DNA from: Zygnema cylindricum
Taxonomy: Eukaryota; Streptophyta; Zygnematophyceae; Zygnematales; Zygnemataceae
DNA: 64,000 nucleotides
Assembly (NCBI GenBank): GCA_037447655.1
Contig: JBBHKE010000276.1
Span: 1 to 64,000, forward strand
Reading direction: 5' to 3'
This document shows positions 1 to 64,000 of the stretch, piece after piece (the stretch's first letter is position 1; the number at the start of each line of letters is the position of its first letter). Made by a program: the position numbers and the translations under genes. The notes beneath the pieces were generated by a model. That model was not told where the DNA came from. It did no database searches and was given only the letters and a program-made list of their open reading frames with translations.

Positions 1-136
1 GGGAAGAAGAAGACAAAAATCAGATCCGGAGGTACATGGCGACGGGGAGCAGGTCCCGTCGCGTAGTGGGGAAGAAGAAGACAAAAATCAGATCCGGAGG
101 TACATGGCGACGGGGAGCAGGTGCCGTTGCGTAGTG
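1..136. repeat. 68-bp direct tandem repeat, two copies
   Basis: Positions 1-68 and 69-136 are near-identical units that start with gggaagaagaag and end near gcgtagtg; they differ at only two positions. A third unit begins at 137 but diverges after a few bases. The unit has no obvious open frame, and because the window starts at its first base the array may continue to the left. Confidence 0.9.
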
Positions 137-1795
137 GGGAAGATTAATTATGTGGTGTTAAATTACATCAGAATGTACTGTATTGTAATCATGTAAACTA
201 TTTATACTTCATATATATATGCTTTTACAAACACATAAATGCCTCTATATGTTATAACAATGCAATGAATGTACTGTTTTTGTACTTTGGGCATGAGAAA
301 ACTTAGAATGTGACCAAATTCGAACAAGCAAACACCAAGATCAAAAACTTGTCCCAACTTGTTTTCAACGTTTTAACTTATTTGCCATTTACCATTGTTT
401 AAAAGCTTTTTCATCGTTTTACACCACGTTCTTCTCGAATAGACCCGTTTGCTAAAAACCAAAATTTGATCAAATGTTTTTTTTTTCAAATGACAACCAG
501 GAACCTTAATTACGTTCCAAAAATCTAAGAAATAAGAGTTAGAACCCGCTTACCCAAGAAACACAGATCATTTGGAGTTCATTTGAGCCCTCACCTTGAA
601 GCTGGGAAGTTGCGTCATTTTCAATTCATACAACCATAAATTTGTGTCCCTGTTTTTAGTGGTATCGGGATATTTTGAAGAGAAATGAGTTAGAATTCCA
701 ACAAAATAAAAAACATAAAATAAAAGACCACCTTTTTTCTCCCAAAAAAAGTGGTTTCAAAAATATGTCAACACTAATGGTAGTAATCACCGTAAAACGG
801 CGACAACTGTCACAAGGTAGATGACGCCTGCAAAAACTCACATGGGACATCCAAACTTCGACAACTTAACCTAAACAACAAACATTTGTGAAATGAACTA
901 CCTCACATGTTCGTCGCGGCCATTCGAAAGGAGTTGCGAGGTTGTGATTTACAGTATTGTTGATTTTGATTGGTTAGTCTATTAGGTTGATGGTTTTACA
1001 ACCTCGATATGATGGACCGGGACATTATTTTTCAAAGACTAATGATTGTCCCTTTCCGCGATTTTTTCCAAATTTGAACATTTTGTGAGAGCCTTTTATT
1101 CTTTTACAAGCAACCTCTCATTCTCAAGGTGTTAATTGTTTGGTAGATCTTTCTTTGGCAATCGCACCTGTTAGGTGTTAGGTGATCCTCTTGGTGAACC
1201 TTTATTTGCCCTTCCTCCTTACCCAACCCTCCACACTTCCCCTTTCCCTTTCTCTTTTTGCCTCTTCCCTTTGGTGGTAAACGACACGGTCATCGACCCT
1301 ATAGACAAGGTTATGGCGACTTTTAAATTTTTTTATCCATTAAGTTTTGCCAAATGTCGCTTGGAAAAACTTAACCATTTTGTATAACCGTCAAAGTGAA
1401 TTGTTAAGTCCCCTTTTGACATCCCTCTTTCACTAACCCACTTGATTTTCATATCCAACTCTATCTAGGGACCTCCTTGCGTGTTACGTTGCCCGCTTCG
1501 CTCAAGTACTAGTGTGACCCAATTTCGTCACTTTGCTCTTCAAAAAGATATGTTTTTAGTGGATGACCTCTCAAAACTTCTTGACTTTCAGGAGGCGTTT
1601 GCTCTTTTAACGAAGTGTTTCGCCCACCACCTCTTCTACCACCTTACTCGCACTTCTCGTCGAACCCCTACTTTGGTCTCATTCTTATCCTCCTTTAATG
1701 ATAAACTCATTGTCATCTTCTGTAATTTTGTGGCCGCCATTGGCACACAGAATTAGCAATCTATCGGAAGCCCCCTAGGATAAAATATGCCTTCC
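137..1795. other. no recognisable gene
   Basis: Low-GC, pyrimidine-rich sequence. The short open frames at 1175-1387 and 1481-1756 have skewed composition and no motif I recognise. I see no repeat ends or TSDs here. Confidence 0.5.
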
Positions 1796-1930
1796 CAGTG
1801 TCGTGCATTTGTCAAATAACGTGAAGATGCATGCAATATCATCAGCTGTGCTCCACTTTAAAATAATGAAAATATATTGTGAATGACGAGAAAGACAAAT
1901 AACAACTAAAAATGACAATATGTCCGACAC
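1796..1930. repeat. paralogous empty target site of Copia-2
   Basis: This stretch reads through gtcaaataacgtgaagat and then gcatgcaatatcatcagctg, followed by an aaaataatgaaaatatat segment. The same sequence is found split around Copia-2: its left half ends at 9253 and its right half starts at 15703. The aagat at 1824-1828 is present once here and twice around Copia-2, as expected for an unoccupied copy of the target. The repeat family itself is unknown to me. Confidence 0.85.
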
Positions 1931-2644
1931 TTATGAGATTTGAGATAGCCAAACTCAAAAGATGCGCATAAGCCAAACAAAAATAAATACACAATCACAG
2001 GAAATATAAACAACAAATCAATAATCCCAATGAAATTCTATGGGCTCCATTGCCACACAGAATTCGCAGATCCAAAGAAGCTAATCTAGATAGTGTCGAC
2101 TCCAAGTTTATTTAAACCAAAATGATTCACCCCTTGATAATCAAAACCCCATTACAGCTTCACCCCTGTAAAATAAGACTTTTTGTGTGCTCAGTTTCAC
2201 CACAGAATGCAAAGTTAGAATATGAGTTTAGGATAACATTCCCCACTTTGACTTTCCCTTAGAAATGTAGCCACCCTAGAAGGCAAAAACCTGACGGACT
2301 ACACCCCTGTCTAGCGTGGACTCCCCTGAGTCCGCAGCAAAAAGAATCACTAAATTTGGTCAACTAAGTAAGTCGTTATGGCTGGCCAAAGTTTGCCATT
2401 TATACAAGGTGCTCTATGGGAGAGGCAGCTACCTACCAGAAATATTCTAAGTACTATTCCCTCTCTAAAACTCTATCTATTGACGTACGGTACCAATCAC
2501 ATTAATATATCGTATAAAAAGTATAAGTTCTGGTGTACTTTCTGTACGACCATCGTACGATATGCCGAAATGTCGACACATGTCTATCCGGATTTGTTCC
2601 CGTAATCTCCGGAGTTGCAGCAATCCAATGTTGACATGCCACGT

Positions 2645-3635
2645 TGTTGAAATAAAAGGTATTTTCCAGGTTATTTGAAAGATTTAAATAAGAGCAGGAA
2701 AAAGCAGAGGCAGCGTGCTTCTAGCTTCTCTCTCTAGCCCCCATACTTGTCGTAGTCACTGAAGGCTGGAGAGGAAGCTAGAGCCATGGCTGCCTATGCT
2801 CTTTCTAGAGTCAGAAGGCAGATCCTTGGTAAACTTACCAAAAGGATTGACGGACCCAGGATTTGATCCTGGTACCTACAATCCGTCAAAGTAGCCGTTA
2901 GTCTTACCCTCTAGTCTAAGACCAGTGCTGAAGTATATAGGGTACGATAGCTACTTAAAGATGACGAAAATAAGAAGTTCGATTTACTTACAAACGGACC
3001 GCAATCAAACAGAGACAGTTAAAAATAGAATTTCACCGGAAATGTACTACTTGTATTTTTAACGGCTATAAATCAAGGCCGAAAATAATCTAACGACGGA
3101 GAAAGAAGCCGGCATCGCGGAATGGTCGATTTGGCGGTTTTCGGTCTCAACCACAACGGGTGACACGTGGCAGCATGACATTGGATGAGGGTATCTCCGG
3201 GACATATTATGGCGAACCGGGATATGGCAGACGTCGTCTTTCTCGCCATATCGTACAATGGCCGTACAGAAAGTACTTCGGACCAAGTACCTTTCTGTAC
3301 TATACACTCAATTGATTGGTTCCGTACATCAGTAGAAGAGGGTTTAGAGAGGGGTTTAAGACTTAGAAAATTAGAGATAGCCGCCTCTCTCTCAGAGCTT
3401 TTAAATAAAAGGGTCATGTTTGACCATTGATTATTAACTGCTCAGGGGAGCAAATTCAAGGATTCTTTTTGTGGCAGACTCAGGGGAGTCAACCCTTCCA
3501 AGGGGTGCAGTCTTGTCAGTCTGTATTCTATCAGGGTGTCAGCAATATTCAGACAAAGCTCAAAGAACTGAGGTTATCCTAGAGGCTTCTAGCAAGCTAC
3601 CTACTCTGAGTACGTATGGAGGTCTCAGAGTTGCA
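2645..3635 (+). mobile_element. solo copia LTR with TSD CACGT
   Basis: This 991-bp segment begins tgttgaaataaaagg and ends tctcagagttgca. It is flanked by cacgt at 2640-2644 and 3636-3640, and the host LTR sequence (gacatgccacgt / gtcatttgacg) rejoins cleanly across it, as comparison with about 7419-7440 shows. It has no internal region, so it is a solo LTR left by LTR-LTR recombination. It carries an antisense tRNA-like structure at about 2847-2928. Confidence 0.92.
2847..2928 (-). other. tRNA-like / pol III box-like structure in solo LTR
   Basis: Read on the minus strand, an 8-bp stem (ttgacgga with tccgtcaa) encloses a T-arm-like hairpin, ccagg-atcaaat-cctgg, with a 5-bp stem and a 7-nt loop. 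The loop contains a B-box-like ggatcaaatcc. An A-box-like tagactagagggtaag lies about 49 nt upstream, a tRNA-like spacing. Its function is inferred only. Confidence 0.5.
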
Positions 3636-3887
3636 CACGTGTCATTTGACGTGGCGATGACCTGAAAACGCTAAAACTACACATTTCGCGATCGCGGCGC
3701 CTACTGTGGCCGTCGGATCAAATCCGGCTATATTTGTAGCCGTTGAAAATGGACGTGAGATATTTGTTTCGCGGTCGAAACAAATGTCAATATCCGTTTC
3801 ATAGAATACATAAAACCGTACTCCGTACTATCTATAACTGTATCTAAGCACTACGTATATATTTTAATGAACTAGTCTACACGTAAC

Positions 3888-4920
3888 TGAAACTCTGAGA
3901 CCTCCAAAAGTCCTCAGAGTGGACAGCTTCCAAGAAGCCTCTAGGATAATCCTGACCCCTTTGTGTTTAAGCAAAATAACTGCCACCTTGGCAAACGAAA
4001 ACTTTGACCACCTTAACCCCTGTGAAGGCAAGACTCCCCTGAGTCGATAGCAAAAAGAATCTCTGAATTTGCTCCCCTGAGCAGTAAGTTATAGAGGGTC
4101 AAAATTGACCTTTTGTACAGAAGCTCTCTAGGAGAGAGGGTCCTATCTTCTAATTTTTCTAAGTCCTATCTCTCTCATAGACTCTATCTACTGATGTACG
4201 GAACCAATCAGATTACAGTTCCTTACGCAAAAGTACAGCTGCCGGTGTACTTTATGTACGGACATTGTACGACATGGCCTAAATGTCCACACGTGGAATA
4301 TCTGGATTCGCTCCTTTAATCCTCAGAGATGCCGCGCTCCAATGTTACATCGCCACGTGTCATCCGATGTGGCAATGTCCACAAACCGCCGAATTCTCTT
4401 TCTGCGATCTCGGCGCTAATTTCGGCCGTCCGATTAAACTCGCATTTGATCGTAGCCGTAATAAATACATGCGCGGTATTTGTTTCGCTTACGAAATCAA
4501 TGCGCGGTATTGATTTCTTATCCGTACCGCAATTCGTACTTTTACACTATCTATAACTGTATCTAAGCACTACGTATATATTTCAATGAACTAGTCTACA
4601 CGTAACTAGCTAAATACATATCAAATCCCGTATGTCTTAATACTAGCTGTAGACTAAACAGATAAAGTTACCGGCTATCTGAATCTTGACGGACGGCAGG
4701 TTCCAAGATCAATTCCTGGGTTCGTCAAGTTCCTTTTGGTAAATCTACCTAATCCGCCCCTTGTCTTCTCTAGTGAGCTTAGGCAGCCATGGTTCTAGCT
4801 CCCTATCCAGCCTTTAGTGACTACAACAAGTGTGGGGGCTTGGTGAGGGGAGTTAGAGGCAGACCGCCTTAGCTCTTTTTCTATCCTAATACAGACCTAG
4901 AAAATACTCAAATATCAACA
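3888..4920 (-). mobile_element. 3' LTR of Copia-1 (mosaic subtype)
   Basis: This is a 1033-bp TG...CA repeat in plus-strand terms, from tgaaactctgagacc to aaatatcaaca. It directly abuts the polypurine tract of Copia-1 at 4921 (plus strand ctccccttatttt). Its 5' half (4549-4920) matches the partner LTR at 6814-7989, while its other half resembles the LTRs of Copia-2. The two LTRs of Copia-1 therefore differ in structure, and no shared TSD is found. Confidence 0.75.
4685..4729 (+). other. tRNA-like stem and B-box in Copia-1 3' LTR
   Basis: The stem cttgacg (4685-4691) pairs with cgtcaag (4723-4729) around a T-arm-like segment, ccaag-atcaatt-cctgg. The partner LTR has cttgaca/tgtcaag at the same place, a compensatory G-C to A-T change. 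The structure is antisense to the element. Confidence 0.45.
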
Positions 4921-5825
4921 CTCCCCTTATTTTCTAGTCTATTTCCTTTCAACTCCCACAAACAAATAAACAAACATCCCCTCCCCTTTTTTTTTTTTCC
5001 TTTTCCCTTTTCTTTTCATAAAACTTAAGAAAATACTCTCGTATTTAACACAGTGCATGAAATAATAATTGCATCACACATTTTATTTAACATCCCACTT
5101 TTCATTAATCCGAGCAAAGATTTTATCCACCTCTACACTTTTCCATCCACACACAAAACGATTTCCCTCTTGCGATCCAAACAGCCAGCCCCATCTCCAT
5201 TCTGCAACATACACCCAGATGCTAACCCTTTTACAGGCACACCTTCATAAATTCCATCACATCTTTTAGTGATGTCAAACCCATTACCCCAAAAAAATGA
5301 ACTTTCCTCACTTTTTCCCATGGATTTCTTTCCACTCTCACTTTCTAAATTTATTCCCAATAAATATTTCTCCTCCCTTAAACCTTTCATTAGATATTCC
5401 TCTTCTCCCCTATCCTTTAATACCTCTTCTAGTTTCACTTCTCCCCTTTCCTCGGAATCCGTAGTAGTCTACCTTTCCAACCAGTTTTCTTTTTCCAAAA
5501 TATCTATAAAATTATCCTCATTATTTTTATTTTTCCCTTTTTCAATAATTGATCCTAGATCCGACTTACTCATTTTTAAGTCATTCTTTCTACACTCCTT
5601 GACATCCACATCATGTCTAACTCCCTCAAGTACCTCCCTTCCCTTTACTTCCCTTATACCTCCAAAAGCACACTGTTGTCTTCGTGGAATTTTTGTGTAC
5701 TTTTCTCTCTTCTTTATTCTACCGATATGAAAAAGCTCCAAGATTTCTTCATCCTCTTTCCCCTCTTCCCTTTCTTCCTCCTCATTCACACTCCAACTTC
5801 TAAGTTCTTCCAACCAATGGCACTC
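4921..5825 (-). pseudogene. acidic spacer replacing pol in Copia-1
   Basis: The region starts with the polypurine tract (reverse of ctccccttatttt) and, read on the minus strand, encodes very acidic and lysine-rich frames at 5469-5813 and 5133-5438. The upstream frame keeps the short protease-leader match IPRRQ-CAFGG seen in Copia-2 and Copia-3. The sequence then diverges, with no protease, integrase, RT or RNase H. I interpret this as a gag-only, internally deleted, non-autonomous element whose pol was replaced by unrelated sequence. The replacement frames have no recognisable domain. Confidence 0.6.
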
Positions 5826-6083
5826 CTACATATAGTGACCCGGTTTTCTACAAAAGAAGCAAACCTCTATTTTCAAAGCTCCCCTTTTTTTTCCTCTCCC
5901 TCTCTTTCCACCAAAGTTCCGATAAGCCTTACCTTTGTCTTTCTTCCTCTCATCACGCTTCCGCTCGTCACCGCCGTTCTTCTCATCACGCTTACGCCAG
6001 TAACCACCAGCTGTAAATGCATTCACCCTGTTACTTCCCCTACAAAGCTCCAAAGTGCTTTCCCTCACAAGAATTATCCCCAT
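5826..6083 (-). pseudogene. Copia-1 gag C-terminus with zinc knuckle
   Basis: The minus frame continues gag and carries MGIILVRESTLELCRG near its start, equivalent to MILVKESTIELRRG in Copia-3. A glycine/lysine/arginine-rich stretch follows, and it ends in a zinc knuckle start, VCFFCRKPGHYM. Nucleocapsid knuckles of this CX2CX4HX4C type bind element RNA during packaging. The frame is separated from the upstream gag frame by a stop, so the copy is not intact. Confidence 0.7.
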
Positions 6084-6128
6084 GGTAATGCTCCAAGTCT
6101 ATGAGGAGCCATTCATTCCCTGCATACG

Positions 6129-6809
6129 CTAAATGATGTCCTCATACTCATATGGGAGTTTTATGATTAGTGTATTAATCTTTCTCTCCTCAGATTGTAC
6201 GTATCCCGCACTAGGAAGCTCAACATATAACGCAGCAATATCATTGCAAAACTCTGTCATGCTACCGCCTTTATAAACATAGGCCTCTATTTCCTGTTTT
6301 ACTAACTGTTGCCTCTGTATAGTCTCACTCTTATAAATCTGAATTAGTGTTTCCCAGATTTCCGAAGACTTGGCTAGATTTAAAAGAGTGATAGTTATGG
6401 ACTTAGACACATATCTAAGTATGAGATGTTTTGCTATAGTGTTTTTATATTCCCAAATTTTTCTATCATTTTATTCAGTTTTTGGTTCAGTTATAACCTC
6501 CAGAAGTGGAACCGTAGCCAAGAGCCTAGCTCCCCTCACCATCGGTGTCCCTTTATCTTTCTCCCATTTTCCCCCTTCCATAGTAATGATTTTCCTTTCA
6601 CCTTCCGTTGCATCCTTACTCCGGTTGGTTCTTTGGAAAGCCCCAGATGATTCTCCATAGTGAGTTCCTCCAAAGCCCGGTGGCGGACACCTCACTTGTC
6701 CCGAAACAATTCCCCATAAGTGCTTTTCGAAAAGCAATCCCTCCATCGTGAACTCCCAACAAGTGAAGTTTGTTCCATCGAACATAGGCACCCTAGATGG
6801 TGGGCCCAT
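6129..6809 (-). pseudogene. Copia-1 gag (capsid region), broken
   Basis: Two minus-strand frames, 6809-6471 and 6410-6129, make up a copia gag. The first begins MGPPSRVPMFDGTNFTCW at the ATG inside the primer-binding site and reaches a small-residue linker. The second holds the capsid-like segment with KSSEIWETLIQIYKS and QRQQLVKQEIEAYVYKGG, which is shared with Copia-2 and Copia-3. Gag would form the cytoplasmic virus-like particle in which reverse transcription occurs. Frame breaks between the segments show decay. Confidence 0.8.
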
Positions 6810-6813
6810 AACC
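6799..6813 (-). promoter_or_regulatory. Copia-1 PBS, initiator-tRNA anticodon-loop type
   Basis: Immediately inside the 5' LTR the minus strand reads ggttatgggcccacc. This is the exact complement of ggtgggcccataacc, the anticodon stem-loop of plant initiator tRNA-Met, rather than of its 3' end. Drosophila copia uses the same region as a half-tRNA primer. Confidence 0.85.
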
Positions 6814-7989
6814 TGGAATTCTATGGGCTATATTGCCACACAGAATTCGTAGATCCAAAAAAGCTAATCTAGATAGTGCCGACTCCAAGTTTATTTTAAC
6901 CCAAATGATTGACCCCTTGACAATCAGAACCCCATAACAACTTTACCCCTGTGAAATAAGACTTTCTGTGTGCTCAGTTTCACCACAAAATGCAAAGTTA
7001 GAATATGAGTTTTGGATAACATTCCCAACTTTGACTTTCCCTTAGAAATGCAACCACCTTGGCAGGCAAAAACTCAGACCGACAACACCTCTGTGTAGCC
7101 TGGACTTTCTTGAGTCCGCAGCAAAAAGAATCACTGAATTTGGTCAACTGAGTTAGTCGTTATGGCTGGCCAAAGTTTGCTATTAATACAAGGTGCTCTC
7201 TGGGAGAGGCAGCTACCTACCAGAAATATTCTAAGTCCTATTCCCTCTCTTAAACTCTATCTAATGACGTACGGTACGAATCACATTAATGTATCGTACA
7301 AAAAGTACAGTTTCTGGTGTACTTTCTGTACGGCCATCGTACGATATGGCCGAAATGTCGACACATGTCTATCCAAATTTGTTCTCGTAATTTCCGGAGT
7401 TGGCGCAATCTAATGTTGACATGCCACGTGTCATATGACGTGGCAATGACCCGAAAACGCCAAAAGTACACATTTTGCGATCGTGGCGCCTACCGTGGCC
7501 GTCGGATCAAATTCGACTATATTTCTAGCCGTTAAAATGGACGTGCGGTATTTGTTTCGCGGTCGAAACAAATGCCGGTATCCGTTTCATAGAATACCTA
7601 AAACCAAACTCCGTACTATCTATAACTGTATCTAAGCACTACGTATATATTTCAATGAACTAGTCTACACGTAACTAGCTAAATACATATCAAGTCCCGT
7701 ATGTCTTAATACTAGCCGTAGACTAAACGGATAAAGCTACTAGCTATCTGAATCTTGACAAAGATCAGGTTCCAGGATCAATTCCTGGGTCTGTCAAGTA
7801 ACTTTTGGTAAATCTACCTAATCCGCCCCTTTTCTTCTCTAGTGAGCTTAAGGAGCCATGGCTCTAGCTCCCTATCCAGCCTTCAGTGATTACAACAAGT
7901 GTGGGGGCTTGGTGAGGGGAGTTAGAGGCAGACCGCCTCAGCTCTTTTTCTATCCTAATAGAGACCTAGAAAATACTTAAATATCAACA
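6814..7989 (-). mobile_element. 5' LTR of Copia-1
   Basis: This is a 1176-bp TG...CA repeat from tggaattctatggg to ttaaatatcaaca, directly next to the PBS. It contains the GTAC-rich block common to this LTR group (gtacggccatcgtacgatatgg) and a tRNA-like structure at 7754-7798. The flank at 7990 (cctga) does not match any sequence left of the partner LTR. Confidence 0.85.
7754..7798 (+). other. tRNA-like stem and B-box in Copia-1 5' LTR
   Basis: The stem cttgaca (7754-7760) pairs with tgtcaag (7792-7798) and encloses ccagg-atcaatt-cctgg, a 5-bp stem with a 7-nt loop. It has covaried relative to the partner LTR (cttgacg/cgtcaag) and lies antisense to the element. Confidence 0.5.
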
Positions 7990-8569
7990 CCTGACATGCA
8001 ACTTCCACACTAATTAAAGTTCATTCACAGCCGAGAAAAGAGATATTGTGTCGTGAGAACGAGGTCGAAATCCACTCAAAAGCACGAGAGAAGTGAAAGG
8101 AAAACGTGTAGGTCTTGGCCGAAGCCGTATAGATTAATATGTAAGGCTTTACAAGATATTGAAAATGTAATAGAAAACTTAACGCTTTACGCTAAGGCAG
8201 AAAATTGCCTCTAAACTGTTCGGACAATTTTACAAATAAAAAGATGGCTGCAGAAATCCTCAATATTGAAAATAAATCATTCTTGCACTTGAAAATTGTG
8301 ACCACGAAATAATCTAAGATGAACTAAGTAACAAAAACTACGCCTAGCAAAAAAAACCCAATCAGAGTACAAAGTTTTATGTAAGTATTTGCGTCCAGTT
8401 TGGATTGAACCCATAGGAGGCCGAAATCCTATGCCCTACGTTACAGAATCTATAACCTTCGGATTAAAACCCTTCCTATCTACATGTGAATGCGTGAACC
8501 TCCAAATGGAACACGAATTAAAATGGTCCAATCACGTCGCTTCGTCAGAACTGACAGCCGATTTGTGAG
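7990..8569. other. no recognisable gene
   Basis: Unique-looking AT-rich sequence between Copia-1 and the tandem field. No open frame, motif or repeat end is visible. Confidence 0.5.
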
Positions 8570-9180
8570 TCACTTGCGTCGACGGTCCAGATGTGATATT
8601 ACGAAAATCGCATACTTTGTGTCGACGACCGAGATGTTACTCCACGCGAAATGATTAAAATGTGATGTCGGCCGAGATTCAAGGGAATGAAAGCTTGTAC
8701 GGTAGGACCGCAAATACGGTCCACTTTGTCGTTGCGCGAATTCCGGAAAATGTAAGTCGTACGTTCGACGTGAAATGATCGAAGTCACCGTTGGCGCGAA
8801 TCGCGGAAAATATATATAGTACGGTAAGTTTGTTTGTACTGACGTGAATTTGAACATGAGTTGTCGGCGGAAAATCCTAGAGAAATAAATAAGTACGGTC
8901 GACGTGAATCGACCCGATTCACTGTCGTCGGAAATCCCGAAAAATATAAGTCGTACGGTACAGGTCGTCGTCGGCAGAAAACCCCGGAATTCTGAGTTGT
9001 ACGGTCAACTTGTCGTCGACGCATATTACGGCCAAAAACGAATACATACGTGCGACGTGTACGGCGATGTAAAAATTGTACGGTTGACGCAAACGCGAAA
9101 TGTGGGTATGTACGGTCCTGCGAAACCCCAAATAACACCCAAATATAAATTAGTGTGGCGGCTGCCCGTCCTAACACCTA
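8570..9180. repeat. degenerate tandem repeat field (gtcgtacggtcgacgtgaa)
   Basis: Variants of a unit of roughly 65-70 bp recur with heavy divergence. The unit combines a cggaaaatcc-like block, a gaaaatataagtcgtacgg-like block and a tcgacgtgaatcg-like block, for example near 8740, 8810, 8890, 8950 and 9000. The open frames on both strands here follow the repeat periodicity and do not look like genes. Confidence 0.55.
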
Positions 9181-9253
9181 AATATAAACAATTAGAATGG
9201 CCGACAAGATGCGGCATGACAGTTGTCATGCATGTGTCAAATAACGTGAAGAT

Positions 9254-10302
9254 TGAAACTCTGAGACCTCCATAAGTCCTCAGAGTAGACAGCTTCCAAG
9301 AAGCCTCTAGGATAATCCTGACCCCTTTGTGTTCCAGCAAAAATAACTGCCACCCTGGCAGACAAAAACCCAGACCACCTCCACCCCTGTAAAGGCAAGA
9401 CTCCCCTGAGTCGGTAGCAAAAAGAATCTTTGAATTTGCTCCCCTGAGCAGTAAGTTATGGAGGGTCAAAGTTGACCTTTTGTACAGAAGCTCTCTGGGA
9501 GAGGGGGTCCTATCTTCTAATTTTTCTAAGTCCTATCTCTCTCACAGACTCTATCTACTGATGTACGGAACCAATCAGAATTGAGTTCCGTACGCAAAAG
9601 TACAGCTTTTGGTGTACTTTATATACGGACATTGTACGACATGGCCAAAATGTCGACACATGTCAAATCCGAATTCGGTGCCATAATCTCCAGAGATTCC
9701 ACAATCCAACGGAATTTCGCCACGCGTCATCCGATGTGGCGATGGCCACAAACCGCCGAAATCTTCCTCCGCGATCTCGGCGCTAATTCCGGCCGTCCGA
9801 TTAAATTCGGCTTTAATCGTAGCCGTAATAAATACATGTGCGGTATTTATTTCATTTACGAAACAAATGCGTGGTACTGATTTGTGTCCGTACCGTAAGT
9901 CGTACATTATATATTACTGGATCTATGTATCCCGTAAATCATTTCAGTTAAATGGTTTATCGCACGTATACATATTTAAATAAATATCAAACTATATGCT
10001 ACGTAACACCACCGCTAGACTTAACGGCTAAGGCTACCGGCTATCTCCTGTCTGCCGGCCGGTAGGTAGAAGGATCAAATCCTGCCGCCGGCATATACCT
10101 TTGAATTAAATAAATAAACCCTAATATAAAATTCCCGTAAACCTCAGGATAGCCAAGGTAGCCATGGCTCTAGCTTCCTCTCCAATTTCTTAGTGACTGC
10201 GACAAGTTTGAGAGTTGGAGAGAGAAGTTAGAGATAGACTGCCTCGACTTCTATATTTCTTTTCAGACCTAGATAATACTAATAAAACCATTAGTTTCTA
10301 CA
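9254..10302 (-). repeat. 3' LTR of Copia-2
   Basis: It runs from tgaaactctgagacc to ttagtttctaca on the plus strand and is followed by the polypurine tract at 10303-10315 (minus strand aaataaggggag). It carries a tRNA-like structure at 10053-10093. Confidence 0.93.
10022..10093 (+). other. tRNA-like structure in Copia-2 3' LTR
   Basis: An A-box-like stretch, tagacttaacggctaagg, begins just upstream. The stem tgccggc (10053-10059) pairs perfectly with gccggca (10087-10093) and encloses agg-atcaaat-cct with the B-box-like ggatcaaatcc. The stem sequence differs from that in Copia-1 and the solo LTRs but stays paired. Confidence 0.5.
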
Positions 10303-10315
10303 CTCCCCTTATTTT
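10303..10315 (-). promoter_or_regulatory. Copia-2 polypurine tract
   Basis: The minus strand reads a purine run, aaataaggggag, ending directly at the 3' LTR. The polypurine tract primes plus-strand DNA synthesis. An identical tract abuts Copia-1's 3' LTR at 4921. Confidence 0.8.
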
Positions 10316-10398
10316 CTAGTCAATCTTTAATTTCAGACCACCCTTCTCCCTGCAAAAAATTAGCTTAGGGGAAGGCACAGGTTTGGTCATCATATCTG

Positions 10399-11337
10399 CT
10401 ACCACTCACTATCTGGTCTGTACTCTAAACTGATTATTTTGTTTTCTACTTTCTCTCTAACAAAGCTGAGTCTGATGTCCATGTGTTTGGCTTTAAAATG
10501 GTGTTTAGGATTGGCAGAAATAGCGATTGCTGCCTGATTATCACAAAATATTTTCTGCACACCACTCTTAAGGTGACCAAGCTCACCAAGCAAAGACTTG
10601 ACCCACATCAATTCTTTTACAGCAGAGCAAGAGGCCATATACTCAGCCTCCATGGTGGACTGAGCAATAACCTTTTGCTGTTTGCTACTCCAACAGCAAG
10701 CCCCATCACCCACATATAATACATATCCAGAAGTACATCTCCTCATCGGAGCATCACCATAACTGGCATCACTCCAAGTAGTGATGTCAGTATTCTCCCC
10801 ACCCAAATGCAACCATAGATCTCTAGTTCCTACCAAGTATCTAAGGACTCTCTTAGCTGCCTCCCAATCCTTCTTAGTGGGAGCATTTAGACTTCTACTC
10901 AGCACTCCTACAGCTGCAGCTAAATCCGGCCGGGTACAATTCATAAAATAGATTAGACTTCCCACTACTTGCCTGTAAGGAATAGTCTGCATGAACTTCT
11001 GTTCATCAGGAGATAATTCCTCGTCTAAGACTATGACTCCTTCTTCCTCACTCCCCTCACTTCCCTTCTTCAACTCCATTGGAGTTGTACAACTATTAGC
11101 TTTATCCATTTGAAATTTTTCAAGCATGTTCCCTATTGCTTCCTTTTGAGTCAATCTTATAATTTTCCTTTTTCGGTCTCTCTCTACTTGAATTCCCAAA
11201 ATATATTTTGCTTCCCCCATATCTTTTATTTCAAATTTCCCCTTAAGATCGGTTTTCACTTTATTAATTTTTTCCATTGATTTACTTAAAACAAGCAAAT
11301 CATCAACATAAATTGCAATAAATATAAAACCTTCCAC
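10399..11337 (-). pseudogene. Copia-2 RT C-terminus and RNase H
   Basis: This 312-aa frame starts inside the RT palm and includes the catalytic FIAIYVDDLLVLS motif near residue 10. It continues with the copia connection motif RPDLAAAVGVLSR and ends with the RNase H domain: TTWSDASYGD (first catalytic Asp), STMEAEYMA (Glu) and IFCDNQAAI (Asp). It ends shortly before the polypurine tract. It is cut from the upstream RT half by a single in-frame TAA after RISSNH, so it was once one polyprotein with the next entry. RNase H removes element RNA from the RNA-DNA hybrid. Confidence 0.92.
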
Positions 11338-11355
11338 ATCTTCGAAAACATAGAT

Positions 11356-12270
11356 TTAGTGATTTGAGCTGATCCGGATATATCCCAGACCGGTAAGAAA
11401 CTCATCAAGCTTCTTATTCCACTGTCGAGGCGCCTGTTTCAAAGCATAAAGAGATTTAATCACCCGGCATACCTTACTCTCCTCTCCTTCTTCCACAAAC
11501 CCTTCGGGTTGTCGCATGAAGATCTTCTCTTCCATATCTCCATGCAAAAAGGTTGTTTTGATGTCCATCTGGTGCACTTCCATGTCTTCCGCTGCTGCGA
11601 AGCTGATAAGTATGCGAACGGAGGAAAATCTGACCACCGGGGCAAAGGTTTCCTCATAGTCAATTCCCTCCTTTTGTGTAAATCCCTTTGCCACTAGTCG
11701 GTCCTTGTAGCGCTCGATTGTGTTATCTGGGTTCAGTTTTAATTTAAAAACCCACTTACAACCGATTGGTTTTCGGTTAGGTGGACAATCCACCAGCTCC
11801 CAAGTATCGGCTGCCATAATTGAGGTCATCTTTTCATTGATGGTTGTCTTCCACCGATTTCTTTCTGGACAAGTCATCGCCTCTCGATAAGTTTGAGGTT
11901 CATCTTGATGAGATATTTTAGTTACCTTGTTATTAACCTTTTTTTCTTGCAGTGTTTTACTACTTCTCCTTCCCCCCTCAAAATCTGAGGCCGGAATAGA
12001 TGGTTCTCGTGGATTCTTTCGAACAAACTCGGTTTCTCCCCTATCCGCTGATTCCGAATCAATTTCCACCACGTCTTCCGCTTCGGGTAGAGTTATCACT
12101 AGAGTTTCCACAGCCGAGTCCTTTTCGGTCTGATTTGTACCTGCAAGAATGTCATCGTCTCTAAAACCTGGATAGTTAGGAAGCTCAAAGTCATTGGAAT
12201 TTTCAAACTCAAATCTGATTTTTACTAACTTCGTATATTTGAAAGGATCCACAGACTTTCCTTCATCCAT
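11356..12270 (-). pseudogene. Copia-2 integrase C-terminal linker and RT N-terminus
   Basis: This 304-aa frame holds the variable acidic linker after integrase (with DFEGGRRSSKTLQ), then the copia RT start [19 protein letters not shown], the fingers motif ARLVAKGFTQKEG in slightly altered form, [11 protein letters not shown] and HQMDIKTTFLHG with the first palm aspartate. It stops at 11356 by one nonsense codon before the YVDD frame. The linker length and order fit Ty1/copia pol. Confidence 0.92.
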
Positions 12271-12468
12271 AACTACTAGATGTTTTACTGAGATTATATA
12301 TTCCCTTTTTAGATCATAAACTCTATATCCTTTAACATGTTCATCATATCCTAATAAGTATCCCGGTTTTCCTTTAGGATCTAGCTTCCAATTGGACCGA
12401 TCTGTATCTATACTGAATACTTGATTGCCGAAAACCTTTAAGTGAGATATGTTTGGTTTCTAGCCTGT

Positions 12469-13494
12469 CTATCTCTCATAAGGTGTTTGATCTTTTATAG
12501 CTGAAGTAAGAACTATATTTTTGAGATAATTAGCGCAGTTCATTGCTTCTACCCAAAATCTTTTTCCTATCTTTTTATCTGACAACATACTTTTATCACT
12601 ATCACTTAGTGTTCTATTTAACCTTTCTGCTACCCCATTCTGTTCCATATTTTCTGGAACTGTCTTTTGGTGTTGGACCCCATCTTCCCTCAGAAAATCC
12701 TCAAACTGGTTAGAAGTATACTCTCCACCATTGTCACTCCTTACTCTCTTCATTGGAGTTTCATGGAGTTTTTCGCTCCATGCTTTATATTGTCTAAAAC
12801 AATCCTCAGCTTATGACTTGTTTTTCAAAAAATACACCCGGGAATACCGAGACCAATCATCAGTTATAATCATCATAAATCTCTTTCCCCCCGGTGAGGG
12901 CACTTTAGCCGGACCCCAAATATCTGTGTGTACTAGATCTAGAAGTTTTTCTCCCTTATATGTGGCTATTTTAGGAAAGGGTAATCTGTGTGTTTTACCT
13001 TGAGCACATCCACTACAATCACTTATATTATCATTCTCACTAAACTTAATCCCTTCCACCACTCCCATCTTTTTCATCTCTCTTAACTTATCTAGATTGA
13101 CATGCCCAAGCCTCTTATGCCACATCATAATATCATGAACACTAGCATAATAAAGTTTCTTCTTTTCATTACTTAAGATCAGCCTAAACATCCCATGGCT
13201 ACCTTTCTTAGCAATGAAATAGACATTATCCTCAAAACTAGCAGTAAAGACTCCTTCCCTAGTGCTAGTAAAAAAACCCTTATCATCTAATACTCATGTA
13301 GAGATAAGATTTTTGTTCAGCTCCGGAATAAACAATACATCGGAGAATGTTAATATAGATGTCTTTCCTTCTACTAACACTTTTAGATCTACCGATCCTA
13401 CAAGAGTAGTGGTGACTATCCTCCCATCCTTGTACACTATCTCTATGGTGGGAATATTTCTTATCTTAGTGAATAGGTGTCTATCCTTACACAT
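12469..13494 (-). pseudogene. Copia-2 integrase, interrupted by stops
   Basis: Minus frames 13494-13294, 13191-12811 and 12753-12469 are consecutive parts of protease C-terminus and integrase. The HHCC zinc module is visible (MWHKRLGHVNL and CSGCAQGK), and the catalytic core shows D, D and E in VHTDIWGPA, VRSDNGGEY and NGVAERLNRT. Integrase joins the cDNA ends to the target and makes the 5-bp TSD seen. Stops separate the pieces, including one directly after VYFLKNKS, so no full-length enzyme can be made. Confidence 0.92.
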
Positions 13495-13800
13495 TGCATG
13501 GAGGCACCTGAATCTACAATCCAGCCTGCTTCACTTTTCAATCCACCGTAAACACATTTCTGCCTTCGTGGAATTTTGACCTCGTTTTTCGCCTCCAACT
13601 CCTCATCCAAAAGGCGCTCATCGTCCTCGTCCTCGGATTCCGCCTCAAGTACCTGTGTGACAAGGGCCTTTTTCTTTCCTCTCGGGGTACCACCGGTCTG
13701 CCCTTTTTTTTTACCGAAGCTCGGTTAGCTTAGTGCACTCTGCCATATAGTGCCTTGGTTTCTTACAAAAATGACATAAACCTTTGGGAGCCCTTTGTTC
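13495..13800 (-). pseudogene. Copia-2 zinc knuckle and protease active site
   Basis: At about 13733-13782 the minus strand encodes CHFCKKPRHYMAEC, a CX2CX4HX4C knuckle with Gly changed to Arg before the His. At about 13500-13545 it encodes GWIVDSGASM, the aspartic protease active site DSGAS. A one-base loss just after this (near 13495) shifts the frame into the following piece, so the polyprotein is broken here. Confidence 0.85.
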
Positions 13801-13872
13801 GAACTCGTCGGCCTGTTTTTTCTGCTCCCTACCCCCATAGTTTCTGACCGGTTTTCGGGAATCTCTGTTCCT

Positions 13873-14673
13873 CTAATCAGTTGCTATTGCCAAGGCTTGG
13901 CCACTCTTTCCTCCCCTTCGGATCTCAATTGTATTCTCTTGAACGAGAATCATCCCTACCACTGAGTTCCATATCCACCTTGAGTCAGGCAAGTCCTGCA
14001 CACGGTAAACTATGTTCACGAACTCATCAGGTAACTTCATCAGTAAACAGTTAACCTTTTCTTTTTCACTAAAATCTTTTCCCGCACTCTCTAGCTCCAT
14101 GAAGAGTGTAGCAAGCTCATTGCAAAAATCCAACATATTTCCCCCTTTGTATACATACTCCTTAACTTTCTGATCAGCCAACTGTTGTTGCTGAATCGTA
14201 CCACTTCGGTACATCTCTATGAGAGCCATCCAAAGATCGGATGCCCTTTCTACCTGCAAATGAGGACATGCAAGTCCTTGAGTGAGATGGCGTAGGATGA
14301 AGTGTTTTGCCGCCATATTGTTAAAGTCCCAGGTTTTAGTATCATTCTCCTCATTCCTCGGAATAGGTGACATAAATGTCGAACCAGTTGCTATTGGTGT
14401 GATCGTCTCCTTCTCCTTTCCTTTGTCCACCACCTCTCATTTTTTTGTTTCCTACGTTGAAGGTGGATCCTCTTTCCTGGTGAATCTGGTTCCTCGAAAC
14501 ACTAAAGGAATTCGAAGACTTGATGGACGCCCCAACCGTCCACTCACTATCCCACAAATCCTTTTTTCGCATAGAGCTCCTATCATCATACTTTCCCAGT
14601 ATATGAAGCTAGTTCCATTAAAGATTGGTACCCTAAAGGGTGGGCCCATAACCTGAAACTCTGAGACCTCCAT
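13873..14673 (-). pseudogene. Copia-2 gag, frameshifted
   Basis: The frame at 14673-14452 starts MEVSEFQVMGPP: its first ATG lies in the LTR and its second within the PBS. The frame at 14433-13873 carries the capsid region with RASDLWMALIEMYRS, IQQQQLADQKVKEYVYKGG and NTIEIRRGG. Copia-1 and Copia-3 have the same order of motifs. At least one frame break near 14440 separates the N-terminus from the capsid. The translated LTR end gives a possible leader of about eight residues ahead of the PBS methionine. Confidence 0.85.
14639..14653 (-). promoter_or_regulatory. Copia-2 PBS, initiator-tRNA anticodon-loop type
   Basis: The minus strand reads ggttatgggcccacc directly after the 5' LTR. It is complementary to the anticodon stem-loop of plant initiator tRNA-Met over 15 bases, with ATG opposite the CAU anticodon. 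Confidence 0.87.
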
Positions 14674-15702
14674 AAGTCCTCAAAGTAGACAACTTCCAAG
14701 AAGCCTGTAGGATAATCTTGACCCCTTTGTGTTCCAGCAAAAATAACTGCCACCCTAGCAGACAAAAACCCTGACCACCTCCAACCCTGTAAAGGCAAGA
14801 CTCCCGTGAGTCGGTAGCAAAAAGAATCTTTGAATTTGCTCCCCTGAGCAGTAAGTTATGGAGGGTCAAAGTTGACCTTTTGTACAGAAGCTCTCTGGGA
14901 AAGGGTGTCCTATCTTCTAATTTTTCTAAGTCCTATCTCTCTCACAGACTCTATCTACTGATGTACGGAACCCATCAGAATTGAGTTCCGTACGCAAAAG
15001 TACAGCTTCCGGTGTACTTTATGTACGGACATTGTACGACATGGCCAAAATGTCGACACATGTCAAATCCGGATTCGGTGCCATAATCTCCGGAGATTCC
15101 ACAATCCAACGGAATTTCGCCACGCGTCATCCGATGTGGCGATGGCCACAAACCGCCGAAATCTTCCTCCGTGATCTCGGCGCTAATTCCGGCCGTCCGA
15201 CTAAATTCGGCTTTAATCGTAGCCGTAATAAATACATGCGCGGTATTTGTTTCATTTACGAAACAAATACGCAGTACTGATTTGTGTCCGTACCGTAAGT
15301 CGTACATTATATATTAATGGATCTATGTATCCCGTAATTCATTTCAGTTAAATGGTTTATCGCACGTATACATATTTAAATAAATATTAAACTATATGCT
15401 ACGTAACACTACCGCTAGACTTAACGGCTAAGGCTACCAGCTATCTCCTGTCTAGCGGCCGGTAGGTACAAGGATCAAATCCTGCCGCCGGCATATACCT
15501 TTTAATTAAATAAATAAACCCTAATATAAAATTCCCGTAAACCTCAGGATAGCCAAGGTAGCCATGGCTCTAGCTTCCTCTCCAATTTCTCAGTGACTGC
15601 GACAAGTTTGAGAGTTGGAGAGAGAAGTTAGAGATAGACTGCCTCGACTTCTATATTTCTTTTCAGACCTAGAAAATACTAATAAAACCATTAGTTTCTA
15701 CA
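14654..15702 (-). repeat. 5' LTR of Copia-2
   Basis: This has the same termini and length (1049 bp) as the 3' LTR. Its tRNA-like stem (15453-15459 with 15487-15493) has lost perfect pairing (tagcggc against gccggca), while the B-box-like ggatcaaatcc is kept. Confidence 0.93.
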
Positions 15703-15707
15703 AAGAT

Positions 15708-15883
15708 GCATGCGATATCATCAGCTGTGATCTACTTAAAAATAATGAAAATATATTGTGAATGAAATAAGACATGAAAGAGAAAAATGAATAAATATAA
15801 CGACACGCAAGGTGGAAGAAAAAGAAAGGTCAACGACTTAGTTGGTTATTGTTAGATTGGTTTATTCCCCCCCCCCTAGCTCT
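15708..15883. other. right half of the split repeat; 3' edge of gypsy fossil
   Basis: 15708-15800 continues the repeat seen intact at 1829-1930. At 15867-15878 a C-run (a polypurine run on the minus strand) lies just past the PHD stop. It could be the gypsy polypurine tract, but no LTR follows that I can recognise. Confidence 0.4.
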
Positions 15884-16105
15884 TTAGCCAGCCGAGGAGC
15901 TGGCCAACAAGACCAAAAGCTCGCGACATCCGTGGCAAAACCAATGACCATCCGGAATTGCCAACAATGGTGGCACTAAACACTCCATGTGAAACCCTTG
16001 ATTGCAATAATCACAAAGTAACATGGTAGTTTCCCCGTCCGATCGATGACAAAAGGTACATGCCGTCGCCTTCGTAATCGGCATCCGCATAGGATCCGTT
16101 TCCAA
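15884..16105 (-). pseudogene. PHD finger at C-terminus of gypsy polyprotein
   Basis: The 73-aa frame holds a complete Cys4-His-Cys3 PHD finger: CTFC, then LLCDYCNQGFHMEC, then PPLLAIPDGHWFCHGC, with the conserved Trp two residues before the penultimate Cys pair. PHD fingers usually read histone H3 tail methylation states in chromatin. It lies directly downstream of the integrase C-terminal region on the same strand, and an upstream frame continues into it after frame changes. It was therefore probably the C-terminal domain of the element's pol, perhaps a targeting module in place of the chromodomain of chromoviruses. Confidence 0.85.
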
Positions 16106-16173
16106 CGAGAAATCTGGTAAGTAACATGGAGCACAATTCTAGGAGTGCTCGCAAAAAGTCCGCGTGTCTGCTC

Positions 16174-17274
16174 CTAGTAATCCCAACATTCCGTTCGGAT
16201 CCACCTCGATAATCCGTAGGATGTGTGCCGAAACATCCGTGTCCAAAGTGTCAAAAGATTACCTACGAAGATAAACATAGTCTCCAACCCGATAGGGCTT
16301 CTGTTGCGGCTTGTAACTGCCGCTTCGAGTGGTGGCAAACCGAAGTGTGTCCGATGCTGGGCAAACTGCAGGTTATCAAAATCCATGGGCATTTCACTGG
16401 CAAAAAGCAAAGCACGGCGAGTGAGTTCTTCCAAAAAGATAGTCTCAGACATTAGCAGAAGTGGAAAGCTTGCAGCTTTCTGAATATTGCGACCGAGCAA
16501 CGGTTGTCGCCCAAATAAAACATAATACGGGTTGAAATTAGCCAGACTAGCCTGAATTGACATGCGATATCCCATGGTAATGTAGCCGAGGGACTCGTCC
16601 CAAACAGAAATGTGTTTCTCTAAGCAATGCTTATGCAAGGCACGCTTAAATGTCGGGACTGCCTATTCAGCTTGGCCATCGGTCTGGGGGTGATCGCGAC
16701 TAGTACGGCGATGATCAATGAGAGCCTCATTGAGCATCTCTTGAAATTCTCCCCGAAATTTTGTACCTTGATTCGTCACGACCTCGGCTGGGGCACCGTA
16801 TCTCATAAAGACATGTTCCTTAAAAGCGACGGTGGTCAACTTAGCCGTCTTATGAGGGAATGCTACGACTTCTACCCACTTATTGAAATTTTCGATCATA
16901 ATCATCATATATTGTTTCCCTCTACGTGAGATAGGGAAAGGTCTGGCCAGATCGACCGACCATCGATAGAATAAACCCCTAATGGGTAGAGGTTGGAGCA
17001 TAGGTTGTCGGTTAGAGAAAGAAGGTCGGAGACGATCACAGGTAGCACACTTGTGTAGAATAGCAGCGACATCAGCTTCTATTCCTGACCACCAATAACG
17101 TGCATGAACTAGACTTAACATCCGCTTGGTAGCGTAGTGACCAAACTCATTGTGAATCTGCTCAATGAGAGAAAGATGCTCGGTAGGCCGTGGAACGTGC
17201 CTATGGCTTCTGTCTGCCAACAACCGAACTAAAGATCCTCCGAGCCAAAGGTAACTTTTGGCCCTCTTTTTCAC
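16174..17274 (-). pseudogene. Ty3/gypsy integrase
   Basis: Minus frames 17274-16663 and 16638-16174 make up a gypsy integrase. The HHCC module is HNEFGHYATKRM...CATCDRL, followed by the core with WSVDLARPFP (first Asp), VVTNQGTKFRG (second catalytic Asp changed to Asn) and DHPQTDGQAE with the Glu region. The second frame carries YVLFGRQPLLG, typical of gypsy integrase. Beyond it, another frame holds a PYRVGDYVYLR-type segment leading to the PHD finger. The Asp-to-Asn change alone should abolish activity, and a frame break follows QAE. Confidence 0.9.
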
Positions 17275-17610
17275 TCTGTCTTCTTCGTCAGAGGTAGTGC
17301 CGGACCTAAATGTCTAGGAGGATAGGAAAAGAATGAGAGGCCCATCACGCCAAGGATATGTGGCGGGACAGGGGTTTAGAATAGAGGCCAGGCAGTAAGT
17401 AAGATAAGAAACCATTAACATGACGCGAACATCATCGTCATCGAAATCCTGTCGAACTCCGTTATCTGTCGTTCGGGGCAAAGGATTTCGGGAAATTCCG
17501 TCTGCGTTTAGACTAAGCAGACCGGGTCGATAAATTTTTTCAACGTCATATTCTTGTAAAATTAAAGCCTATTGGGCTAGCTTCCCAGAAAGCTTATCGC
17601 TCGTCATCAG
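17275..17610 (-). pseudogene. gypsy RNase H to integrase tether
   Basis: In the frame downstream of the RNase H piece the minus strand reads LILQEYDVEKIYRPG and then NADGISRNPLP, the usual Ty3/gypsy RNase H ending (IxYRPGxxNxxADxLSR). Several stops interrupt it, one of them just before LILQEYDV. Confidence 0.7.
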
Positions 17611-18213
17611 CTAATGTAAGGGATGGTGGTTAGTCAGAAGTGTGAAAGGTTTTCCGTACAAATAATGGCGGAAGTGAACGACTCCCCAAACTGCGGCGAG
17701 ACACTCTCCTTCGTAGCTACTATAATTTGATTCACTCCGGTTATTGCTTCTACTCGCGTAAGCAACTACGTATTCCTCTCCGCTCAACTCTCTTTGTGTG
17801 AAGATGGCAGCAATTCCGGGTTTCCCAAAATCTGTTTGGAGACAAAAAGGGAGTTTGTGATTGGGAGGACGGAGAATTGGAGCACTTGATAAGACGGTTT
17901 TTAATTTTTGAAATGCGGAAATCTGATTGGGACGCCATATAAACGCCACTTCTTTCTTGAGAAGGTCGTTTAACCGAGATGCGATGGTGCTAAAATTAGA
18001 TACAAACCTGCGATAATAATTAGCAAGTCCGAGAAAGGCTCGCAGACTTGTGAGGTCCGTGGGAGCAGGCAATTTACTGATTGCCTCTACCTTTGCTTCG
18101 AGAGGAGTGATCCCCTCAGCCGAGATAAAATAACCGAGGTAAGGCACTCCCTCGGCTCCAAAGGTGCCTTTCGCTGGATGACATTTTAATCCGACCTTCT
18201 TTAATTCAGTCAA
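17611..18213 (-). pseudogene. gypsy RT thumb and RNase H
   Basis: The 200-aa frame begins after the YIDD site and includes LKCHPAKGTFGAEGVPYLG, then LRAFLGLANYYRRFV (RT thumb), CLQTDFGKPGIAAIF (RNase H first Asp) and SNYSSYEGECLAAVW (Glu region), ending at the HYLYGKPFTLLTNHHPL segment where the usual Asp is Asn. The gypsy-type order RT-RNase H-integrase is confirmed. It is cut from the upstream RT by a stop near 18235. Confidence 0.92.
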
Positions 18214-18975
18214 TACCCATTCGATGTGAGCATCGTGCTATTCGATAGTATCAGAGGCAATGATGAGGTCATCGATGTAACACCTAGCAAACTAACAACC
18301 CCTGAGGATTGAGTCCATCACTTTTTGAAATACCGCTAGAGCGTTTTTCAGTCCGAATGGCATTACGGCTCATTCCCATCGGCCGTCACTACCCCAAAAG
18401 GCAGTTTTATGCTGGTCTATTTCCTCTATCTCAATTTGATTGAATCCCTGACGGAGGTCAAGGATACTAAAATACTTCGCTCTGCCTACGTGATCAAATA
18501 TTTCTTCGGCAAGAGGCATGGGATGACGATCTTGAACAGTTCTAGCGTTTAGTTCACGACAGTCACCACACATTCAACGTTCAGTAAAATTACCCTAGAA
18601 TCATTTTTCTCAGGCCTGACGGTGGGAGCTGCAAATGTGGAGTCTGACCGAACGATTAGGCCAGCTTCCTCTAGTTCAGCACATCGCTTCTCTACCATTT
18701 CCCATTCAGTTTCTGACAAACAATGTTTCGGTTTAAATATCAGGCGGTCATCTTCGAGATCTATCGACATCTTATAAGCGGTGACGACCCAAATTGTTCA
18801 TAGAAAAGGCAAAGGCATCAACATTTCGTAAAACTACGTCATTCAGTACCTCTTGTTCGGCCTTTGTTAGATTGGTGCCGAATTTCCATTTAGGAGCATT
18901 GGGATTTTCGGTTGTCATAGCTTCCATGGCTTGTACAAAGGCCAACTGCTCATTTGCGATAAGCGTTTGACCTAA
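18214..18975 (-). pseudogene. gypsy linker and RT fingers/palm
   Basis: About 18776-18975 encodes the region before RT, with LTKAEQEVLNDVV and NVDAFAFSMNNLG, in the frame style of gypsy elements. 18770-18549 gives TEWEMVEKRCAELEEAGLI. 18573-18370 gives CGDCRELNARTVQDRHPMP and FSILDLRQGFNQIEI (palm Asp). The catalytic YIDD lies at about 18268-18279. At least one frameshift near 18560 and several stops separate these parts. The aspartic protease expected before the linker was not identified. Confidence 0.85.
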
Positions 18976-19372
18976 CTAGTAAGCTACAATTGTATATTTA
19001 AGGCAATTAACTGAATGATTCCAACTACGTGTTGGAAAAGCAGCACTCCAATGAGGAGTGGGTGGAATATGCATAGGACTTGTAGACTGGATTGCCGTGT
19101 ATGCGAGAATAGACCAGGACATATGGCTAGGGTTAAAGAAATCGTAGATAGAGATCTCCGGGACTGGTGGAATTGGAGAAGGAAAGAGGAAAAATTGAAA
19201 TGTGGTCCCTTGGAGAGTGGGACGAAAAGATTTTCTTAGTGATGCATTCCCCCCCCAGCTGGTTGAGACGGATGTGCCTGAGAGTGGCGACCAGCTGCAA
19301 ACCTCAGACGTAAAACAAAAGACAAAGAATGAGGGTCCATGACACGATCTAATAAAGTGCATCTTTAACGTT

Positions 19373-20100
19373 CTATAACACCGAAGCGGCTGTAGTGCCA
19401 GGAATGAAATGCATGAGGATTTCTCGTTCCGTAGAGGTAGGCTCTTCCAGTTCACCGGTATGAATGTTTCGGAGCATGCCAGGACCGTCATTAAAGAATA
19501 CGTGTGAATGTGGGTAAGAGACTAAGGTAGGAAGAACCTTGAGAGGTTAACTCGAGACATTGATATTAAAATTAGGAGGATAGTTCTTTTGAATGCAATG
19601 CTGCACCTTATGGAAAGGAAGAAGGGCAGCCTAGATGTCTGTAGGAGGAGGACGAACTGACAAGTTGGCCTCTCGGAGTCGACCAATATCGATCAGGTTC
19701 ATCCATTTGGAGCGAACCCGGTGTGCTAGTGAACCATGGCGAGCAGCGTCAATAATAAGAGGCGGACCAATTAATTGTTCGATCCGTTGATAATCAGCCA
19801 AAACCGTAGGTCTTGGATCATTATAGGCTGCGACATTTTCCAAGATATACCCAATAGGATGATCTAAAGTTTGTAGAAAATGCAGAATGCGAACCAATTC
19901 AAAAAATAATTTGGCGCGGGGATCGGCTAATCCCAGACCTTTCTCGGCCCGAGATATTCTTTGGCACTCCCATCCGCCAAAAACTAGATCGATTTGACCA
20001 ATATCTTGTAAGTGATGGTTGCCCACAATCTGGATGTTTTGTGGGTGGGCAATATGCATATGCTCGTATGCGGATTTTGGTAACAAATACAGGTATTGGG
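19373..20100 (-). pseudogene. C5 cytosine DNA methyltransferase domain in gypsy fossil
   Basis: One minus-strand frame runs from the junction at 20100 to a stop at 19373, with only two internal nonsense codons (19631-19633 and 19547-19549). It shows IDLVFGGWECQRISRAEKG (motif IV with the catalytic Cys, Glu replacing the usual Pro of PCQ), LFFELVRILHFLQ, YILENV (motif VI), GSLAHRVRSKWMNL (motif VIII, resembling AHRAR-WGNL of DNMT3/DRM enzymes) and EPTSTEREILMHFIPGTTAA (motif IX/X-like). Motif I for S-adenosylmethionine is missing because the gene is truncated at 20100 by an LTR. The enzyme would transfer methyl groups to cytosine C5 in DNA. It sits upstream of RT on the same strand, so it probably belonged to the gypsy element, but that association is inferred from order and orientation. 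Confidence 0.82.
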
Positions 20101-21286
20101 TGTAGAAATTAATGGTTTTAAAGTATTTTCTAGGTCTGAATAGAAATAAAGAAGCCGTGACAACCTACCTCTAACTCTTCACTCAAGTCCCCACACTTGT
20201 CGCAGTCACTGAAGACTTGAAGAGGAGTTAGATCCATGGCTGCCTAGGCTGTCCAAAGTGGACAGGAAGGCAATTCTTAATAGAGATATCTAAAAGGTGT
20301 GACGGACCCAGGATTTGATCCTGGTACCTACCGTCCGTCAAACTAGCCGTTCGCTTTAACCAACAAGTCTAAATACAGTGCTAAAGTACGATAGGTTTCA
20401 CAAAAATTTATATTTGTACGTGTAGACTAGTTCGTCTAACGGGAATAGATACGTAATGCATAGATACAGTTTTGTATAGTACGGAGTACGATTTAATGTA
20501 TTTTATGAAACGGATACATTCGCATTTGTTTCGAACGCGAAACAAATATCGCACGTATATTTTTAACGGCTACAATTGTATCCGGCTTGATCGGACAGCC
20601 ACGATAATCGCCGCGATCACTGATTATGTACTTTTGGCGTTTTTCAGTCACCGCCACGTCACGTGACACGTGGCGCGACAATGCTGGATTGCGCCGACTA
20701 CGGAGATTGCGGTAACAAATCCGGCTATGACACGTGTCGACATTTTGGCCATGTTGTACAATGGTCGTACAGAAAGTACACCGGCACCTGTACTTTTCTG
20801 TACGACACACTAATTTGATTGGTGCCGTACTTCAGTAGATAGAGTTTTAGAGATGGAATAGGACTTAGAATATTTTGGGTAAGTAGTTGCCTCTACAAAA
20901 GAGCACCTTGTACAAATGGCAAACTTTGGCCAGCCATAACTATCAATTTACTTGACCATTTTCAGTGATTCTTTTTGTTGCGGACTCAGAGGAGTCTACG
21001 CTACATTGGGGTGTAGTCGGTCAGAGGTTTTGTCTTCCAGGGTGGCGATATTTCTAAGGGAAGTCAAAGTGGGTGAATGTGTCCAGATCTCATATTCTAA
21101 CTTTGCATTCTGTGGTGGAACTGACCACACAGAAAGTGTTATTTCACAGCGGTGAATCTATATTTGGGTTCTGATTGTCAAGGGGTCAGTCATTTGGGTT
21201 TATATCAACTTGGAGTCGGCACTACCTAGATAAGCTTCTTTTTGGATCTGCTTATTCTGAGGGCCAATGGAGGTCTCAGAGTTGTA
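20101..21286 (+). mobile_element. copia LTR abutting the methyltransferase
   Basis: This starts tgtagaaattaatgg exactly where the methyltransferase frame is cut, and ends near tctcagagttgta. Its 5' end resembles Copia-2's LTR and its 3' end resembles Copia-1's 6814-7989 LTR. It contains the antisense tRNA-like structure with stem tgacggac/gtccgtca (20300-20307 with 20333-20340). No TSD is found, and a second LTR 3' half follows directly. Confidence 0.75.
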
Positions 21287-21957
21287 TAGATCCATTAATG
21301 TAAAAGTACGGATTACGGTACGGATAAGAAACCAATACCGCGCATTTATTTCTTTAATGAAAAGAATACTGCACATGTATTTATTACGGCTACGATTTAA
21401 TATGAATTTAATCGGACGGCCAGAATTAACGCCGAGATCGCGGAAGAGGATTTCGGCGGTTTGTGGTCATCGCCACATCGGATGACACGTGGCGGAATTA
21501 CATTGGATCGCGGCATCTGCGAGCATTACGGGAGCGAATCCGGACATACCACGTGTCGACATTCAGGCCATGTCATACAGTGTTCGTACAGAAAGTACAC
21601 CGGCAGCTGTACTTTTGTGTACAGAACTGCATTCTCATCGGCTCTGTACATCACTAGATAGAGTCTGTGAGAGAGATAGGACTTCTAAAAATTAGGAGAT
21701 AGGACCCTCTCTCCCAGAGAGCTTTTGTACCAAAGGTCAACTTTGACCCTCCATAACTTACTGCTCAGGGGAGCAAATTCAGAGATTCTTTTTGCTATCG
21801 ACTCAGGGGAGTCTTGCCTTCACAAATTGAAGTTGGTCAGAGTTATTGTCTTCCAGAGTGGTTGTTGTTTTTGCTGAAACACAAAAGGGTTAGGGTTATC
21901 CTAGAGGCTTCTTGGAAGTTGTCCACTCTGAGGACTTATGGAGGTCTCAGAGTTTCA
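21287..21957 (+). mobile_element. 3' half of a second copia LTR
   Basis: From tagatccattaatg to ctcagagtttca this matches the 3' half of the LTR at 3888-4920, including gtaaaagtacg, cggtacggataagaaa and the closing block. The 5' half is absent. This gives the same double 3'-half structure seen at 2031-4920, in the same order relative to LTR polarity. Confidence 0.7.
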
Positions 21958-22988
21958 TTACTCGTGTTCAAGAATTAACTTGTGTAAAGATTGTCATCAC
22001 GATTCCATCCGAGCTTCTTGAAGAGTTTTTTTTTCGTTTTCTCCCTTGGGGCCCCTGGGTTCGTAGCCTAGTTATTGCCTATACTTATTCTCTCTAGTCT
22101 AAGTTTCATGCTTGTTCAATTCACCACGCGTTATGCCGTGCTTGGTCTTGCTCATCCGCCTTTACTAGGCTCTCACGGTTGCTCGTGCCACTACCTATTT
22201 GAGCCCGATGGCGTACATCTACCATGGTGCTCCCAAAAATAAAATTCAATTCGAGCACCCTACAATATTTCAGACCGGGTTCCGACTATTGTTTTTTAGA
22301 GAGGGTATTCTTTTCGGCAAGAGGTCCCACATAATAATCCTAAACCATAGTCGCTTCATATAGTTTTGCTCGATAGTGACCGTTGAACCTTTGGCAACAT
22401 TGTTTTGGGGAATCTAGCTTCGGTTACAAATGTTCGTCGGGTGGCTAAACGTGTTAGAGTAGCTACAAGTGTTGTCGTTGAGGAGTGTAATTATGGACAC
22501 CGAGATCCTACGGATGACGCAATACTAACAATTGAAAAATATTTGATTGTTTGGGATTATATAGGATGAGTTCCTTCTTATTCTGGGGAGCTTTCTTGCG
22601 ATAGCAGTGGCCTTTCTAATTGCTTCACCGTCGTCAACTTTTATATGTGGCTTTACAGCTCATATAAGCTTCCATCCTTCGTCTGTCTACTATTGTTCTT
22701 ACAAAACATTGACGTCTTATGGAAACTCCCTCGGTGTGCTCCAACTAGTTTAAGGGGTTTGGGGGTTTTCTTGTAATGTTTCTCTAGCTATTATGAGGTT
22801 TGGTTCTGTAGTTCTGATTTAGATATACAATTTGGTTTTTGCTACTATGTTTGTTGTTCATTTCGATGCCTTGTGTTGTTAGAGCATGTTTTCCCTTTCA
22901 GTTGCTTCACCTATATTTGGTTTTTTAGTTTCATCTTTGTTGTTTCTTTATTAAAAATATTGTCTTATTTATTATATTCCCATTTACT
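21958..22988. other. no recognisable gene
   Basis: A T-rich plus strand, particularly after 22600, with no long frame. It could be a gene 3' region or an old non-LTR relic; nothing specific can be supported. Confidence 0.4.
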
Positions 22989-23986
22989 TGTTGAAATCTA
23001 AGGTTTTTATTGTATTTTTTAGATCAGGATATAAAAATAAAAGGGACTTAATTGATAGTAAGGCTTCGTCTTTTCTCTCTCTAGTTACCATACTTATTGC
23101 AGTCATTGAAGACTGGTCAGAGAAAGATGGAGTCATGGCTGCCTAAGCAGCCAGAAGAAATGTGGTAGACCATCACCTTAACAAAAAGGATGGCGGACCA
23201 AGGATTTGATCATGGTCCCTATAGTCCGTCAAGTGTAGCTGGTAGCATTGTCCTATAGTCTAAAACCAGTGCTACGATGTATAGGGTGTGATAATTATAT
23301 GAACCAATACAGCTAAATTAAGCTGATTAACAGAATTATAGGACTGTAACATAGAAACAGTCAAGGAATTTGCATAGACTCACGGTCGACTAATTTTAAC
23401 GGCACATATTAAATACCGGTTAAACATGGGACGGCTCCTATTCAAGCCGCCATTGCGGAATAGTCGCTTTGGCCGCTTTTGGGCGTTATGTCACCCAATG
23501 ACACGTGGCGCCACATCATTCGATTACAAGGTTTGCGGGAAACACGGAGACATGTCCAAAACAGACGAGCGTCCCCTCTATAGCTATATCGTGCAATGGC
23601 CGTACAGGAAGTACATCGGCAGCAGTACCTTCATGTACTGTACACTCATCTGATTGGACACGTACATCGGTAGTAAGGGGTTTAAAGAGGGGTTTAGGAC
23701 TTAGTGTTTTTTGGTAGATAGCCGCCTCTCTCCCAAAGACCTTGTATAAAAATTGACATCTTTGCCATTTGATAATTAATCGCCTATTTGGGCGTTTTCA
23801 AAGATTATTTCTCTTGTGGGCTCAATGGAGTCCAATGGAGTCCAGACTACACAAAGGTGTAGTCATTGATATACTTTGCCTACCAGGGTGGCAGTTCTTT
23901 TTACACAAAGGTGTCCGCTGAAAATTCACTAGAGGCTTCATATAGAAAGGGGAACTCTGTGATCCAATGGGGGACACAGAGTTACA
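22989..23986 (+). mobile_element. solo copia LTR with TSD TTACT
   Basis: This 998-bp segment begins tgttgaaatctaagg and ends gacacagagttaca. It is flanked by ttact at 22984-22988 and 23987-23991. It shares the LTR architecture of the group: a cgcagtcactgaaga-like segment, the tRNA-like block at about 23191-23231 and the GTAC block. It is more diverged than the others, so probably older. Confidence 0.9.
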
Positions 23987-26698
23987 TTACTCATATGATT
24001 TACCAACGTACTTTCCACACAAAATCTTATTTTGTTGTAATAAACGGAGAGATGCCACAAGTCTTTTGGTTGTTACACTTAAAGGGGCAAAATACTTTTG
24101 TATGTGCTACAAAATTGAAAATTTATGTCGTTAGAGGAGTTCATCTCATGACCTACGCGTGAACAACACTCTTACGAAATTATGATCGTAACCAATCGGA
24201 GTACTTGGGAACCAGAGAGCAAGTGGAAGGGAAAGCCAAAACTGAAAAAAAAGCAGGCAAAACAGAATAACAATGTCAACGAAAGAAATTAACAAAAAGA
24301 CGATGGTAGGTAAAGGACGATGGTAGGTAAAAGACGATTGTAGGTAAATAATGGTAGTCAAAGAAGCAACATCGAGTAAAAGAAAGAGCAAGAGAGTGCT
24401 TAAACTAACATTACCTCACCAAAATCTATCATGACGAAAAGTTTTTGAAAAACAACCTCGTAAATCTCCCAAGCCCGAGGGAGCCTTTTGTCGAAGTTTC
24501 CAAAACACGTCGCCGATCCATAACCTTAATATTTGATTGAAGGAGGATAAAAGCTTGCACTCATCATAAAGCCGCGGATAAAAGTTGGCGATACAAAAAA
24601 CTAAAGATTACTCATTTTGGCATTTTCCTCTTTTCGACCCCCTGGCAAGCGAATCCAGGTCATCGAAAAACTTGATTGAAATTCACCTCGCGATGTGCTT
24701 TTAGTTAAAGTTTCACCTAAACAACAAATGATAAACATGCATGCATCACACGAGTGGGAAAAATTTAGGATGAGGGAGAGTACTTGTTATTTTTCTCCGT
24801 GCCCGTCACGCTCATGGACGGAAAAAAATTAGCAGGGGTCTCGAACCTCCACTTTCATTCATGGGTTCTTTGCAGAAGTTTACGCCGTCGTCGCCTCTCT
24901 CTTCTCCTTCTCACACTATTGCTTTTACCCCACAATTTTTAGAATGAGACACGACAATACTGGTATGAGCTAAAAGATATTTGAAAAATAATTCTTTTTG
25001 ACTACCTTTAGGTATATGCAAGTCAATTGATAAAAGTTGAAAAAACGAAATAGGGAATTGAAAGGCTGAAAGTACTTGAATCACTATCGTCGACGCTGTC
25101 ACAAGTGTATATGACGTCACAATGTCACAAAACCTTAAACATCTACAATGTCAAAAAAATATAGACTTCTACAAGTGTTGTTGTTTTTGTTGGCGTCACC
25201 AATGGTCTGAAGTTTCGTAGTCATCTTAAACCGTCATAAGTTGTACTTACGTCTACAACCGTCACATGTCAAAGTTTCGAGTTCAATTTTGCACATTGGA
25301 ACGCTCTTCAAAGTGGTACGGAGAATCTTCACTAAAATCCAAAATACTTCTTCAAAGTATCGATTACATGGGGATAATCCCTAAGGGAATTTATCAACAG
25401 ATACTTGGACAGTCCAACGCCTCAGGCTCCTAAACCGTATCGACTACTGGTTTATCGGTTACGATTTATGGAAAGAGTCCATAGAGTTTTGGAGGGCGGG
25501 GGGGGGTCGAGTTTCGAAACGTCTTTTTGACCCAGGTATTCAATATCCGCAAAATCTTGGAGATTTTTAAATGGACCCTAAAATGTTTCTCAAGTCTTAA
25601 GGTATACTTGTACTGTAGCTCCACTCCATATCTATTTTGCCAAGTGTACGGTAAAGGTCATCCCTACAATGGCTGAGTGAAAACGTTATAAAACGTTGAG
25701 AGACTTCCGTGTACTTTGTGACAACATTGTATGCGCGTGGGTCCAAATAGCACCACTCGCTGGCTGACATTTGGCGCCAAAAAATCTAAATGGTCACTGG
25801 TCCGGCCCCATGGGAAAAAGGCGGTCTTACAAAAATCTTCAGATCATCTAACATGACAAAGTCTAAAAAGACAACGGTACGACTGGACGTTGTGACTCTC
25901 TTTATGCTGGTGCTTACGTCACATAAGCAATTGTTTTGTCCTTTAGATAGGTTTAGCTAACACGTGTAAAGGAATTAGCATCCGAGGCAAGCTAGAAACT
26001 TACCTGACGCCACGACAAAATCTTTTTTGGGTTAACCGTAATTCTGCTTGTCAAGTATCTGCCGTACACCTCAGCCGACATTAAAGCGATAAATCATTAC
26101 GATGCGTATTGTAATCTTATTCTTTGTCGTATTATAAAATTTTACGAAAAGCGCAACAATAATCTCGTTTAATCTCGACATCTAAGTCCCGACAGCCAAT
26201 GAGATTACAGTATGCTCGTGTAATGAAATCCCGCCGCATATTGAAGCCAGGATTATCCTAACGGCTGCATGCTTTTCAATTTTGGAAGCTATGGTTTCAA
26301 CTTACGTACAAAACGACAAAAAACTCAACCAAGGGCGAAAAAGTGGTGATTTCAGGGCCTTTATCTGTGATTTGCCACTTTACGGCCTTCAGATCCCAGC
26401 AGGCCATAACTTGGACGGTCAAGACTCGCCCTATCTTTGAAATCGCGCTTGAAACGACGGCCGGCTTTGGGCCCTGATGAAACGGAGCCGCTTTCCAAGT
26501 TTCCGATGATCTTTCAGCGAATGCCAGTTTGGCATTATGGCAAGTAGATTTTTTGCGATCTTTTCGTACAAGTCAGCGTCACAAACGGAATATTGGTGGT
26601 TTGGAACATTTAGCGTCAGGTGTCAATTACCTTTAATCTACGACTATAGGACTGACGGTCTATAGTTCCAATCGTTGATCCTTGGATTCTGTCAGCTA
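23987..26698. other. no recognisable gene
   Basis: No coding motif is seen. A short tandem array at about 24296-24356 repeats a unit near agacgatggtaggtaaa three times with changes. The open frame at 24146-24391 (minus) overlaps this array and is hydrophobic by composition only. Confidence 0.45.
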
Positions 26699-27236
26699 CA
26701 CCGCGCATCGTTATTAGTGTCAACGACACTAATTTGGGCTATTAAAATTTTGATTTTTTTCCTCAAATAGGATACATGATTTTAATTTTTCCTTGACGTT
26801 AATTAAGGTACCGTACAAAATAGCGTAAAGGACGAATTACAATTATATATAAATAGTGTGGTGTACGGTCGATGTCAGACCGTACACAAATGTACCTTTT
26901 CAAGTGAAAATTTTACAAAAAATGAGTAAAATCAGACTCGCACGCATAGGATCGTGCGCTAAAAAAACGGGATTGTTCTGACACGTAAATTAGTCTTACA
27001 TGTACGGATATTTAAATTTCACGACGGCTTACGATTTTTAATATTTTGCATGGCTACATATATTAATGTAAATAATTGTACAACGAATATTCCATTTCGG
27101 TGTTCCCAAATTAGCATAAACGCCGAAAAATTAGAATACACCTTTTAAAAAAAAAAAAAAAAATCTTAATTAGCATCAATGATGGTATATTTACTTCACA
27201 CTATTTAAAATTTGACACTAATAACGATGCGCGGTG
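26699..27236 (+). mobile_element. MITE with TA target duplication, copy 1
   Basis: The terminal inverted repeats begin caccgcgcatcgttattag and end with the reverse (ctaataacgatgcgcggtg), flanked by ta at 26697-26698 and 27237-27238. It is 538 bp long and non-coding, with an internal A-run at about 27147-27163. A second copy lies in reverse orientation at 29374-29898. TA duplication suggests mobilisation by a Tc1/mariner-like transposase, which is an inference. Confidence 0.8.
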
Positions 27237-27246
27237 TAATTTTGTA

Positions 27247-27443
27247 CATCGCCAATCGCTATTAGAGTATATAACGCTAATACGGTGCCCCTAAATTTTG
27301 ACCCTAAAACCTGAAATAGAATTAATAACGCTATTAAGGACGTGGACCATAATCTGCCACGTCTCAGGCACTAAATAAGAATCAATAACGCTAATTATTG
27401 TTTGACGCTATTTAATCCTTGACTCTAATAGCGATTCGCGGTG
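27247..27443 (+). mobile_element. short MITE with TA flanks
   Basis: This 197-bp unit starts catcgccaatcgctattag and ends with the reverse ctaatagcgattcgcggtg, flanked by ta on both sides. It shares TIR sequence with the longer MITE and lies just downstream of it. Confidence 0.65.
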
Positions 27444-27641
27444 TAGCACTGAGAAATATGTCCCGCGGGGTTTAATTTATTGTTGGTGATTCTAAGACGT
27501 GTCCGGGAGACGTGGTCATTTTTCGGACGTTTACCAAAGTCAATGTTTTTAACTGTTAGAACTGCCATTATCAAATACTGCATTACAGTACAGACTAGGT
27601 TGGTTAAATTTTGGCCCGCGGAGTGGACCGTGTGGACACTA

Positions 27642-27839
27642 CACATTGAATCGTTATTAGCGTATAGAAATTATTATTGTAGAGAAAAAATTAGCGTCAT
27701 TCATTCTAATTTAGTGTCAGGAGACGTGGTAGATTATGGTCCACGTCTTTAAATAGTGCAATTTGTTATATTTAACGTATCAATGTCAAAATTTTGGGGT
27801 GGTGATATAGCGTACATAAGGCTAATAACGATTCACGGG
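27642..27839 (+). mobile_element. short MITE, degenerate TIRs
   Basis: The left end cacattgaatcgttattag and the right end ctaataacgattcacggg are related inverted repeats about 200 bp apart, within ta-containing flanks. The body contains gcgta-rich short repeats and is non-coding. Confidence 0.5.
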
Positions 27840-28079
27840 TTAGTCCACACGCAAAAAAGGCATTAGTCCCCACACTTTTCAAGATACCTACTAGTAGTGT
27901 TGGGTATCGGGTAAATTCATCTAGCGATAATTTCAATATTCGATATATATCGAATATCGATCGAGCAGAATCCTCGATATATCGTACAGAGACCAACATA
28001 AATTATCACGATATATATCGCGATGTATAGTATTTTTTAAATTTAATATTTTATATTTTTATATAATATGTTATTTTAG

Positions 28080-28445
28080 CGTGTAAATAAGGTATTCGTA
28101 CAGAATCTGACAAAACATACAGTTTATCGTCACTATGACGTTTGCACTACGTGGATTGTTAAAACGCAGTTACATGATAATGGCTTGTATTAAATCATTA
28201 TTTGTACTTTTTTATTTATAAAAGTACAATTTTGCACGGACGGACGTCATCCGTACTCCACACTATTTAAAACGAACATATATTAGAATTAAAAACGCTA
28301 ATTAAAATTAGAATTAATAGTATAATATTTAAAACCTTAAATAGTATAATGAAAAAATTAGAATCATTTACTCTATTTGATGTGATAGAGTCGAAATTTC
28401 GAGCGACCGGATTAGAGTAATTTACTCTAATTACGATTCGCGGTG
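28080..28445 (+). mobile_element. right part of MITE-2 relative
   Basis: Homologous to 31918-32233: both share gaatctgacaaaac, a gtcattatgacgtt-like block, acatgataa and the right end acgattcgcggtg followed by ta. The left TIR is not clear in this copy. Confidence 0.55.
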
Positions 28446-29373
28446 TACAGTATTGGCTCCACGGGACGAAACGACAGAAATACTTGTCGGTTAGGTGAAA
28501 CGGCACTCCGATCCTGTCGTTTATCAAATTGAGATTCAAGCGGCTCAAAATTAAGATTTGTCGTAAGAGAATTCGCGAAAAGTGAATCCTGAATCTAGTA
28601 CGGATTAATCCGTACTTGCGGCCACTTGCATCGTAAACGATAAAGTCCACCCACAATTACAAATTCAAAATTTTAAAGTTTTGGTCTCGCGGGAAAACGG
28701 TCTTCAGTCTGAATATTTCAAAATTTGAAAAGCGTCGAATTGTACCTCTGAAGGATTCAGGTGTTCACGCTTGCTACCGTACACTATGGCAGCCGTACTA
28801 TTCTAATAATGAACACCTGCCTACAAACTTTTTGTTCAAAGTTTATCGATTTGGAGTTTCTCCCCTTTGATTTCATGTACGGAGCGCCAGGTATCGGGAC
28901 TCTAGGGACAGAACAAAGTCGAAAGCTAACAAGTACATATGTACGGTAGAGCTGCGCGCGATTGGGTCAAAAAAATTACTCCGTTGGGTCAAAAATAGTG
29001 GGCGATGACCAACAGTGGGGTCCCCCAATTGCAGGAGCCGGGACAGTGTGGCAGAGGTCGCAAAAGTCAAAATTTTACATAACCGAAACCGACCGTTTTT
29101 TTTTTCAAAATCTGAGTAACCGACGCCCGACCGGGTTATGTCACGCTCCAAAATTGTTAACCGTTAACCGACCGGCGTTTACGAAAATAAAAGTTAACCG
29201 AAACTCGATTTCTCGCGACTAACCGTACCCGCCCGTAACCGAAAAAGTACAAAATTACAACGCTCATTGTTATTAGCGTTAAAAGTACTTTGCAATAATG
29301 TACGACGTATGAATAAGCTAATAATTACGATTTGTCGCGTTCCCTAAGATTTGCAAAATGAATAGTGTTACTA

Positions 29374-29898
29374 CGCCGCGAATCGTTATTCGTGTCAAAG
29401 TTTAAATAGTGTTGAAGAAAATTTTCCGTAATTGATGCTAATTAAGAATTTGTTTTTTTTTTTTTTAAATGTGTATTCTAATTTTGGCGTTTATGCTAAT
29501 TTGGGAACAACAAAAATGGAATATTCGTCGTACGATTATATACATTAAAATATGTATCCTTACAAAATATTAGAAATCGTACGCCGTGCGAATTTAAAGT
29601 ATGTGTACTTGCCATACTAATTTACGTGTCAAACTAATCCCGTTTTTTTTAGCGCACGTTCATATGCTTGCGCGTCTGATTTAATTCATTTTTTGTAAAT
29701 TTTCACTTGAATAGGTACATTTATATACGGTCTGACATCAACCGTACAACACATTATTTAGATTTGATTGTACTTTCTAGCTTTACGCTATTTTGTACGG
29801 TACCCTAATTAACATCAATCATGTATCCTATTTGAAAAAATAAATCAAAATTTAAGAACCCAAATTAGAGTTATTGACACTAATAACGATTCACGGTG
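29374..29898 (-). mobile_element. MITE with TA target duplication, copy 2 (inverted)
   Basis: This is a reverse-complement relative of 26699-27236, recognisable throughout: the poly-T run near 29452, atggaatattcgtcgtac, the gtttttttagcgcacg block and the tacggtctgacatcaaccg block. The ends are cgccgcgaatcgttattcg and ctaataacgattcacggtg, flanked by ta. Together the copies form a 3.2-kb inverted arrangement. Confidence 0.78.
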
Positions 29899-31738
29899 TA
29901 CCGTGTCAGATTTGTGACGCTAATCATGATGTCACATACTTCCACGATACCAAAGAGTACAAAGTACACTAATGTTGGATTGTATAGACAGCACAAAATT
30001 TTCTTTTTTTTTAGGTTTTTTGGTTAACCGATCGTATCCGACTTTTTTTTTGCTGGTGAATCAATCGACCGCAACCGCCCGGCCCCCAAAATTTGGCAGT
30101 TGAATCTGTTCCAGATCCGGCGCGCGCGGTCGGTTAACGGTCGGTCACCGTTTCGGTTGACCGTTTGCGGCCTCTGTCGTGTGGTCATAACAAACAAAAC
30201 ACCGAAAAAATAGGGTCATGTATCGGTAAATCTCTTATCACGATAATTCTGACAACCGATACTATCGGTTGTCGCAAGGCAAGGGGGGAAGGTATATCGC
30301 TCTGGGGCAGATAAATTTGTTATCGCCGATATAAGTGTAAATATTTACTATTACTAAACCCTAGTACTGTATCGTATGTAGTATTATACTGTATTCAATC
30401 AACATTATGTCATGTCACGCATGACAACTCCATCCGTATATAATAACAAGAAAGTATCTAACTCCAACCGAACTTCGTAGCACGCAAGTACACAAAGTAG
30501 TGCTTTATAAGACCAAAATACGAGACCAAATTTTCAACAATAAAGAAGAAAACAAATTCTCAGTTTTTTCAAATAAGTCTTAGATAGAATTGTGTGCAAT
30601 CTTGTAAAATCATGTAAATGCGCCTTGCTTTTTTACATAAGTACATTTTTTTGGCCTTTGTCTCACTTGCGAATCATATTTCGTGAATGTACACATGATA
30701 TTGATTTATACTTGTATTTATTTATTTTTTATATTTTCCGTAAGTACGTTGACTGAGAGATATTGTATTGAACATGTTAATAGTAACGCTATTCAATGTA
30801 GACGGGTATTTTTATTTAGTGCATTTTCGTTGTAAGAAGATTTTTTTGTTATTTTATAGCATTTAAATTTCTTTTGTGAGAATACGATTTCCTATTTATG
30901 AAAACGGTTTACTTTATTTAAAACGCATCGTCCATGTGTTTTAAGATAAGTGACAAGATGGCGTGACAATGGATCGAAAAACTTTTACTCTACAATTGTG
31001 CTATTTCTTCGTACGGTTCAGTACGACGCAAATTTGTTAAAGGAAAACGACAAAAAAAAACCTTGTACTTAGCCACATGAGGTCGTACCCTTAGTCTGAT
31101 GCGCTTCGACAATGTACATCAACATCGCAACAGAGTGGGTTTACACGTCTACTATTTAACACGTACCAATGTATTCGTATTTATTAATACGAATAAAATT
31201 TGAGTGCGCTTTTTCGCGTAGATACCACTCAATTTTTAAGGTCAACCTCAGTTTTACGTACACTTATACAAATTTAATAGCAGTGATGCTACGAAAATGA
31301 AGAAAATCTTTATAACCGAAAGTGCGATGGAAAAACCATCAGGGTGCAAGGGGGGTAAAGAAAATAAAAAAAAACATTTAAAGATTACAAGAGCCAACAA
31401 AGACTAAAATAAAACAAAACAAACAAATGAAGAAACCAAAGGTTACTATGTGAACTTGGAAGTCTAAACAAACTACCAAAGATGACTAGAGAAAAAGGAA
31501 AGAACCACTATATATGATGCCCAACGGCCCTAACAAACTAAAAAAAAAAAAAATGGGAGAACACGTACAGTACACTTTTTAAATGCCTCATAAATTAGTA
31601 TAATTTACATGCTTGGATTGTACCCTACATTAGCGTAAGAGAAAAAACATTATATTTAATTATATTATAGGTTTAAGGGTCGTAACTTAGGGGCGCCGAT
31701 ATCGTCGGGTTTTCAACACTAAGTAAAGATTTACCGAG
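29899..31738. other. non-coding, with a fragment of the Harbinger-like MITE
   Basis: No gene is seen. About 30890-31095 resembles the right part of the Harbinger-like elements (aaaacgcatc..catgtgtttta and aaaggaaaacgacaaaa), without a clear left end. The rest is AT-rich. Confidence 0.45.
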
Positions 31739-31740
31739 TA

Positions 31741-32233
31741 CACCATGAATCATAATTAAAGTAAAAAATTATGAAAAAATAAGTAGAGTTATTAACTCTA
31801 ATTTGGGTAATCAAACCCTTTTCAAAAAAAAAAAACTCTAATTTATCAATAACTCTAATTTGGGTTTCTTTCCGAAATAATTATCCGCGTTGAGTATGTT
31901 TACAGTAACCTAGGTACACGTATAGAATCTGACAAAACGTACAGTTTCACGTCATTATGACGTTTTTTGCGAAAACGCCGTTACATGATAACGACATGTA
32001 TCAAATCATTTTTTGTACTTTTTGGATAATAAAGTACAAATTTTCACGGTCAGACACTGACCGTACGACACACTATTTAAGATGGCACTGTATTAGAGTT
32101 GTTAACGCTGATTCAAAAAGTACTTTAGATAATGTAAAGAGTAATTTGTAATTATTTACTCTATTTGGGGTGATAAAGTCAAAATTAGGGGTGACACAAT
32201 TAGCGTATATAACGCTAATTACGATTCGCGGTG
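31741..32233 (+). mobile_element. MITE-2, TA flanks
   Basis: This 493-bp unit starts caccatgaatcataattaa and ends with the reverse-type taattacgattcgcggtg, flanked by ta on both sides. It is homologous over its right part to 28080-28445. Confidence 0.65.
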
Positions 32234-32359
32234 TAGTTCACTTGTATTGGAAACTGCATATCTACTTGCTCTGTACTATACGCGTATTATACGGTCGTTC
32301 CAGGTAATGTCATGGTACATTCGACACAGCGTGTTTTCTGCAAATGGGAACAAAACTTA

Positions 32360-33116
32360 GGGTGCGTCTCCATGTGCATAAAACTTAGAGAATTTACTTT
32401 ATTTTTTAGCGCAGATCCGACGGACCCAGATTTCGGGTGTCTATTTGTGTACCAAACGAAGTTGTCACTTAAGGGCGTGACGATTGTATACGTCGACAAT
32501 GCCCGTGACGGCTGTCGACAGATGACGCACATTATTTTTTGTAACTGCTTTTATCGTCGCATGACTTTCGTGACATTATATACGTACCGCCATCCAGCCT
32601 GTGCCGTTTCACGGTTGAAGAAGATGCGCTTTGCCTTTACGCCTCTTGTCCGCTCGACGTGAAATGGCATCGGATCTTGAGACCCCTGGCGAAATAAAAT
32701 CTGTTCTGAGCGCAAACGGACAAAACCAAACAAATTGTGTACTCTACCTGAACGCAAACGGATAAAACATAGCGGATCGTGCACTTTTTGTCGTCGCTTA
32801 AATTCTTTTGATTTTTTTTGAAATTTTTTTACATGTGCGAATACGTGTTTCTATTTGGTTTTCGAAAATTCTTTGTTTTAAAACGCATCTTCTCTGTGTT
32901 TTAAAGAAAAGTTTGAAGATAACGTTTTTTGGCGTGGCCGTGGGTCGAAGAACATAAAACAACAACATGTAGTACATCTTAAATTCGACGATGACGCAAA
33001 ATGTACTTATCATTTTCTCTAATTTTTTGTACGGTTGAAACTTACGCGGTACGGCTCTAAGTTTTACAGGAAAACGACAGAAAAAAAACCTTACTTAGGC
33101 ACATTGAGACGCACCC
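32360..33116 (+). mobile_element. PIF/Harbinger-like non-autonomous element, TSD TTA
   Basis: It starts gggtgcgtctccatgtgcat and ends with the inverted cacattgagacgcaccc, flanked by tta at 32357-32359 and 33117-33119. It is 757 bp long, and no transposase is encoded. Three-base TWA duplications and GGG-starting TIRs are typical of PIF/Harbinger and Tourist-like MITEs. Homologues lie at 33481-41442 (interrupted) and 42200-42914. Confidence 0.82.
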
Positions 33117-33480
33117 TTAAGCTGTCAAAGGAAAACGTACATCATACCGCAAATGCTGTGGAATTTGACAATCATGTGACATCGTACGATGTGCGTTAGC
33201 CTCGTGTAATTTACCTGTAATTTATAGCACGTGCCCCACACTCTAATCTTTCCAGGATATTTGGCGGGTTTTCCGTCGATCGCTCGATTCAAGAAAATTC
33301 ACATGTAAGGACAAAATTTTGGAAGTCACAAACATTCTTCCCGATTAATTGTTACTTTTGTTTTGCCGTTTTTGATGCACGTAGAGCTGTACGACTGTAC
33401 GGAAAATAAAACCGCGCGGAAATTGATCGGCATGCCGACTCTCGGGAATCGCGCTGTTACTTTTTCCACTCCAAGAGTTG

Positions 33481-34385
33481 GGGTATGTCTCAAGTACTTG
33501 AAACTTAGCGAACTTATTTTGTTTTTTAGCGCAGATCGGGCGGACCCGGATTTCGGGTGTCCATGTGTGTACCAAATGAAGTTGTCACTTAAGGGCGTGA
33601 CGATTGTATACGTAGACAATGCCCGTGACGGATGTTAACGTCTACAATCTGTGATGACGCAGGTTATTTTCCATAACTGCTTGTGACGTCGCGTGACTTT
33701 TCGTGACACTGTACACCTACCGCCCTCCAGTCTGTGCCGTTTCACGGTTGAAGGAGATGCGCTTTGCCTATGGATCTATTGTCGGCTCGACGTGAAATGG
33801 CAGCGGAACCTTGAGACCCTTGCAAAAAAAAAATCCGTATTGGATGGAAACGGACAAAACAAAACAAATTGTGTACTTCTCTTTGTCGTATTAAACAAAA
33901 ACGGACAAAACATAGCGAATCGTGTACATTTCCACGTCGCTTGAAATCGTTTGATTTTTTTGGGTTTTTTTAGGGTTTTTTAGGGTTTTTTAGGCTACTC
34001 CAACAGCAAGCCCCATCACCCACATATAATACATATCCAGAAGTGCATCTCCTCATCGGAGCATCACCATAACTGGCATCACTCCAAGTAGTGATGTCAG
34101 TATTCTCCCCACCCAAATGCGTCGCGTGACTTTTCGTGACATTGTACACCTACCTCCCTCCAGCCTGTGCCGTTTCACGGTTGAAGGAGATGCGCTTTGC
34201 CTATGGATCTATTGTCGGCTCGACGTGAAATGGCAGCGGAACCTTGAGACCCTTGCAAAAAAAAAATTTGTATTGGATGGAAACGGACAAAACAAAAAAA
34301 CCAAACTGTGTACTTCTCTTTGTCGTATTAAACAAAAACGGACAAAACATAGCGAATCGTGTATATTTCCACGTCGCCTGAAATC
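33481..34385 (+). mobile_element. left part of Harbinger-like element split by Copia-3
   Basis: It begins gggtatgtctcaagtac and shares the gcgcagatc..ggacccggatttcgggtgtcc block and the aagggcgtgacgattgtata block with 32360-33116. It is extended by an internal duplication (see 33688-34390) and cut at the Copia-3 insertion. The right part resumes at 41138. Confidence 0.75.
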
Positions 34386-34390
34386 GTTTG
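33688..34390 (+). repeat. direct duplication with copia fragment at the junction
   Basis: About 33688-33952 and about 34120-34389 are near-identical direct copies (cgtcgcgtgacttttcgtg to gaaatcgtttg). Between them lie a ttttttaggg array of three units and, at about 33992-34119, a 127-bp piece nearly identical to the Copia-2 RNase H region at about 10685-10812. This looks like break repair that copied a retroelement fragment as filler. Confidence 0.8.
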
Positions 34391-35290
34391 TGTTGAAAAG
34401 AGGTAATTAATAGTTCACTTCTATAGTTTAGTTAGAATGTAAAGAGAGAGAAAGAGAGAACCAAAGGCACGCTATGGCCGCCGCATCATTTATGAGGGAG
34501 AATGAAACAGAAGGTATTTTACTATTTGTAGCAAAATAGTGCCTCTAGCCGGATTTGAAACGGGGTCTACGAATTACTATTTAGACCTTAGCCTTATCCA
34601 TTAAGGCACTAGCGAAACGATATACGTATTACGTTTCACGCATATTTATGTATTTGTTAAACGGGCTAATTTGCAGCAGACTAACGAAAACACGCATAAA
34701 TCAATTCATGCATGGAAGCGAATCGAAGCCGCATAAATACAAATGATCGGACGCCCACAATTGCAGCCGCCACCCGCAATAAAATTTTGGCGGCCCTTGG
34801 GGATAGCGTCACGCGATGCCACGTTGCACCATACTATTGGATACCGGAGAAGATGGGAGGAGGAACCATGGCTCCCGTTTTGACAAGCGTCACTTTGAAA
34901 GCCATGTCGTACAATGGCCGTACAATAAGTACATCGCCTAATATACCTTCTTGTACTATATAGTGTTTCTATTGGACTAGGGTTTAGTAGTAGGCAGTCG
35001 TAAGTAGGCACACCAGGACTTAGTGAAATTTAGGTACCTCTCTTTAAGAGAGCTTGTAACTATAAAGGTCATCTTTGACCAACCATAACTTACTGCTCAT
35101 GGGAGCAAATTGAGTGATTCTTTTTGCGTTTGAATCAGGGGAGTCATGTCCTCACAAGGGTGAGAGTGGGCAGAATATTTCTGTGCCTGGGTGGCGCTTA
35201 TTCAGCGGGAAAGTAGAAGGGGCAAATATTATCCTAGAGGCTTTACATAGGCTGCTCATTCTCTAGGTCAATGGAGACCACAGAATTGCA
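34391..35290 (+). repeat. 5' LTR of Copia-3
   Basis: It begins tgttgaaaagaggtaatt and ends accacagaattgca. The polyprotein frame enters from the LTR: an ATG at 35271 is in frame with the PBS ATG. It contains a 73-nt tRNA-like block at 34541-34613. Confidence 0.95.
34541..34613 (-). other. 73-nt degenerate tRNA-like sequence in LTR
   Basis: On the minus strand an A-box-like tagtgccttaatgg forms a clean D-arm (gcctt-aatggat-aaggc), followed by a ggtcta/tagacc anticodon-arm-like stem with an enlarged loop and a B-box-like gtttcaaatcc. The total length equals a tRNA. Acceptor and T stems are imperfect, so it is unlikely to be a functional tRNA. The twin lies at 40383-40455. Confidence 0.6.
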
Positions 35291-36357
35291 GGTTATGGGC
35301 CCACCCTCTAGGGTGCCCATATTTGATGGATCAGACTTTCTTTATTGGGGAATGATGATGGAGGGAGAACTAGTTGAGAAACACCTATGGGGCATAATTT
35401 CCGGACAAGTTCGATGCCCACCTCCACCTGGGTTTGGAGGAACGCGTTTTTTTGGCACCTCCGCCTCTACAGTAGGTAGAACAGCTGCCAGCATCACTGA
35501 GGATGAAGACAAGGAAGGAGAGGAGATTGTCATGGAAGGAGAAATGGGAGGAGTTGCAACTCAAGTGACACCATTGCCGAAGGCGATACCGGCAGCAACA
35601 CCAATAGCATCGGCGACAAGGGTTTAGATCGAAAGATCGGAGTATGAAAAATTGAACTTCAAAGACAAGGTTGGTGAGCTCTTAATTCTTAAAAGTGTAG
35701 CAAAGGGCATTGCCATTTCCCTTATGCACATCAAATCTTCATCTCAGATTTGGATATCACTAGTTAACAAATATAAGAGTGGATCATTGCAGCAACAACA
35801 GTTGGCCGAAAATAAGATTGCAGCTTATACTTATAAAGGAAGAAGTATGAATTATTATTGCAATGATTAAGGAGCATTATTTGGAGAGTTAGAGAGTGCA
35901 GGTAACTCATGGTCCGAGAGACAAAGAGTGAACACATTAATGATGAAACTACGTGAAGAGTATGAGAATATCATTAACCGATTGCAGGACATAGGAGATA
36001 GCAATTGGAATTGGGATGACACAGTGGGAATGATTTTAGTGAAAGAAAGCACCATAGAGCTTAGGAGAGGGAGTCCAAGTGTTCAAGCATTGTTTGCAGG
36101 AGCTGATTGGCGGAAGCGTGATGAGGAGAGAGAAAGATCCTTATCGAAACTTTGGAGGAAGAGGACAAAGAGGTGGAAGATTTGATAGACAGGGGAAAGG
36201 AATTTCTCGAGGAGGATTATGTCACTTCTGCACGAAACCGGGACACTATATGGCAGATTGTGGCAAACTTGCAGATCTTCGACTAAAAGATGGGCAAGGG
36301 AACTCAAGAAATGGAGAAAAGAAAAAGGCTTTCCTAACTCAAGTTAATGATGAGTAA
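35271..36357 (+). pseudogene. Copia-3 gag with zinc knuckle, several stops
   Basis: It starts METTELQVMGPPSRVP, with the first ATG in the LTR and the second in the PBS. The following pieces (35271-35627, 35652-35870, 35928-36185 and 36079-36357) hold the capsid segment with SSQIWISLVNKYKS, LQQQQLAENKIAAYTYKG and STIELRRGS, then a glycine/arginine-rich region and the knuckle CHFCTKPGHYMADC (CX2CX4HX4C, intact). Nonsense codons after ATRV and YYCND and a frameshift near 36120 break the frame. Gag packages element RNA in cytoplasmic particles. Confidence 0.9.
35291..35305 (+). promoter_or_regulatory. Copia-3 PBS, initiator-tRNA anticodon-loop type
   Basis: The sequence ggttatgggcccacc lies directly after the LTR and is perfectly complementary over 15 bases to the anticodon stem-loop of plant initiator tRNA-Met. 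The ATG within it is in frame with gag. Confidence 0.88.
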
Positions 36358-36414
36358 GAGAACGAAGAAACCGAACAGGAAGAGGAGCGTTAGGAGCTTC
36401 TTCTTAATCCGAAA

Positions 36415-38157
36415 AACACTGAAAAGCATGTTGACATTCCACGGTGACAAAAGTGTGCTTTCGAAGGTAAGAGGGATCCACCTGAAGATGGGTGGATCAT
36501 AGACTCAGGGGCCTCAATGCATATGTGCAAAGATAAAAGGTGGTTCACTAAACTGAGAAAGATCCCAACAGTTGAGATAGAGTACGGAGATGGTAGAGTA
36601 AAAACCATAAGTCTTGTTGGAACTGTTGACTTGAAGGTTCTAGTTAATGGAAAGGCCTCAATTGTAACACTCTTAGAAGTTCTTTACATTCCCCAGCTTA
36701 GTAAGAACTTGGTCTCAACAACTGTCTTAGATGAAAAGGAGTTTGAAACAGGAACTAGGAAAGGAATCTTCACAGCAAGCTTTGATAATGAGGTTTATTT
36801 CATAGCTGAGAAGGGCAGTCAGGGAATGTTCAAAATTGTGCTTTGCAATGAAAAGAGTGTTCTCTACTCGTGTGCAAGTGAGATGATGCTTTGGCACAAA
36901 AGGTTGGGGCATGTGCATCTAGATAGATTAAAGAAAATGAAGAAAAATGGAATAGTGGAGCGTATTACTTTTGAGGATGATGAGACCTTTGATGATTGCA
37001 CTGGATGTGCCCAAGGGAAGATTCATAGACTTCCATTTCCAAAGGTAACCACATATAGGAGAGAGAAAGTATTGGATCTAATTCACACTGATGTTTGGGG
37101 ACCTGCTAGATATGCTTCACATGGGGGGAAGAGGTGGATGTTAACTATCACAAATGATTGGTCTAGATACACGAAGGTATACTTTCTCAGACATAAGTCA
37201 GAGGTATTGAGATGTTTCAAAGAGTATAAAGTATGGAGTGAAAAACTACACGAAACCTCAATAAAAGAGATAAGAAGTGATAATGGGAAAGAATACACCT
37301 CAAGGGATTTTGAAGAATATCTTAAAGAAGAAGGAATTAATCATGAGAAAACATTTCCCTATAATCCGGAACAAAATGGAGTAGCAGAAAGAGTGAATAG
37401 AACTTTAGGAGATATGTCCAGAAGTATGTTAAGTGATAAGAGGATAGGGTTGCAGTTTTGGGCGGAGTCTATGAACTATGCTAATTTCATCAAAAATAGA
37501 GTTCTAACTTCAGCAAATAAGGAGGAAACTCCGTATGAGAGGTGGACAGGAAGAACGCCTGATTTGTCTGGTTTGAGAGTGTTCCGAAGTCAAGTCTACA
37601 GTTTGGATTCCGATAAGACTAAATGGAAGTTAGAGGGGAGAGGGAAGCCAGGATATCTTGTAGGATATGATGAGAGCACAAAAGGATACCGAGTGTATGA
37701 CTTGAAAAAGAAAGATATAATTTTGGTAAAAAATATAGTGGTGATGAATGAAGAGAAGTCAATTGATCCATTCAAATATAATAAAGAAGTCAAAATCAGA
37801 TTTGAAACAGATCAGTTTTCTGACTTTGACTTTGAAAATGAAGAGAAGGAAGAGGGAGAAAAAGAAAAATCTGCAGATTTACCAAAGGAGAAGCAGGAAA
37901 GGACAACATCCGAGGAAACACCACAATACGAAGTGGAAACCGAAGAGGAACTTGATGAGACACCGGAATTGGAAGATAGGGTAGCTCAAAATCTCTCTAA
38001 ACCAAACACAATGATGCCTTCCATAACGGCGTCTGATTTTGAAGGGGGAAGAAGAAGTAGTAAACGACTTCAAGAAAGACAAGTAAATAACCAACTCACA
38101 AAGATGTCTCACCCAGATGAACCTCAGACATACCTAGAGGCCATAAACACTCCATAA
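36415..38157 (+). pseudogene. Copia-3 protease, integrase and linker
   Basis: The frame 36517-38157 (546 aa, extending upstream in frame through GWIIDSGASMHMCKDK) holds the aspartic protease site DSGAS. The integrase HHCC module follows (LWHKRLGHVHL, CTGCAQGK), then the DDE core in IHTDVWGPA, IRSDNGKEY and NGVAERVNRT. After that come the GYLVGYDESTKGYRVYD region and an acidic linker with DFEGGRRSSKRLQ. All catalytic acidic residues are present. It ends at a stop after EAINTP just before RT, and is the longest uninterrupted pol piece of its lineage here. Confidence 0.93.
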
Positions 38158-38160
38158 AAA

Positions 38161-38413
38161 AGCCGGTGGATCACAACTATAAATGAAGAAATGGCCTCTA
38201 TCATGGAAGCCAATACATGGGAGTTGGTAGATTGTCCACCGGACCGAAAACTGATCGGATTTAAGTGGGTTTTCAAACTTAAATTAAACCCGGATAATAC
38301 CATTGAGAGGTATAAAGCTAGGTTAGTCGCAAAAGGATATACTCAGAAAGAGGGGATAGACTACGAAGAAACCTTTGCACCTGTTGTCAGATTTCTTTCT
38401 GTTAGAATCCTTT
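38161..38413 (+). pseudogene. Copia-3 RT N-terminus
   Basis: The frame continues with [34 protein letters not shown] and [11 protein letters not shown], then is cut by the solo LTR. The reading frame on the two sides of the insertion is the same once the insert and one TSD copy are discounted. Confidence 0.92.
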
Positions 38414-38923
38414 TGTAACAGGGTTACAGATTTGGGTACTTAGTGGCTAGGGCTAGGCTACTATAGTTGCGATTTCAGAGCAGCGCAGTTGCGATTCCAG
38501 AGGAGCGCAGCTGCGATTCTAGACCAGAGCAGCATAGCAGCATAGCAACTTAGTAGCGCAGCAGCGCAGCATAACAACTCAGTAGCGCAGCAGCGCAGCA
38601 TAGCAACCTCGCAGAATGTAGATGGAACTGTATAGTTCTAGAAGGAAGTTTTGGATAGATCTCGGTTGGCCGCGAAGGTCCACGTGTACAGCTGTATAGT
38701 ACTAGGTTGACTGCATTTAGCTAGTTTAAATAGGCGAGTAGACCTAGTGAGTGGGGACCTGAAGTAAACCTACACAGCTAGCGCAACCTTGTACTCTCTC
38801 TCAAGTAATAAAGCTCAACCTTATCTGTGAGTTCTGTGTATTCCTGTTGTTGCTACGGGAAGATCCTTGGTGTTTTCCGCTGTACACTGTAACGTGTTGT
38901 GGTGTATTGTTGCCTCTTTTTCA
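38414..38923 (+). mobile_element. 510-bp solo LTR inside Copia-3 RT, TSD CCTTT
   Basis: It begins tgtaacagggttacag and ends ctctttttca, flanked by ccttt at 38409-38413 and 38924-38928. It has no similarity to the other LTRs that I can see. Its first half carries an internal minisatellite of gcagcgcag/catagcaac units (about 38475-38610). The end gtactctctctcaagtaataaagct resembles a transcript 3' end, so this is a family of its own. Confidence 0.92.
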
Positions 38924-38928
38924 CCTTT

Positions 38929-39470
38929 TAAGTATAGCCACAGCGGAGGATATGGAAATCCACCAAATGGATATTAAAACGGCCTTTTTGCATAGAGAGT
39001 TGGAAGAAGAAATTTACATAAGGCAACCGGAAGGATTGTGGAAAGTGGGGAAGAAAACAAAGTTTGCAAACTGATAAAATCACTCTATGGGCTTAAGCAA
39101 GCCCCGCGACAGTGGAATATAAAGCTCGACGAATTTCCGACCGGTTTGGGGTATATCAGAATTAGTTCAGATCACTCCATATATTTATTTGAGGATGAGG
39201 ATCTAGTGATATTTATTGCTATTTATGTGGATGATTTGTTGGTCTTAAGCAAGTCATTAGATAAAATTAACAAACTAAAACGGGATCTTAGAAGCTGCTT
39301 TGACATGAAAGATCTCGGCGAAGCAAAGTTAATTTTGGGAATTCAAATGGAGAGAGATAGATGGAATAGGATTATAAGACTCACTCTCAAAGAAGCAATT
39401 GGTAATATGCTAGAAAAATTCAAATGGAGAAAGCAAACGGATGTACTACTCCCATGGATTTGAAGAAAGT
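38929..39470 (+). pseudogene. Copia-3 RT palm and thumb
   Basis: It resumes with AEDMEIHQMDIKTAFLH, then LYGLKQAPRQWN and the catalytic YVDDLLVLS (about 39224-39250), ending in DRWNRIIRLTLKEAIGNML. One frameshift near 39040 and another near 39425 divide it into three frames. Confidence 0.92.
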
Positions 39471-40219
39471 GAGTGAGGGGAGTGAAGAGGGAGGAATATT
39501 GATCATAAATGATGAGATAGATGAGATAAAAAAAAGATTTATGAAAAATATCCCTTATCGGCATATTCTAGGCAGTTTAATATATTTTATGAATTGTACC
39601 CGGCCGGATATAGCTGCAGCCGTAGGAGTCCTTAGCAAGAGTCCAAATGAACCAAGACAGAGAGACTGGGAGGCCGCCAAAAGGGTGATGAGGTATCTGG
39701 TGGGGAGAAGGGAATTGTGGTTGCATTTGGGAGGGGAGCACACTGCCATCACAACCTGGAGTGATGCCAGTTATGGAGATGTGCCTTTAAGGAGGTGTAC
39801 GACTGGATATGTGTTGCAAATTGGATCTGGTGCATGCTGTTGGAGTAGCAATCAACAGAAAGTAGTTGCTCAGTCCACTATGGAGGCTGAATACATGGCT
39901 TCCTGTGCTGCTACCAAAGAATTAATGTGGGTGAAATCTCTTCTTGAAGAACTTGGGTTCATGACGATAGTAACTCAGAATGTTTTTTTGTGATAATCAA
40001 GCTGCTATCTCTATTGCATCTAATCTGAAACATCACTTCAAAGCTAAGCATATGGATAATAGATTAAGCTTTGTCAGAGAGAAGGTTGAAAATAAAATCA
40101 TTAAACTGGTTCATAAAACTGATAAAGAAATGATTGCAGACATGATGACAAATCGAGTACCACCCCCTAAGTTGATTTATTGTAGAGAAAACTGTGGATT
40201 AAAATTGAAAAGTGTTTAA
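39424..40219 (+). pseudogene. Copia-3 RNase H
   Basis: This holds RPDIAAAVGVLSKS, TTWSDASYGD, STMEAEYMA and, after a one-base frame change near 39990, FCDNQAAISIA and KAKHMDNRLSFVREKV. The catalytic acidic residues are kept. It ends just before the polypurine tract at 40221-40232 (aattaaggggat). Confidence 0.92.
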
Positions 40220-40232
40220 CAATTAAGGGGAT

Positions 40233-41132
40233 TGTTGAAAAGAGGTAATTAATAGTTCACTTCTATAGTTTAGTTAGAATGTAAAGAGAGAGAAAGAGAG
40301 AACTAAAGGCACGCCATGGCTGCCGCGTCATTTATGAGGGAGAATGAAATATAAGGTATTTTACTATTTGTAGCAAAATACTGCCTCTAGCCGGATTTGA
40401 AACGGGGTCTACGGAATACTATTTAGACCATAGCCTTATCCATTAAGGCACTAGCGAAACGATATATGTATTACGTTTCACGCATAATTATCTATTTGTT
40501 AAACAGGCTAATTTGCAGCACACTAACGAAAACATGCATTAATCAATTCATGCATGGAAGCGAATCGAAGCCGCATAAATACAAATGATCGGACGACAAC
40601 AATTGCAGCCGCCACCCGCAATAAACTTTCGGCGGCCCTTTGGGATAGCGTCACGCGACGCCACGTGGCACCATACTATTGGTTACCGGAGAAGATGGGA
40701 GGAGGAACCATGGCTCCCGTTTTGACAGGTGTCACTTTGAAAGCCATGTCGTACAATGGCCGTACAATAAGTACATCGCCTAATATACCTTCTTGTACTA
40801 TATAGTGTTTCTATTGGACTAGGGTTTAGTAGTAGGCAGTCGTAAGTAGGCACACCAGGACTTAGTGAAATTTAGGTACCTCTCTTTAAGAGAGCTTGTA
40901 ACTATAAAGGTCATCTTTGACCAACCATAACTTACTGCTCATGGGAGCAAATTCAATAATTCTTTTTGCGTTTGACTCAGGGGAGTCTTGTCCTCACAAG
41001 GGTGAGAGTGGTCAGAATATTTGTGTGCCTGGGTGGCGCTTATTCAGCGGTAAAGTAGAAGGGGCAAATATTATCCTAGAGGCTTTACATAGGCTGCTCA
41101 TTCTCTAGGTCAATGGAGACCACAGAATTGCA
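40233..41132 (+). repeat. 3' LTR of Copia-3
   Basis: Same 900-bp length and termini as the 5' LTR. It holds the second tRNA-like block at 40383-40455 (minus). Confidence 0.95.
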
Positions 41133-41137
41133 GTTTG

Positions 41138-41442
41138 AAATATTTCGAAGATTACAACACGTGGGAATATATGTTCCTATTTGTTCATAGAAAATCCCTA
41201 ATTTTAAAACACATCCCGCATGTGTTTTAAATATAAAGTTGAAGATGATGTTTTTTGTCGTCGAAGTGGGTTGAAAAATAGAAGACAACAAATTTTCGTA
41301 CATCTTAAGATCGAGGATGACGCAAATTGTACTCTACAAATTTGCTATTCCTTCGTACGGTTGGAACTTAGGCAGTATGGCGCTAAATTTTACAGGAAAA
41401 CGACAGAAAAAACCCATAATTTATGCACATGGGGACTAACCC
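41138..41442 (+). mobile_element. right part of Harbinger-like element split by Copia-3
   Basis: It continues the homology to 32820-33116 (ttttaaaacacatcccgcatg, tacaggaaaacgacagaaaa) and ends ggggactaaccc followed by tta. With 33481-34385 it forms one element that predates Copia-3. Confidence 0.75.
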
Positions 41443-41445
41443 TTA

Positions 41446-42199
41446 ATCCATGTTGGCGACGTTTTTTTTATCCTAAGTATAAGTTTTGAGGGTTTATGTT
41501 TTGAGATATTTTCGTGTTGTTTGGATCCAAGCATATTATATGTACATGTCGACGCACGTGCGAAGTCAAAGTTTAAGCGAATCATTTTTGTTGTTCGGTT
41601 TTTTCGTGCGAAGATCGCGACGCGTTGCTGTTTTGGAGATAAGGGATGCTTTTTCCAGTACAATATCTGACACATTAGCGACACGTGGCAGAATATTTTC
41701 CGCAAAGAAGACGTACCGCATTCATAATCAATTGTCTTCGATGCTGGTGTAAATTCGCTGTACGAGGGAGTACGTCGATTTAAAACATAGTTCAAAAGTA
41801 GGTGAAAGTAGGCCCATATAATATGCCTATTGTACGCAAAACATACAATATGAGTATATGACCTTAAGACCCATATTGTATTCGGACCCATTCGGACCAA
41901 TTAAAACATTCGGACCAAAATTTTTTAATCACACCGTCAGATTCGGACTATCGAACGGTCGTTGATCAAAGTAGCGATCTAAGAAGATCACATGAAAAGC
42001 CCATAACACAACTTACGATAAAGGCGCCGACCAAAGGCCTACCATAAAAACGCCTATTTTTGAACTATGATTTAAAACGTTAATTAGGGTATGGTTACAT
42101 CAGACGAAAAGTGAGGTTTAATACATAATTTTTTACTTGACCGTACCATGCCGTACTATATTTTCGTGAGTTTCTTCAAAACAACATTTCAAAAAATAA
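41446..42199. other. no recognisable gene
   Basis: Unique AT-rich sequence between two Harbinger-like elements. No coding signal is seen. Confidence 0.4.
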
Positions 42200-42914
42200 G
42201 GGTACCTCTCCATGTACATTTAACTTAGAGAATTTACTTTGTTTTTTAGCGCAGATCCGGCGGACCCGGATTTCAAGTGTCCTTATGTGTAAAAACAGAA
42301 TTAAAACTTAAGGGTGTGATGATTGTATACGCTGACAGGCCTGTGACATTTGCCAACCTCTACAATCCAAATTGTTTGTGACTTCGCATAATTGTACGGT
42401 AAAAGGCGGCGAGTGCGAGTTGATGTGGCGCCCTCAGAGATTTCTCACGTTTTCGTGAAATGGCATTGGAATCTTCAGATCCCCTGAAATGAAAAAATCC
42501 GTACTGAACGAAACCTGACAAAACGAAACAAATAATGTACTTTGATGGACGTAAACGGACAAAACATACCAACATGTGTATTTTTTGTCGTCATTTGAAT
42601 TCATTTTGATTTTTTTTAGAAATACTTTTACACGTGTGATTACGGGTTATTATTTGTTTACCGAAAATACTTTGTTTTAAAAAACATCGCGCATGTGTTT
42701 TAAAGAAAAGTTTGAAGATGACGTTTTTTGTTGTGGTCGTGGGTCGAAGAACACAAGACAACAACATGTAGTACATTTTAAATTTGATGATGACGCAAAA
42801 TGTACATCTCTTTTTTTCTTTTTTTTTGTACGGTTGACACTTACGCGGTACGGCTCTAAGTTTTAGGGGAAAACGACAGAAAAAACCCTTACTTAGATAC
42901 ATGGAGACGCACCC
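42200..42914 (+). mobile_element. Harbinger-like non-autonomous element, TSD TAA
   Basis: It begins gggtacctctccatgtac and ends acatggagacgcaccc, flanked by taa at 42197-42199 and 42915-42917. Its body is homologous to 32360-33116. Confidence 0.82.
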
Positions 42915-43006
42915 TAAGGTTACGATTCTCCAAGTATCCAAGAGAAGAAGTCGACCGTCCGATTACATTTCGGTCTTCATCTGCGAAGCAATTGCTCCAT
43001 GCGCCT

Positions 43007-43066
43007 CTGTATTGGTGAACCCACCTCCGCTGAACCCACCTCGCGGAGGTGGCTTCACCAATACAG
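43007..43066. repeat. near-perfect 24-bp inverted repeat (hairpin)
   Basis: The arm at 43007-43030 (ctgtattggtgaacccacct...) pairs with 43043-43066 across a 12-nt loop, with a single mismatch. It is isolated from the other repeats and could be a foldback element core or a small-RNA-like hairpin. Confidence 0.8.
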
Positions 43067-43799
43067 AACCATTCAATTCGCTACACCTGGACAATAGACA
43101 CGTGCGTCGATGAAAAATGAAAATTTTCACACGCCCCCAAAGTCACGTGCCTTCGGACAAGGTGACCGTAAAATCTTTGCCGAAAAGAAATACTGTTTTT
43201 TCGTGAAAGTCAGCAGAATGAAGGAGATCTTTGAGGTACATTGACGCTGTACACTTGCGAAGTACACGTACGAAGTATGTAAGTACGGATTTGCATACGA
43301 AAATGGTCGGTTTTCAAATCTTTGCGATTTTAGAGATTTGATCGTCGACTTACGTGGAGCCACTAAAAAAAAAACACGTATGTAAAAACCTATTTACAAA
43401 CGATACGTGATGTAACCGAGCCTCTGAATACAGAAATTTTGATGTCCGTACTATTATAGAGACCTCCTGATGTAACCATGCCCTTAGAGGCACTAAAAAC
43501 CAAGAAGATTTTCTTCAATCTAAAAAAGTACAGCACGGAACAGACGCTTAAAGGAGAGCCATAATTTAAGCAAATTTTGACAATGTCTCATTATTCCAAT
43601 TTTTTCCAACGGCTGACCGTCGTTTAGTCGAATTCAATTCGGGAGGAGTCAGAATTACTATATGTACGGAAACGTACGGACAAAATCTACTTGACTCATC
43701 ATTTGTGCACACAGTCATGTCCGTATCCTAGCATCCAACCCGGATCCGGGGCGCCCGGGTACAAAAAAGACAAAAAATATACCTTTTCATCCATACAAT
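43067..43799. other. no recognisable gene
   Basis: Non-coding sequence between the hairpin and the repeat upstream of the protease gene. Confidence 0.4.
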
Positions 43800-44166
43800 A
43801 TTGTATTGACGCCGTACGGCCACACGAGCTGATGACCGCCCACATAACGTCGCATTCAGTTCCATTAAAAACTGTCATCCGTACAAAATACTTGTCGTTT
43901 CCTCACCCATATTGTCACGTTAATTATAGCTCCCCTCCATCCTGGTCCAGTGGGTAGAATTGCGTGTCGGCGGCTGCTGCTATTTTGTCGGGACGTGGCG
44001 GTCTTGCCCGTAGGTCAGGTCAAAATATTCGTACACGTTCAAGGGAATGAACTTCCACGGTCCGCAATTTCCGGAAACGACGACGGAAGATAGTACTTCG
44101 CCACGTGGCGGCCTACGGGAGTGCACCAAGGAGCTACAGTTAAGAGTAAGACCTGACGCAGGCGCC
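43800..44166. repeat. dispersed repeat upstream of the protease gene
   Basis: Homologous along its length to 61741-62085: shared blocks include ttgtcgttt, the gtgtcggcggc/gtgtcggtggc block, tcaaaatat-cgtacacgttcaa and gccacgtgg..ctacgggag. Both copies are followed by GA-rich DNA. It may be part of a duplicated promoter region or an old repeat. Confidence 0.75.
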
Positions 44167-44531
44167 GACCTAAAGCTATAATTTTGGAGAGCTGACGATA
44201 GCACGTAAGAAGGGAAGAGGACTGACAAAAAGGATTAAAAGACAAAATAGGAAGAGGAGAGTGAGAGAACGAGGAGAGGAAAGAGGGAACAAAATAAGAG
44301 AGAAAGAGGAGAGAAAGAGGAAAAGGAACAAAAACCCTTTTTTGTGTGAGGCGGTGCGTGTGTGAAAGAGAGCGATTTAATTACTATTTTTTTTTTAAAG
44401 CGAAAAAAATCTGAAGAAAGAGGGAAATTTGAGGTAGAAGAGTGAGAGACAAAAAGAAAGTGGGGAGAAATAAGGAAAGGGGAATAACGAAAAAAAACCG
44501 CATTAAAGGAAAAATCAACTTTAGAAACGCA
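44167..44531. promoter_or_regulatory. GA-rich 5' region of the protease gene
   Basis: A purine-rich plus strand (gagaggaaagaggg, agagaaagaggag) leads to the first ATG at 44532. It is probably promoter plus 5' UTR. No TATA box can be named with confidence. Confidence 0.4.
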
Positions 44532-44593
44532 ATGGCAATTCCCCATAAAATGATGGCCATGGCCGTCTTTTTCTCCTTATTAGCGGTGCATTC

Positions 44594-45235
44594 TGTTGGG
44601 TTTTTGCGACATTTCGCGAAGCGTCATACCAACATTTGTTTGCTTAACGCAAAATGTCGCGTCATCATACAAAAAGTACTACGTCGTTTCGCGACGGTAC
44701 TTTTAATATCCGCGAACGAAATGTACTATTTCGTTTCGCGTCACTTTATATTTTTTGTGCGCATGGGAAACATTTTGCGTGCAGGTGTTGTCGTGTGACG
44801 ACACGTGTTTAAGTCAACGTTTGGAGTTAGTCGTTTCGAAGGAAGAAAGCGCGTGCTACTTTCTTCGTGAAAACGTACTTGCAGTGTGCACAGTCAGCTA
44901 GAGACTGACTTCGTCGCTACGCTAAGGTATGTTTGTCTTACCTTGTTGTCTTTTAGTGCAGAGAAACGAGTATATAGGCAGCAATGTATATGTGCAGAGT
45001 ATTGAATCTTATATGATTGAATCATAAAGAATTAATCTTGGAGTAAGAGATTAGTTAAAGAGGAGAGAGAAGAGAGAGAAGAGAGAAAGGAGATGATGTA
45101 AAGAGGCTTCGGCCAAGAACACTTATAAATCATTTTGGCTGAATATTCCTCTTGTCTTTTATGAGCTTCCGCTGTGTAAATGATTTATGTTTTGTGAATC
45201 AATTTGAGTGAATGTCTTTTGCTTAAGATCCTACA
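44594..45235 (+). repeat. 5' LTR of Copia-4
   Basis: It starts tgttgggtttttgcgac and ends cttaagatcctaca. It contains short repeated gcgaaac/cgtttcgcg motifs (about 44600-44760) and GA-rich DNA near the 3' end. Confidence 0.94.
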
Positions 45236-45237
45236 AT

Positions 45238-45249
45238 TGGTATCGAAGC
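45238..45249 (+). promoter_or_regulatory. Copia-4 PBS (initiator-Met 3' end)
   Basis: The sequence tggtatcgaagc follows the LTR by two bases. It matches the usual plant copia site tggtatcagagc with changes, complementary to the 3' end of initiator tRNA-Met. Confidence 0.85.
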
Positions 45250-45277
45250 TAGTGCTTCGGAGATAGAGAGAGAGCGC

Positions 45278-46333
45278 ATGGGGAGGACGAAGAATAGAAA
45301 TACTCCTTCCCCCATGTCGACTTCGGAGAGAGAAAGAGAGTTCAGTTTTTTGGGATCTCAATTTGAGGAGACCATAAATACGGAGAGAAATTTTGAAGAA
45401 ATGTTTGATACACTTATGAGATATGTAGATTCCCGTTTTCAAACTCAACCGAGTGAGAGCAAAGAAAACACTTCCTTTCCGGCTACCGATCCATTCATTG
45501 GAGGAGCTAATGAGAGTGAGAGAAAAGAGAGGATTAGGAAGGGAAAGTCGAAGATAGAAGAAGAAGAGTCCGAGTTTGACGAAGGATTGGAAAACGAAGA
45601 AAATTATAATATGTCGGGGAAATCCGTGGCCTTTAATGGCACCAATTATGCAGTTTGGAAGAAATTTATTTCAAATCAACTTATTCTTAAGAGGCTTTGG
45701 AGGATTGTCAATGGAGAGGAGAAGATGCCAACGGAGAGCAAGGCACGTGCTCAATGGAGGTTGAAGGATATCGCGGCAACGACAGGGTTGATGAAGAATT
45801 GCACTTCTTCCGTGCTTGATCATTTCCTCGCTCACGGCACGGCCCATGAGTGTTGGCAAGCACTTGAGGAGCAATATGAGAAAGGCATTGAGAACAAGGG
45901 TCAATATGTTTATACGGACTTTATGAATTTTAAAATCAAATCAAATGAATTGATGGATGATGCCGTGAAGCGCTTCAATATTATACTCGAGCAATTAATC
46001 AACAATGGCCGAGTTATCTTGGATGCGGATAAGTTAAGCGTTTTTCTTAATGCTTTACCGGAGAGGCTTTCGCATCTTAAAGCTATTTTACGAGCGAAGG
46101 CAGATAACACCTTCGGATTCACCGTCAATTTTATCAAAATGTCGGAGGGAACTCCATCGGCTTCTTCAAGTGGAGGAGGAGGAGTTCTCAACTCTACTAC
46201 TCCCGAAACCCCGGATCTTAACTATGCCGGTGATAGAGGAGGTGGTAGAGGAGGTGGCCCGAGAGGTGGTGGTGGCGGCCGAGGCAACAAGAGGGATCAA
46301 GGTCGTCCACTGAAGGTCCCTTCGGATCTTTAA
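45278..46333 (+). pseudogene. Copia-4 gag
   Basis: This 351-aa frame starts MGRTKNRNTPSPMSTSERE. After an acidic N-terminus comes the copia gag domain with VAFNGTNYAVWKKFISNQL, ECWQALEEQYEKGI, LNALPERLSHLKAIL and a glycine-rich tail. A stop (LKM-TGA) and a frame change of a few bases separate it from the zinc knuckles in the next frame. The gag domain itself is undamaged. Confidence 0.9.
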
Positions 46334-46369
46334 AATGTGACATGCTACTGATGTAACCGGCTTGGACAT

Positions 46370-47905
46370 TTGTCTTCATCTTGTCCGGATAAGGATAAGC
46401 AATGTCATTTTTGCGGTAAGTGGGGGCATACGATCCCTCAAAGTTATGCAAAGAGTGGAGATTCCGGAAGTGGAAGAGGAGGTAGAGGAGGTGATAGAGG
46501 CGCCCGAGGTGGCGGCCGAGGAGGAGGCCATGGTGGTGGTCGTGGTTATGGTAATGCAAATTACTTTGACTATGGTAATGAAACCGGTGATGAGTTTCCG
46601 GTTCTTAATCTTACCCTTGATTCGGTAAGTAGTGGAGGAGATTTGGAGAAAGAGTGGATCATTGATACGGAGGCATCTCACCATGTTTGCACGGATGCCA
46701 CCTTGTTTGAAGACATGAGGCAACTTACGGTTCCAAAGTTTATTACGGTTGCAAGCGGCCATGTCATTTCGGTTGGTACGGTTGGCACGGTTCGGCTTGA
46801 TCTCCTTTCATGGGATAATGATGGGAAAGAGAGATCGACGGAGTATCGTCTACAAAATACTCTTTATATTCCGGACGGTTCGGTTAATTTGTTAAGCGTT
46901 CCACAAATCCAAAAGAGTGGTGGAAGCTTACTTGCGAGAGGTGATCAATCTATTGAGATTTGGAATGAGAAGGGGAAAGTAATTGGAGAAGGAGTTGTAA
47001 CGGATACGAATCATAATCGGCTCTTATGGAGGAGTCCGAAATCTAAAGTTCCCACCGAGGGAATTTCACATCAAATTTCGGAGTTGAAAGGTGGTCTTAC
47101 CTTATGGCATCATTGGATGTGTCACACATCCGAGGTAAGTTTGAAGAAGATGATTCATCATTCTTCGGTGAGGGGTTTGGACCTCGCATCTGGTGAAAAG
47201 GTGAACGGATGTGGAGGATGTAGCAAAGGACGTCAAATTCGGAAATCCCATCCGAATAAAGACATCAAGCATCGAGCTCAAAGTCCTTTGGAGGTTGTCC
47301 ACATCGATCTTTGTGGGCATATTAAACCTGAGACAATTGGAGGTAATAAGTATACTTTGGTAATTGTTGATGACTTCTCTCGGAAGTCATGGGTGTATTT
47401 ATTGAAAAAGAAATCGGATGCATTTGAAAAAATTAAAGAATGGCATGTAATGGCCAAGAGGCAAATTGATAAGAAGCTTAGGTCTGTTCGTTCGGACAAT
47501 CGAGGGGAGTTTGTTGTTTTTGAGGGGTATTGTAAGGAGTGGGGGATAAGGCATCAATTCACGGCGCCTTATTCTCCGGAGTCAAATGGAGTGGCCGAGA
47601 GGAAGAATCGTACCTTACAAGAAATGGTCCGTGCGATGGTTCATAGCTCCGGACGAGAGATGTTTTTCTGGGGAGATGCGATTCTTACAGCGAATTATAC
47701 TTGTAACCGAAGACTCACTTCGATTTCCGGAAGTAAAACACCGGAGGAGTTATGGAATGGGAGAAAGCCCACGGTTCATCATTTGAGAATTTGGGGATGT
47801 CATTCCACGGTTTATGTGGAATCAATCAAGAGGAAAGGGAAATTTGCTCCAAGGTGTTGGCCGGGAATTTTTATTGGATATAGTGCGAAAGGGAATTTGT
47901 CCTGA
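46370..47905 (+). pseudogene. Copia-4 zinc knuckle, protease and integrase
   Basis: This 511-aa frame has a knuckle CHFCGKWGHTIPQSY whose last Cys is lost, glycine-rich repeats, and then the protease site as WIIDTEASHHVC, where the active-site Gly is Glu. The integrase HHCC module is LWHHWMCHTSE with CGGCSKG, and the core is VHIDLCGHI, VRSDNRGEF and NGVAERKNRT. It ends in a stop after YSAKGNLS. The protease change and the knuckle loss should abolish function. Confidence 0.92.
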
Positions 47906-48419
47906 GTGTATGATCCGGCTCGTCACACCGTGGAGGAATCTCGGAATGTGGATTTTCATGAGGATCTGAAAATCCGCCATGAATTCCGTGGGGAAATTAA
48001 AAAAAAAATGGATTTTTATGAGGAGAGTGAAATTGAGAAATTTTCGTTCATTGGGGATTCGGAATCCGATAAAGAACCGAATTTAAAAAGTCAGAAAAAG
48101 AAATTGGGGAAATCGGTTGAAGTTGAAATTGAAAGAAAGAGTAACGGATCTTTGGATTCCCGAGTGTCTTCGAACATTCGGAAAATCTCAAAGCTCTAAA
48201 TCGAGTTCTAAATCGAGTGAGAAGGAAATTGAAATTGAATCCAAGGAAGAGAAAGAGGAGAAAGAGGAGGAGCAAGTTTTTAGATGGAGCTCTCATATTA
48301 CAAAGTGGAAGAAATCAAAGAAACTCACTTACGATCGAAAAGGGGAAAATGCATTGAATTCCCATTATTTTCTTTCCGATGCTAAGGAGACGGAGTTTCT
48401 TTTGTAGCAATCGCTTACG
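47906..48419 (+). pseudogene. Copia-4 integrase-RT linker
   Basis: Continues with VYDPARHTVEESRNVDFHE, the region after the integrase core, then a lysine/glutamate-rich linker with a frameshift near 48190. Low complexity; not informative beyond position. Confidence 0.7.
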
Positions 48420-48425
48420 GAAAAT

Positions 48426-49969
48426 ATGACCGGAGACCCTCAATCTTATGGCGAGGCAAGGAGGTCAGCCGATTGGGAGAGTAAGTGGAAACGAGCGTGG
48501 GAAAAAGAGTTTAAATCGGTGGTTGATAATCGAACTTTTGAGGAAGTAAAATTACTGGAGGGGAAAAAGGCGATTGATGCAAAGTGGGTCTTTAAGACGA
48601 AGACTGGAGCTTCGGGTGAAATTATTAAGTACAAGGCGAGGCTTGTTTGTAAGGGCTTCCAACAACGTGAGGGAATTGATTTTAAGGAGACTTATGCTCC
48701 CGTGGTGAAGTTCGACTCACTACGGATTATTATTGCACTTGCAGCGATGGGGAAGAAGCACGTCCATCAAATGGACGTGGAAACTGCGTTTTTAAATGGT
48801 GAGTTGGAGGAAGAGGTATACATGAAGGTACCGGAAGGAGTGTCTCCTTTGCAGGAAGGAAATGTATGGCGTTTACGAAAATCATTATATGGTTTGAAAC
48901 AGGCGCCACGCACGTGGTATTTGAGACTTCATCAAGTACTATTGAAATTTGGATTTGTACGGACTACGTCCGATTCTGGAGTTTACGTGAAAGGTGAAGG
49001 AGTTGATCAAATCATCTTTTCTGTTTATGTGGATGATTTCTTGATGGCATGCGACAAGTTGGAGCGCATTAATGAGTTGAAACGTTATCTTGGATTACAT
49101 TTCAAAGTAACGGATCTTGGAGAGGTACGCTATATTTTGGGAATTGAAGTGATACGCGACAAGGAGGGGAACATTAAATTGAGTCAAGCTCAATATTGTA
49201 AGGAGATTTTGGAGAGATTTGGTATGACTGACGCGAAACCGCTTTCTACGCCGTTGAATGCAAATCTACACATTCGCAAGTTTGAGGAAGAAGATTCTGT
49301 CGACGTACCATATCGAGAGGCGGTTGGTTCACTTATGTACCTTAGCGTTGGTACTCGTCCAGATATTTTTTGGCCGCGGTTTCCATCGTCAGCCGTTATT
49401 GTCACGAGCCAAAGAAGGCGCATTGGGAGGCCGTACGACGTATATTTCGATATTTGGTTAGGATGATTGATCTTGGACTTCTATTTACTTCAGACAATAA
49501 TTATTTGGATTGTGTTGGTTATTGTGACGCGGATTGGGGCGGCGATTTTGATTCAAGTAAGTCCACGTCAGGGTACGCATTTAATTTTGGAGGAGTCGCG
49601 TTCTCGTGGAGTTCTAGGCTACAACCTTTGGTTGCGGTGAGTTCCACAGAATCTGAGTATATGGTTGCGTGTCATGTAACTAAGGCTTCGATTTGGATTA
49701 AGAAGATGTTACATGAGTTAAGCATTCCTATTGGTTGTATGACGATTTATTCTGACAGCATGAGTTCGATGGCGTTGGCGAAAAATCTTGTGTTTCACAA
49801 GAGGACGAAACACATCACGATCCAATGGCATTCTGTAAGAGATTTGGTTACGGCGAACAAGATTGTTCTTTCGTATGTACCGAAAAAAGAGGAGGCAGCA
49901 GATTTGCTAACGAAAGCAGCTACGAATGATGTATTTAAGAGGGGGCGACCAAAACTTGGAATATTTTGA
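48426..49969 (+). pseudogene. Copia-4 RT and RNase H
   Basis: 48426-49466 contains AKWVFKTKTGASGEI, YKARLVCKGFQQREG, HQMDVETAFLNGELEEEVY, LYGLKQAPRTWYL and the catalytic FSVYVDDFLMA. A frame change near 49360 leads into 49370-49969 with CDADWGGDFDSSKSTSGY (RNase H Asp), SSTESEYM (Glu) and IYSDSMSSMALA. Only one frame break is evident, so pol is the best preserved of the window. Confidence 0.93.
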
Positions 49970-50002
49970 AGAGTTTGGCGATTACAACAATAAGAGGGGG
50001 AT

Positions 50003-50653
50003 TGTGGGGTTATTGTCGTTTTCGCGACATTTCCCGAAGCGTCATACCAACATTTGTTTGCTTAACGCAAAATGTCGCGTCATCATACAAAAAGTAATAC
50101 GTCGTTTCGCGACAGTACTTTCGATATCCGCGAACGAAATGTACTATTTTGTTTCGCGTCATTTTATGTATTTTGTGCGCATGTGTCACATTTTGCGTGC
50201 AGGTGTTTTCGTGTGACGACAGATGTTTAAGTCAACGTTTGGAGTTAGTCGTTTCGAAGGAAGAAAGCGAGTGCTACTTTCTTCGTGGAAACGTACTTGC
50301 AGTGTGCACAGTTAGCTAGGGACTGACTTCGTCGCTACGCTAAGTTATGCTTGTCTTTCCTTGTTATCTTTTAGTGCAGAGTAGCGAGTATATAGGCAGC
50401 AATGTATATGTGCAGGGTATTAAATCTTATATGATTGAATCATAGAAAATTAATCTTGGAGTAAGGGATTAGTTAAAGAGGAGAGAGAAGAGAGAGAAGA
50501 GAGAAAAGAGATGATGTAAAGAGGCTTCGGCCAAGAACACTTATAAATATTTTTGGCTGAATATTCCTCTTGTCTTTTATAAGCTTCCGCTATGTAAATG
50601 ATTTATATTTTGTGAATCAATTTGAGTGAATGTCTTTTGCTTAAGATCCTACA
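50003..50653 (+). repeat. 3' LTR of Copia-4
   Basis: It starts tgtggggttattgtcg and ends cttaagatcctaca. It differs from the 5' LTR at a few percent of sites, with an extra segment near the start. Confidence 0.94.
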
Positions 50654-51389
50654 CATTCCGCCATGGCTAACCTCACCGCCTTTGAGAAGCACTTGCAAAT
50701 ACAAAGCGAGGGCCTTTTACCTCCCCCTCCCCCCTCCCCCTCTGGCACCTCCTCCAAGCCTCGGACTCCACAGCTCCAGTAGCTGAGCAGCGGCTGCGAG
50801 GCTTGCACGAAGGCGCACGAAGCTTCTCGAAACACAGCGTCACGCTTACGGCCTGGTGTTGCCGCCGCTGACGTCAGCTCCGACACGTGCGAATATGGAC
50901 GACAGCTTACGCTGGGCGAGCCACGTGGCAGTCCCCGAGTCGGTGGACTAGAGGGAGACCGCCGCGCAAACGTCTGTCCACGACCAGGGAGCTGTGAGTC
51001 TCTCGGCCTCCCTGTCCTTCATCTCAGTGTGTCTCTAACATGACATAGTGCTAACGTGGTATGGTGCTGACGTGGCATGTTGCTGACGTGTCCTGTAACT
51101 GACGTGGCGGGTGCAGTGCAGCAGCTGCTGGGCGGTGGCGGCGCCGATGCCGTGACAATAGAGGGGCGCATCGCAGGGGGGGGCGCGGGAGGGCTCCTGA
51201 AGGGGTCCGAGCAAGAAATCTGTGACTGCGGGAGCACGGGCGGCGGCTGGCAGGGCGGCTGGCCCGAGACGGCTCTGGCCTATGTGTATGCTACAGGCGG
51301 CCTCTCCAGCCGCCGCGCCTACCCCTCCACGGCCGCCAACGCCACCTGCTAGGCGGCCAGACGCCACCCACAGCCGGGGCTGGCGGTGA

Positions 51390-51600
51390 GGCTTCCACTC
51401 TCTCGCTCTCTCTCTCTCTCACTCCCTCTATCTCTCTCTTTCTCTCTCTTTCTATATTTGGTTTTTTTTCTCTCTCTCTCTCTCTCTTTTCCTTTCACTC
51501 TTTCGGTTTTTTTTCTCTCTTAATCTCTTCTCTCTTTCTTTCTTCTCAATCAGTCTCTCTCTCCTTTTCTCTCTCTCCCCCAATCTTCTCATTAATTGTC
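51390..51600. repeat. TC-rich microsatellite in protease intron
   Basis: Runs of ctctct with interspersed t-tracts lie between the exon ending at 51385 and the next at about 51703. Confidence 0.85.
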
Positions 51601-52434
51601 TGTCTTTTAATTTTTTCTCAATTAAAATATTTTAATTACAAGTATTTCCCCCGTTGTTGAAATGATTTCCCCTTTCCTGTGTCTTGTTGCTGACGTGGCT
51701 CCCCGTGGGTGTGCAAGCTGGTGGGCTCGGAGGCAGTGCCAGCAAGAAGTGTTTTCGCGATGAAGCAGGCGGTCGCCATGGGCCCCGTCATCACCTTCAT
51801 CAACGCCGAGAATCTGCATGTGAGCCTTGTTTTTCCCTTCTTTGCTTTCTTCTCTCCGCTTTGTTTTTTCTTTTTGGTCCTTCTCTCTCTTCATTCCCGG
51901 GTCCCTTTCCTATTCCTTTCGTGATTATATTTGGAGCTGTTATCTCACTCCCACCTTCGATTTCGGGTTCATAAGTACCGCGGCGGGTTCTTTGGCGGGC
52001 CGTGTGGCGGTGCCGTGAAACAAGTGGTGCTCATAGTGGGCTATGCCACGTGTCCCACCAATGGCCTCTAGTAGATCGTCAAGAACTCGTGGGGCCCCCA
52101 GTGGGGCGACAACGACCACCTCTACATCAAGGCCTCCGAGGGCCTTGGCACCTGCAGCATCACCAGGCAAGCCTCTCTCCCTCCCTCCCTTCCCTCGTCT
52201 CCACCCAATTCCAAACTGTCTTGTTTTTTCTCTCTCTCTCCTCTTTACTGAACCTTAATAAACGTCCAAAAGTGTGATTTTGTATTTTTATACCCTCTTC
52301 CCTTTGCCCTCTCCAGTCTGCAGGGCCTCTTTCCCGTGTCTCTCTCTCCCTCCTCCCCCTGCCACGGCCCGGCCAGCCCGTGTGGCGCGAGCACGTGTCG
52401 CGTGGAGGGCGGGGAGGCGCGTTGCAGGCATCTT

Positions 52435-53576
52435 CTCTTCTCCATTGACAATCCTCCAAAGCCTCTTGAGAATAAGTTTATTTGAAATAAACTTCTTCCA
52501 AACCGCATAATTGGTGCCATTAAAGGCCACGGATTTCTTGGACATATTATAATCATCTTCATTATCCAATGCCTCTTCAAAATCTGAATCTTCCTCTATC
52601 TTTGCTTTACCTTTCCTAATTCTCTCTTTTATCTCACTCTCATTAGCTCCTCCACTGAATGGATCGGCAGCCTGAAATGAAGCAAATTCTCTTTTCTCAC
52701 TAGATTGAGTTTGAAATCATGAATCTACATATCTCATTAATGTATCAAACATCTCCTCAAATTTTCTCTCCGTATTCTGAGTTTCCTCAAATTGAGAACC
52801 CGAAAAACTGAACTCTTTTGCTCTCTCCGAAATGGACATGGGGGAAAGAGTATTTCTATTGTTCTTCCTCCCCATGCGCTCTCTCTCTATATCCGAAGCA
52901 CTAGCTTCGATACCAATTGTAGGATCTTAAGCAAAAGAGTTTCACTTAAAATAATTCACAAAACATAAATCATTACACAGCAGAAGCTCATAAAAGACAA
53001 GAGGAACATTCAGCCAAAAAGAATTATAAGTGTTCTTGGCCGAAGCCTCTTTCCATCATCTCTCTTCTCTCTACTCTCTCTTCTCTATCCTCTTTAAATA
53101 ATCTCTTACTCCAAGATTAATCCTCTATGATTCAATCATATGAGATTCAATGATCAAATACACTGCACATGTACACTGCTGCCTCTATATACTCGCTTCT
53201 CTACACTAAGAGACAACAAGATAAGACAAGCAGAACTTAGCGTAGCGACGAAGTCTGTCCCTAGCTGACTGTGCACTCTTCAATGAAAGTTCCACGAAGG
53301 AAGGCGCACACGTTTCTTCCTTCGAAACGACAAAATCGAAAACGTTGACTTAAACACGTGTCGCTTCACGAACACACCTGCACGCAAATTGAAACACTTG
53401 CGCACGAAACAAAACAAGTGACGCGAAACGAAATAGTATGTTTCGTTCGCGGACATCAAAAGTACCATCGCGAAACGACGTCGTACTTTTGTATGATGAC
53501 ACGACAGTTCGCGTCAAACAAATTCAAGTTGGAATGACGCTTCACGAAATGTCGCAAAAACGACAATATCCCAACA
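52435..53576 (-). mobile_element. truncated Copia-4 relative: LTR, PBS and gag start
   Basis: The minus strand has an LTR (52918-53576, tgttgggatattgtcg to gatcctaca), a PBS (tggtatcgaagc, at about 52903-52914) and the gag N-terminus up to NGEEKMP, where homology stops at about 52435 against GC-rich DNA. It is 3'-truncated and has no TSD. It lies directly downstream of the last protease exon, in the opposite orientation to Copia-4. Confidence 0.9.
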
Positions 53577-54029
53577 TTTTCAGCATTAAATTTTTAATGT
53601 CTACCGTGCAAGATCAAATGATCACCAACTATTATAAGCTATTCATAATCCTATGTCCTATGTTCTCCGTACCATGACTAATGTAGCTCACCTATATGTC
53701 GAATGGTTTAAGTCATCTTTGTTGTTGTTTGAAAACCCAATTTTTACATCCCATGTTTCTAAATCATAACCTCATTCCCTCCAAGGTTGAAACATTCTGC
53801 AATCTGTGCGGATATTTCCGATCTTGTCCTGAACCATTTCGTGCGGTTTTGCACGAAAAAGTGCACAAAATTTCCACTATGCACACACATTTTCCTGGAT
53901 ACGCACTCAATTTTTCGCACTCTTTGTTCATAGCGCGCCAAGCCTCATATGAGTCAATTTGAGTCAAGCTGACATCTAATAGCTGACCTCATCTTCCTTT
54001 GTCGGTGAAGTCAGTGCAGCACCTTCCGG
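53577..54029. other. no recognisable gene
   Basis: AT-rich flank between the truncated element and the LysM exon. It may include a LysM-gene intron or promoter. Confidence 0.35.
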
Positions 54030-54317
54030 AGGCCATCCCTTTTCACACGTGCATCCGTTGGCACCGCGTGATACACGGTGACTACCGCGCCTCTCTATGG
54101 ACCTCTGCTCGCCTTTCGGCCGACGCCTTCGTCCGCATGAACCCCGGAGTCAGGGTGAGAGCCGCGCCTCCCCTTGCCTTCTCCCATTGCTTTTATTTTT
54201 TTGCTCAAAAGACTAAGTGGCGATTGCCAGATGGCCGCTGTATGTTTTCTCACACAAGTGCCTTTTTTGTAGTGCTTTGGCCCATACTGGCGAATTTGAC
54301 AGCTGGTCTGTTTGGAG

Positions 54318-54650
54318 TGTTAAAAATAGGATCACGTAAGTCTATTCATCAGCGGAAGCAGTCAGAATTTCAGACATCATCACAATTTCCGAATCACAGA
54401 TTGCAACGGAAGTCAATCAAATAGAGGATATATTTAATCGAACTTTTTACATCATTTTTCCTTTCTTCACTCCTTCTTTTATATATATCCCTATATCACA
54501 CTCTCTTCTAAAATACTTCTCCCAAAATACAAGAAGACAAAACTACACTATTTCTGTCTCCTTATGTCACAATCTCCACTTAGACTCCACTTATGCAAAA
54601 TTTGACACTTAGACGCTAAATCACACGTAAGCGCCCAACAAAGCATTTGT
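54318..54650 (-). repeat. Copia-5 left LTR, truncated
   Basis: Matches 57700 onward to gcatttgt, then joins internal sequence directly at the integrase linker. The rest of the LTR, RT and RNase H are deleted. Confidence 0.88.
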
Positions 54651-57600
54651 CAAATTTTCGTTTCCCCCTCTTAACATTGACAGTCGGATCAGCCTCAATG
54701 TCATCATCCGACTCCTCAATGTCCGGGAAATTTGAAATTTCGGCTTCTTCATGAAAATCCAAATTTTTCCGCAATTTTGCCGATCCTTCAATTGCAGATT
54801 TCAAGTCCTCGTGAAAATTGACATTTCGTGATTCAATAATTGTGTGCCGTGAGGGATCGCAAATTCGGTAGAGATTCCCTCGCGAGCTATATCCGACAAA
54901 AATTCCCGACCAACTTCTCGATGCAAATTTTCCGCGTCGATTTTGTGATTCTACATAGACGGTGACGCGACATCCCCAAATCCTTAAATGATGAAGAGTT
55001 GGTTTCCGCCCGTACCACAACTCATGAGGTGTTTTATCGCCCGAGATAGAAGTAAGCCGCCGATTACAAATATAATTAGCGGTTAAAAGTGCATCTCCCC
55101 AAAGTGAGATAGGGCGACCGGATGCATGTACCATAGCTCGGACCATTTCTTCGAGTGTCCGATTCTTGCGCTCAGCCACTCCGTTTGATTCCGGGGAGTA
55201 TGATGCCGTATATTGATGTCGTATTCCCCATTCTCGACAATATCCATCAAAAGCGATAAATTCACCGCCATTATCTGTTCGGATGGATTTTAATTTTCAC
55301 TCACATTCTCGTTCCGCCATGACGTGCCATTCTTTAAACCTCTCGAATGCCTCAGATTTATGCTTTAGAAGAATCACCCATGAAAATCGTGAGTAATCAT
55401 CGACAATGACCATAATGTAACGATTTCCACCGATACTTTTCGGTTTCATGTGACCACACAAATCGATGTGGATTAATTCGAGAGGATGGGAAGACCGAAA
55501 CTTAATATCTTTCGGTGGATGGGGTTTCCGAATTTGCTTCCCTTGACTACACCCCTCACATCCATTAACTTTTTCGCCCGAGGCTAAATCTAAGCCTCTC
55601 ACACAACCGGTTTTGATCATCCTTCTTAGATTCCCCTCGGATGTGTGGCACATCCGGTGATGCCAAAGACTTAAATCCCCTTTAAATTCTGAAATTTGAT
55701 TTGCAATCGTATCCGGATGTGAATCAATCTTAGGCCGCCGCCAAACCAATCGACTATGCATATTTTCCGTAACCTCCCCTTCACCAACAACGACTCCTTT
55801 TTCATTAACAATGCGAATTGTCGAATCTCCAAGGGCATATACACTACCGCCCGCGCGTTGGATCTGTGGCACACTCAATAAATTAACCGATCCATCGGGA
55901 ATGTAAAGAACATTGACCAAACGGGTCGGTGTTACGCGCTCTCTTCCTTCGAAATTCAATGTGGGAAGGTCTAACCGGACGGTTCCCACATTGGTGACAG
56001 AAATTACTTGTCCGCTTGCAACCGTAATTTTCTTTGGAATTGTCAATTGTCGCAAGTCATCAAAGAGTGTCACATCGGTGCAAACGTGATGTGACGCTCC
56101 CGTATCAATCACCCACTCCTTCTCAATATTTCCATTTTCTGTCGATGAGTCAACCGAAAGGTTGAGACATGTAAAAATCTGAGCACCTTCTTCCTCTCCC
56201 TCTTCATATTCACCGTCTCCAAAGAAGTGTCCTTGACCTCCAAAACGGCCACCACCACGGCCTCCAAAGCGTCCTCCTCCTCGGCTGCCTATGCGGCCTC
56301 CTCCGCGGCCGCCGTTAAAGCTACCACGGCTGCCATTAAATCTTCCTCTACCACCTCCACCTTCTCCTTCCGATTTTGCATAACATTGAGAACTTAGATG
56401 CCCCCACTTGCCGCAAGAATAACATTGTCGATCGGGACATGATATCGCCAAATGTCCAAATTTGTTGCAATGAAAACAAGTGACTGAATTCAGATCGGGG
56501 GCGGATGGAAAGGGCTTTGGATTTCCATTCTTCACTTGTCCCCTTCCTCTACCTCTCGGACCTCCTCCCCTTCCTCCTCCTCTTCCGCCACCACGTAGGT
56601 AAGATAAGTCGGCGGAATTAGAATTGGTTGAATTTAAAGAACCGGAGGGAGGAGTACTCCGAGAAGAACTCCCTCGATTATCTACGTTATCTTTCAAGTA
56701 TGATAAAAGAAATGAATAAGTCAACCTCTTTTTCACTCCCAAAATTTCTTTGAGATGGACAAGCCACTCTGGCAAGGCATTAAGAAAGCCAGTCACTTTG
56801 TCCGCCTCAATAACAAACCGACCGGTAGTTGCAAGTCGTTCCACAATCAGATTGTATCCTTTTGAAGCGTCTCCAATCGACTCACTCGAAGTCATCTTAA
56901 AATTCAGAAATTCCTTATATGCATGTTGACCGCGATTTTGAATTCCTTTTTCAAATTCGTTTTCTATGGCCCGCCAACATTCATGTGCAGAATCATGTGT
57001 CAAGAAATATTCATGAACTGCGGGCGTGCAAGTTTGCATTAATCCGGTATAGGCGGCAACATTCCTACATCTCCATCTATTTCTAGCCTTGCGACCAGAA
57101 ATCGGCATAGGCTCCTCTCCTGTAGCGATTTTCCAAAGACGTCGAAGCTCAAACTGTCCTTGAATATATCTTTTCCAGATATAGTAATTCGTTCCATTGA
57201 AGAGAACGACTTTGCCGGGCATCTGCATCAGTTTATCATCCTCCTCATCATCGTCTTCCTCCGAGTCAGATTCATCTTCAGCTTCGAATTTTCCTTTCCG
57301 GATTCTTTCTCTCCTGTCATCTTCAGTTTCTCCTTCCACGTATCTACTGCCTCCTCTATTGACAACTTGCAGCCTGCCCCCTGGAGGGGCAGCTGAGAGC
57401 ACGCTTGAAGAACTCCAGTCAAAAGTGCCTGAAGCCTCTCCTCCGTGAGAAACATGCCTGCTCCTCTTGTTTTTTCTCCTCTTGCTTCTTCCTGCTGTAC
57501 AGAGGTATCCGTATCTTTTTCTTCTTCAAATTGGGCAGCACTAAAGCCCCCTCGACTCGGTCCAGGAGTTTCAGACTGCAAAGGTGCACATTGTGGAACA

Positions 57601-57656
57601 GCCTTCTTCTTCCTTCCTCCCATTGTAGCAACACTCGCCACAGTGACTTGTATCAA
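54651..57656 (-). pseudogene. Copia-5 internal 1: gag, protease, integrase
   Basis: The minus frame 57656-57228 gives the gag N-terminus (MGGRKKKAVPQ). After a frame change near 57400, a 701-aa frame (57402-55297) carries VVLFNGTNYYIWKRYIQG, two knuckles (CFHCNKFGHLAISC and CYSCGKWGHLSSQC), glycine/arginine repeats, the protease site WVIDTGASHHVC and the integrase HHCC module with IHIDLCGHMKP. A stop after ERECE precedes the rest of integrase (55271-54616: IRTDNGGEF, NGVAERKNRT, SWSGIFVGYSSRGNLY). Both protease and integrase active residues are intact. RT and RNase H are deleted. Confidence 0.93.
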
Positions 57657-57699
57657 AAACTGACTACTACTGGGAGCTTATACCCGCTCTGATACCAAT

Positions 57700-58259
57700 T
57701 GTTAAAAATAGGAATTGTTAAACATAGGATCACGAAATTCAACTATTCATCAGCGGAAGCAGTCAGAATTTCAGACATCATCACAATTTCTGAATCACAG
57801 ATTGCAACGGAAGTCGATCAAATAGAGGATATATTTAATCGAACTTTTACATCCTTTTTTCCCTTCTTGACTCCTTGTTTTTTTTTATATATCGCTATAT
57901 CACACTCTCTTCTAAAATACTTCTCCCAAAATACAAGAAGACAAAACTACACTATTTCTGTCTCCTTATGTCACAATTTCCACTTAGACTCCACTTATGC
58001 AAAATTTGACACTTAGACGCTGAATCAGACGTAAGCGCCTAACAAAGCATTTTTGCGCCAAACTTCTACGTGACCTGGACAAAAAAACATCCACGGTCCT
58101 ACACGCACTAAAATAAATTACCAATCGTACAGGACCACCAAACAGCTGTACAGAAAGGGAATAAAGACCTGACGCGACAGCAAACCGAAACTGAACATAA
58201 AACCGTCACTTAAACAGTAACTCTAACTGGACGGTAATTTGCACATTGATATTCTAACA
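57700..58259 (-). repeat. Copia-5 middle LTR
   Basis: 560 bp from tgttaaaaatagg to gatattctaaca. It shows a small duplication of its own terminus (tgttaaaaataggaattgttaaacatagg at 57700-57728) and serves as the 5' LTR of internal 1 and the 3' LTR of internal 2. Confidence 0.92.
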
Positions 58260-58825
58260 ATCCCCCTCTTCAATGTGTGAATTGGTAAGGATTATATTAA
58301 CCCTAATTTTGGTCTCCCTCTCAAAATTACATCTGCAACTTCCGCCTTCGTCAACATATCTGCGGCTTCCTCCAATGTAGAAATATATTGAAACTGAATT
58401 TCCTTTTGTGTGACAAGGTCACGCACGAAATGCCATTGAATGCGGATATGCTTCGTACGTTTATGAAAAACAAGATTTTTCACTAATGCCATGGAACTCA
58501 TGCAATCCGTAAAAATATTTAAACACCCAATTAGAACTTTCAATTCAAATAGCATTTCTTTTAACCAAACTAACGTTTGTGCGGCATGGCAAGCCGCCAT
58601 ATACTCAGCTTCTGTAGAACTTAACGCGACGGTTGGTTGAAGTCGCGAACTCCACGAAACTGCCGCTCCACTCAAAATAAAAGCGTATCCGGAGGTTGAC
58701 TTCCCGTAGTCAAAATCGCCTCCCCAATTTGCATCACAGTAGCCGAAACACTCCAAGCTTCCATTCGATTCATATAATAGGCCGATGTCGACGATACCGG
58801 CTAGATTTCTATGGCCCGCTAACAT
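58260..58825 (-). pseudogene. Copia-5 internal 2: RNase H end
   Basis: The polypurine tract (minus gaagagggggat) is followed upstream by an RNase H frame with CDANWGGDFDYGKSTSGY, SSTEAEYMA, IFTDCMSSMALV and HKRTKHIRIQW. At about 58810 it is fused to gag sequence by a large internal deletion. Confidence 0.92.
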
Positions 58826-59547
58826 TCATGTGCAGAATCATGTGTCAGAAATAATCATGAACTGCGGGCGTGCAAGTTTGCATTAATCCGGTATAGGCGG
58901 CAACATTCCTACGTCTCCATCTATTTCTAGCCTTGCGACCAGAAATCGGCATAGGCTCCTCTCCTGTAACGATTTTCCAAAGACGTCGAAGCTCAAACTG
59001 TCCTTGAATATATCTTTTCCAGATATAGTAATTCGTTCCATTGAAGAGAACGACTTTGCCGGGCATCCTCCGAGTCAGATTCATCTTCAGCTTCGAATTT
59101 TCCTTTCCGGATTCTTTCTCTCCTGTCATCTTCAGTTTCTCCTTCCACGTATCTACTGCCTCCTCTATTCACAACTTGCAGCCTGCCCCCTTGAGGGGCA
59201 GCTGAGAGCACGCTCTGAAGAACGAACTCCAGTCAGAAGTGTCTGAAGCCTCTCCTCCGTGAGAAACTCCGTGAGAAACAAGCCTCTCCTCCGTGAGAAA
59301 CTCCGTGAGAAACATGTCTGCTCCTCCTGCTTCTCCTGCTACTTTTCCCTTTGCTTGCTCCTCCTGCTTCTCTTGCTACTTTTCCCTTTGCTTCTTCCTG
59401 CTGTACAGAGGTATCCGTATCTTCTTCTTCTTCAAATTGGGCAGCACTAAAGCCCCCTCGACTCGGTTCAAGAGATTCAGACTGCAAAGGTGCAGATTGT
59501 GGAGTAGCCTTCTTCTTCCTTCCTCCCATTGCAGCAACACTCGCCAC
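58826..59547 (-). pseudogene. Copia-5 internal 2: gag fragment
   Basis: Minus frames 59547-59233, 59211-58993 and 59129-58845 repeat the gag N-terminus of internal 1 (MGGRKKKATPQ, VVLFNGTNYYIW) up to HDSAHECWRA-type sequence, then join RNase H. A short tandem insertion (ctccgtgagaaac units, 59258-59330; cctgcttctcctgctac units near 59325-59390) disturbs the frame. Confidence 0.88.
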
Positions 59548-59606
59548 AGTGACTTATATCAAAAAACTGACCACTAATGGGAGCTTATACCTGCTCTGAT
59601 ACCAAT

Positions 59607-61121
59607 TGTTAAAAATAGGATCACGTAAGTCTATTCATCAGCGGAAGCAGTCAGAATTATAGACATCATCACAATTTCCGAATCACAGATTGCAACGGAA
59701 GTCAATCAAATAGAGGATATATTTAATCGAAATTTTTACATCCTTTTTCCCTTCTTCACTCCTTCTTTTATATATATCCCTATATCACACTCTCTGTTGT
59801 CCATAGCCATTTCTAGCCATGGATTCACCCTCGGAAGTACCACAGACTACCCTAAAAACAGCGTACTTTGGATAGACACAGAATTCAAAAGAATTAACAA
59901 AACAAGCTGAAACTAAATTAACAGATATAATATAGGCTATAAAATAACCTCACAAAGTTTCAGATAAAAATAATAAACAGAGTGATCACATCATCTAGTC
60001 AAAGTTGCAGAAAAACAGTCTGCCAGAACTTTGATTAAACAGACTAACTTCACAATGAAGTAAAACACAGACCAGGCACACAATAGACCTGCAAATCTGT
60101 GACAATATTAAAAATACAAATAGGAACACACATGCAGAATTTCAGACAATTCTGCCAACAGATCTGAGAGAAATCCTCAGATAAAATTACCAAAAATCCC
60201 CATAAATAGTTTTTGGTCCAAAAAGTTCCTTAAGTCCAAAATGACGAAGTCCTACAAATATACACTAGAGCTCACTACTGAATGTACGGAGGCATACCAA
60301 CCGTACGTAACCCGAATACTTCGTGACATGTCAAAAATGAATAGATTTACACTAATACCTAATACACATAGGACAAAACATTGTTGCAAATATTTACAAA
60401 CCTTACAAATTTCATCAAACGAATCTGGACCGTCCAATATAAATATCATGTGATGGACGCGATTTCGCGTCCCACTTAATTCCTTTTTCACGTCCTTTTA
60501 ATTTTCCTCGTACATCTACTCCCCCAATCCGCAAACCATTCGAACCACCACATTAATTTCGTTAATTAAATACGCACACTAACACGCGCACTCACGAAAC
60601 GTCGTGTGTGCACGAAACCAACTTTTCAAAAACCAACACTCTCTTCTAAAATACTTCTCCCAAAATACAAGAAGACAAAACTACACTATTTTTGTCTCCT
60701 TACGTCACAATTTCCACTTAGACTCCACTTATGCAAAATTTGACACTTAGACGCTGAATCAGACGTAAGCGCCTAACAAAGCATTTGTGCGCCAAACTTC
60801 TACGTGACCTGGACATAAAACATCCACGGTCCTACACGCACTAAAATTAATTACCAATCGTACAGGACCACCTATCGTACAGGATCACCAAGCAGCCGTA
60901 CAGGATCACCAAGCAGCTGTACAGAAACGGAATAAAATAAAGACCTGACGCGAGAGCAAACCGAAACTGAACATAAAACCGTCACTTAATCAATAACTGT
61001 AACTGGGCGTTAATTTACACATTGATATTCTAACAATAACTGTAACTGGACGTTAATTTACACATTGATATTCTAACAATAACTGTAACTGGACGTTAAT
61101 TTACACATTGATATTCTAACA
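59607..61121 (-). repeat. Copia-5 right LTR, interrupted and expanded
   Basis: Matches the middle LTR but is split by a solo LTR at 59795-60638. It ends with three copies of a repeat of about 46 bp (taactgtaactggacgttaa to cacattgatattctaac, about 60983-61121), where the middle LTR has one. Confidence 0.92.
59795..60638 (+). mobile_element. solo LTR inside Copia-5 LTR, TSD CTCTC
   Basis: This 844-bp segment begins tgttgtccatagcca and ends tcaaaaaccaaca, flanked by ctctc at 59790-59794 and 60639-60643. The host LTR reads through once it is discounted. It is unrelated to the other LTRs, and its orientation is not determined by sequence. Confidence 0.9.
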
Positions 61122-61740
61122 TGGAGTACGATCTCACGGAAGAGCATCTGGGAGCCAGTCTCATCCCATACACAGTCCAGAAGAATGACACTCTCTCCTA
61201 CATTACGAAAATCATGCAAAAAACTTGTGGGTAAAAGGCATCTGTTAACGCGATTATGGAAGTAAATCACTTAACCGGCAGTGAATCCGTAACGGGGGGG
61301 GAAATCTTACGTATCCCATGTGGGAAAAAACTAGGTCGAAACTGTAGATGTATACCTGCCATCAAACAGGTTTTTGGAGACAATGGAATTTGGTATAGCT
61401 CCGAATGCGATGCAAAATGCAACTTTGCCCTTCCGGTGACTGCATTCGACAATATCTGTAAAAGAGCTTGCGCGAATCGGGCGGGACTTCCTCGTCTCGC
61501 GAAAATCGGAATCAGGAATGTGCCCCCGGAATGTACAACTCCATGTCCTTATCCTCGGTGGATACCATTTCCTTATCTTCTGCACGCGGGTTGTGTGCTA
61601 GTATGCACAAAGGGGAAGTGCAGTTAGAGAAATAAAAAAGGTACTTAAAGAATAGTTGGCGTTGTTGAAAACAAAAACTCATCAGTTGATTGAACAAAAT
61701 CAAGAGAATGAAGGAACCATTTTGTACGGACTGTCCCACA

Positions 61741-62085
61741 CTGATGCCGTAGACTACACAAGCTTACGACCGTCCACGTAACATCACATTCCGTTCCCTT
61801 AAAAATGCCATCCATTCAAACGGCTTGTCGTTTTCCCCTATATTGCCTTCGTAATCATGGCCCCGTGGATCCTTGTTCAGTAGGTTGAATCCCGTGTCGG
61901 TGGCAGCCGGTAGATTATCGAAACGCGGCGGGTCAAAATATCCGTACAAGCGTTCAAAGGATGAACTTCCGCGATCCGCGCGTTTTGGAAACAACAATGG
62001 AAGATAGTATTGTGCCACGTGGTAGGCTACGGGAGTTCACCAAGGAGCTACACCTAGGGTATGGCCTGACGCTAGCGCGAGGGGG
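61741..62085. repeat. second copy of the dispersed repeat
   Basis: Homologous to 43800-44166 and again followed by a GA-rich tract. It lies downstream of the LysM gene. Confidence 0.75.
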
Positions 62086-62340
62086 AGAGAGAGAGGGGGA
62101 AAGAGAGGGGGGCAAAGGAGAGGTGGGCAGAGAGAGGGAGGGGGGAAGAGAGGGGGAGATAGAGAGAGATGGAGAGAGAAGTGGGAGAGAGGGGCGGAAG
62201 AGAGAGTGAGGGAGAGGGGGGGAGAAGAGAGAGAAAGGGATGTAAAGAGGTAGGGGGGAGAGAGGGGGGAGAAAGAGAGGGGGGGAGGGAGAGAGATAGG
62301 GGGAGAGAGGGCAAAGGGGGGGAGAGAGTGGGCGAGAAGA
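62080..62340. repeat. GA-rich low-complexity tract
   Basis: Mostly gagaga and gggggaga runs. The open frames over it are composition artefacts. Confidence 0.9.
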
Positions 62341-64000
62341 TTAAGACAATTTTCAGAACTTAGAGACCAGCTTATTGATTGCATATAAAAAATCTATCGA
62401 CGGAATGTAAGGCCACACATCCGATTCCTATTTTTGTATATACGGATTAAAACCGCTGATTGCAGATTCTCGAATGATGGAAAGGGAAATTTTTTGGGTT
62501 AATCCTCACTTTACAGTCAATCCTTTTGGAAAAAAAGACATATTTTCAATCGTGGAGGTGGATTGGCGGAAGCCATGAAATTGTACACAAGAGAAAGATC
62601 AATGCATTGGAGAGAGGAATTGATTTGTATTTGGGATGATTTCATTAAGTGAGAAGAGTCACTTATATACAAAATATACTATGCTAATTACTGTGGAGTC
62701 TAAGCGCTCTACGGTGCACTGTAACAAAGGAATCCTAGTCTAGATTCTAATAAATGTATGTAAGACAAAAGCATGGACCGTCGGCCAAAAGACTGGACCT
62801 ACGGTCAAAGGACTTCTACGTAAAGGACTAGACCAACGTATGTAACGAAAAAGTACAATTGACTGGACCGACGTATGGAAGTAGGGACAGGACCAAAAGT
62901 GAGACGTCCGGATAAGTCGGTCAACAAGACTTGACCGACCTAAGAAAACGTACGGACAAGACAAAAATATCCTACGCTAAATGTCCCGTAACAGAAAGTC
63001 GACAATTTAGTAGAGCCGTGGTACATTCTTCATCATGCATCTCATATTTCTTACATTAATTGCCAATAATTGGGCTTCGTCGATAGATTGTATAGGTAAG
63101 GACTTCTTGGTATGAGGATGTAAAGATTACAAATCAGTGTTCTTTGTATTAGAGTGAAATCTTTCAAAGTAGTTTAGTAAGACAGAAAGGGAATACGAAA
63201 AATTTCACCCATTTAAGACATTTTCAATAAAGTAATGCCCTTTGTGCTACTCGTCTTAGTAATTTTTGTTAGCTTTTCTAGTATTTTTGTTCACAAATTT
63301 TTCTTTAAAGGGTCACACACATTAAGTAGCAATTGATTATATATTTAGATAAAAATAGAGATTAGGTTTACAAAGGATTAGTACTAAGCTTTGTCGAAAG
63401 GCTAAAAACCTTGATCTGAAAGTTTATACCAATGTTTACACATCTATAGAAATAACTAACAAGAATTCTAGATATTTAATACTAGCTGAATTAATGAATT
63501 CTGTTTCCACTTTATACGACAGATGCAAATTGTACCTTGACTAAATTTTCCATGTTTTTAAAGATGGACGAATATACAAAATTCGTACGTGCGCACTGTA
63601 TTTTAGTCATGGCATTTTCAGATGTTTCACACTCTTTTGTTTTAGAACCCGTGAGCATAATTTCTTCAGTAGTTTAGAATAGACCAGAAATAACTATTTA
63701 ATCTTTAGCATTATAATTGTAGTGGATAGTAGAACTACCTCTCATGGTAGTCAGAAAAAAATCCCAGCGTTAGCAACACAATGTACTGTGGATGTATATT
63801 TTACATTAGTTAAGAAGTACACTAACTGCATGGTAAATCCGTGTGCTTTGTATGTCAAATTTTGAAGCACTAGGTTATTGAAACTTACTAAAAAAAAAAA
63901 AATGCTTTGTGTTTCAAGCACTTACTGCAATCGATGGATTAATCTGTTGCAATCTGGTTTTGTAGAATGCCAAGAAAGACCATCTGGTTAAATTCTAGGA
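62341..64000. other. no recognisable gene
   Basis: AT-rich sequence. About 62760-62960 has loosely repeated ggactggaccgacgtatg-like phrases. No coding motif is seen. Confidence 0.4.

Follow-up and report, generated by a model that had tools for sequence, protein, structure and literature searches.

A decayed Ty3/gypsy retrotransposon copy with a DNMT3-type methyltransferase and a PHD finger, and a proposed route of insertion for its family

The element in the window

Our analysis of the window, a 64,000-nucleotide stretch of Zygnema cylindricum DNA, has confirmed that it holds a dead, decayed Ty3/gypsy copy with a DNMT3-type cytosine-5 methyltransferase, reverse transcriptase (RT), RNase H, integrase and PHD finger. 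Pfam profiles, reading frames and inspection by eye place all five on the minus strand in the order given by a first-pass annotation. That annotation had bounded the element at 15884..20100. The span does contain the core parts, but its 3′ limit was set too short, as gypsy repeats split by copia insertions extend to approximately 1799. The 5′ end is indeed lost: plus-strand copia LTR sequence (20101..21957), itself outside the gypsy element, cuts off the methyltransferase at 20100/20101. No gag or methyltransferase remnant was recognised by eye in window positions 21958-32000, and comparison of the leader and gag-protease region of the related copy C1915 with the window gave no further match. 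Scanning the window for Rfam families and tRNAs gave no hit.

The methyltransferase remnant (19239..20100, minus strand) starts ahead of motif IV and reaches motif X, as delimited by PF00145, a match to DNMT3A and the reading frames. PF00145 scored 35.4 bits on 20083-19634 (E 1.1e-8, cut-off 22), and the best solved relative in a PDB comparison was DNMT3A (E 6e-10). The frame goes on to 19376, crossing one stop at 19631-19633 and another at 19547-19549; the final motif lies in a different frame that reaches 19239. These C-terminal pieces were recognised through alignment to relatives; by itself, the 57-aa C-terminal piece had no methylase match in Pfam or PDB. Motif IV reads GGWECQ, at a site where proline usually precedes the catalytic cysteine. 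Motifs I-II are absent from the window copy, gone with its 5′ end, but relatives have both and carry motifs I, II, IV, VI, VIII and X in linear order. In DRM enzymes, this order is rearranged, with motifs VI-X ahead of I-IV. The class was set from motif order and PDB scores; linear order and solved-structure scores ruled out DRM, and PDB scores ruled out a bacterial methyltransferase. By these measures, the enzyme is of the DNMT3 type.

The remaining domains follow on the minus strand. RT (18238..18975) lies in broken frames, with RVT_1 matching one piece and a YIDD motif seen by eye at about 18279-18268. The RVT_1 (PF00078) match fell just below its cut-off (29.2 bits, E 9e-7, cut-off 29.6). 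The C-terminal part of RT and RNase H occupy 17614..18237 (PF17919, 104.7 bits; PF17917, 82.9 bits), followed by the H2C2 zinc domain and DDE core of integrase at 16666..17313 (PF17921, 49.6 bits; PF00665 (rve), 38.8 bits). By eye, the second catalytic Asp of integrase is Asn in this copy. The PHD finger forms the C terminus (15887..16138; PF00628, 46.3 bits), shares its frame with the integrase C-terminal region (16372-16142) and retains, by eye, all eight zinc ligands of the C4HC3 pattern. Scans of IMG/VR with RNase H, methyltransferase and integrase pieces and three motif patterns found no relative, nor did GTDB scans with two of the three patterns.

A high-copy family with one gag-pol frame

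At least 151 methyltransferase matches are listed in the 352.8-Mb genome from which the window comes, and the neighbourhoods of 30 methyltransferase loci and 10 PHD loci were fetched. Protease and motifs I-II lie directly upstream in 29 of the 30 methyltransferase loci, RT follows at a fixed spacing in 28, and integrase directly precedes the finger in 9 of the 10 PHD loci. A search for either domain apart from gypsy sequence thus returned both in gypsy surroundings almost throughout. Among the best 100 methyltransferase matches, at least 53 have a PHD match downstream within 12 kb, 43 of those at 3389-3574 bp. Three others (C2100, C1959 and C1535) also have a PHD match within 12 kb, but it does not lie downstream in the same orientation. 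A relative with both domains in a single ORF was also found: one natural frame of 2395 aa, scanned in pieces, holds the full domain set. The first-pass annotation had assigned the methyltransferase and PHD finger to the element, and this assignment is upheld by the single open frame and by constant spacing across many copies. The chance that the methyltransferase is a fragment of an unrelated host or passenger gene that came to lie beside a gypsy fossil is practically nil; in the window, broken frames do part it from RT and its 5′ part is gone, but the fixed distance to RT and the upstream protease recur from locus to locus, and the undivided natural frame refutes the idea.

The sequences show that the gag-pol frame of this high-copy family runs CCHC-protease-DNMT3-RT-RNase H-integrase-PHD. 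Its Pol order (protease-RT-RNase H-integrase) is that of Ty3/gypsy, with the protease reaching only 20.0 and 21.7 bits against a Pfam cut-off of 24.3, and rve in the C1344 piece scoring 29.5 against 32.6. Scanned as seven pieces, the 2395-aa frame matched rve but, at E values up to 0.01, no tyrosine recombinase family, and the last piece, which holds the PHD finger, has no chromodomain.

Between two subfamilies, pN/pS was 0.19 for the methyltransferase, 0.15 for the PHD finger and 0.07 for RT, in a sample of four copies that were picked for the length of their frames and fall into two near-identical pairs. For the pair C2577/C1915, integrase pN/pS was 0.65. Judged by these ratios, the methyltransferase and PHD finger look constrained in the copies compared. 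Against related copies, the window copy shows C>T decay at 28/197 C[AT]G, 38/403 CG and 49/1139 CHH sites, a CG- and CHG-biased pattern, as if the fossil had been methylated. The CHG component points to methylation by the host, so that self-methylation is indistinguishable here from host CG methylation. CpG observed/expected is about 1 in both the window and gypsy pol; methylation is thus invisible in bulk composition and visible only against related copies.

Split repeats and a proposed mechanism

In C1344 and C1915, the repeats are arranged as A-coding-B-A-B rather than as a plain A...A pair of terminal repeats. Termini of the TG...CA type with 4-bp duplications were present in all three copies with both ends found, of seven examined; in the other four (C1848, C1307, C561 and C1407), the 5′ end was missing where expected. 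Solo A-B units have an exact 4 bp duplication in 5/9 cases. Inspection of two copies by eye revealed no TGG-type tRNA primer site downstream of A1.

The window copy preserves the 3′ part of this layout on the minus strand. Just past the stop codon is a run of ten G (15867..15876), taken as the polypurine tract. Repeat B1 follows, its first part at 15703..15866 (81% identity to B of C1915) and its last part at 9224..9248, as placed by an empty-site alignment with window 1799-1930. Nested between them, and outside the gypsy element, is a copia of complete length (9254..15702, minus strand) with an ATCTT target duplication and LTRs that are 96.8% identical. The first part of A2, the 3′ LTR, lies at 7994..9221, its two longest pieces being 87-93% identical to A of C1915, and A2 continues past more copia sequence at 1887..2030 (87.5% identity to A of C1915). 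A 5′-truncated B2 (1799..1886; 93% to B1 of the window and 90% to B of C1915) forms the gypsy 3′ end. We had considered a 3′ LTR beginning at the G-run near 15870, but comparison with C1344 and C1915 identified that stretch as B1, with A2 beginning at 9221. Across the family, a G-run precedes B1 in all 11 B1-A2-B2 loci and is uninterrupted (9 or more) in 8 of them.

Based on these observations, we lean modestly towards a mechanism in which the window holds a decayed copy of a gypsy family whose DNMT self-methylates its cDNA, whose PHD finger steers integration, and whose cDNA ends are joined and then reopened at the boundary of B and A. DNA methylation is a host weapon against transposons. The DNMT, produced within Pol, would methylate new cDNA, probably at CG, ahead of integration, and the methylated cDNA would thereby pass for host DNA. 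Chromoviruses are gypsy elements with a chromodomain on the integrase; the PHD finger, at the same position at the integrase end, may bind the histone H3 tail and steer integration. It is less likely that the DNMT instead has no cDNA-protecting role, acting on host DNA or RNA or damping transposition to mutual benefit, with the PHD finger a mere anchor. RNA methylation, for LINE enzymes, and slowed transposition are both discussed in PMC5890265, but here protease and RT flank the enzyme within Pol, a position that puts it alongside the cDNA.

The end repeats hint at an unusual insertion route, and the combination of split repeats with a DDE integrase demands a replication route beyond ordinary strand transfer. 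The cDNA would begin at the G-run (B) and finish at A; its ends would be joined, and integrase would open the joined product at the B-A boundary, a near-palindrome, GCACGACA-GC-TGTCATGC. We raise, tentatively and at somewhat less than an even chance, the proposal that the ends of the linear cDNA are not the site from which this DDE-integrase element, equipped with its own methylation writer and histone reader, integrates, and that A2 and B2 are joined and the internal near-palindrome, which resembles a two-LTR circle junction, is opened. Integration from a circle junction was once proposed for retroviruses; if the proposal is true, this element is a natural case of it, and the pre-integration circle would also suit the element's own methyltransferase as a substrate.

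A templated, DIRS/PAT-like route, in which the transcript carries the A2-B2 junction and is copied each round with no joining of cDNA ends, is a competing possibility that we regard as rather doubtful. PAT elements (PMC4157794) have this order of repeats, as does KnitGypsy-Dnmt3 according to a figure legend in PMC5890265, and one A2-B2 junction is common to three near-identical copies. However, the tyrosine recombinase of DIRS and PAT elements was absent from the matches to the 2395-aa frame at E values up to 0.01, and the TG...CA ends and 4-bp duplications fit a DDE integrase. Further, B2 begins where plus-strand DNA would, at the start of the G-run or close to it, and 11 forms of the junction occur among 16 loci, although indels in the B-side flank at 12 of the 16 mean that this variability is not a clean signal.

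Comparison with known systems

In this very abundant element, a single polyprotein unites a writer of DNA methylation with a reader of histones, and both look constrained; the benefit of self-methylation and of chromatin choice could thus be tested in one system. The first-pass annotation called this pairing unusual. A DNMT3 in gypsy Pol has already been published for Klebsormidium nitens (PMC5890265), and in light of this precedent novelty could lie only in the combination with a PHD finger, in the host and in how the ends were analysed.

That precedent, KnitGypsy-Dnmt3 (de Mendoza et al. 2018; PMC5890265), has a DNMT3 in its gypsy Pol ORF with intact motif order and under purifying selection. 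As far as the text of PMC5890265 allows comparison, the window family shares this DNMT3-type enzyme in the Pol ORF, and the figure legend describes a structure of DIRS-like repeats with gypsy domains, a layout that the window family has as well. In contrast, PHD does not occur in the main text of PMC5890265, whereas the window family has a PHD finger, and that family has at least 151 listed matches in its 352.8-Mb genome. The KnitGypsy-Dnmt3 enzyme gave no methylation in yeast, a result its authors called inconclusive; the role proposed for retroelement DNMTs is self-methylation, and CG activity was shown for dinoflagellate DIRS enzymes (PMC5890265). One such element, SymbioDIRS-Dnmt3 of Symbiodinium (PMC5890265), likewise has a DNMT3 in retrotransposon Pol and A-coding-B-A-B repeats, but it uses a tyrosine recombinase where the window family has a DDE integrase and 4-bp duplications. 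PAT-type DIRS elements, as presented in the available part of PMC4157794, share the split direct repeats A1-B1-A2-B2 and differ in having a tyrosine recombinase; their MT domain is also of another kind, the adenine type according to PMC5890265. PMC6338049 names chromoviruses and says that land plants lack methylases encoded by transposons. Like chromoviruses, the window family ends its integrase with a chromatin-reading domain; theirs is a chromodomain, and here it is a PHD finger.

Methyltransferase and PHD finger as parts of one element

Our analyses show that the DNMT3-type methyltransferase (MTase) and the PHD finger both belong to the gypsy element, which settles a caveat of the first-pass annotation, where MTase membership was based on co-orientation and position. 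This is concluded from a constant neighbourhood across loci and from C1344, a natural copy in which a single open frame of 2395 amino acids (scanned in pieces) carries the whole domain set. As the annotation had proposed looking for, MTase and PHD thus share one ORF, in the order CCHC knuckle, aspartic protease (20.0 bits, under the Pfam cut-off of 24.3), DNA_methylase, RT, RNase H, H2C2, rve and PHD. In the assembly containing the window (352,776,454 bases), the MTase piece gave 1287 first-look candidates and at least 151 matches, and the PHD piece 789 and at least 150 (150 candidates scored for each); these copy numbers are lower bounds. Pairing was counted between the first 100 MTase matches and 89 of 150 PHD matches (the 74 listed first and a further 15 chosen because their contigs also had MTase matches). 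At least 53 of the 100 best MTase matches were followed within 12 kb by a PHD match on their own strand, at a spacing of 3389-3574 bp in 43 pairs, window copy included, and shorter or longer in the other 10.

Thirty MTase loci were fetched (the best 30 matches, window copy among them). Protease and motifs I-II lay directly upstream of the MTase piece in 29, the exception being the window copy. As to an MTase occurring apart from gypsy sequence, RT followed at a constant distance in 28 of the 30, and two loci (L021 and L024) were rearranged. In L024 (C12:28791-29234), and also in L039, integrase and PHD come directly after the MTase region, without RT. Integrase was directly upstream of PHD in 9 of 10 PHD loci; L040 ends at the contig end. 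Translations of the MTase pieces are identical within L008/L009 and within L027/L028/L029, which lie on different contigs and represent either very recent copies or contigs duplicated in the assembly.

In the window copy, Pfam matches and motifs read in the sequence place the named parts on the minus strand in the order first described. DNA_methylase lies at 20083-19634 (35.4 bits, E 1.1e-8); below the MTase piece follow RNase H (104.7 bits), Integrase_H2C2 (49.6), rve, the integrase core (38.8), and PHD (46.3), all on the minus strand. One RT piece matched RVT_1 slightly below cut-off (E 9e-7), and the YIDD box claimed for RT is read directly. The MTase frame, interrupted by two stops, extends from 20100 to 19376, and its final motif continues in another frame to 19239. 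This copy is dead, with reading frames interrupted throughout and, by eye, Asn in place of the integrase's second catalytic Asp. Its 5′ end is indeed lost, truncated at 20101 by a plus-orientation copia LTR, and its 3′ end is traceable to about 1799 by comparison with relatives, so that it covers about 18.3 kb. A pair of related copia LTR pieces occupies 20101-21957 in head-to-tail arrangement; the second one lacks its first part, and no matching target duplication was found around them. Elsewhere in the window, a series of inverted-repeat arms spaced at about 2-3 kb (26697-29900, pairs I9-I16) resembles a single large imperfect foldback, and a cysteine-rich open frame of 130 amino acids (61235-61624) has a sub-threshold Pfam match to Defb50 (20.3 bits, cut-off 27).

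Class, constraint and possible methylation footprints

Complete METHYLTRANSFERASE domains carry motif I DLFAGIG, motif IV GGWECQG or AGWECQG, motif VIII HRVR and motif X LLGRVMDP. Motifs I, II, IV, VI, VIII and X stand in linear order, which makes the MTase a DNMT3-like enzyme as opposed to a rearranged DRM. Among solved structures, the window piece comes nearest to DNMT3A and DNMT3B (best E 6e-10), with HaeIII, HhaI and DRM2 scoring far behind. The catalytic Cys of motif IV is kept; the residue before it, usually Pro, is Glu.

Between the C1344 and C2577 subfamilies, pN/pS was 0.155/0.813 for MTase, 0.124/0.810 for PHD, 0.057/0.864 for RT and 0.058/0.842 for integrase. With synonymous sites saturated, the true ratios should be even lower. 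Across the four copies compared, selected for long frames and forming two near-identical pairs, MTase and PHD look constrained, though less than RT and integrase. Within one such pair (C2577/C1915) the integrase pN/pS was 0.65, from few changes. The PHD resembles fingers of PHF12, KDM5/lid, DPF3, WSTF and BAZ2. A cage tryptophan goes with H3K4me3 binding, and because the element PHD lacks it, our guess at a putative ligand is the unmodified H3 tail.

Decay of the window copy was scored where C2577 and C1915 agree, both strands pooled. C>T changes were found at 49 of 1139 CHH, 11 of 123 CCG, 38 of 403 CG and 28 of 197 C[AT]G sites. Because the excess over CHH was marked at C[AT]G (p 1e-6) and CG (p 2e-4), while transversions at C[AT]G and CHH did not differ (p 0.43), the fossil looks as if its CG and CHG sites were once methylated. 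Methylation at CHG is a usual feature of streptophytes that have chromomethylase, and this decay suggests a streptophyte host. Separately, a copia element at 45200-50000 is strongly short of CAG (19 found, 58 expected) and CTG (18, 45), CCG/CGG not being depleted; the shortage may be a CHG-methylation footprint.

Split repeats and a possible replication route

Repeats A and B are arranged A-coding-B-A-B in C1344 (A identical at 931/931, B at 242/243 positions) and C1915 (1468/1475 and 191/192). By comparison with relatives, the minus-strand repeats of the window copy are B1 (15866-15703 and 9248-9224), A2 (9221-7994 and 2030-1887) and a truncated B2 (1886-1799); a copia element of complete length lies inside them (9254-15702; target duplication ATCTT, LTRs 96.8% identical). 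The outer ends read TGTCATGC and GCACGACA, and 4-bp flanking duplications (TTGG, CCCT and, in C704, ACTC) were present in all three copies with both ends found, among seven inspected. An A2-B2 query had 41 genomic matches; the 20 loci fetched comprised 11 of the form B1-A2-B2 and nine A-B units without B1, five of these nine with an exact 4-bp duplication (0.04 expected by chance) and four without an exact one. The B1|A2 boundary is a near-palindrome, GCACGACA-GC-TGTCATGC, altered in some copies by substitutions or by small indels. Two copies have tandem repeats of roughly 65 bases in the leader that separates A1 from the frame (L041:1043-1263 and L044:7915-8235).

In ordinary strand transfer, the sequence after the 3′ repeat is a copy of that after the 5′ repeat. 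Since A1 precedes the leader but A2 precedes B2, we infer that this cycle could not make B2. All 11 B1-A2-B2 loci have a G-run immediately ahead of B1 and about 18 bases downstream of the PHD match (9-13 uninterrupted G in eight, interrupted in three). Plus-strand DNA would start there, giving a cDNA B-A-coding-B-A; its ends would be joined and the product opened at B|A to yield A-coding-B-A-B, the boundary GC being lost at the outer ends. The A2|B2 junction took 11 forms, with 0 to 3 G plus extra bases, in the 16 of 20 loci with both flanks alignable, in keeping with such joining. An argument against joining is that indels also occur in the B-side flank of 12 of these 16 loci (A-side, 3 of 16) and that one junction is common to three near-identical copies. 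Reading two copies by eye beyond A1 revealed no primer site of the tRNA type.

Comparison with published elements

A full-text literature search, covering titles and abstract starts and few subscription journals, returned neither a gypsy element with both DNMT and PHD nor a DDE integrase combined with split direct repeats. For the tyrosine-recombinase PAT elements, PMC4157794 gives the repeat order as A1-B1-A2-B2. Land plants are reported to be without transposon methylases (PMC6338049), and some DNMT3 are placed in retrotransposons of streptophytes and dinoflagellates, with LTR Copia and DIRS named (PMC12344493). In Klebsormidium nitens, KnitGypsy-Dnmt3 has DNMT3 in the gypsy Pol ORF under purifying selection (de Mendoza et al. 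2018, PMC5890265); the figure legend gives its repeats as in DIRS, and PHD has no occurrence in the main text. Compared by description only, KnitGypsy-Dnmt3 and the Zygnema family have in common a DNMT3 within gypsy Pol.
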